DNA from: Sphingomonadaceae bacterium
Lineage (GTDB): Bacteria > Pseudomonadota > Alphaproteobacteria > Sphingomonadales > Sphingomonadaceae
Length of the DNA: 34,698 nt
Reading direction: 5' to 3'
NCBI GenBank assembly: GCA_016000085.1
Contig: JAECRT010000032.1
Coordinates: forward strand, 1 to 34,698
The notes beneath the pieces are model-generated. The model was not told the DNA's origin. It searched no databases and was given only the letters and a program-made list of their open reading frames with translations. The first letter of the stretch is position 1; each line of letters starts with the position of its first letter. Made by a program: the position numbers and the translations under genes. Shown one piece after another: positions 1 to 34,698 of this stretch.

Positions 1-717
1 ATCCTCGAGGATTTGCGTTCGTCGATCGCCCATGTGACGGGCGATGGGCGTCGTCATATCGTCCATCCGTTCGGCCTTGCCGAGATCGACGATCACCTTC
101 CCGGGCACGGCCTTGCAACCGGCGCATTGCATGAGGTTCTGGGCTCTCCCGACATTTGCGACGACGCAGCCGCAACGATATTCATCGCAGGCATATTGGC
201 GCGGATGGAAGGACCGGTTTTCTGGTGCCTGCGCTGGCGCGATTTGTTCACCCCTGCCCTCGACCTTGCAGGCCTTCATCCTGACCGCCTGACCATCGTC
301 GAGCCTGGCGATGACAAGGGCGCGCTGATCGCGATGGAAGATTGCCTGCGCGTGGCTGGCATCGCGGGCGTCGTGGGCGAGGTCTCAAAGCTCTCGACGA
401 CCGCGTCGAAACGGCTTCAGCTTGCTGCCGAAGGGTCCGGGGTGACTGCGTTCATCCTGCGTCGCGCCGCCAAGGCGGACGCACTGATCGAGGGCTCCGC
501 AGCGCAGACACGATGGCGTGTAACGGCGTCCCCTAGCGAGAATCTGGGCATCCCTGCCCTTGCCCGCCCGCGCTGGTCGGTTGCACTCGAGCGCGTCCGC
601 GGCGCAGAACCCAAAAGCTGGATAGTGGAGGCCTGCGATGCGCAGGGTCGTCTCGCTCTACCTGCCATACTGGTCGACAGACCGGATCAGCAGGAAGCGT
701 GGCGTATCGCCGTCTGA
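1..717 (+). CDS. imuA: ImuA-like mutasome protein (5' partial)
   Basis: RecA/SulA-like accessory protein of the ImuA-ImuB-DnaE2 translesion mutasome, thought to help the error-prone polymerase act at lesions. The frame is open to the first base of the window, and the first residues already align with the family core (a FGLAEIDDHLP segment, then GLATGALHEVLG), so the true start lies upstream. A TTG at 13 is the first start-like codon inside the window but is probably internal. The C-terminus overlaps imuB by 80 nt. The identification rests mainly on gene order plus the FG-IDxHLPGxGL-GALHEV motif. A LexA-controlled promoter is usual for such cassettes and would be outside the window. Confidence 0.85.
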   Translation: MLEDLRSSIAHVTGDGRRHIVHPFGLAEIDDHLPGHGLATGALHEVLGSPDICDDAAATIFIAGILARMEGPVFWCLRWRDLFTPALDLAGLHPDRLTIVEPGDDKGALIAMEDCLRVAGIAGVVGEVSKLSTTASKRLQLAAEGSGVTAFILRRAAKADALIEGSAAQTRWRVTASPSENLGIPALARPRWSVALERVRGAEPKSWIVEACDAQGRLALPAILVDRPDQQEAWRIAV

Positions 718-2191
718 GGCGAACGCAGCGCCATCCCGGCCGCCGCTTGTCACGGCCATAGAATCGCACGGTCGCAAGCTGATCGCGGCGGTGGACGTGC
801 TTGGCCGCAGCCTTGGCATCACGCCCGGCATGAGCGTCACCAAGGCAAGGACCATGGTGCCCGATCTTGACGTGATCGATGCAGACGAAGCGGCCGACGC
901 GCAAGGGCTTGAGCGGCTAGCTCTATGGGCAGGGCAGCGCTACGCCCCCTTCGTCGCGGTCGATTACCCCGATGGCCTATGGCTCGACATCAGCGGATGC
1001 GGCGAACTGTTCGGCGGCGAGGAAGCGCTGGTCAAGGACCTGTTCCGCCGGGTGAACGGCTCGGGCCTTACAGCACAGATCGCTGTTGCTGACACGGCGG
1101 GCTGCGCGCATGCGGTCGCTCGCCATGTCCCTGCCGGTCGCCCGGTTATCATTCTTCCTGGAGACCAGAAGAAGGCGGTCGGCCTTCTACCCCTTGCCGC
1201 CCTGCGCATCCCGGCAAAAGTGGCAAGCGATCTGCACAAAATGGGTTTCACCCGGATCGAGCAACTCATTGCCGAGCCGCGCGGTCCCATTGCGCGCCGC
1301 TACGGACATGAGCTCTATCGCCGTCTCGATCAGGCCCTTGGCCATGCGCCAGAGGCGATAGCGCCGATCTTCCTGCCATCACTGCCCCAGGCGCGCCGCG
1401 GGCTTCTTGAACCCATCGGTACGGCCGACGCCATCGCGAAGGTCATCAGCGATCTCACCGACGACATTTGCGCTGCGTTGATGCGGGACGGCACCGGCGC
1501 GCGGCGCCTCGACCTCCATTGCGAACGGGTCGATGGCCAATATCAGTCTGTCAGGATCGGGATGGCGTCTCCTAGAAGGGATGCCCGCCATCTGACAAAG
1601 CTCCTGGTTCCCAGGATCGAGCGGATTGATCCAGGCCTTGGGATCGAGACCATGATCCTGATCGCGCCGATCGTCGAACCACTCCGCAGCGCACAGGCTG
1701 ATCTTACAGGCGATACGCATCGCGGCCCGGACCTTGGTGCCCTTATCGACGCGCTGGCGAACCGTTTCGGCCGTGACCGGCTGTACGGCACGACGCCCTG
1801 CTCGTCCGCCATGCCCGAACGAACGGTCAAGCGCACAATGGCGCTGCGCGAGGGCGCGGATCGGCGCTGGAACGCTGTCCTGCCGCGCCCGGGCCGCATG
1901 ATCGAACCGCCCGAGCCGGTCCAGGTGATCGCGATGATGCCCGACCATCCGCCTGCCCAGTTCGTCTGGCGGGGCAAGCGGCGCAAGGTGGTTCAGGCCG
2001 ATGGTCCCGAACGCCTCCAGGGCGAATGGTGGCGCGCCAAGGGCTTGGAAGCCGACACCCCCTATCTAGTGCGCGACTATTTCCAGGTCGAGGTCGAGGG
2101 CGGCGGGCGCTACTGGCTGTTCCGCTTGGGCGATGGCCAATGGTCGCCGACCGGGCCGATGGCCTGGTTCATCCATGGCGCCTTTGCATGA
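638..2191 (+). CDS. imuB: ImuB, inactive Y-family polymerase homologue
   Basis: 517-aa Y-family polymerase relative. In the known mutasome ImuB is catalytically dead and links DnaE2 to the beta clamp. Visible are the N-terminal [10 protein letters not shown] strand, where active Y-polymerases carry a catalytic Asp, the [15 protein letters not shown] palm segment, and the family's C-terminal region ending in [14 protein letters not shown]. The start ATG has a GGAGG ribosome site about 7 nt upstream and lies inside imuA. Its stop TGA overlaps the dnaE2 ATG as ATGA, so the three genes should be co-translated. Length is normal for the family. High confidence from sequence and context. Confidence 0.93.
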
Positions 2192-5100
2192 GCCTTGCCG
2201 ATCAGCGCTATGTCGAGTTGCAGGTGACGAGCCATTTCAGCTTCCTGCGCGGTGCATCCTCGCCTGAGGAACTGCTGACCGCCGCCGCCATGCTGGGCAT
2301 GCCTGCCATCGGCATCGTGGATCGCAACAGTCTGGCGGGATTGGTGCGCGCCTGGGACGCTGGCCGTTCGACGGGCGTGCGCGTCGTCAACGGCTGCAGG
2401 CTGGATCTTTCCTGTGGCACCGGCCTGCTTATCTATCCCACCGATCGCGCAGCCTATGGTCGCCTTTGCCGGCTATTGACGCTCGGCAAATCGCGCGCCG
2501 GCAAAGGAGGCTGCGAACTCCATTGGGATGATGTCGCGACATGGAGCGAGGGGCTGATCGCCATCCTTATCCCCAATAGCGATGACGCAAAAACGCAGGC
2601 AGACCTCGTCAGCGTCTCATCGATCTTTCAGGAACGCAGCTATGTCGCGCTGACCCTGCAGCGGCAACCCGGCGATGCGTTGCGGTTGCGGCGCTTGACA
2701 CAGATGGCACAGCAGGCGCACGTCGCAACAGTGGCCACCGGCGATGTCCTCTACCACATGCCCGAGCGCCGAATGCTGCAGGATGTTGTGACCTGCATCC
2801 ACGAGAAATGCACGATCGACGATCTGGGCGAGCGACGCGAGCAGATGGCCGACCGGCACCTTAAGGACGCCGCCGAGATGGACCGGCTGTTCGAGCGCTA
2901 TTTGGGTGATACAGGACCAGTTCGGCGAAGTGTCGCCATCGCCGAACAATGCCGCTTTTCCCTTGAAGAGTTGCGTTATCAATATCCTGATGAAATCGGC
3001 AAAAGCGGGCGCACGCCACAGCAGGAACTTGAGCGCCTTACCTGGGCAAAAGCCCCTGCCCGCTATCCAGACGGCATCGACGACAAGACAAGGGCCCAGC
3101 TGGAGCATGAGCTGCGTCTCATCGCCCAGCTCGATTACGCACCCTATTTTCTGACGGTTCACGCGATCGTCAATTTTGCGCGCTCGAAAGACATTTTATG
3201 CCAGGGCCGGGGATCGGCCGCGAACTCGGCGGTCTGCTACTGCCTTGGCATCACCTCGATCGACCCGGTGCGCACCGAGCTCCTGTTCGAACGGTTCGTG
3301 AGCGCTGAGCGACGCGAGCCACCCGATATCGATGTCGATTTCGAGCATGAGCGCCGCGAGGAAGTGATCCAGTGGATCTACGAGACCTATGGCCGCAACC
3401 ATAGTGCGTTGACCGCTGTGATCTCCCGCTTCCGCACCAAAGGGGCGATCCGCGAGGTCGGCAAAGCCCTTGGCCTGTCGACCGACGTTACCGATGCGCT
3501 ATCAGGACAGGTCTGGGGGTGGAGCCGTGAGGGTGTGCAAGAAAAGCATATCTCCGAGCTTAATCTCGATATGACCGATCGCCGCCTTGCCCTCACGCTG
3601 GAGCTGTCGCGTCTGCTCATGGATACGCCGCGCCATTCCTCGCAGCATCCTGGCGGCTTCGTACTGACCCGCGACCGGCTCGACGAGTTGGTGCCGATCG
3701 AACCGGCCCGCATGGATGATCGCCAAATCATCGAATGGGACAAGGACGATATCGACCTCATGGGGTTTATGAAGGTGGATGTGCTGGCGCTGGGGATGCT
3801 CAGCTGCATGCGACGCGGCTTCGATCTCCTGCGCGAGGAGAAGGGCATTAACCTCGACCTCGCCACGATACCGGCAGAAGATCCTGCAACCTATGCGATG
3901 ATCCGCAAGGCCGACACGCTTGGCGTCTTCCAGATCGAGAGCCGGGCGCAGATGGCAATGCTGCCGCGGATCAAGCCAAGGACATTCTATGACCTGGTCG
4001 TCGAAGTGGCCATCGTGCGACCCGGCCCCATCCAGGGCGACATGGTCCATCCTTATTTGAGGCGCCGCGAAGGCACGGAAGAGGTCAGCTATCCAAAGCC
4101 GGAGCTGCGCCGGGTCCTGGAAAAGACGCTCGGCGTCCCGCTCTTTCAGGAGCAGGCGATGCGGGTCGCGATCGAGTGCGCCGGTTTTACCGCTAGCGAG
4201 GCGGACCTTTTGCGGCGGGCGATGGCGACGTTCAAACTGACCGGCGGGGTCAGCCATTTTCGCGATAAGCTCATCGGCGGCATGGTCGAGCGCGGCTATG
4301 AGCAGGCTTTTGCCGAACAGACCTTCAAGCAGATCGAAGGCTTTGGCTCCTATGGTTTTCCCGAAAGCCATGCCGCAAGCTTCGCGCTCATCGCCTATGC
4401 CTCCTCCTGGCTCAAATGCCATCATCCAGATGTCTTCTGCGCCGCACTGCTGAACGCTCAACCCATGGGCTTTTATGCGCCAGCCCAGATTGTGCGCGAC
4501 GCACGCGAGCATGGCGTTGAGGTCCGCCCCGTCGATGTGAACCATAGTCGCTGGGACTGCACGCTTGAAGTGGGGAACCGGCGGTACAAGGCCGTGCGCC
4601 TTGGGCTGCGTATGGTCCGCGATCTTGCCAATCCGGACGGCGCGGCGATCGTCTCGGCCCGTGGCGCAGATCCCTATGCTTCAGTGGAAGAAATCCAGCG
4701 CAGAGCCGGCGTGGGTGCTGGTGCGCTCGATCGGATCGGCGATGCTGATGGCTTTGGCTCGCTCCAGCACAGCCGTCGCACCGGTCTTTGGGATGTGAAA
4801 GGGTTGCGCGACAGCCCCCTGCCCCTTTTTGCCGCAGCAGACGAGCGCGAGGGGAAGCTCCGCGCCGAAGCGGTCGAACCGAAAGTTGCGCTCTCTGCGA
4901 TGGCGGAAGGCCAGGAGGTAGTGGAAGACTATCGCAGCTTCGCGCTCTCGCTCCGCGCCCACCCGGTAGCCTTTCTGAGGGCTGACCTGGCAGCGAGGAA
5001 GATGGTCCCGTGCGCGGCGCTTTCTGACATCCGCGATGGTCGCTGGGTCAATCTTGCAGGGATCATCATGGTGCGGCAGCGCCCCGGCTCTGCCAAAGGT

Positions 5101-5505
5101 ATCATGCTCATCACCATCGAAGACGAGACCGGGATCGCAAACCTTGTAGTCTGGACCAAGATATTCGAGGCCAATCGCGGGACTGTCCTTGGCGCATCCA
5201 TGCTCGGCGTGCGCGGTCAGGTTCAGAAAGAAGGCGAGGTCATTCACGTCATTGCCCAACGGATTGAAAATCTGTCGGGGTTGCTGGCAAGCGTGGGCGA
5301 ACGGAGCGATCTTGCCAACGTCTTTCGCCCGGCGCGCGGCGATGGCGCAAAAAACGGGGGTGGACCTGATCCCCGGGATCCGGACAGCAAATTGCTCGGT
5401 CGTAAGGCACGCGAGATATACATCCCTGACCTGAGGCTGGGATCGGGCATCATTCCCGGGCAGTCGACCGAAGGCATCAAGGTGAAGCCAAGGGATTTTC
5501 GGTGA
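2188..5505 (+). CDS. dnaE2: Error-prone DNA polymerase III alpha subunit DnaE2
   Basis: 1105-aa C-family polymerase that performs mutagenic translesion synthesis with ImuA and ImuB. An N-terminal PHP domain begins at [14 protein letters not shown]. The palm holds PDIDVDF with catalytic Asp380 and Asp382, and the third acidic position is probably Asp531 in MKVDVLALG. Helix-hairpin-helix and OB-fold regions follow near the C-terminus ([13 protein letters not shown], then [15 protein letters not shown]). The frame is open upstream to 2026, but the ATG at 2188 is chosen because it overlaps the imuB stop as ATGA and gives the family start followed directly by the PHP domain. Apparently intact. Confidence 0.96.
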
Positions 5506-5912
5506 ATGTTTCATCACTGACATCGGCGCATACTGTGCGATATTGCAAGGGCGACGACTTGATCGGGTGCTCAGTCACGAGCAACCGCCCTTGCGAAGAA
5601 CTATTCGTTTTGTGGCGCGCCAGAATTGGTCGAAACGGAATTTTTCGGTTCCGCGGATATGCTCGATACCAGTGTCAGATCATCCGACAGCAAGAGGGTC
5701 CTGGCGACGTCGCGCACGATGGATGGGATGCGCTGATGAAGGCAAGGCGCATATCGTGTCCGGTGGGAAAACAGGATATCGGCTGCCGTAGTGCCTATGA
5801 CATTCGCGGCGATCCTGACGGAGCAGCATCGTAAGATGGGGGAACCGGGTCGGATGATGAGGATTGCAAAGTCCATGCGGACCGATCGTCCGGGCCGTTC
5901 GTTGATCCCTAT
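5506..5912 (+). other. 407-nt gap, no convincing gene
   Basis: Intergenic region between dnaE2 and the MpaB-family gene. A GTG-initiated open frame (5502-5834) lies in the same reading frame as the downstream gene but ends at a TAA (5832-5834), resembles no family I know and has no ribosome site. I see no tRNA, strong terminator or clear promoter. It presumably holds the promoter of the downstream pair. Confidence 0.5.
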
Positions 5913-6758
5913 ATGCTGGCGCTCTGCACCCTGTCCAATGGCATCAAACAGTCTATCCGCCATCAGGTGGTTGGTATGTTCAACGACCCTGGCAAGGGCG
6001 AAATACCCGTATCAAGAAGCGCCGGTGCGCTGTTCGATCCAGATTCGGCAGCATGGCGGGTGCATGGCGACGTGGCGTCGATGATAGTCGGCGGGATCGG
6101 CAGCCTGCTTATGCAGATGTTGCACCCTTCCGTACTGGCTGGCGTGTGGGATCACTCGAATTTCCGTACGGATATGCATGGCCGCCTGCGCCGGACCGCC
6201 CGGTTCATCGCGGTGACGACCTACTCCGATCGGGATTTGGCGCAGGCGACCATGGCCCGCGTCCGTCGTGTGCATGATCATGTCAGCGGCACGCTGCCGG
6301 ATGGCACGGCCTATCATGCCAATGATCCGGCCCTTCTGACCTGGGTCCATGTCACCGAAGCGAGCAGTTTCCTGAATGCCTGGATTCGCTATGGCGAACC
6401 GACCATGTCCGCCGCCGACCAGGATCGGTATTTCGCGGAAATGGCGCTGATCGGCCGTGCGATGGGTGCCGACCCGGTGCCGACGTCGCGATCCCAGGCG
6501 CTGGCACTGATCGAAGAGATGCGTCCGCAATTGCGCGTGGATGATCGCACCCGGACGGTCGCACGCCTGATCATGAACGGCAGCACGACCTGCCTGGCAG
6601 CGGAAGCGCCAAGACGGCTGGCGGTCCAGGCAGCGGTCGATCTGCTTCCGAAATGGGCGCGGACTATGCACAGAATTAGCCTGCCCCCGTTGGAGCGCCC
6701 AATCGTCCGGGCAGGGACATTGGGCATCGCACAGACATTGCGCTGGGCGTTCAAATGA
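5913..6758 (+). CDS. Oxygenase MpaB family protein (DUF2236)
   Basis: 281-aa protein of the DUF2236/MpaB family, named after a fungal oxygenase of mycophenolic acid synthesis and related to latex-clearing Lcp proteins; the bacterial substrate is unknown. The hallmark core is present: WRVHGDVASM, then MLHPSVLAGVWDHSNF, RTARFIAVTTY, and WVHVTEASSF with the conserved His residues. ATG 5913 is the first start codon in its open frame, which extends back only to the TAA at 5832-5834; no strong ribosome site is visible. The stop overlaps the next gene's ATG (ATGA), so the two are translated together. Family assignment is firm; function is open. Confidence 0.87.
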   Translation: MLALCTLSNGIKQSIRHQVVGMFNDPGKGEIPVSRSAGALFDPDSAAWRVHGDVASMIVGGIGSLLMQMLHPSVLAGVWDHSNFRTDMHGRLRRTARFIAVTTYSDRDLAQATMARVRRVHDHVSGTLPDGTAYHANDPALLTWVHVTEASSFLNAWIRYGEPTMSAADQDRYFAEMALIGRAMGADPVPTSRSQALALIEEMRPQLRVDDRTRTVARLIMNGSTTCLAAEAPRRLAVQAAVDLLPKWARTMHRISLPPLERPIVRAGTLGIAQTLRWAFK

Positions 6759-7057
6759 CAAAAGCGGTCGGCATCGAAGCGCTCCGCCTGGCCATGGAGG
6801 CAGCGGCTGAACGCGGCGACTTCGAGACCGCCGCGGACCTGCGGGACCGCATCAGCCTGTTGCGCAACGCGCCTGCGGGGACGCAGGCAGCTGATTTCGA
6901 TCCCGCTGGGCTGGTTCGCCAGACCCCCGGCGCCATGGGTCTGGGCACGAATCGACAACGCGTATCGACCCCGCCCGGCTGGTCGCCGCCCAAGAAGCCC
7001 GATCCCATGACGACGGGGCGATCCCGGAGGGGAGGCACGCGCAAAGGCGACACATGA
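6755..7057 (+). CDS. Small UvrB/UvrC-motif (UVR) protein
   Basis: 100-aa protein with one UVR motif at about residues 9-37 (LRLAMEAAAERGDFETAADL, then RDRISLLR), the coiled helical hairpin by which UvrB and UvrC interact. The tail is basic and Pro/Gly-rich (PGAMGLGTNRQR, PPGWSPPKKPDPMT). No nuclease or helicase domain is present, so it is not UvrB or UvrC; it could be an adaptor for either or for another UVR-binding partner. The start ATG overlaps the stop of the MpaB-family gene. Similar small UVR proteins are familiar from alphaproteobacteria. The domain call is good; the role is inference. Confidence 0.8.
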   Translation: MTKAVGIEALRLAMEAAAERGDFETAADLRDRISLLRNAPAGTQAADFDPAGLVRQTPGAMGLGTNRQRVSTPPGWSPPKKPDPMTTGRSRRGGTRKGDT

Positions 7058-7494
7058 CGCTAATCCTTCGCACAACCAAAGTGACGTGCCGCGGATTCCC
7101 GTATCATCCTCCCCCTCCCCTCCTGGAGACGTTCCTTCTCCAGCGCGTCGTCGGCATATCGGCCACTGCTTCCGCCGCCCCTACGTATCAGCACCGCAGT
7201 TCTGATAATTCGGCGCATGTGAAGGTCTTGCTGACATCAGACGAACAGGCGATTCGCCGTGATACCAGTCGCGTCCGGCGACGCGACGATCGAACATTGC
7301 CAAACGCCCGGAGCGTTGCTTCTCTGCCTCTGGCAACGATCGCTACCGCGGGCTTGAGGCCTCGCGCAGAAGTGCGTTGAAGGTTTCCACCTGACTTTAT
7401 ACTAGCACCAGATTGGTTTCCTCAATCGCTTCGCGCTCGGCAACTGCGCCTAGCAGAATGTATAAAAGCGCATCGTCAGGATTTTTGAGTCGTA
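7058..7494 (+). other. 437-nt gap with one perfect hairpin
   Basis: Intergenic region upstream of the rlmJ pseudogene. A perfect 7-bp inverted repeat, CTGGAGA/TCTCCAG with a 7-nt loop, lies at 7123-7143 after a C-rich run, without a T-tract. An open frame at 7054-7380 overlaps the previous stop but resembles no known protein and has irregular codon use. No RNA gene was recognised. Confidence 0.45.
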
Positions 7495-8324
7495 ATGAAT
7501 TATCGTCATTCCTTCCATGCCGGCAATAGCGCCGACGTCGTGAAGCACTGCCTGCTGATCGCCCTCGTGCGGGCATTGCAGCAAAAACCGGGCGCGCTGA
7601 CTCTGATCGACACCTATGCCGGCTGCGGGCTATACGACCTTGACGGCGAGGAGGCCCGACGGACCGGCGAGTCCACCCAGGGCGTGGTGTAGGCCCTAGC
7701 CGCCCCGAATCCCTTGCTGGATGACTACCGCGCCGTCGTACAAGCTGTAAATTCTGGGACTAAGTCGCACGTCTACCCCGGCTCGCCGCGGATCCTGGCG
7801 CAGCTTCTGCGCCCGCAGGATTTCTTGATCGTCAACGAAAAGCATCCCGAAGACGTCCATACATTGCGCGGCGTGATGCGCGGCTCATCGGTTGCCGTGC
7901 ATGAGCGCGACGCCTATGAGCTGTGGCTGGCGATGCTGCCACCCCGCACGCCTCGCGGCGTGGTGCTGATCGACCCGCCATACGAGCAGACGGATGAACG
8001 CGCACGGATCACAGCCACCCTCGCCGCCGCTCACCGCAAATGGCGCATGGCGTGACAGTTATCTGGTATCCGCTGAAAGACCGCGCCGCGCATTGGCGCT
8101 GGAGGGAGCAAATGCGCAAGCTCGGCATCCCGAAATTCCTCCGGGTGGAGCATTGGGTGTACGATGGCGATCAGCCCGGTATCTATAGTGGCGCGGGCCT
8201 TTATATCGTCAACCCACCTTACGCTTTCACGCAGACGCTGCTGCCTCTACTGGAAGCCCTGCGCGTTGCGCTGGCACCGGTGGGGCATAAAAGCGAAATC
8301 ATAACCGATTGGTTAAGCGATTAA
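7495..8324 (+). pseudogene. rlmJ: rlmJ pseudogene: 23S rRNA (adenine2030-N6)-methyltransferase
   Basis: Homologue of RlmJ (YhiR), the SAM-dependent enzyme that methylates A2030 of 23S rRNA. Conserved blocks run through the whole locus: MNYRHSFHAGNSADVVKH at the start, DTYAGCGLYDL, YPGSPRILAQLLRPQD, the catalytic VLIDPPYEQ, then IWYPLKDR and GLYIVNPPYAF. Two lesions break it. An in-frame TAG at 7690-7692 replaces what was probably a Gln CAG. A one-base loss at about 8045-8048 moves the end of the gene into another frame, and restoring one C would give KWRHGVTVIWYPLK. The rest is well conserved, so decay is recent or the lesions are sequencing errors. Confidence 0.88.
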
Positions 8325-8694
8325 CCCTGATCGACCTCTTCTCCCAAAGGAGGAACTGCTCCGCTGCAGGTCGCAAACAAAGCAGCATGCGAAATTCGCT
8401 CGTCGTCGGAGGTTAGCTGGCGACCATCAAGGCCTGTGCCCTACGTTCACCGGGAGCGCTGGCTGGTCCGCTTTTTTCGGAAGGCAATCGGATTGCCCAA
8501 GACGCTGGGAACGGCAACCAAGTCCCGCGTCCCGTCTGCAGATATCGACCAGCTGCCGCCCACCGATGTCGACCATTCCCGGCCACTCAGCGCCACAATG
8601 TCGCTCTGATAAAATAGAGCATTGCGCCTCAGCAGTACGACGCGCCAACTTGCGATCCCTAAAACCGTATCCCCCGGGGGGGCGAAACCCCACC
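8325..8694. other. 370-nt gap with gene-fragment-like repeat
   Basis: No intact gene. On the minus strand an open frame (8447-8698) reads ...VALSGREWSTSVGG...LVAVPS, and a similar peptide is encoded by the minus strand at about 15085-15165, so both may be degraded copies of one dispersed element. A short GC-rich hairpin (GGGGCGAAACCCC) lies at about 8679-8691 just past the kinase stop; it lacks a T-tract, so I do not call a terminator. Confidence 0.4.
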
Positions 8695-10635
8695 TCACTG
8701 GTCGCAGGTGCTGACTCCAACATTGGATCCTGACGAGATAACGGATGCAGCGATAAGCTCGCCGATCGCTGCGCTCAGCGTCTCGGCGCCATAGGGTTTT
8801 GCCAAAACACGCAGATGCGCTTCTCCTTCCCCGACAAGCTGATCACTATGCCCTGTTGCGAGGAGCACCGGCAGCCCAGGCGCCCTAATGTGCAATTGTC
8901 GCGCAAGATCGATCCCGCTCAATCCTGGCATGACAATGTCGGTGAAGACAAGATCGAACGATTGCTCCTGGAGAAGCGCAAGTGCTTCAGCCGCGTCACC
9001 CGCACATTTCGTCCGGCAACCCAGATCGTCCAGCAATTGCTCGGCGAAATGGAGAACCTGGATATTATCTTCCACCAGGAGGACTCTGATCCCCGGGGGT
9101 ATGGAGGCCAGTTTTCCGTTCTGGTGTATCGCCGCTGGCGTCTTATCGACCTTGGGAAGGATGATGGTAAGGGTGGTCCCCATTCCGACGCGGGAATTTA
9201 TCTGGGCGATGCCGCCGGCTTGGGCCGCGAAGCCATGGATCTGGGACAATCCCAGTCCCGTTCCCTCGCCGATAGGTTTGGTCGTAAAGAACGGTTGGAA
9301 AACGCGGGCGAGCGTTTCTTCCGACATGCCAGTCCCGGTATCTGTGATGTCGATGGCTACCGCAACATGGCCCCCATGGATGGCGTCCCGCGTTTCTATG
9401 AGGAGCTCCCCACCCCCCGGCATCGCGTCCCGGGCATTTACCGCAGCGTTTAAGACGGCTGTTTCCAGTTCAGTAGGGTCCACTTCCACGCGGGCGTTCT
9501 TCGCCGATGCTTTCACAGACAGGGCGATGCCGCTTCCAAGGGACCGGGATAGAATTTCAGCCCAGGCATCGAGATGAATATTGAGGTCGATAACCTCGGG
9601 ACGGATGGCGCGACGCCGGCTGAATGCAAGAAGATGACCGGTCAGCGTGGATGCCCGCTCAACGGTTGTTGCTATGTTGTTGATATAGCGCGCCCGCTTC
9701 TCCTCAGGCAGATCTACTTTCCTGAGCATCTCGGCCGCCCCGCCGATGACCGTCAAAAGATTATTGAAATCATGGGCCACCCCGCCAGTCAGTTCGCCAA
9801 TCGCCTGCAGCTTCTGTGCCTGAAGCAGCGCGCTGCGGGTTTCTTCCAACTCCTCCTGTGCCTTGCGTTTGTCAGTGGCGTCACGGGTGATCTTAGCGAA
9901 ACCAACATGCTTTCCATCTTCATCGTAAATCGGATCGATCAACACATTGGCCCAAAATAGGGTGCCGTCCTTTCGAACGCGCCAAGCCTCCGTCTCATAC
10001 TTTCCCGCCGCGAGGGCTGTCGCGAGTGCCCGTTCAGGTGCGCCCGCGCCCCGGTCATCGCCAGTATAGAAAATGGAGAAATGTTTGCCCACTACCTCGC
10101 CGGAACCATAACCCTTGATCGCTGCGGCGCCGGTGTTCCAATTGGTGATGATACCGTCGGTATCCAGCATGTAGATCGCGCAATCCTTGACCCCTTGGAC
10201 CAGGAGCCCAAAGCGCTGTTCCGCCTGAAAGAGGGCGAGTTCTCGTTCACGGCGTTCGGTGATGTCGCGGCTGATTTTTGCAAAGCCGATCAGTTCTCCG
10301 GCATCGTTCCTGATAGGATCGATAACTGAATTGGCGAAAAAGCGGCTACCGTCCTTCCTGATCCTCCAGCCCTCCGCTTCGAAACGCCCCTCTTGCGCAG
10401 CGACGCGCAAGGCACGCTCTGGTAGACCGGAATCGCGATCTTCTTGAGTAAAGAAGCAAGAAAAATGCCGCCCTACGATTTCGTCAGCGGTGTAGCCCTT
10501 GGCTTTCTGGGCACCGCTGTTCCATGTTGTGATCGCGCCATCTGGATCCAGCATGTAAAGGGCGTAGTCCATAACCGCATCGACGAGCAGCTTGAACTTT
10601 GCTTCGGCTCCGCCGGGCGTATCAGAATTCGTCAA
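8695..10635 (-). CDS. PAS-PAS hybrid sensor histidine kinase with receiver
   Basis: 646-aa soluble hybrid kinase. Two PAS domains lie at about residues 10-130 and 140-257, both of the type with WN(S/T)GA, KGY and WRxRKDG; they lack the LOV cysteine motif. The dimerisation domain has the phospho-acceptor His288 (GGVAHDFNNLL), the ATPase domain has N397-D403, DTGTGM and GTGLGLS, and a C-terminal receiver has E522/D523, phospho-acceptor Asp566 (FTDIVMPG) and Lys613. There are no membrane segments. The start is a TTG, supported by GAGGA 6 nt upstream and a TGA that closes the frame a few codons earlier. It lies 100 nt downstream of the LOV-HTH gene on the same strand and may be co-transcribed with it. 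The signal is unknown. Confidence 0.93.
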   Translation of the reverse strand: MTNSDTPGGAEAKFKLLVDAVMDYALYMLDPDGAITTWNSGAQKAKGYTADEIVGRHFSCFFTQEDRDSGLPERALRVAAQEGRFEAEGWRIRKDGSRFFANSVIDPIRNDAGELIGFAKISRDITERRERELALFQAEQRFGLLVQGVKDCAIYMLDTDGIITNWNTGAAAIKGYGSGEVVGKHFSIFYTGDDRGAGAPERALATALAAGKYETEAWRVRKDGTLFWANVLIDPIYDEDGKHVGFAKITRDATDKRKAQEELEETRSALLQAQKLQAIGELTGGVAHDFNNLLTVIGGAAEMLRKVDLPEEKRARYINNIATTVERASTLTGHLLAFSRRRAIRPEVIDLNIHLDAWAEILSRSLGSGIALSVKASAKNARVEVDPTELETAVLNAAVNARDAMPGGGELLIETRDAIHGGHVAVAIDITDTGTGMSEETLARVFQPFFTTKPIGEGTGLGLSQIHGFAAQAGGIAQINSRVGMGTTLTIILPKVDKTPAAIHQNGKLASIPPGIRVLLVEDNIQVLHFAEQLLDDLGCRTKCAGDAAEALALLQEQSFDLVFTDIVMPGLSGIDLARQLHIRAPGLPVLLATGHSDQLVGEGEAHLRVLAKPYGAETLSAAIGELIAASVISSGSNVGVSTCDQ

Positions 10636-10735
10636 GCGACATCCTCACCAAGCCCCCCGACCTGCTACCCCGGACTTAAGTCCATATCGCATCGTGACAG
10701 GTTGGCAAGGCCATTCAGGGCCGCCTTGCTTTAGG

Positions 10736-11374
10736 TTAAAGGCCCGCCTCTATGGCAATCCTGATCGCCTCAGTCGAAGTCTGAACACCCAGGCGATGCA
10801 CCAATGCGCCACGATGCATCTTGATGGTCTTGATGGAAAGGCCAAGGTTCTTTGCGATCTCGGCGTGGCGCATGCCGCGCGCCATTTGCTCGAGGACCTT
10901 CAACTGCTGGGGGGTCAAGAAAGCTAACTTGGCCTTGGCGGTTCCGGCATCTTGAACTTCGCCATCTACCCTCAATTGGGTTCCGATGAAAAAAGCGAGA
11001 ACTCCAACCTCGTCATAGACAGGCGCAATCATCACGGCATTGTGGAAAGCTTGACCGTCTTTGCGGTAGTTGACCAGAGTGACAAATGCCGGTCGGCCCG
11101 CTTCAATAGCCTGGCGCATCATGGCCTGAGATGTTGGGCAAGTCGCAGCCCCAGAGAGCAAACGGCAGTTTTGGCCGATCATATCGGACTCAGCATAGCC
11201 GCTAAGCCTTTCGAAGGCATCATTGACAGCGATGATGACATTTTCAGCTCTCGCATCCGTCACGATAGTTGCGAGTGGCGAGTGGCGGCTCGACCGTATC
11301 AACTCGTCGCGTAGTCGTTGCCCCTGCAAAGCGCATTGCGCAGGATTCGTCATCTGATCACAGGGCGTTGTCAT
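10736..11374 (-). CDS. LOV-HTH blue-light transcription factor (EL222-like)
   Basis: 212-aa one-component regulator: LOV photosensor at about residues 30-138, then a LuxR-type HTH at about 152-212. The LOV core carries GQNCRLLSG with the flavin-adduct Cys70, Asn102 in VNYRKDG, Asn112 in FHNAV and Gln134 in FFIGTQ, the residues that bind FMN and relay photoactivation. The C-terminal half (LTPQQLKVLEQMARGMRHAE, then KTIKMHRGALVHRLG) matches the architecture of EL222 from Erythrobacter litoralis, in which blue light releases the HTH from the LOV domain so that it dimerises on DNA. No ribosome site is obvious before this ATG. Targets may include its own promoter and the downstream kinase. Alternative: an ordinary PAS-LuxR regulator, but the LOV residues argue against this. 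Confidence 0.9.
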   Translation of the reverse strand: MTTPCDQMTNPAQCALQGQRLRDELIRSSRHSPLATIVTDARAENVIIAVNDAFERLSGYAESDMIGQNCRLLSGAATCPTSQAMMRQAIEAGRPAFVTLVNYRKDGQAFHNAVMIAPVYDEVGVLAFFIGTQLRVDGEVQDAGTAKAKLAFLTPQQLKVLEQMARGMRHAEIAKNLGLSIKTIKMHRGALVHRLGVQTSTEAIRIAIEAGL

Positions 11375-11514
11375 CCGGTGCGCTCACGAAAACGCCACAT
11401 TAAGGTCGCCGCATCCGTTAATAGTCTCAGGAGGCAAGAACATTCCGATCTGAATAGGAGCAAGGCGGACGGGCGGCACTTTCGGCAGCCTTGGTATCAC
11501 ATCGCGAACAACAG

Positions 11515-11527
11515 AGCCATTATGGCT
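11515..11527. promoter_or_regulatory. Inverted repeat upstream of the LOV-HTH gene
   Basis: Perfect 6-bp inverted repeat AGCCAT-T-ATGGCT about 140 nt upstream of the LOV-HTH start. It could be an operator for a dimeric regulator, but it does not fit the EL222 site consensus I remember. A palindrome this short can arise by chance. Confidence 0.2.
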
Positions 11528-11604
11528 AAGTTGAATAGGCTATGTGATGCAGCGTGATAACACGGCTGCAAGCTGAATTGTCTAGAAAAGTATCAGAAAG
11601 TAGG

Positions 11605-11629
11605 GGAACCCGACCGAAAGCCCCCCGTT
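11605..11629 (+). promoter_or_regulatory. EcfG-type (general stress) promoter-like motif
   Basis: GGAAC, 16 nt, then CGTT, matching the alphaproteobacterial EcfG consensus GGAAC-N16/17-CGTT. In this orientation it points into the antisense side of the groEL remnant. On the opposite strand the same block reads GGAAC-N16-GGTT (one mismatch) and would point at the LOV-HTH gene 230 nt away. A motif match only. Confidence 0.25.
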
Positions 11630-11634
11630 CCAGA

Positions 11635-12325
11635 TTAATAGTCCTGAGCCGGTCCGCACGTGGGTTTATCCTCCTTCGGTACCTCCGCGACTGGCGCTTC
11701 GGTGGTGATCAGGGGCGATGCAACCGAGGCCGCATCCTGGAGCGCCGAGCGCACAAACTTGGCCGGGTCGATCGAGCCTGCCTGGACAAGGTCCTGATAT
11801 CCGCCGGTGGGCGCGTTGAAGCTCCAATTATAGTCCTCGGATTCGACCAGCTTGTCGAAGATCCAGGCACCGTCCTCACCGGCATTCTCGGCGATCTGCC
11901 GGGGGGGGCGAAGCGCGCGGCGGACGACGTCAAAGCCAGACTGCTGGTCGTCGTTGGCCGCCTTGATGCCATCCAGCGCTTTGAGCGCGCGCAGGAACGG
12001 CACGCCGCCGCCAGACAGGAGATGCCCTCTTCGACCGCGGCACGTCGGCATGCAGCGCATCATCCACCCAGTCCTTCTTCTCCCTGACGTCGACCTAGAC
12101 CGGGGTCGCGCCGCCGACGTGGATCACCGCCACGTCACCGGCCAGCTTGGCGAGCCGCCCCTGGAGCGTTTCACTGTCATATTCGCTGGTGGTCGTCTCG
12201 ATCTGCTGGCGCATCCGCGCAATGCGTGCGCCTATATCAGCCTTGGTGCCGACGGCGCCGATGACCGTGGTGTTGTCCTTTTTGATCGTGGCCTTCTTTG
12301 CCCGACCACTCGCGCAAGACTTTTC
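11635..12325 (-). pseudogene. groEL: groEL (chaperonin 60) 3'-half remnant
   Basis: Degraded C-terminal half of a GroEL. In order, the minus strand reads [56 protein letters not shown], then a TAG at 12095-12097 where chaperonins have Glu. Next come [13 protein letters not shown], frame changes around 12030-12055, [41 protein letters not shown] and [20 protein letters not shown]. The terminal Gly-Met repeat is replaced by another tail. The apical and N-terminal parts are missing. With a stop, frameshifts and truncation it cannot make a chaperonin. Probably the remains of a second groEL copy. Confidence 0.88.
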
Positions 12326-12407
12326 GCGACTGCGCGGTAGCGCGTTCCGATTGTCGCGCTGGTGATATCGCAGGAACCGCAAGCTGCTGAGCGGCATTGA
12401 TCCCGTC

Positions 12408-13184
12408 ATGGATAATGAGCATGCACCTTGGCCTTCGCAACTCTGGATCGTCCGTCATGGACAAAGCGCTGGGAATGTCGCCCGCGACGCAGCGCACGAC
12501 GCTGCGCTCGATCGCATCGCGCTGGAGGGTAGGGACGTCGATGTGCCGCTCAGTGCTTTGGGTGAGGCGCAAGCCAGAGCGCTTGGTCGTTGGTTCGCTC
12601 ACGGCGGAATAATGGGTCCGCTACCCGATGTGATCCTATCCTCACCCTATCGCCGTGCCGTGCAGACGGCCAAGCTGTTCAGGGGCGAGGGGGGCGCTGC
12701 GATGGAGGAGCCCGTTTGCATTGACGAGCGGTTGCGCGAGAAGGAGTTCGGCATCCTTGACGGGCTCACGACCGGCGGCGTCGCAAAGCTTGAGCCGCAG
12801 CAAGCCGCTTTCCGCCAGACGCTAGGGAAATTCTATCACCGCCCGCCTGGTGGCGAGAGCTGGTGCGATGTTATCTTTCGCCTCCGGGCTTTGATGGACA
12901 CGGTGTCTCTCCACTATTCGGGGCAAAGGGTCATCATCTTCGCGCATCAGGTAGTGGTCCTGTGTCTGCGCTACATCATTGAGAATATGGATGAAGCCCA
13001 GATCCTGGATATCGATCGAGAGGCTGACGTCGCCAACTGCTCGGTCACAGAATATCGTTTCGACCCGCAAGCGGGGAGGCGCGGCAATCTGGTTCTTCAG
13101 CGCTATAATGTCGTGTCCCCGCAAGAGTTGGAGGCTGTGCCGGTGACGGACACCCCGGATTTACCTGCTGTTGCCCGGGGATGA
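12408..13184 (+). CDS. Histidine phosphatase family protein
   Basis: 258-aa member of the phosphoglycerate mutase/acid phosphatase superfamily. The catalytic [12 protein letters not shown] (Arg16, His17) is at the N-terminus, [11 protein letters not shown] follows as the second Arg motif, the acidic [10 protein letters not shown] comes next, and the second catalytic His is in [10 protein letters not shown]. It is somewhat longer than a typical GpmB-type phosphatase. The substrate cannot be told from sequence; cofactor-independent phosphatase is likelier than mutase. The stop overlaps the start of the NAD(P)HX dehydratase gene (ATGA), which suggests a nucleotide or sugar-phosphate substrate linked to metabolite repair. 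No clear ribosome site. Confidence 0.88.
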
Positions 13185-14077
13185 CCCAGATAATTTCCCT
13201 TGATGCAGGGTGGTGCGCTTCCCACCGGCTCCCGCAGATCGATAGCGGTTGCGATAAGAATAGCAGAGGGCGTGTCCTTCTGGTTGGCGGTGCGCGCTTC
13301 GTTCCAGGTGCCCTTGCGCTGACGGGCGAGGCCGTTTTGCGCGCGGGCGCCGGCAAATTGCAGATGGCCACTGTCGATGCGGTCGCGTCGGCCTTGGGCG
13401 TGCTGGTTCCAGAAGCCGCCATGATCGGTCTGCCGATGCGGGAGGACGGAGAGATCGCGCAGGATGGCGTTACTGTGTTGGCCGATCTGGTGCCGCAATG
13501 CGATCTTCTGCTTGTCGGACCTGGCATGAGTGCAACCGCGGAGACGGGCCTGTTCGTGCACGGCCTATTGGCGTTGCCCCCACCTGCCATGCTGCTTGAT
13601 GCCGCGGCGCTGACCTGCGCAAGTCTAGCTGAACTCGCGACCGCCGCAAGGAAACTGCCGCTCATTTTGACACCGCATCATGGCGAGATGGCCCGATTGA
13701 TTGGATGCGATCGGCAGGCCGTCGCCGCAAATCCTGCACATATGGTCGGCCAAATCGTGGAACAGACGGGCGCCTACATAGCGCTCAAGGGGCCTGAAAC
13801 ATGGATCGGCGGCCCCGGCACGCCTATCCTCCACTTTGCGGGAGGCTGTCCGGGGCTTGGTATCGGTGGATCGGGCGATGTCCTTGCCGGCATCATCGGC
13901 GGCCTGCTCGCCCGCGGAGCTGCACCGATTGCGGCCTTAGGCTGGGGTGTTGCCCTGCATGGGGCGGCCGGGCAGCTCGCGGCCACCAAGATCGGCGAGA
14001 TCGGCTTCCTCGCGCGCGAATTGCTGCCCTTTATTCCTCGCCTTATGCAGACGTTAGGACAGCCATTGTGTGCGTAG
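13181..14077 (+). CDS. nnrD: ADP-dependent NAD(P)H-hydrate dehydratase
   Basis: 298-aa ribokinase-fold enzyme (YjeF C-terminal/NnrD family) that converts the damaged cofactors S-NADHX and S-NADPHX back to NAD(P)H using ADP. Visible are the N-terminal GGARFVPGALALTGEAVLRA, the LVGPGMS turn, LTPHHGEMARLIG, and the catalytic GGSGDVLAGIIGGLLARG. The usual fused N-terminal epimerase (NnrE) domain is absent, so this is a stand-alone dehydratase; the cell may have another bifunctional copy elsewhere. The start overlaps the phosphatase stop. The nnrD symbol is by family; assignment is strong. Confidence 0.9.
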   Translation: MTQIISLDAGWCASHRLPQIDSGCDKNSRGRVLLVGGARFVPGALALTGEAVLRAGAGKLQMATVDAVASALGVLVPEAAMIGLPMREDGEIAQDGVTVLADLVPQCDLLLVGPGMSATAETGLFVHGLLALPPPAMLLDAAALTCASLAELATAARKLPLILTPHHGEMARLIGCDRQAVAANPAHMVGQIVEQTGAYIALKGPETWIGGPGTPILHFAGGCPGLGIGGSGDVLAGIIGGLLARGAAPIAALGWGVALHGAAGQLAATKIGEIGFLARELLPFIPRLMQTLGQPLCA

Positions 14078-14279
14078 AAATGGCCTCGTCTGCACAGGCG
14101 ACTACCAACATTGCGCGAAGGGTGCCAAGCGTCTCCTCGTGCGCCTTGACCTGCGCCTGGGCATAGCCTGCGACCCTGAGAAACTATCGATTGCGACCGG
14201 CTATGTTGCGAGTCGTTCGCGGGGAACCAACGCGTGTCCCGCAGGATTTACGCCTACCTTACATACAAGGAGGACAAAG

Positions 14280-14792
14280 ATGGCAGAGCCCCAGTTCACC
14301 GATGCGATCGCCTTGCTGAAGGCAGACCACCGAAAGGTGGAAGCCCTGTTCGAAAAATTCGAGCAAGCCACGTCCGCTAACCGCAAGCAGACCCTAGCCC
14401 AGGAAATCTGCGTCGAGCTCAAGGTTCACACGCTGATCGAGGAAGAGATTTTCTATCCTGCCTTCCGCGGTCTGATCGAGGATGACACGCTCAACGAAGC
14501 GTATGTCGAGCATGATGGCGCGAAGGTCCTGATCAACGATATAGAGGCAAGCTCGCCCGACGACGATTTCTATGACGCCAAGGTCAAGGTTCTCTCTGAA
14601 GAAATCAAACATCATGTCCATGAAGAAGAAATGCCGTCGGATGGCATGTTTGCCCAATGTCGCAAGACCGATGTCGATTTAGTTGCATTGCGCGATCAAA
14701 TGGCCGGGCGGAAGACTGAGCTCCTTAACTTGGCCAAGACGTCAGGATTGCCAGCGGCTAAACCGACCGCCGTCAATCTAGTCGCGGCATAG
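14280..14792 (+). CDS. Hemerythrin-domain (HHE) protein
   Basis: 170-aa four-helix bundle with the likely di-iron ligands: DHRKVEALFE, VHTLIEEEIFYP, EHDGAKVLI and HHVHEEEMPSDG supply the H-HxxxE-HxxxD pattern. Such proteins bind O2 or NO, or handle iron, in the cytoplasm. The open frame reaches back to 14070, but the ATG at 14280 has an ideal AAGGAGG about 7 nt upstream and starts at the family N-terminus. The C-terminal 25 residues are low-complexity, Ala-rich. It stands 202 nt from nnrD and is followed by a terminator, so it may be monocistronic. Comparable genes are often general-stress induced. Confidence 0.9.
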   Translation: MAEPQFTDAIALLKADHRKVEALFEKFEQATSANRKQTLAQEICVELKVHTLIEEEIFYPAFRGLIEDDTLNEAYVEHDGAKVLINDIEASSPDDDFYDAKVKVLSEEIKHHVHEEEMPSDGMFAQCRKTDVDLVALRDQMAGRKTELLNLAKTSGLPAAKPTAVNLVAA

Positions 14793-14805
14793 CTGATCTG
14801 CCGTG

Positions 14806-14836
14806 CCCCGGCGGCGCTTATGCCGTCGGGGGTTTT
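14806..14836 (+). terminator. Rho-independent terminator after the hemerythrin gene
   Basis: Stem CCCCGGCGGC (14806-14815), loop GCTTAT, then GCCGTCGGGG (14822-14831) with one non-canonical pair, followed by G and TTTT. It lies 14 nt after the hemerythrin stop codon and points along that gene. Confidence 0.75.
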
Positions 14837-15273
14837 AACTTGAAAATGAGTGAGGGCTCCGGTTGTTGGAGGGGCTGCGGCGGCGGAAGGATGCACGCGT
14901 GCTCCCGCCCCGTTGCTGCTTTGCACTGCAGCCATCGACGGCTTGCCGGGCTACGGCAGTATCGATTGCGGATGCAATTCAGATAAAATCACGCATTTGA
15001 CATTCGATTGCCCTGACGGCCGCCGCTCTCAGCGCCCCTCACTCGAATGCTGATGGTTTGACTGACTACTGTCGGCGGGCACTGCCAACCGGAATATAGA
15101 TGGGGAACGGCAAGAATGTCCCAATTCCCGTCTACCGATGTCGATCCATATGAGACGCTCAGTGATCAAAAATCGGTCCAGAGGTGCAGACCGTTCGGTT
15201 CCAGCAGCTCGCGATTAGATATTGCCGTTCAGATGGGGTGCCACCGATCATGAAACCCGCCGTTGCCCGGCTC
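14837..15273. other. Gap between convergent units, with fragment-like repeat
   Basis: About 440 nt without a gene between the hemerythrin terminator and the end of the ion-transport operon. The minus strand at about 15085-15165 encodes YGSTSVDGNWDILAVPHLYSG after a TGA, resembling the reading frame in the 8325-8694 gap (STSVGGSW...LVAVPS). This suggests a decayed dispersed element. I see no clear terminator for the minus-strand operon here. Confidence 0.4.
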
Positions 15274-17064
15274 CTAATAAAGACCGTAGCGAAGCACGAG
15301 TAGACCGGACAGGGTAAGAACCATGATCGCAACCAGCGGCAATCCAGTGCGCGTGTAGTCCGCAAACCGATAGTCGCCTGCCGACATGATGAGCATGTTG
15401 GTCTGGTAGGCAACCGGCGTCGCGTAGCAAAGATTGCAGCCGAACAGGACGGCCAGGACCAGCGGCTCAACCGGGATGCCCAGCTTCTGCCCCAGGCTGA
15501 AGGCGATCGGCGTTCCGACCGCCGCCGCCGTGGTGTTTGAAGCGAAGTTGGTCAGCACTGTGACGAACAGCATCACCGCGGCCAAAACGCCCGCCGGCGG
15601 CAGGAACTGCAGCCCCAGCGCGATCAGTTCGCTCAGCCATGCCGCCGCACCGCTCTCAAGAACAATACGACCGATGGCGATGCTGGCTGCGACCAGTACG
15701 ATGACCTTCGCCGACAAAGCGCGGCCGATCCGGTCAAATCGGACGCAGCCGGTGACGAGCATCGCGATCGCACCCCCGAGCGCGGAAATCGCGATCGGAA
15801 CGAGCCCGATGCTGGCGGGTACAACCGCGCATGCCATGATCGCGAGCGCCAACGGTGCCTTTGACGTCCGGGGAAGTTCCTTGGCTCCTTCGAGTACAAG
15901 CATATTCTCGGCCAGCGACATCCGCTCGATGCTGCCGAGCGCACCGGCGACGAGAAGAATGTCGCCTTCGTCAAACGCGTTTTCGGACGCAGAATCGTTC
16001 ATCGGCTGCGTCGCCCAGCGGCGTTGCGCGCGATGCACGCCAAGGATGGCAACATTGTAAAGCTCGGCGACATTTGCAGACGCCACGCCCTTGCCGACCA
16101 GGCCGGAATCCTTGGTCACCGCCAGTTCGGCGACGGTGATATCGTCACCCGTCTGGGCATAGCCGCCGCGCAACCGGTCCATCAGCCAGACCGGGGCGGC
16201 GGTAGCGCCAAGGATACGCATCGTCTCCTCCAGAGCGGCGTGCGTCGCCCGCACCGGCATCCGCCCGCCCGCAGGAGTCTCGGCCAAAAGCTCTACATCG
16301 GCGGGCAGCCGCGCGGCGATCAGATCGCGGGACAGCCCATGCGCGAAGGAACTCTCGCCCAGGCGGAGCATCGCCGCGAAGTGCCGCGGCTCGTGCCCGG
16401 CTTCGACAGAATTGTCTGGCAGCAGGCGCGGCATGACCAGCCAGATGAACGGCAGCGCCACCAGCGCGGCCAGCAGCACGATCGGGGTGAAGTGGAATAC
16501 CGACATCGGCGGCAGGCCGAGGTCGCCGGCGATCGACACGACGAGCAGGTTGGTCGAGGTGCCGATCGTCGTCGACATGCCGCCAATCAACACTGCGCTG
16601 TTCACCGGGATCAGCGTGCGCGACGCGGGCATTCCGCCATTCGCCGCGATCGCCGCCATAACCGGCAGCATCAGGACGAGCACCGGCGTATCGTTGACCA
16701 TCATGCTCATGCCAAACGCCAGCAGCAGCGTCACCAGGAGGCCGACCTGACGATTAAACCGCCAGACTCGCGTCAACAGGCGCGATACCGGCTCGAGTGC
16801 GCCTGTCGTCACGAGTCCTCGCCCCAGCACCATCAGCGCGCAGATCGTGATCAATGCGTAATGGCCAAACCCCTCGAATGCGAGCTTCAGCCCTTCAGTC
16901 GGTGACTGTCCGGGAAGCGGAAACCAGTAAAGACCGAGCGCGATGGCACTGATCGTCAGCAGCGAGATGATCTCGACGCGCGCCCGACCGGATACGAAAC
17001 CGTAGAACATCGCGCCTGTCAGCAGCATGGCGCCTAGAGCATGGGGTTGAGGAGCATCGATCAT
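15274..17064 (-). CDS. SLC13/DASS-family permease with RCK_C (TrkA-C) domain
   Basis: 596-aa inner-membrane transporter. About ten to twelve hydrophobic segments are split by a soluble loop at about residues 220-390. The substrate-site repeats are recognisable: MSTTIGTSTNLLV in the first half and NFASNTTAAAVGTP in the second, the SNT-type motifs of Na+-coupled anion and dicarboxylate carriers. The loop contains an RCK_C-like fold (ELAVTKDSGLVGKGVASANV, then DEGDILLVAGALGSI), typical of the SLC13 branch often annotated as sulfate, citrate or Na+/sulfate permeases. The substrate is unknown. It is the last gene of the operon, 3 nt after the ClC stop. Confidence 0.87.
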   Translation of the reverse strand: MIDAPQPHALGAMLLTGAMFYGFVSGRARVEIISLLTISAIALGLYWFPLPGQSPTEGLKLAFEGFGHYALITICALMVLGRGLVTTGALEPVSRLLTRVWRFNRQVGLLVTLLLAFGMSMMVNDTPVLVLMLPVMAAIAANGGMPASRTLIPVNSAVLIGGMSTTIGTSTNLLVVSIAGDLGLPPMSVFHFTPIVLLAALVALPFIWLVMPRLLPDNSVEAGHEPRHFAAMLRLGESSFAHGLSRDLIAARLPADVELLAETPAGGRMPVRATHAALEETMRILGATAAPVWLMDRLRGGYAQTGDDITVAELAVTKDSGLVGKGVASANVAELYNVAILGVHRAQRRWATQPMNDSASENAFDEGDILLVAGALGSIERMSLAENMLVLEGAKELPRTSKAPLALAIMACAVVPASIGLVPIAISALGGAIAMLVTGCVRFDRIGRALSAKVIVLVAASIAIGRIVLESGAAAWLSELIALGLQFLPPAGVLAAVMLFVTVLTNFASNTTAAAVGTPIAFSLGQKLGIPVEPLVLAVLFGCNLCYATPVAYQTNMLIMSAGDYRFADYTRTGLPLVAIMVLTLSGLLVLRYGLY

Positions 17065-17067
17065 ATG

Positions 17068-18405
17068 CTAGCGAACCGGGAGATCGGCATTCCGATCCGT
17101 ATCGGTGTCGCTTTCGCGCTCGGGTGGCAGGAATGCCTGCGACAATGCATGGTACAGACGTTCCTTCGAGACGGCCTGCGCCACGACATCGGCGATCAGC
17201 GACGAGGCGAGCAGCGGCATCATCAGGCCACGACTGCCGGTCGTCTCGGAAATGATGATGACCGCCGTCAGCGGGGCGCGGACGACACCGGTGAAATAGG
17301 CGACCATGCCGAGCAGCACGATCGCACCGCCGGAATAGGTCGGGAACAGCCAGCGCAGCATGTCACCGACGCCGGCGCCGACGGCGAGCGACGGAGCGAA
17401 AATGCCACCCGGCATGCCTGACACCGCCGTCGCCAGCGTCGTCGTCAGCTTGGCGATGCCGAACCAGTGCGGCACGTCGCCGCCGGTGATGATGCCGCGC
17501 GCCGCGCCATAACCAGTGCCCCAGGTCAGGCCGGTGGCGACGCCGATGATCGCGACGATCCCGCCGAGCGAACCCGCCAACAGCATCGGCCGCGACCGCA
17601 GCCAGACGACCGGTGACCAGCGTGTCCGCCCGGTCGCCAGCACCGCACGCGAGAAGAAAGCGCCCAGCAGCCCGCCGAGGATACCGGCCACGGGGGCGGC
17701 CAGCATCGTCTCGCGCACCGACAGCGTCTGTCGCATGACACCGAAATAGACATAGTCACCCGAGAGACCGAGGCTGACCATGCCTGCGATCAGCACCGCG
17801 GTCATCACCAGCAAGGTCATGCGCTGTTCGTAGGCGGCGGCCAGCTCCTCGATCGCAAAGGCGACGCCGGCCAGCGGGGTGTTGAACGCCGCGGCGACAC
17901 CGGCAGCGCCGCCCGCGATGAATACCGATGCGCGCAAGGGGATCACCATCACCCGATGCGCGTACCCCATGATCGATGCGGCGACCTGCACGGTCGGCCC
18001 TTCTCGCCCGGTCGAAGCGCCTACGAGCAAGGTGCCGATCGTGAGCACCAGCTTCGCGATCACGGTCTTTGCCGACACCAGACCGCCCATCGCATGGTCG
18101 GGATCACGCGTGGCCGCCATCACCTGCGGGATCCCCGATCCACGGGCCTGGGGAACGAAACGCGCCGTCAGACCAGCGATCGCCGCATAGCCCAGCGGGG
18201 TGACGATCAGCGGTGCCCACCACCAGCGCGCCGCGAGCGCCACGAAGCGGTTCCCCGCCCAGTCCGCGAGATGCGCAAACACCAGCGCGACGAGCCCGAT
18301 CATCACCGCGCCGCCCAGAATCGCCACGCGCCGCCGCCACACGGGTGCCGTGGGGCCATGCTCGCGCAGCAGATCGCGTGCCTGTTCGGGGAGTCGCACC
18401 ATCAT
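17068..18405 (-). CDS. ClC-family H+/Cl- antiporter
   Basis: 445-aa ClC protein without CBS domains. Chloride-selectivity motifs are GSGIP (89-93), GREGP with gating Glu135 (133-137) and GIFAPS in the second half. IEEL at 185-188 supplies an internal Glu aligned with the proton-transfer Glu of CLC-ec1, so 2Cl-/H+ exchange rather than a channel is likely. The frame is open upstream to 18597 through Arg-rich residues that look non-coding. The ATG at 18405 is chosen because it overlaps the preceding stop (ATGA) and follows GAAGG. A second ATG follows directly. It probably helps acid resistance or charge balance together with NhaA. Confidence 0.92.
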   Translation of the reverse strand: MMVRLPEQARDLLREHGPTAPVWRRRVAILGGAVMIGLVALVFAHLADWAGNRFVALAARWWWAPLIVTPLGYAAIAGLTARFVPQARGSGIPQVMAATRDPDHAMGGLVSAKTVIAKLVLTIGTLLVGASTGREGPTVQVAASIMGYAHRVMVIPLRASVFIAGGAAGVAAAFNTPLAGVAFAIEELAAAYEQRMTLLVMTAVLIAGMVSLGLSGDYVYFGVMRQTLSVRETMLAAPVAGILGGLLGAFFSRAVLATGRTRWSPVVWLRSRPMLLAGSLGGIVAIIGVATGLTWGTGYGAARGIITGGDVPHWFGIAKLTTTLATAVSGMPGGIFAPSLAVGAGVGDMLRWLFPTYSGGAIVLLGMVAYFTGVVRAPLTAVIIISETTGSRGLMMPLLASSLIADVVAQAVSKERLYHALSQAFLPPERESDTDTDRNADLPVR

Positions 18406-19610
18406 CCTTCGGCCGGTGCGCCGACCGCTGCGGCGACGAGGCAGACGAGCCCGATCGCGACGAAGCCGATCCGTTGTCCCATCGTTCCCTTCCCGTCCTT
18501 GATCGATATGATGAGCGCGAGGGCGCATTGCAGCGCGTAGAAGAGCGCGAAGGCGCGTGATGACAGCGCGACGACCTCGAACGGATCGGTCAGCCATACG
18601 ATGACGATCGCCAGTGCACCGGCCAGCGCGAATGCGAGCGGCACGCTGATCTTGCGCCCCGAGACCTCGTTGACCAGCCCACCAGAACCGATCGAGTCCG
18701 CCACCGCGGCGCTCAACTGGCTCGACACCGCGCCGACCAGCACGAACACGCCGAGCGCCGGCGCGATCAACTCCATGATGTCCAGGATGCCAGCGACGCC
18801 CTCAGTCGCTGCGGCACGCGTCAGGAAGGGCGTCAGCAAGGCGATGAAGGCGAGATAGATTGCCGACGAGATCCATTGCGCATGGCGCATCGTCCGGATC
18901 CGCAGCTCGGCGGGATAGGCATGACCGAGATATCGCGATGTCTCGAACCCTTGCACGGTGATGAGCAGCCCGAGCAACATCGGTACGCTGGCCAGGGACA
19001 GCTTCACCGGCGGCAGCGGATCGCCCGTGCCGTCGATCGCCGAGGAGATGCCGAGCGCGGCGAGCAGCCCGGCAATGATGCCGATCTTGATCGAGACGGT
19101 GCCGTGCGCGAGATGCTCGACCTTGCGCAGGCTGCCGCCCAGCGCGAGCAAGGTCATCAGTGCGATCAGGACGGTAACGATGACGTTGGCCGCCAGCGGC
19201 TGAGACGCGGGATCGATCGCTACAGGCTTGAGCGAAAATTCTGCCAGCAGCTTGAGATAATAGGCGACCGACACCGCATAGGCGAGCGCGAGGACGCCCT
19301 GGGTCACGCGCGCGAGCCACGCGACCGGATCATTGAACCGCGCGGTGGCCAGATGGCTTTCGACATGGATGATATTGAAGCGGATCACCGCGCCTGCGGC
19401 GTAGGCGATGGCAAGAAGCACGGCCATCGCACCCAGCGCTGCGCTGCCGAACTCGCGCGCCAGCAGCGGTCCGCAGATCAGGAAGCCCGAGCCGATGATC
19501 GAGGCGAGCGGCGTGACGGTCGCACGCCAGCCATCTGATCGTGCAAACTTCCCGAACGTCAGCGCGATCGTGACGATCACGGCAACAATCAGGGCGACTA
19601 TAACGATCAT
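18402..19610 (-). CDS. APC-superfamily-like polytopic membrane protein
   Basis: 402-aa inner-membrane protein with about eleven hydrophobic helices. The N-terminal ASIIGSGFLICGPLLAREFG, with a broken first helix (IIGSGF), resembles the amino-acid/polyamine/organocation and Nramp-like fold, and LLITVQGFETSRYLGHAYP resembles the sixth helix of that fold. I cannot assign a substrate; classic Nramp metal ligands (DPGN, MPH) are not seen. The ATG at 19610 is preferred over the upstream GTG-type option because it overlaps the DUF2254 stop (ATGA) and has GGGAGG just upstream. The stop overlaps the ClC start. Confidence 0.75.
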   Translation of the reverse strand: MIVIVALIVAVIVTIALTFGKFARSDGWRATVTPLASIIGSGFLICGPLLAREFGSAALGAMAVLLAIAYAAGAVIRFNIIHVESHLATARFNDPVAWLARVTQGVLALAYAVSVAYYLKLLAEFSLKPVAIDPASQPLAANVIVTVLIALMTLLALGGSLRKVEHLAHGTVSIKIGIIAGLLAALGISSAIDGTGDPLPPVKLSLASVPMLLGLLITVQGFETSRYLGHAYPAELRIRTMRHAQWISSAIYLAFIALLTPFLTRAAATEGVAGILDIMELIAPALGVFVLVGAVSSQLSAAVADSIGSGGLVNEVSGRKISVPLAFALAGALAIVIVWLTDPFEVVALSSRAFALFYALQCALALIISIKDGKGTMGQRIGFVAIGLVCLVAAAVGAPAEG

Positions 19611-21016
19611 GCAGTTCCTCCCAGCCACGCATTGCCGTCCCGGAGGCGACGTCTGTAATCGGGTTCAGCCAGCGCACGCAGCAGGTCGTCGGCGCGCATC
19701 AGTACCGTGTCGCGGCACGTGCCGTCGAGCGCCGTTTCGGACAGCTCCCGGAATTCGCGGGTCTGGCGCGCTAGACAAGCGATGCGGCCCGGGTCGTCGC
19801 AGTGGAGCGCGACATCGCCAAGCGCGCCGAGGAAATGCTTTCCTGCAATCATATCGGCGCTCGCATATTGCGCGAGCGCGCCGAACGACCGGGCGATGAA
19901 GCCCTCGAACGTTACCGGATGCGCGATGACGCGTAGCCTATCGTCTTCATCCGCACGCAACCGCGACGGCAGGTCGCGTCGGGCCAAATCCGCCATTGCG
20001 GCGCCTAGCCAGTCGAGGCAGCTGTTCGCGGTGAACGGATCGTTGACCCCCGGCGACAGCGCGCGGGTAGCGATCTCGACAAGTTCGTCGATCAAGAAGC
20101 GCAGGTCCTGGAGCGCAGTACGTCTGGAGCCGACCGCGAAGGCCTCGCGCAGGGCCTTCGCCGCGGCCTCGTCGCAGCGTTCGCCCGGCCATGCCTCGAG
20201 CAATACGCTGCCCTTGTGGATGAAATCGCCTGGCTGATACTGCAGGCGGATCACGAGGTCGTGCTCATGCGCCGCGGCCATGAGTGTGCTCTCGTCGATC
20301 AGTTGGATATACCCGGTGTCCTGTGACCGGACCGGCGCGCGCCGGTCATGGTCGGCGCGACCGGCCTCGGCCCGGAACACGGCGGGTATTCGTGGATCGT
20401 CAGAGCGCTCCTCGAGCGGCGTCCCGACGAACACCGGAAAGCGCGCATCGATCTCCTCGATCAGCCGGTCGCCGATCCGCTCGATGACGTTGTTGATATG
20501 GATCCGCATCGGCACGTGGTGGATGAAGAAGATCAGCACCGCGATCGAGCAGAGCACTAGGATCAACGCAACCAGCAAGGCAAGCTGTGGCACGAAGGCT
20601 GCTGCCCCGGCTCCACTTTCGCCGGTCGAACGGATGGTCCGCAGGACGACCAGCGAATAGACGAAGGTCGCGATGAAGGTGCCGAGCGTCACCTGGTTGC
20701 CGCGATCCGACATGAAATTGCTCAGCAGTCGCGGACCATATTGCCCCGAGGCGTAGACCACTGCGGCGATCGTCACCGAGAAGGTCGTTCCGGCGACCCC
20801 AATCATCGACCCGCCGATCGACGATAGCAGGCTGCGCGCGCCATCCGGCCGCGCGGCATAAAGCCATGCCAAGCCGTCCATCCACGCCGAGCCCGCGTGA
20901 CTGTCGATATAGACCATCGCCAACGCGAGCAGCAACGCGCCGACCGCCATCACCGTCGGCACGAACCAGTAGCTTTCACGCAGATCGTTCGACAGGCGCA
21001 GCAGGCGGGCTCTCAT
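19607..21016 (-). CDS. DUF2254 membrane protein
   Basis: 469-aa DUF2254 family protein of unknown function. Four hydrophobic segments in the first 180 residues surround the family signature SIGGSMIGVAGTTFSVTIAA and SGQYGPRLLSNFMSDRGNQ. A long soluble C-terminal part follows (TGYIQLIDESTLMAAA, HEHDLVIRLQYQPGDFIHKG, then IATRALSPGVNDPFTA). The ATG at 21016 places the start just before the first helix; the upstream open frame is Pro/Arg-rich and unlikely to be translated. It is 64 nt from the DUF389 stop, the only loose joint in the operon. A role in ion homeostasis is inferred from neighbours only. Confidence 0.88.
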   Translation of the reverse strand: MRARLLRLSNDLRESYWFVPTVMAVGALLLALAMVYIDSHAGSAWMDGLAWLYAARPDGARSLLSSIGGSMIGVAGTTFSVTIAAVVYASGQYGPRLLSNFMSDRGNQVTLGTFIATFVYSLVVLRTIRSTGESGAGAAAFVPQLALLVALILVLCSIAVLIFFIHHVPMRIHINNVIERIGDRLIEEIDARFPVFVGTPLEERSDDPRIPAVFRAEAGRADHDRRAPVRSQDTGYIQLIDESTLMAAAHEHDLVIRLQYQPGDFIHKGSVLLEAWPGERCDEAAAKALREAFAVGSRRTALQDLRFLIDELVEIATRALSPGVNDPFTANSCLDWLGAAMADLARRDLPSRLRADEDDRLRVIAHPVTFEGFIARSFGALAQYASADMIAGKHFLGALGDVALHCDDPGRIACLARQTREFRELSETALDGTCRDTVLMRADDLLRALAEPDYRRRLRDGNAWLGGTA

Positions 21017-21080
21017 GCTTGTTTTGCCGCATCGGCCGCCATCTCGCTCACGCGATCGGCTTGGGGCAGGAAACGGCCGA

Positions 21081-22643
21081 TCATTGTGCGATAGCGATCG
21101 AGAGGGCGAACCGTTGGCCTGCGGCGGGTGCGGCCACGGCACCGACGCCCTGCGTCGCCAGCATCGCCGCCACCGCTCGTGCCCGTCTCTGGGTGAGGTT
21201 CGGTCGCGCGGGAGGTTCGCCGCCCGGCAAACCTGGAACCGAGAGCGTCGGCACGTTCCAACGCCGTGCCGCCCACGCGGATGTGATTACTGCGGCGCGC
21301 GCTGATGCATCAAGCGTATCGACATTGTCAGCGAATTCAATCTCGGGCAGCGACCCCTGCGGCGGCACGATCGTCACGGTCCACCCGTCCGTTTCCGCCG
21401 CGGCACGCACTTCGAGGGTGCGATAGGTAGCGATGGTTGCGCCCGGCAGCGGCACCGCCGCCGCGGTCGCCCGCCGGTGATCGCGATCGATAGTGACGTC
21501 GTCAGCTGCTATGCCTGTGATGAGCGCGATCATCCGCGCCAGCGCCGTCATCCGCTGCGCTTCGAGGTTCGACTGATCCCCGGCCTGGCGCAACTCTTCG
21601 CGCTGCGCATCGAGTGCGCCCGCACCGGCTTCGAGTAGAACCTGGTCGATATCGAGCCGGACGGGACGGCCAAGTGCATCTGCGATCGACTTCTGCAAGG
21701 TCGCGGTCTTGTGGGTCCGCCCGCGTGGGGCAATAACGACCGCCCGAACGACGTTCGGCTCACGGTCGAACTCGACCTCCAATTGCGTGACGCGCGCATC
21801 GCTGCCGAACCGGTCGTTGAGCAGTGAACGCACCTGCGACACCGTCAGCGCCTCGCGCGCAATGCGATTTAGCGACAGTCCGAGTGGGACCGCCATAACC
21901 GCGAATACCAGAAGCAATACGATGGTCTGCATCCAGCTTTGCCGCGAGGAGAGATGGTGCGCAAAGCCGTAGTACCGCGCCATGACCGTTGCGGAGAGAG
22001 CGATGGTGATGAAGTTCGTGACGAACAGCGCAAGCGCTCCGCCAAGGACAGGCAGGTTCCAGGTCGCGAGGCCATATCCGACGACGGCCAGCGGCGGCAT
22101 CAACGCAGTGGCGATGGCGACGCCGACTATCGTCTCCCCGCGGCCTCTGATGATGGCGAAAGTGCCGGCCAACGCGGCGAACAGCGCGACACCCAGGTCG
22201 AACAGATTTGGTCGCGTTCGCGCCACGATCTCGGCAGTGGGTGCCTGCAATGGCGACAGGCTGACGATCAGCGCGGTGAAGACGACAGCCGCGAGCGATC
22301 CGAGGGCAAGCGCGAACACCGACCGCCGCATTTCGGCGAAATCGAACAGCGCGAGGCTGAAGCCGAAACCGAGAATGGGATTCATCAGCGGCGAGATCAG
22401 CATGGCGCCGATCACCACGGCAGGCGATGAGAGCAGCAGCCCGAGCACCGCGATGCCTGCCGACATCATCGTCATGAAAGCGTAGCGATGCGACCAGCCG
22501 CTTTCCTCTACGATCCGCGCGACAACCGCTTCGTGGTCGATCGGACCGACGACACTGCGCCGCCACCATTTGTAGAGGGCAAGTCTGGTCAACCGCTCGC
22601 GTATGGGATCTCGTCCAACGGTCCCGTCGGCGTCAGCCATCAT
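21081..22643 (-). CDS. DUF389 membrane protein with long C-terminal domain
   Basis: 520-aa protein. About six hydrophobic segments (residues 55-260) carry the DUF389 motifs SSPAVVIGAMLISPLMNPI and ATALMPPLAVVGYGL. A soluble part of about 260 residues follows, ending in SVPGLPGGEPPARPNLTQRR, which faintly recalls the OmpA-type NxxLSxxRA helix. DUF389 proteins are widespread and uncharacterised. The start codon (a double ATG) overlaps the stop of the 64-aa ORF (ATGA). The C-terminal domain is larger than in minimal DUF389 proteins and may be a sensor or periplasmic module; topology was judged by eye. Confidence 0.87.
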   Translation of the reverse strand: MMADADGTVGRDPIRERLTRLALYKWWRRSVVGPIDHEAVVARIVEESGWSHRYAFMTMMSAGIAVLGLLLSSPAVVIGAMLISPLMNPILGFGFSLALFDFAEMRRSVFALALGSLAAVVFTALIVSLSPLQAPTAEIVARTRPNLFDLGVALFAALAGTFAIIRGRGETIVGVAIATALMPPLAVVGYGLATWNLPVLGGALALFVTNFITIALSATVMARYYGFAHHLSSRQSWMQTIVLLLVFAVMAVPLGLSLNRIAREALTVSQVRSLLNDRFGSDARVTQLEVEFDREPNVVRAVVIAPRGRTHKTATLQKSIADALGRPVRLDIDQVLLEAGAGALDAQREELRQAGDQSNLEAQRMTALARMIALITGIAADDVTIDRDHRRATAAAVPLPGATIATYRTLEVRAAAETDGWTVTIVPPQGSLPEIEFADNVDTLDASARAAVITSAWAARRWNVPTLSVPGLPGGEPPARPNLTQRRARAVAAMLATQGVGAVAAPAAGQRFALSIAIAQ

Positions 22644-22834
22644 GCGCCTGGTTCCTCAAAATGCAGTTCACGCCCAGCGGCTATATTGCTCCATGCGGCT
22701 GTAGCCAACCAGGTGCCGCGTGGGCAAACATTGCCGAGAACCGCAAGACGAATCGCCATGACCCACGCCCCTGAATGTATCACATAGGGGGATTCGGGAG
22801 CGATGCTGCGGCCCGTTTTGTGACCTGCGATCAT
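22640..22834 (-). CDS. 64-aa ORF locked between two ATGA overlaps
   Basis: Small ORF of no recognised family. Its ATG overlaps the pirin-like gene stop (ATGA) and its own TGA overlaps the DUF389 ATG (ATGA), so ribosomes can pass from one gene to the next. The peptide has no clear membrane helix or signal peptide; it reads MIAGHKTGRSIAPESPYVIH at the start and AAGRELHFEEPGA at the end. It may be a genuine small subunit or only a coupling device that carries ribosomes to DUF389. Without the double overlap I would have dismissed it. Confidence 0.45.
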   Translation of the reverse strand: MIAGHKTGRSIAPESPYVIHSGAWVMAIRLAVLGNVCPRGTWLATAAWSNIAAGRELHFEEPGA

Positions 22835-23514
22835 GCAGGCATCTCGATCAGCATGAGTTCCGCGTCGTCCTTGCCAGATACGACAAGCCTTGTTTCCCCG
22901 TCGATCGCGATGCCTTCATATGGCGCAAGTCCCGTTCCATCGTGCGTGACAGCCCCTTTCAGAAGAAACGCATAGGCGCTGGCAGCCGTAATCGGAATGT
23001 CGGCGGACAGGCCGTTCGGTATATGATGCTTCGTCATCGTCGCGGCACAATGCAGGCGATATAAGCCTGTATCGCGCATGCCGGCGATGACCTGGGTCTC
23101 TTGCGGTCGGCTTTGGCGCAGTCGCCGCACGACGGCCGGGGCGTGCGGAGCCTCGCAGGTCAGCCAGATCTCGGTGTAGGCCGCGTCGACATCGAGCGCG
23201 TTGGCGATCGAGAAATGGAGTCCCGACCCGGCGTAGGTCGATAATACCTGCCCGCTGCGGACGCGCGTTGCTTCGCCGTTCAGTCGCACGAAGTCGATCG
23301 CGCCACTCTCGACGATATGGATCACCTCCGTGCCATAATGCGTCACGGGCGTGGTCGCTGCGTTCGGCACCAATATGTTGTGGTTGACCGCGCGCAGCGC
23401 TCCCCAGTTGACCAGATCGACGTTTTGCGCGCCCGCGAAACAGAAATGATGACGCGCCCGGATCCATCCGAGTTCCGAGACGCCCAGCGATGCTGCATGT
23501 CGATGCGAGATCAT
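22831..23514 (-). CDS. Pirin-like bicupin protein with altered metal site
   Basis: 227-aa cupin protein resembling YhhW-type pirins: HRHAASLGVSELGWIRARHHF at the start, WGALRAVNHNILV, then the cupin core and the C-terminal DDAELMLIEMP. Pirins normally bind a metal with HxH near the first cupin motif and HxE in the second. Here the first motif reads VTHYGTEVIH, keeping one His, and the second reads GSGLHFSIAN, with His and Glu replaced. Quercetinase activity is therefore doubtful and a structural or regulatory role more likely. Its start overlaps the nhaA stop and its stop overlaps the next ORF. Confidence 0.8.
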   Translation of the reverse strand: MISHRHAASLGVSELGWIRARHHFCFAGAQNVDLVNWGALRAVNHNILVPNAATTPVTHYGTEVIHIVESGAIDFVRLNGEATRVRSGQVLSTYAGSGLHFSIANALDVDAAYTEIWLTCEAPHAPAVVRRLRQSRPQETQVIAGMRDTGLYRLHCAATMTKHHIPNGLSADIPITAASAYAFLLKGAVTHDGTGLAPYEGIAIDGETRLVVSGKDDAELMLIEMPA

Positions 23515-24704
23515 GGCACCATATCCTGGTGCTTTGAATTTTCGGTCCCACTTCCCATGCGCAGGACCACGAATCCGAGCAGACCCGCGAGAAACGATCC
23601 TCCCAACACGCCGATCTTGGCTTCTGCCTGCAGCAGCGGGCTTGCCGGGAAGGCGAGCAATGTGATGAAGATGCTCATCGTGAAGCCGATGCCGCAGAGC
23701 AGCGCCACACCGAACAACTGGAGCCGGTTCGCGTGCGCGGGCATATCCGCCAATCCTGTTTTAACCACTAGGATAGAAAACCCGAATACGCCGACCACCT
23801 TGCCAATCAGCAGGCCGGCCGCGGTGCCGACCGTAACCGGTGCCAACATGGCGCCGGGAGGAAGGCCGAGAACCGGAACCGCCGCATTTGTCAGTCCGAA
23901 GATGGGCACGATGAGGAAGCCGACGGGGGTGTGCAGAAGTTGCTCCAGTCGATGGAGCGGGCTGACGCAGTCCGCATCGGAGCGACCGGGCGTGCGCTCC
24001 ATCGGGATGGTAAAGGCCAGCATCACGCCGGCGAGCGTGGCGTGGATGCCGGATCGCAAGACGAATACCCATAGGATCACCCCGACCAGCAGGTAGGGGG
24101 ACAAGCGCCGGACGCCGAGGCGGTTGAGCGCGATCAACACGCAAAGCGCCACGCCGGCACCCGCCAGATCTGGCAACGACAGCCCCGCAGTGTAGAACAG
24201 CGCGATGATGACGACCGCGCCCAGATCGTCGATGATCGCGAGTGCGGCCAAAAACACCCGCAGCGACGCCGGAACGCGATTGCCCAGCATGCCGATGACG
24301 CCGAGCGCGAAGGCGATATCGGTCGCGGCGGGGATCGCCCAGCCGGCGGCTGTCGGGCCGCGATTGAATGCCAGGTAGATGAGCGCCGGCACGATCATCC
24401 CGCCCGCGGCGGCGACGCCCGGGAGAATACGGCGCGACCACGTCGAGAGTTGACCGTCCAGCACTTCGCGCTTGATCTCAAGTCCGACGAGAAGGAAGAA
24501 CACGGCCATCATGCCATCGTTAATCCAGTGGCTGAGCGAGAGCGGCCCGAGATAGGCGTGCAGCATCGCAGCGTAGCTCGTTCCGAGCGGGGAGTTGGCG
24601 ATAACCAGCGCCACGACCGCAGCCGCCATGAGCACAATGCCCGCGGACGATTGCGCTTCGAGGAAGCGGCGGATTGCGCTCTGGCGCGCGTATATTTGGG
24701 TCAT
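23511..24704 (-). CDS. nhaA: Na+/H+ antiporter NhaA
   Basis: 397-aa inner-membrane exchanger that expels Na+ or Li+ for protons, important at alkaline pH and high salt. Family hallmarks are FFLLVGLEIKREVLDG (68-84), PAATDIAFALGV with Asp129, and AIIDDLGAVVIIA with Asp159 and Asp160, matching the E. coli Asp133, Asp163 and Asp164 ion-binding residues. ATG 24704 is preferred over the TTG-initiated longer frame (24749) because it sits close to the usual NhaA N-terminus. First gene of the operon. The last residues overlap the start of the pirin-like gene. No clear ribosome site; the promoter should lie just upstream. Confidence 0.95.
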   Translation of the reverse strand: MTQIYARQSAIRRFLEAQSSAGIVLMAAAVVALVIANSPLGTSYAAMLHAYLGPLSLSHWINDGMMAVFFLLVGLEIKREVLDGQLSTWSRRILPGVAAAGGMIVPALIYLAFNRGPTAAGWAIPAATDIAFALGVIGMLGNRVPASLRVFLAALAIIDDLGAVVIIALFYTAGLSLPDLAGAGVALCVLIALNRLGVRRLSPYLLVGVILWVFVLRSGIHATLAGVMLAFTIPMERTPGRSDADCVSPLHRLEQLLHTPVGFLIVPIFGLTNAAVPVLGLPPGAMLAPVTVGTAAGLLIGKVVGVFGFSILVVKTGLADMPAHANRLQLFGVALLCGIGFTMSIFITLLAFPASPLLQAEAKIGVLGGSFLAGLLGFVVLRMGSGTENSKHQDMVP

Positions 24705-25519
24705 CGGCGGGAGTCCGGTCGCAAGGATTATCGCTGGCGGCCCGACCAACGTGATAACCTGTCCGATTCCAACGGAACGCGAACACCCTCGGGCGGCTAT
24801 CGCATCAGTCGGTCAATGGGGCAACCGAAGACGTTAGCCTTGCCGTTTTAAGCGCACACTAATTTACCGTCTTCCAGGCTCGCTAGGCATGCTGGGCAGT
24901 TGCCCGACTGGACCGGACAGCGCCCGAATTGGGCGGGCGTTCTACGGGCCGAGAAGCAGCGTAACCTGTGAAGCATCTGCTTTGAGATACCGACAATTAC
25001 TCTAGCCAGGATATGTCGGCAAGGTTTCACATCGTAGCCGGTTCGCCACATCCCGCGAGGCAGTCCAATCGCGTTAGGCAACCCGCGTGGCCGGTCGCCC
25101 TCTGGCGGAGAACTGCTTTGGCGAGCTCAAACCGCAATGCCGCCGGTCAGGTTCGGGCAGGCTTGCTCATTCAATGCGTGGCGCGCTTTCAGCTCGGGCT
25201 GGCGGCATGTACCGTCACAATTTTCCGCGTCCAGGCGTCATTGACGCGAGCCTGCCACTGGATCACCTCAATCGCGCGCCATCAATGATCAACAATCGCT
25301 GAATGGCTCTTTCGCGTTGCCGAGGCGTTATCTGCCAGCAACGATTCAGAAAGATACCATGGCAAGCCCCATAAACGACTTTGGCGAACATCGTACCGCC
25401 TTCTCACCTTTGGCTGCTCGGATGTTCAACTATGATCGAGCGGGAGAGGTCGCCCGGGATCGAGAAACCTTCGATCCCGATCGCTGCAATGAAACCATCT
25501 CGCAGAAGGAGGTTGTCGA
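24705..25519. other. 815-nt divergent intergenic region
   Basis: Lies between the divergent nhaA operon (-) and the lipoprotein/CDF pair (+), so it should contain both promoters. I saw no convincing EcfG-type motif. Several short open frames occur. The only one with any support (25359-25523, 54 aa, beginning MASPINDFGEHRTAF) ends in an ATGA overlap with the lipoprotein gene but lacks a good ribosome site and a recognisable family. Otherwise I see nothing specific. Confidence 0.4.
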
Positions 25520-25966
25520 ATGAAGTTTGGTATCTTCTCCGCCTTCTTGCTGCTTGGGGCATGCGATGCGTTGCCGCGCGACCCCGCCGGTACTTCGGTA
25601 CGGGTTGCGCAAATGCAGAGCTTCACAGTGGCACTGGCCGATCCTACCGTTCACGGTGCGCCGGAAGTCGCAAAGCTTGTCCATGAAATCGAGCGGAGAA
25701 CCGGTGCGCATGCTCGATGGCTGCCAGGATCGGGGGAGGCGCTATTTCGGCAACTCGATGACGGCACAATGGATCTCGTCATCGGACGTTTTGCGGCCGA
25801 CAGTCCCTGGGCGACGGCTGTGGCCTTCGGCCCGACCCTCTCGACAAGCGGAGCCACAGACACACCGCTCAAGCTCAGGGCGGCCATGCGCAATGGTGAG
25901 AACCGATGGATCATGACGGTAGAGCGCGCCAGCCGCGCGATATCGCAGGAGGCGCGAGAAGAATGA
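25520..25966 (+). CDS. Small predicted lipoprotein, solute-binding-like
   Basis: 148-aa exported lipoprotein: short signal MKFGIFSAFLLLGAC with lipobox and lipidated Cys15. The mature part (VHEIERRTGAHARWLP, LDDGTMDLVIGRFAADSPWA, VAFGPTL) looks like one lobe of a periplasmic substrate-binding protein of the family-3 type, too short for the full two-lobe fold. The start has AAGGAGG about 7 nt upstream. Its stop overlaps the start of the CDF exporter gene (ATGA), so the two are made together; it might deliver or sense the exported metal. Family membership is tentative. Confidence 0.7.
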   Translation: MKFGIFSAFLLLGACDALPRDPAGTSVRVAQMQSFTVALADPTVHGAPEVAKLVHEIERRTGAHARWLPGSGEALFRQLDDGTMDLVIGRFAADSPWATAVAFGPTLSTSGATDTPLKLRAAMRNGENRWIMTVERASRAISQEAREE

Positions 25967-26898
25967 GCGACACGAGCCTTCCCCAAGAACTGCGCGAAAC
26001 AATGGCCCGTGCAATACGCCTTGAATATTGGAACATTTTCTGGACGCTCACGATCATCGTGACGATGGGGCTTGTGCTGGGGCAGAGCCAGACGATGAAG
26101 ACCGCCTGGATCGAGGACACTCTGGGCCTCGTGCCGCCGGTCATGTTTCTGGTGGCCGCGCATATGGAGCGTTACGGCCATCGCTCCCGCCGTTTCCCCT
26201 TCGGATTCGAGCGGGTGAATGGTCTCGGCTTCTTTGTTGCGGCGGTAGCACTGACAGCCGTCGGTGCGCTGTTGCTCTACAATGCTTTGATGGCGCTCGG
26301 CAAAGCGGAACATGCGACTGTCGGATCGATCGTCATTCTGGGCCACGACATCTGGCTCGGCTGGCTAATGATTGCTGCGCAGATTTATTCGCTCATTCCG
26401 CCGCTCTTTATAGGGCGGAAGGAGCTGCCGCTGGCGCGGGCGCTGAACGACAAGCTGCTGCATACCGACGCCCTCATGAATAAGGCGAACTGGCTCACCG
26501 GCGCGGCCGGGCTTGCCGGCATCATTGGCCTTGGCCTTGGCTGGTGGTGGGCTGATTCGATGGCGGCTGCCATCATTTCGCTCGATGTCCTCAATGATGG
26601 CATCAAGGCTTTGCGATCCTCCACTGCCGAACTGGTAGACGGGGCGCCAAGGGCTCTTTCGAGCACTGACCTGTCGGAAGACGCGCAGAATCTCTGTGAA
26701 CGCCTCAAGGCGGAATTTCCCGGCGCCACCATTCGACTGCGTGAAACCGGGCGGCTGATCAGGGCCGAAGTCCATGATACGCATCCTCCCTCGCAACACC
26801 GTCATCCACGGTACTACTGGCCTGAAGGCGAGGACAGAGCCTGGCGACTGGCGCAGGTCAGTTTCATCCCGCCCATCGAGGGTGATGGCGAAAGCTAG
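25963..26898 (+). CDS. Cation diffusion facilitator (CDF) metal transporter
   Basis: 311-aa CDF protein that would export divalent metals by proton antiport at the inner membrane. Five or six hydrophobic segments; CDF signatures include FPFGFERVNGLGFF, the metal-site HTDALMNKANW and WWADSMAAAIISLDVL. A C-terminal cytoplasmic domain with a His-rich stretch (HPPSQHRHPRYYW) ends the protein. The HxxxD sites are partly altered (Asn for the usual final Asp in HTDALMNKAN), so the metal cannot be predicted. The ATG at 25963 overlaps the lipoprotein stop. It converges with the second CDF gene, the two stop codons sharing CTAG. Confidence 0.85.
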   Translation: MSDTSLPQELRETMARAIRLEYWNIFWTLTIIVTMGLVLGQSQTMKTAWIEDTLGLVPPVMFLVAAHMERYGHRSRRFPFGFERVNGLGFFVAAVALTAVGALLLYNALMALGKAEHATVGSIVILGHDIWLGWLMIAAQIYSLIPPLFIGRKELPLARALNDKLLHTDALMNKANWLTGAAGLAGIIGLGLGWWWADSMAAAIISLDVLNDGIKALRSSTAELVDGAPRALSSTDLSEDAQNLCERLKAEFPGATIRLRETGRLIRAEVHDTHPPSQHRHPRYYWPEGEDRAWRLAQVSFIPPIEGDGES

Positions 26899-27819
26899 GC
26901 CGGTGGTGGCTGCCTCACCGCGTCGGCCTGTTTTTCCGGCCGGATGTAGATGGAGGTGAGTTCCGGAATGCGGGCTTTCATTTCGCGCTCGATATCCTCA
27001 ATCAGGGCTTCTGCTTGTCCCATCGGCAGATCGTCGTCAAAATCGGCGCTGATTGCAACGAACACCGCATCGGGCGCGGTATGGATCGTGCGGACATGAT
27101 TGACCGCACTTATCTGGGGCCGCTTGTCGAGGATCATCCATACCGCCGATATCACCGCGGGATCGGCACTTTCGCCGATAAGAAGTCCCTTGGCCTCGCG
27201 CGCGAGAAGAATAGCCACCCCGGCCAGAATGAACCCTATGGCGATCGAAGCAACGCCATCGATCCGCGGGTCGCCATAGTGATGGCTGGCCCAGACGCCC
27301 AGGCCTGCGATGGCAAGGCCGATCAACGCTGCGCTGTCCTCGAACAGCACGATGAAGCCGGCCGGGTCCTTGGATCGGCGGATCGATTGCCACCAACTGC
27401 TCGCACTGCGCTTTCCGTTAAACTCGCGTACCGCAATAGCCCAGCTTGTTCCTTCAAGCAGCATGGCGACCGCCAGCACCACATAGTTGATCATAGGGTC
27501 GCGCAGCGGTTCGGGCTCGGCGATGTGCAGCCAGCCTTCGTAGATCGACACCCCAGCACCGACGGCGAATATCATAATCGCGACGACAAATGCCCAGAAA
27601 TAGAGTTCGCGGCCATAGCCGAAGGGATGCGTGGCGTCTGAGGGGCGTTTGGCTTTCGCCTGCCCATAAATCCATTAGCGAGTGAAAGCCTTCGGTGAGC
27701 ATGGAGGAAGAGCCGCTGATGGCCGCCGCCACGAATTTGGCGATGGCGATCCCGACATTGGCGAACAGTGCGCCGAACAGAACGATATTCTCGCGGAGCC
27801 TGCCCGACAGATCAGCCAT
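26895..27819 (-). pseudogene. Second CDF cation transporter, frameshifted
   Basis: Broken CDF gene. The N-terminal part (MADLSGRLRENIVLFGALFA, then SSSMLTEGFHSLMD) is in one frame. The rest (YGQAKAKRPSDATHPFGYGR, ELYFWAFVVAIMIFAVGAG, DGVASIAIGFILAG, NHVRTIHTAPDAVFVAISAD) is in another. At the junction, near 27668-27677, the usual (T/S)GN-LLL segment that follows HSLxD is missing, so a deletion of roughly 20 nt both shifted the frame and removed part of the second helix. Both halves are otherwise well conserved, implying recent loss. It may be a relative of the intact CDF gene beside it but is not closely similar in sequence. Confidence 0.85.
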
Positions 27820-27824
27820 GCCGC

Positions 27825-28433
27825 TCAACCAGGATAGGGGCTGGACTGGAGCAACCCCGCCAGATGCGCCGCATTTGCGGCGACCATGCTGACGGTCTTC
27901 GTCACCATGTCCGGTGTCCTGTCCAGATCCTTGAAGTCGACGGACCCCATCGCTTCGCCGACCCAATAGCAGGCGGCAACGGCGGGAATCGTCCACCCGA
28001 CATCGTTGAGGGCCTGAAACAGCTGCGCCGAGGAGAAATGCGCGCCATCCTCATTGCCCACGATCGCTGCGACCGCGACCTTACCATAACTCGGCATCCG
28101 CCCCTTATCGTCGGTTTCGGAAAGAAAGGCATCCATCCGCTCCAGTACCCGTTTGGCGGTGCTGCTGATCTGCCCCATCCAGATCGGTCCGCCGAAGATC
28201 ACTATGTCATGAGCGAGAATTTTCTCTCGAAGCGCCGGCCATGCGTCACCATTACCTTCGTCGGAGGTGACGCCGGCCTTGATATCGAGGGCCGCGACAC
28301 GAACGGTTTCGCTCACTCGTACATCATGCTGGTTGAAGGCTTTTGCCAGCACTGCGATCATGGCATCGGTCGAGCTCTCCTCGGCGTTGTCCGCCTTGAG
28401 CGTGCAGTTGAGTGCAAGGGCTTTGAGGGCCAT
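27825..28433 (-). CDS. Flavodoxin-family NAD(P)H-dependent oxidoreductase
   Basis: 202-aa FMN-binding flavodoxin-fold reductase. Visible are the N-terminal KALALNCTLK phosphate loop, the flavin-binding GGPIWMGQISSTAKRVLERM, and AVAAIVGNEDGAHF. Related proteins reduce quinones, azo compounds or aldehydes, or handle oxidative stress; substrate unknown. The ATG at 28433 is chosen because AAGGAG lies about 8 nt upstream, whereas the longer frame to 28682 adds an unlikely 83-residue leader that overlaps the divergent SDR gene. It ends 5 nt before the CDF pseudogene start, so the two were probably one operon. Confidence 0.86.
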   Translation of the reverse strand: MALKALALNCTLKADNAEESSTDAMIAVLAKAFNQHDVRVSETVRVAALDIKAGVTSDEGNGDAWPALREKILAHDIVIFGGPIWMGQISSTAKRVLERMDAFLSETDDKGRMPSYGKVAVAAIVGNEDGAHFSSAQLFQALNDVGWTIPAVAACYWVGEAMGSVDFKDLDRTPDMVTKTVSMVAANAAHLAGLLQSSPYPG

Positions 28434-28551
28434 CGACCATCTCCTTAGAGTCCGGAACAATGTCTGGGTGCCCGCCGAATGCGACCATCCGTTTGTCACG
28501 GAGAGAACTCCTGGGCTCTCAATGGGTTCTTGAGGAGAAGGAGATAATGCG

Positions 28552-29403
28552 ATGAGCGACACCACCCCAATGATCCATGAAGATGCCCTGCCTGGCCATG
28601 AGAGCGGACTGAACCCCAAGCCGCAATGGCAACCCCGATACAAGGGTTCGGACCGCCTTGCCGGAAAAGTCGCGATCATCACCGGCGCCGACAGCGGGAT
28701 CGGACGAGCAGTCGCCGCGCTCTATGCGCGCGAAGGCGCTGACATTGCGATAGTCTATCTGCTGGAAGAGGATGACGCGATGGAAACAAAGCGCATCGTC
28801 GAAGCAGAGGGCCGCAAGGCGATCACGATCCGCGGCGATATTGGCGAGCGCGCTTTTGCAGACGAGATTGTCGCTCGGACCATGGAGGCGTTCGGCAAGA
28901 TCGACATCATTGTGAACAATGCCGGTGAACAGCATCCTGATAAGGACATAAGGGACATTAGCGAGGATCAGCTTCGTCGCACCTTCCAGACCAACATCTT
29001 CGGCATGTTTTTCCTGGTTCAGGCCGCGCGCCCCCACTTGAAGGCTGGCGCTGCCATCGTGAACTGCACCAGCGTGACCATGTATCAAGGCAGTTCGGAG
29101 CTATTGGACTATAGCGCGACCAAGGGCGCCATTACCGCCTTCACACGGTCTCTGTCCGAAAATCTGGTGAGTGACGGGATACGCGTAAACGCCGTCGCGC
29201 CCGGACCGATCTGGACGCCGCTCAATCCCTGCGGCGGCGCAAGCCCGGAAAAACTGGAGAATTTTGGCGAAGGCACACCGATGGGGCGCCCCGGCCAGCC
29301 CAATGAGGTCGCGCCGGCCTTCCTGTTTCTGGCCTGCGAGGATGCCAGCTACATGTCAGGCCAGGTGTTGCATCCCAATGGCGGGACGATCGTGAACGGG
29401 TGA
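28552..29403 (+). CDS. SDR-family oxidoreductase (general-stress type)
   Basis: 283-aa short-chain dehydrogenase. Rossmann motif TGADSGIG (44-51), NNAG (122-125), and the catalytic Ser174, Tyr187 and Lys191 (YSATK). The extended N-terminus with HESGLNPKPQWQPRYKGSDR is typical of the YhdF/YghA (Gsp39-like) branch, which is often stress-induced. The start has AAGGAG about 9 nt upstream. It is divergent from the flavodoxin-fold reductase with 118 nt between them, suggesting joint redox control. Substrate unknown. Confidence 0.92.
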   Translation: MSDTTPMIHEDALPGHESGLNPKPQWQPRYKGSDRLAGKVAIITGADSGIGRAVAALYAREGADIAIVYLLEEDDAMETKRIVEAEGRKAITIRGDIGERAFADEIVARTMEAFGKIDIIVNNAGEQHPDKDIRDISEDQLRRTFQTNIFGMFFLVQAARPHLKAGAAIVNCTSVTMYQGSSELLDYSATKGAITAFTRSLSENLVSDGIRVNAVAPGPIWTPLNPCGGASPEKLENFGEGTPMGRPGQPNEVAPAFLFLACEDASYMSGQVLHPNGGTIVNG

Positions 29404-29586
29404 TCTCGTAAATCGACCCTTAAGCGACGTTGGTCCTGCAATTTTTAATCCAGCAACAGACGTTCGGCTAATGTGGCCGCGGGCTCGCTTTTGGCAGTTC
29501 GAGCGCCATGAAACAGACTTTACTCGGAAGCTGGATCTTGCAGTTCATGACGCTATTGCTGCGCTATCAACATGTCGAGGCTCACA

Positions 29587-30438
29587 ATGTCTGATCGCTT
29601 GAAGGTCCTGCTCCAATACCTGCTCCCCAAGCGGCATTTGACCACCTTTGCCGGACGCGTCGCGGGAGCGCATGGAGGCGCAATCACGACCCGGCTGATA
29701 CGCTGGTTCGTGGGCAAGTACGACGTTGACATGAACGAAGCGGAAAATGCGGATATCTTCAGCTACAAGAGCTTCAATGATTTCTTCACGCGGCCGCTCA
29801 AAGTCGGCGCTCGTCCCTTGGCGACCGCCGATTTCGTCTGCCCTGTGGATGGTGCGATCAGTCAGTTTGGCGCCATCGACGACCACCATATCCTGCAGGC
29901 CAAGGGGCATCGCTTCACCACCACCGAGCTGGTCGGCGGCGACAATGCCCTCGCTGCCCACTTCCGCCACGGAAGCTTCGCTAACCTGTATCTGTCGCCC
30001 AAGGATTATCACCGCCTGCACATGCCCTGCGACGGTACGCTCACGCGCATGATCTACGTACCAGGTGTCCTATTCTCTGTGAATCCGACCACCGCGCGCG
30101 GCGTCCCGAACCTGTTCGCGCGCAACGAGCGTGTCGTGTGTGTGTTTGAGTCGTCAGAATACGGTCCGTTTGTGATGGTGCTGGTCGGCGCAACCATCGT
30201 TGGCAGCATGGCAACAGTGTGGCACGGCGTCGTCAATCCTGGGCGCACGAGCAAAGTGTCTGAATGGACTTACGCTGATCAAGCCATCGTGCTGGATAAG
30301 GGTAAGGAAATGGGCCGTTTCCTTCTCGGCTCGACGATCGTGATGCTATTTAGGCAAGGTACCATTGCCTTCAACGAGGACTGGAAACCGGAACGGCCAG
30401 TGCGCCTTGGCGAACTGATGGGCAATCGCCCCGCCTAA
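29587..30438 (+). CDS. psd: Phosphatidylserine decarboxylase, E. coli type
   Basis: 283-aa proenzyme that makes phosphatidylethanolamine. The pyruvoyl cleavage motif LLGSTIV has the reactive Ser249, and PVDGAISQFG, DYHRLHMPCDG, VPNLFARNERVVC and GATIVGSMATVWHG match the gamma-proteobacterial Psd along the whole chain. Alphaproteobacteria usually encode a shorter Psd with a GSS motif, so this looks like an extra or acquired copy. ATG 29587 (GAGG about 6 nt upstream) is preferred to an ATG at 29572, though either is possible. It begins 183 nt after the SDR gene. Confidence 0.92.
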   Translation: MSDRLKVLLQYLLPKRHLTTFAGRVAGAHGGAITTRLIRWFVGKYDVDMNEAENADIFSYKSFNDFFTRPLKVGARPLATADFVCPVDGAISQFGAIDDHHILQAKGHRFTTTELVGGDNALAAHFRHGSFANLYLSPKDYHRLHMPCDGTLTRMIYVPGVLFSVNPTTARGVPNLFARNERVVCVFESSEYGPFVMVLVGATIVGSMATVWHGVVNPGRTSKVSEWTYADQAIVLDKGKEMGRFLLGSTIVMLFRQGTIAFNEDWKPERPVRLGELMGNRPA

Positions 30439-30718
30439 GCATTTTGTAGGCTCTGCCCAGCCTACTTCGTCTACCATCGTCCGACGTCGACTTTGGTAGC
30501 TGATTTCCTTTCCTAAAGGGCAGACCAGCCGCGCCGCGTTCCAGCGGCAGCAAACAACGGCTTGCTTGCCCATTTACCATTATCCACCAGCTGGGTGACG
30601 AAGAATTGAGACGGAATATTTCCGTTCATGAAACTCCCCCGCGTTTGAATGCTTGTAGCGGTGCAGCCTGCCGCAAATGGGGGAATGGAGGCTCCACTCG
30701 TTTGAGAGGAACGCCTGG
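30439..30718 (+). other. 280-nt intergenic region, no gene seen
   Basis: Between psd and the glycosyltransferase gene. Only short open frames without family resemblance occur. It presumably holds the promoter of the glycosyltransferase/debranching pair; I found no clear consensus elements. Confidence 0.4.
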
Positions 30719-31813
30719 ATGAAGATTGCGCAAATCGCCCCGTTAGCTGAAAGCGTGCCACCAAAGCTTTATGGCGGCACCGAGCGTATCGTATCTTATC
30801 TAACCGAAGAACTGGTTCGCCAGGGTCACGATGTCACCCTGTTCGCTAGCGGCGATTCGCAGACCAGCGCCAAGTTGGTGCCCATCACGGACGTGGCGTT
30901 GCGCCTCAACCCCGCTGTGGTCGATACCATCCCTTACCATATGATGATGCTGGAGCAGGTCCGCCACTGCGCCGACGAGTTCGACGCCCTGCATTTCCAT
31001 ATCGACATGTTGCACCTGCCGATGGTGCAGGATTTCATTGGGCGCACGGTAACCACACTGCACGGTCGGCTTGACCTGCCCGACCTACCGCCATTCTACC
31101 GAACTTTTGCCAACCACAGCCTGGTGTCGATCTCCGACCATCAGCGTCTGCCGATGCCCCCGGTCAATTGGGGCGGGACCATCTATCATGGCCTGCCCGC
31201 AGACCTGCTGGCTCCGCGCCTGGGTGCGGGCGAGGATTATCTCGCTTTTCTCGGGCGCATCTCGCCGGAAAAGCGGCGGGATCGCGCGATCCGAATTGCG
31301 GCGCGCTCTGGCCTTAAACTCAAGATCGCCGCCAAGATCGATGCCGTTGATCGCGGATATTGGGAGCGGGAAATCGCGCCGCTGGTGGACCATTATCCCA
31401 ATGTGGAATTCATCGGCGAAATCAACGAACAGCAGAAGGTTCACTTCCTCGGCCAAGCAGCCGCGCTGCTGTTTCCGATCGACTGGCCCGAGCCGTTCGG
31501 ACTCGTGATGATCGAGGCGATGGCCTGCGCCACGCCGGTCATCGCTTTTCGCTGCGGATCCGTTCCCGAAGTGATCGAGCATGGCGTGTCCGGCTTCATC
31601 GTCGAGAGCGAAGACGAAGCGGTAGACGCCATTGCGGCGCTTCCCGATCTCGACCGGCGGCGGGTACGTGGCGCATTCGACGCACGTTTCACGGCGCAGC
31701 GGATGGCGGCGGACTATGTCGCCTTGTACCATGATCTGCCTGGCGCCCGCACCGACGCGGCCCGGTTGCGGCGTCAGCGGGGTATCGAATCCGAACTGCA
31801 GATCGTCGCATAG
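30719..31813 (+). CDS. GT4-family glycosyltransferase
   Basis: 364-aa retaining glycosyltransferase (GT-B fold). The N-terminal MKIAQIAPLAESVPPKLYGG and GTERIVSYLTEELVRQGHDV are typical, GRISPEKRRDRAIRIA begins the donor domain, and EPFGLVMIEAMACATPVIAF carries the E-x7-E motif. No membrane anchor. The ATG at 30719 has GAGAGGA about 9 nt upstream; the longer frame to 30677 is less likely. The debranching-like gene follows after 8 nt, so the two probably form an operon for synthesis or turnover of an alpha-glucan or glucoside. This type of pair is often under general-stress control. Confidence 0.9.
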   Translation: MKIAQIAPLAESVPPKLYGGTERIVSYLTEELVRQGHDVTLFASGDSQTSAKLVPITDVALRLNPAVVDTIPYHMMMLEQVRHCADEFDALHFHIDMLHLPMVQDFIGRTVTTLHGRLDLPDLPPFYRTFANHSLVSISDHQRLPMPPVNWGGTIYHGLPADLLAPRLGAGEDYLAFLGRISPEKRRDRAIRIAARSGLKLKIAAKIDAVDRGYWEREIAPLVDHYPNVEFIGEINEQQKVHFLGQAAALLFPIDWPEPFGLVMIEAMACATPVIAFRCGSVPEVIEHGVSGFIVESEDEAVDAIAALPDLDRRRVRGAFDARFTAQRMAADYVALYHDLPGARTDAARLRRQRGIESELQIVA

Positions 31814-31821
31814 GAGAGACC

Positions 31822-34038
31822 ATGACCCTGAGCCAGCCCCAGCCCGACATGCCGGGTATCGCCGGGGGGCAGGCTCTGTCCCAGGCGCAGACCCAGTTTT
31901 TCATCCCGGCGACGGCCTCGCTACATGAGCGCAGGCCGCGTACGCTCAAACATGGCGACAGTTTCGCCGTGTTCGATCATAGCGGCGACGCGATTTCCGG
32001 CCCCGGCAGTCCGGAGGGGCTTTATCATCGCGATACCCGGCATCTCTCACACCTCTATCTCACAATCAACGCGATGCGGCCGATCCTGCTCAGTTCCGCG
32101 CTACGCGACGACAACGCGATGCTGACTTGCGATCTCGCCAATCCCGATTTCATCGGGGACGACGGCCGGGTTGCAGTGGAACATGACCTCATCCACCTGC
32201 GTCGCACGCGATTTTTGTGGAAGGACGCATTGTACGAGCGCGTCACCATCCGCAACTTCGACACGGAAACGCGTCAAGTCAGTATCGACCTGAGTTTCAC
32301 GGCGGACTTCGCCGATCTGTTCGAGATACGCGGCATGACGCGCCTGCGTCGCGGGCTAATGCGCGAACCGCAGATCGGTCCGTCTGATGTCCTGCTAGGC
32401 TATCTGGGGCGTGACGAGCGCGAGCGGCAGACTCACCTGCATTTCGATCCGATGCCCGACGAGTTGACCGCCAGCCATGCGCTGTTCCACGTCACCGTTC
32501 CGCCCGGGGACCGCTGCGCGCTGTTTACCCGCATCTGCTGCGGACGGACAGAAGCGACAGACGCGCTTCCCAAGCAGTTCCTCAAGTCCCTACGCGAGGC
32601 GATGGAGGCGCTGCGGGCGGCACGCAGGCGTGGCGCGACGCTGCATTCGTCGAATGACCTGTTCAACGAAGTCGCCCGCCGATCGGTCGCGGATATATCG
32701 ATGCTGTCGACCGATACCGAATATGGCCCTTATCCTTATGCGGGTATTCCGTGGTTCAGCACGGTGTTCGGCCGCGACGCGATCATCACTGCGCTCGAAA
32801 CCCTCTGGATGGATCCGGCGATCAGCCGCGGCGTGCTGGGCTATCTCGCCGCGCATCAGGCCACCGGCTTCGATCCGGCAGCCGACGCCGAACCAGGCAA
32901 GATATTGCACGAGGTGCGCCATGGGGAAATGGCGGAACTGGGAGAGGTGCCGTTCCGCCATTATTATGGCAGCATCGATTCCACGCCCCTGTTCGTGATG
33001 CTGGCGGGCGCATATCTTGAGCGGACCGGCGATGTCGCCTTCCTGACGACCATCTTGCCGCATATCGAAGCGGCGCTTGCCTGGATCGACACCCACGGCG
33101 ATCGCGACGGCGACGGCTTCGTCGAATATGGTCGCATGACCGATCAGGGCCTGCAAAATCAGGGCTGGAAGGACAGCCATGATTCCATCTTTCACGCCGA
33201 CGGCACGCTCGCACGAGGGCCAATCGCCCTCGCCGAGGTGCAGGCCTATGTCTACGGCGCGTGGCAGGCAGCTGAGGCGCTGTTCGGCGCGATCGGCGAC
33301 CATGCGCGCGCGGCCGACTATCGCGATCGCGCGGCGCGGCTGCGCGACCGGTTCGATGCCGCTTTCTTCGACGCGGCGCTGGGCACCTATGTCCTCGCGC
33401 TCGACGGCGACAAGCAGCCTTGCCGGGTGCGGTCCTCCAATGCCGGCCATGTCCTCTATACCGGGCTTGCGCGCGAGGAACGGGTAGAGGCCGTTGTTCG
33501 CACATTGATGGCGCCCGCTTCCTTCTCCGGCTGGGGCGTGCGCACCATCGCCTCGACTGAAAAGCGCTATAATCCGATGAGCTATCACAACGGCTCGATC
33601 TGGCCGCACGACAATGCGCTGATCGCGGGCGGTTTCGCGCGATACGGATATCAGCGAGAGGCCGCGCAAATATTCGAAGGCCTGTTTGCCGCCGCCACCT
33701 ATGTCGACATGATGCGCCTTCCGGAACTTTTCTGCGGCTTCCCGCGCCGCCGGTCGCAGGGGCCGACCTTTTATCCGGTGGCCTGCAGTCCGCAGGCCTG
33801 GTCGGCGGCAGCGCCGCTCGCGCTCATTCAGTCGAGCCTAGGGTTAACGTTCGATGTCCCGGCCGCACAGATATCCTTTCATCAACCCACGCTGCCGCAT
33901 TTTCTCCAGAGCCTCACGATCAGGGATTTGGGCATCGGTCTGGACAAGATTGATATATTGTTCGATCGCCTAGGCGATCAGGTCGTGGTCAAACCTATAA
34001 AGCATGGTGGCCGCGCTGGGATAATGACGATTGCTTGA
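31822..34038 (+). CDS. Amylo-alpha-1,6-glucosidase-like glycogen debranching protein
   Basis: 738-aa enzyme with an N-terminal beta-sandwich domain of the glycogen-debranching N-terminal family (GDSFAVFDHSGDA, GLYHRDTRHLSHLYLTI) and a C-terminal (alpha/alpha)6 barrel (IPWFSTVFGRDAIITALETL, NQGWKDSHDSI, SYHNGSIWPHDNALIAGG). Related proteins are annotated as trehalase- or debranching-like; substrate unproven. The start has AGGAGAG about 4 nt upstream. It follows the GT4 gene by 8 nt. Cytoplasmic, with no signal peptide. Full length and apparently intact. Confidence 0.9.
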   Translation: MTLSQPQPDMPGIAGGQALSQAQTQFFIPATASLHERRPRTLKHGDSFAVFDHSGDAISGPGSPEGLYHRDTRHLSHLYLTINAMRPILLSSALRDDNAMLTCDLANPDFIGDDGRVAVEHDLIHLRRTRFLWKDALYERVTIRNFDTETRQVSIDLSFTADFADLFEIRGMTRLRRGLMREPQIGPSDVLLGYLGRDERERQTHLHFDPMPDELTASHALFHVTVPPGDRCALFTRICCGRTEATDALPKQFLKSLREAMEALRAARRRGATLHSSNDLFNEVARRSVADISMLSTDTEYGPYPYAGIPWFSTVFGRDAIITALETLWMDPAISRGVLGYLAAHQATGFDPAADAEPGKILHEVRHGEMAELGEVPFRHYYGSIDSTPLFVMLAGAYLERTGDVAFLTTILPHIEAALAWIDTHGDRDGDGFVEYGRMTDQGLQNQGWKDSHDSIFHADGTLARGPIALAEVQAYVYGAWQAAEALFGAIGDHARAADYRDRAARLRDRFDAAFFDAALGTYVLALDGDKQPCRVRSSNAGHVLYTGLAREERVEAVVRTLMAPASFSGWGVRTIASTEKRYNPMSYHNGSIWPHDNALIAGGFARYGYQREAAQIFEGLFAAATYVDMMRLPELFCGFPRRRSQGPTFYPVACSPQAWSAAAPLALIQSSLGLTFDVPAAQISFHQPTLPHFLQSLTIRDLGIGLDKIDILFDRLGDQVVVKPIKHGGRAGIMTIA

Positions 34039-34512
34039 TGGGCGCCTTTAGGGTTGGCCTGAGTTTGCGCGTGCCCGTCGGCTCAGAGGTAGGAGAGGCC
34101 GACTTCTGGGCATAAGCATTTTGTCTTAAATCGCCTGGGCACGCCGAAGATACTGGCAATCGACGGTTCATTCATGGATATTGCGGCGGCACGCCCAACC
34201 CTGATCGCGTCAATGTCGGCAAGTCCGCCCCAAGCCATATACCGAGCATCAGGCACCGCTAAAACCCCGGATGCAACGTTAAGGGGACTATCGTGGTCAG
34301 CAGATACGGTCACAGCCCGTATGTGTTACAAAAGCTGATGACGAGCTGAAGCAGTCTGTACTAACAGAAGCCTTGCTGCGCATATCGACCCATGCACGAA
34401 CCCGCTTCGCGGGAGGGTCGCGTGGGGCGTCGTAGTGCTGTAAATAAGGGCCTTTGGCGGGGCGAGGTCGCCGTCTGAGGTTGGAAGTTCCTTCAACGAA
34501 GAGGAACTTGCC
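34039..34512. other. 474-nt gap with hairpins before the recombinase
   Basis: Likely the junction of a mobile element. It contains a perfect hairpin CCCGC-TTC-GCGGG at 34401-34413 and an inverted repeat AAGTTCC (34485-34491)/GGAACTT (34503-34509). A minus-strand open frame at 34083-34313 (76 aa, ending GVPRRFKTKCLCPEVGLSYL) has no family I know and may be a gene fragment. Confidence 0.45.
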
Positions 34513-34698
34513 ATGACTGTCTCGATCAATACTGCTCCGATCAGCCCACTGCGTCAGCGGATGCAGCACGACATGATAATGCGAGGTCTTGGGCCCCATA
34601 CACAGAAGGATTATATCCGCCATGTGAAGCGTCTGGCCGCCTTTCTGGGCCGCCCGCCCGATACGGCAACGGAAGAGGACCCCAACATTGAGGTCGCC
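34513..34698 (+). CDS. Tyrosine recombinase/integrase, N-terminal part (3' partial)
   Basis: First 62 codons of a site-specific recombinase. MTVSINTAPISPLRQRMQHD and MRGLGPHTQKDYIRHVKRLA, then FLGRPPDTAT, form the SAM-like core-binding domain of integrases of the kind found next to IS91-type transposases. The catalytic domain would lie beyond the window. The sequence after EED differs from what I expect of the family (PNIEVA), so the frame may be disrupted or diverged there; the window edge prevents a decision. The ribosome site GAGGA lies inside a potential hairpin. Confidence 0.75.
   Translation, partial: MTVSINTAPISPLRQRMQHDMIMRGLGPHTQKDYIRHVKRLAAFLGRPPDTATEEDPNIEVA

Follow-up and report, generated by a model that had tools for sequence, protein, structure and literature searches.

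The closest described system is the Li+-I (nhaA-I) riboswitch together with the nhaA gene (White et al., 2022, PMC9646797). In the accessible part of that paper, natural nhaA-I variants responding to Na+ are described, and the Na+ variants equipped with terminator stems were found in Deltaproteobacteria only. The sul1 RNA (RF03058, a name taken from Rfam) is also comparable, as a cis-regulatory RNA adjoining SulP transporter genes in neighbouring clusters; it is absent from the window, i.e. the whole 34,698-nt stretch of a Sphingomonadaceae contig (JAECRT010000032.1) analysed here. The locus we report resembles the first of these systems in its RNA family and in the site of this RNA before nhaA. 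We consider it likely, on balance, to be a mobile, modular alkali-cation/pH/osmotic operon under one riboswitch, along which coupling would spread the signal.

Layout of the operon and its predicted proteins

The locus had been described in a preliminary way as eight ORFs lying in one direction, and all eight are indeed open on the minus strand at 15274-24704 of a draft assembly (3.23 Mb, 83% complete). The features are the following.

24732..24788, minus strand: nhaA-I RNA (RF03057, Li+-I riboswitch class; cmscan)
23511..24704, minus strand: nhaA, Na+(Li+)/H+ antiporter, 397 aa (PF06965, 455.7 bits; TIGR00773, 408.8 for a cut-off of 254)
22831..23514, minus strand: pirin-like bicupin, 227 aa (PF02678, 30.9 for a cut-off of 26.1; PF17954 over cut-off)
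22640..22834, minus strand: orf64, with ATGA overlaps at both ends and no family
21081..22643, minus strand: DUF389 protein, 520 aa (PF04087, 133 bits, over gathering score)
21013..21084, minus strand: 23-codon ORF, probable nhaP stub, with ATGA overlaps with DUF389 and DUF2254
19607..21016, minus strand: DUF2254 membrane protein, 469 aa (PF10011, 417.6 bits, over gathering score)
18402..19610, minus strand: 'APC-like' protein, 402 aa, with no significant family match
17068..18405, minus strand: ClC, probable H+/Cl- exchanger, 445 aa (PF00654, 252.8 bits)
15274..17064, minus strand: CitMHS/SLC13-like permease, 596 aa (PF03600, 213.5 bits)
15240..25023, no strand: block common with the related genome G015 (blastn)

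The junction lengths first reported, five ATGA overlaps out of seven and one 3-nt gap, hold: the overlap is of 4 nt at nhaA/pirin, pirin/orf64, orf64/DUF389, DUF2254/'APC-like' and 'APC-like'/ClC, and the ClC/SLC13 gap is of 3 nt. The 64-nt DUF389/DUF2254 gap has the right length, but this stretch is itself a 23-codon ORF, overlapping both neighbours by ATGA. Nine annotated plasmid stretches (eight from Sphingomonadales and one from Caulobacter, with incomplete gene tables) served as background. Of the 140 co-directional pairs listed in them, 20 (14%) overlap by 4 nt, and among the 83 that lie no more than 100 nt apart the share is 24%; at these rates, five such junctions out of seven have a probability of 0.001 and 0.011, respectively. 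A promoter scan returned one site in total (2.4 expected) and none upstream of nhaA.

The family labels initially given to NhaA, pirin, DUF389, DUF2254 and ClC are all backed by scores over cut-off. In an alignment with a bacterial ClC chain of solved structure, the ClC protein retains GSGIP, GREGP and IEE, the last two of which we take to be the exchanger glutamate motifs; it scores below the cut-offs of the equivalog models ClcA and ClcB. As to the SLC13-RCK_C label of the last gene, the broad PF03600 is matched, the DASS/SLC13 model TIGR00785 stays below its cut-off (84.4 against 198.6), and TrkA_C gives a sub-threshold match (23.2 for a Pfam cut-off of 27 bits, E 6.7e-5). The APC label lacks significant sequence support: the protein has no significant match in Pfam, NCBIfam or PDB sequences, one distant homologue matches AA_permease_2 at E 2.8 only, and the structural model is mostly helical but poor (pLDDT 45.7, from a three-sequence alignment). 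Its homologues are found in 21 plasmid records; on a Limimaricola plasmid, one stands at the end of a heat-shock/protease gene run.

The DUF389 model is of much higher quality (pLDDT 92.3), with a membrane domain at about 34-238 that tentatively resembles the FNT and aquaporin folds; identity to these channels is 7-13% and, unlike them, the model has an extra OmpA-like C-terminal part. Among openly accessible published papers, none treating DUF389 together with DUF2254 was found. One match on 'DUF389' actually concerned DUF3893, and one paper that mentions DUF2254 deals with knotted proteins.

Short open reading frames and probable gene losses

The 23-codon ORF is probably the stub of a deleted nhaP gene, because relatives (G001, G458, G221, G087 and S. 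aracearum) carry a complete nhaP, encoding a Na+/H+ exchanger, at the site of the 64-nt gap, a correspondence overlooked in the preliminary description. Its last 7 codons match the 3' end of the G458 nhaP at 15 of 21 nt, in register (0 of 20,000 shuffles); the same end-anchored comparison is weaker with G221 (11/21) and G001 (10/21), and gives no signal with G087 (7/21) or S. aracearum (6/21). Local alignment of the whole ORF with nhaP is weak, shuffles being as good in 4 of 300 cases for G458 and 9 of 300 for G001.

The 'APC-like' gene appears to have shrunk likewise. Only short ORFs are left of it in G015 and probably also in G458, where a 24-codon ORF is like the start of this gene at 14 of 18 nt; its local alignments with the lost gene lack significance, 36 and 63 of 300 shuffles being as good. 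Three different probable gene losses have given in-frame ORFs that overlap both neighbours. As for orf64, it matches no family in Pfam or NCBIfam, and its pN/pS of 1.49 against G015 (2 synonymous and 9 nonsynonymous changes, 11 in all) gives no sign of purifying selection, which is seen for SLC13, ClC, DUF389 and DUF2254 (0.04-0.17) and for NhaA (about 0.24). A functional protein was therefore rejected, and orf64 is probably a linker or a remnant. The pirin gene and orf64 are both absent from the nearest other operons, those of G001 and G458, where nhaA adjoins DUF389.

All these short ORFs (the 23-codon ORF, orf64 and those of G015 and G458) could quite possibly be chance leftovers with no role in downstream expression, an explanation that we hold somewhat short of probable. 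The absence of selection on orf64 argues for it, as does the pirin deletion of G015, which is out of frame, so that in-frame deletions are three of the four recognised, a proportion expected by chance with P = 0.11. It accounts less well for three separate probable losses all retaining overlaps with both neighbours.

The nhaA-I RNA at the operon head

The preliminary description missed the RNA that heads the operon. In a cmscan of the whole window, nhaA-I scores 47.8 bits for a gathering score of 37 (E 1.2e-6); it lies 27 nt before the nhaA ATG and is the sole match in the 3.23-Mb, 83% complete assembly. The same RNA lies upstream of nhaA in related operons (G015, G001, G458, G451, S. aracearum and the S. 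insulae plasmid). In a survey of the genus with strict filters, by which weak matches were lost, 17 sites were found in 15 of 94 genomes, and nhaA follows at all of them. At 12 of these 17 sites, nhaA comes without any listed transporter gene within 9 kb downstream (the remaining sequence being only 2.6 kb in G414 and 6.6 kb in G411), and for this reason the riboswitch and the cassette are separable.

Sequestration of the start codon was considered as a general expression platform but is not consistently supported: the probability of nhaA start-codon pairing with the aptamer ranges across loci from 0.01 to 0.97 (19 of 25 loci, with script-picked starts, some of them probably wrong). The leader of the window folds no better than its shuffles (z -0.70).

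The RNA of the window may alternatively be a Na+ sensor, heading a sodium/alkaline-pH regulon to which lithium would be irrelevant. This is conceivable, but we lean against it. The natural Na+-responsive variants described in the part of White et al. (2022, PMC9646797) cited above speak in its favour, and Na+ stress would suit both the other gene contents and the nearby ectoine genes, present close to four loci of the near DUF389 group defined below (L011, L111, L112 and G007). However, the variants with terminator stems were found there in Deltaproteobacteria only, and the general family model scores the RNA of the window above its gathering threshold.

Association, probable mobility and possible function of the cassette

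The association of the families is not random. Among 149 family genomes, window included, and within 15 kb, DUF389 is found with NhaA in at least 11 copies (1.28 expected), with SLC13 in at least 9 (1.26 expected), with DUF2254 in 7 (0.86 expected) and with ClC in 5 (0.39 expected), these expectations taking every genome to be 3.2 Mb in size and related genomes not being independent. Left out were four sub-cut-off DUF2254 rows and, for two ClC genes and one SLC13 gene that are split, the second piece. Four of the ten family pairs are unconvincing among the matches listed: DUF2254-NhaA (P 0.66), ClC-NhaA (0.33), NhaA-SLC13 (0.089) and DUF2254-ClC (0.062). Several of the families thus lie together in other genomes far more often than expected by chance, as the preliminary description would require.

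Within the genus, this association depends on the DUF389 group, the groups being set by identity and not by a tree. The near group consists of 22 loci with an identity of 62% or higher and of the broken locus of G014. All 23 have one or more of nine listed families within 9 kb, and all 23 still do when DUF2254 and the 'APC-like' protein are not counted, whereas in the far group (21 of its 25 loci examined) this is so at 3 of 21 (Fisher 1.3e-9); the reference families came from neighbourhoods of the near-group type, which biases the comparison toward the near group. The locus sets overlap, as L109, L111, L112, L149 and L012 appear to correspond to G453, G024, G415, G070 and G008, respectively, and one set of relatives consists of the best 80 matches of a longer list. 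No convincing riboswitch match accompanies 18 of the 23 near-group loci, and nhaA is missing within 9 kb at 12 of them, which led us to reject a module of nhaA only.

Relatives carry shuffled versions of the operon, in gene order as well as in content. G001 has the full order nhaA-DUF389-nhaP-DUF2254-unassigned ('APC-like')-ClC-SLC13, G221 has this order without nhaA, and G458 runs from nhaA to ClC without the 'APC-like' gene and without an SLC13 match. On S. insulae plasmid unnamed3, Sphingobium TKS pTK1, Novosphingobium pSA2 and Polymorphobacter p29334-1, several of the same families are adjacent, in a shuffled order; within the stretches compared, only that of S. insulae has nhaA and a riboswitch match.

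Mobility, which had also escaped the preliminary description, is suggested by G015. Compared with the window, a 20-kb stretch of it (L051) shares only 15240-25023, in three blastn pieces of 96.0-98.5% identity, i.e. the operon with 319 bp on the upstream side of nhaA and a further 34 bp past SLC13; this copy has two deletions and lies in unrelated flanks. On a contig of 65.7 kb, the G001 operon has genes for ParA, ParB, a relaxase and a resolvase beside it. Sphingobium RAC03 pBSY17_1 is 92-94% identical over 8611-15132 and 30492-34398 of the window, and has no megablast match to the operon. Judging from these sequences, the cassette seems able to pass from one replicon to another in different sphingomonads. 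Transposon insertion was rejected, no exact 11-nt direct or inverted repeat being present between the 550-bp stretches at the block edges.

The locus could also be one of several loose stress or osmotic islands, in which transporters, each useful in saline or polluted habitats, gather on plasmids or chromids with no joint function, the ATGA overlaps reflecting compact genomes and the riboswitch signal stopping at nhaA. The shuffled order and content agree with this, as do the 12 of 17 genus riboswitch sites without listed transporters behind nhaA, the 24% of close pairs that already overlap by 4 nt, and the 'APC-like' homologues, one closing a heat-shock/protease gene run and others adjoining hydrogenase genes. 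We nevertheless find it unlikely, as the order is complete in G001, kept without nhaA in G221 and kept from nhaA to ClC, minus the 'APC-like' gene, in G458, probable gene losses left in-frame ORFs, and the association is group-specific (23/23 against 3/21). About equally doubtful is a strict translational relay, in which the riboswitch would gate nhaA, the overlap chain would relay the signal, the stubs would be kept because the relay needs them, and DUF389 would be a new FNT/aquaporin-like channel class serving NhaA-driven pH/charge balance. A known heat- or stress-tolerance island, considered from the Limimaricola setting of the 'APC-like' homologue only, was discarded.

The initial proposal of one pH/osmotic system is thus retained in part: co-location is above chance and the nhaA-I RNA at the head fits a single cation/pH/osmotic system, but order and content are not fixed. 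In the modular operon that we favour, the nhaA-I (Li+-I class) RNA just before nhaA would sense a cation. When an alkali cation (Li+, possibly Na+) accumulates, for example at high pH or salinity, it would turn nhaA translation on; with such tight gene packing, ribosomes would probably move from gene to gene, and stop/start coupling on one mRNA would raise DUF389, DUF2254, the 'APC-like' protein, the ClC exchanger and the CitMHS permease. We infer this ligand, the single transcript and the translational coupling, together with the presumed substrates of the DUF and 'APC-like' proteins and a physiology in which the exchange of outgoing cation for H+ would be matched by anion, proton and solute fluxes restoring pH, charge and osmotic balance.

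Stress from alkali cations and pH would thereby become a setting in which DUF389, DUF2254 and the 'APC-like' protein can be tested, in an operon headed by a validated class of RNA sensor, and the gene stubs, if real, would offer a natural test of translation-level riboswitch control over distal genes. Compared with the Li+-I riboswitch and nhaA, as presented in the accessible part of PMC9646797, nhaA is in the window the first gene of a dense multi-transporter operon, and the reach of this riboswitch would be extended from nhaA alone to such an operon.

Genes and junctions of the operon

The minus-strand operon at 15274-24704, which the preliminary description had taken for one eight-gene pH/osmotic system, does form a coherent operon for ion homeostasis, although its set of eight genes is not fixed; on sequence comparison, it is probably a modular and mobile ion-homeostasis cassette, headed by a candidate nhaA-I riboswitch. 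The picture is altered because of two features, an nhaA-I RNA before nhaA and a 23-codon ORF in the 64-nt gap.

When the ORFs and junctions were recomputed, each of the eight ORFs was as described and so were the lengths of the seven junctions, and family scans upheld the NhaA, pirin, DUF389, DUF2254 and ClC labels. The last gene, called SLC13-RCK_C, encodes a CitMHS-type permease, but RCK_C (TrkA_C) is sub-threshold and the DASS/SLC13 model falls below its cut-off. Sequence searches gave no significant support to the 'APC-like' label. The gap between DUF389 and DUF2254 does have the length reported, but is actually a 23-codon ORF with an ATGA overlap at each end. The five 4-nt overlaps among seven junctions stand above the plasmid background (P = 0.001, or 0.011 with close pairs only); they are unusual but not extreme, because 20 of the 140 co-directional pairs listed from nine annotated plasmid stretches also overlap by 4 nt.

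About 80 nt past the SLC13 stop lies a terminator-like stem-loop with a T run (15193-15174, minus strand); the scanned stretch holds 11 sites of this kind, against 6.8 expected. One homologue of the 'APC-like' protein is the last gene in a run of heat-shock/protease genes, on a plasmid of Limimaricola (L053:11941-13134), and two others sit directly ahead of NiFe-hydrogenase genes, on plasmids of Alteromonas and Glaciecola (L055:11938-13161 and L057:11938-13161).

The nhaA-I RNA

The candidate riboswitch, overlooked in the preliminary description, is the only one that matched anywhere in the 3.23-Mb assembly, which is 83% complete:

24732-24788, nhaA-I RNA, 27 nt ahead of nhaA, 47.8 bits (cut-off 37)

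The nhaA-I family is the Li+-I riboswitch class that White et al. (PMC9646797) describe. Within the genus, 17 sites occur in 15 of 94 genomes, all 17 with nhaA downstream and five followed by a DUF389 operon. Beyond this set, the RNA is found in S. aracearum, on an S. insulae plasmid and in genome G121, each time with DUF389 after nhaA. Class-wide, under strict filters, six of 385 genomes have a match, four of them above the cut-off; of the five besides the window, three lie ahead of nhaA, unlike the remaining two, which score below the cut-off. Folding showed no consistent pattern of start-codon sequestration. In related clusters, sul1 RNAs (RF03058) lie by SulP transporter genes (L094:5398-5453, L111:13135-13190 and L192:1722-1777, the last two loci apparently being one contig).

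Modularity and probable mobility

In the relative G001, the order is nhaA-DUF389-nhaP-DUF2254-'APC-like'-ClC-SLC13; G221 has the same order minus nhaA, and G458 runs from nhaA through ClC without the 'APC-like' gene and with no SLC13 match within 9 kb. In all three, a 425-codon nhaP (PF00999 match for the G001 and G458 copies) occupies the place that the 23-codon ORF holds in the window and in G015, the two differing in length by a net 402 codons, in frame. The last seven codons of this ORF match the G458 nhaP end in register at 15/21 nt (0 of 20,000 shuffles), and other nhaP ends weakly or not at all (G001 10/21, G221 11/21, G087 7/21, S. aracearum 6/21).

The G015 'APC-like' gene has lost 1017 bp in frame, leaving a 63-codon ORF that overlaps both neighbours, and the G015 pirin gene has a 148-bp deletion, out of frame; the deletion joints (L051, G015 contig C11) show overlaps of 4 and 2 bp. 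G458 has at the 'APC-like' position a 24-codon ORF overlapping its neighbours, without significant alignment to the lost gene. Selection to preserve a relay, that is, translational coupling from nhaA to later genes through stop/start overlaps, is suggested at most, because three in-frame losses out of four, with the G015 pirin deletion as the contrary case, give P = 0.11.

Window and G015 are 96-98.5% identical across 15240-25023, except for the two deletions; the rest of the 20-kb G015 stretch has no match to the window. In G001 the operon adjoins ParA, ParB, relaxase and resolvase genes, on a contig of 65.7 kb. Window segments 8611-15132 and 30492-34398 share 92-94% identity with plasmid pBSY17_1 of Sphingobium RAC03, to which the operon has no megablast match. 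On this plasmid the two are adjacent in reversed relative order, which points to a rearrangement of the replicon. Two cation-efflux (PF01545) ORFs, 25906-26898 (plus strand) and 26895-27575 (minus strand), converge, with a 3'-end overlap of 4 nt.

Association of the families

Among 149 family genomes (window included), DUF389 lies within 15 kb of NhaA, SLC13, DUF2254 and ClC at roughly 7-13 times the expected frequency, and DUF2254-SLC13 (9 vs 1.29 expected) and ClC-SLC13 (6 vs 0.68) are also enriched. At the same distance, DUF2254-NhaA (P = 0.66), ClC-NhaA (0.33), NhaA-SLC13 (0.089) and DUF2254-ClC (0.062) are unconvincing. When DUF389 copies of the 94 genus genomes were split by identity to the window copy, every one of the 23 near loci had, no more than 9 kb away, one or more of the nine families on the list, and 16 had at least two; only three of the 21 far loci examined (of 25) had any (Fisher 1.3e-9). 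Gene order is shuffled between relatives, and ectoine genes are close to some DUF389 loci.

Of 28 DUF389 loci placed outside Alphaproteobacteria by record title, seven have NhaA at most 10 kb away, in Bacteroidota and Moraxellaceae hosts (L167, L172, L181, L183, L185, L186 and L187), a hint that the link between DUF389 and NhaA is an older one.
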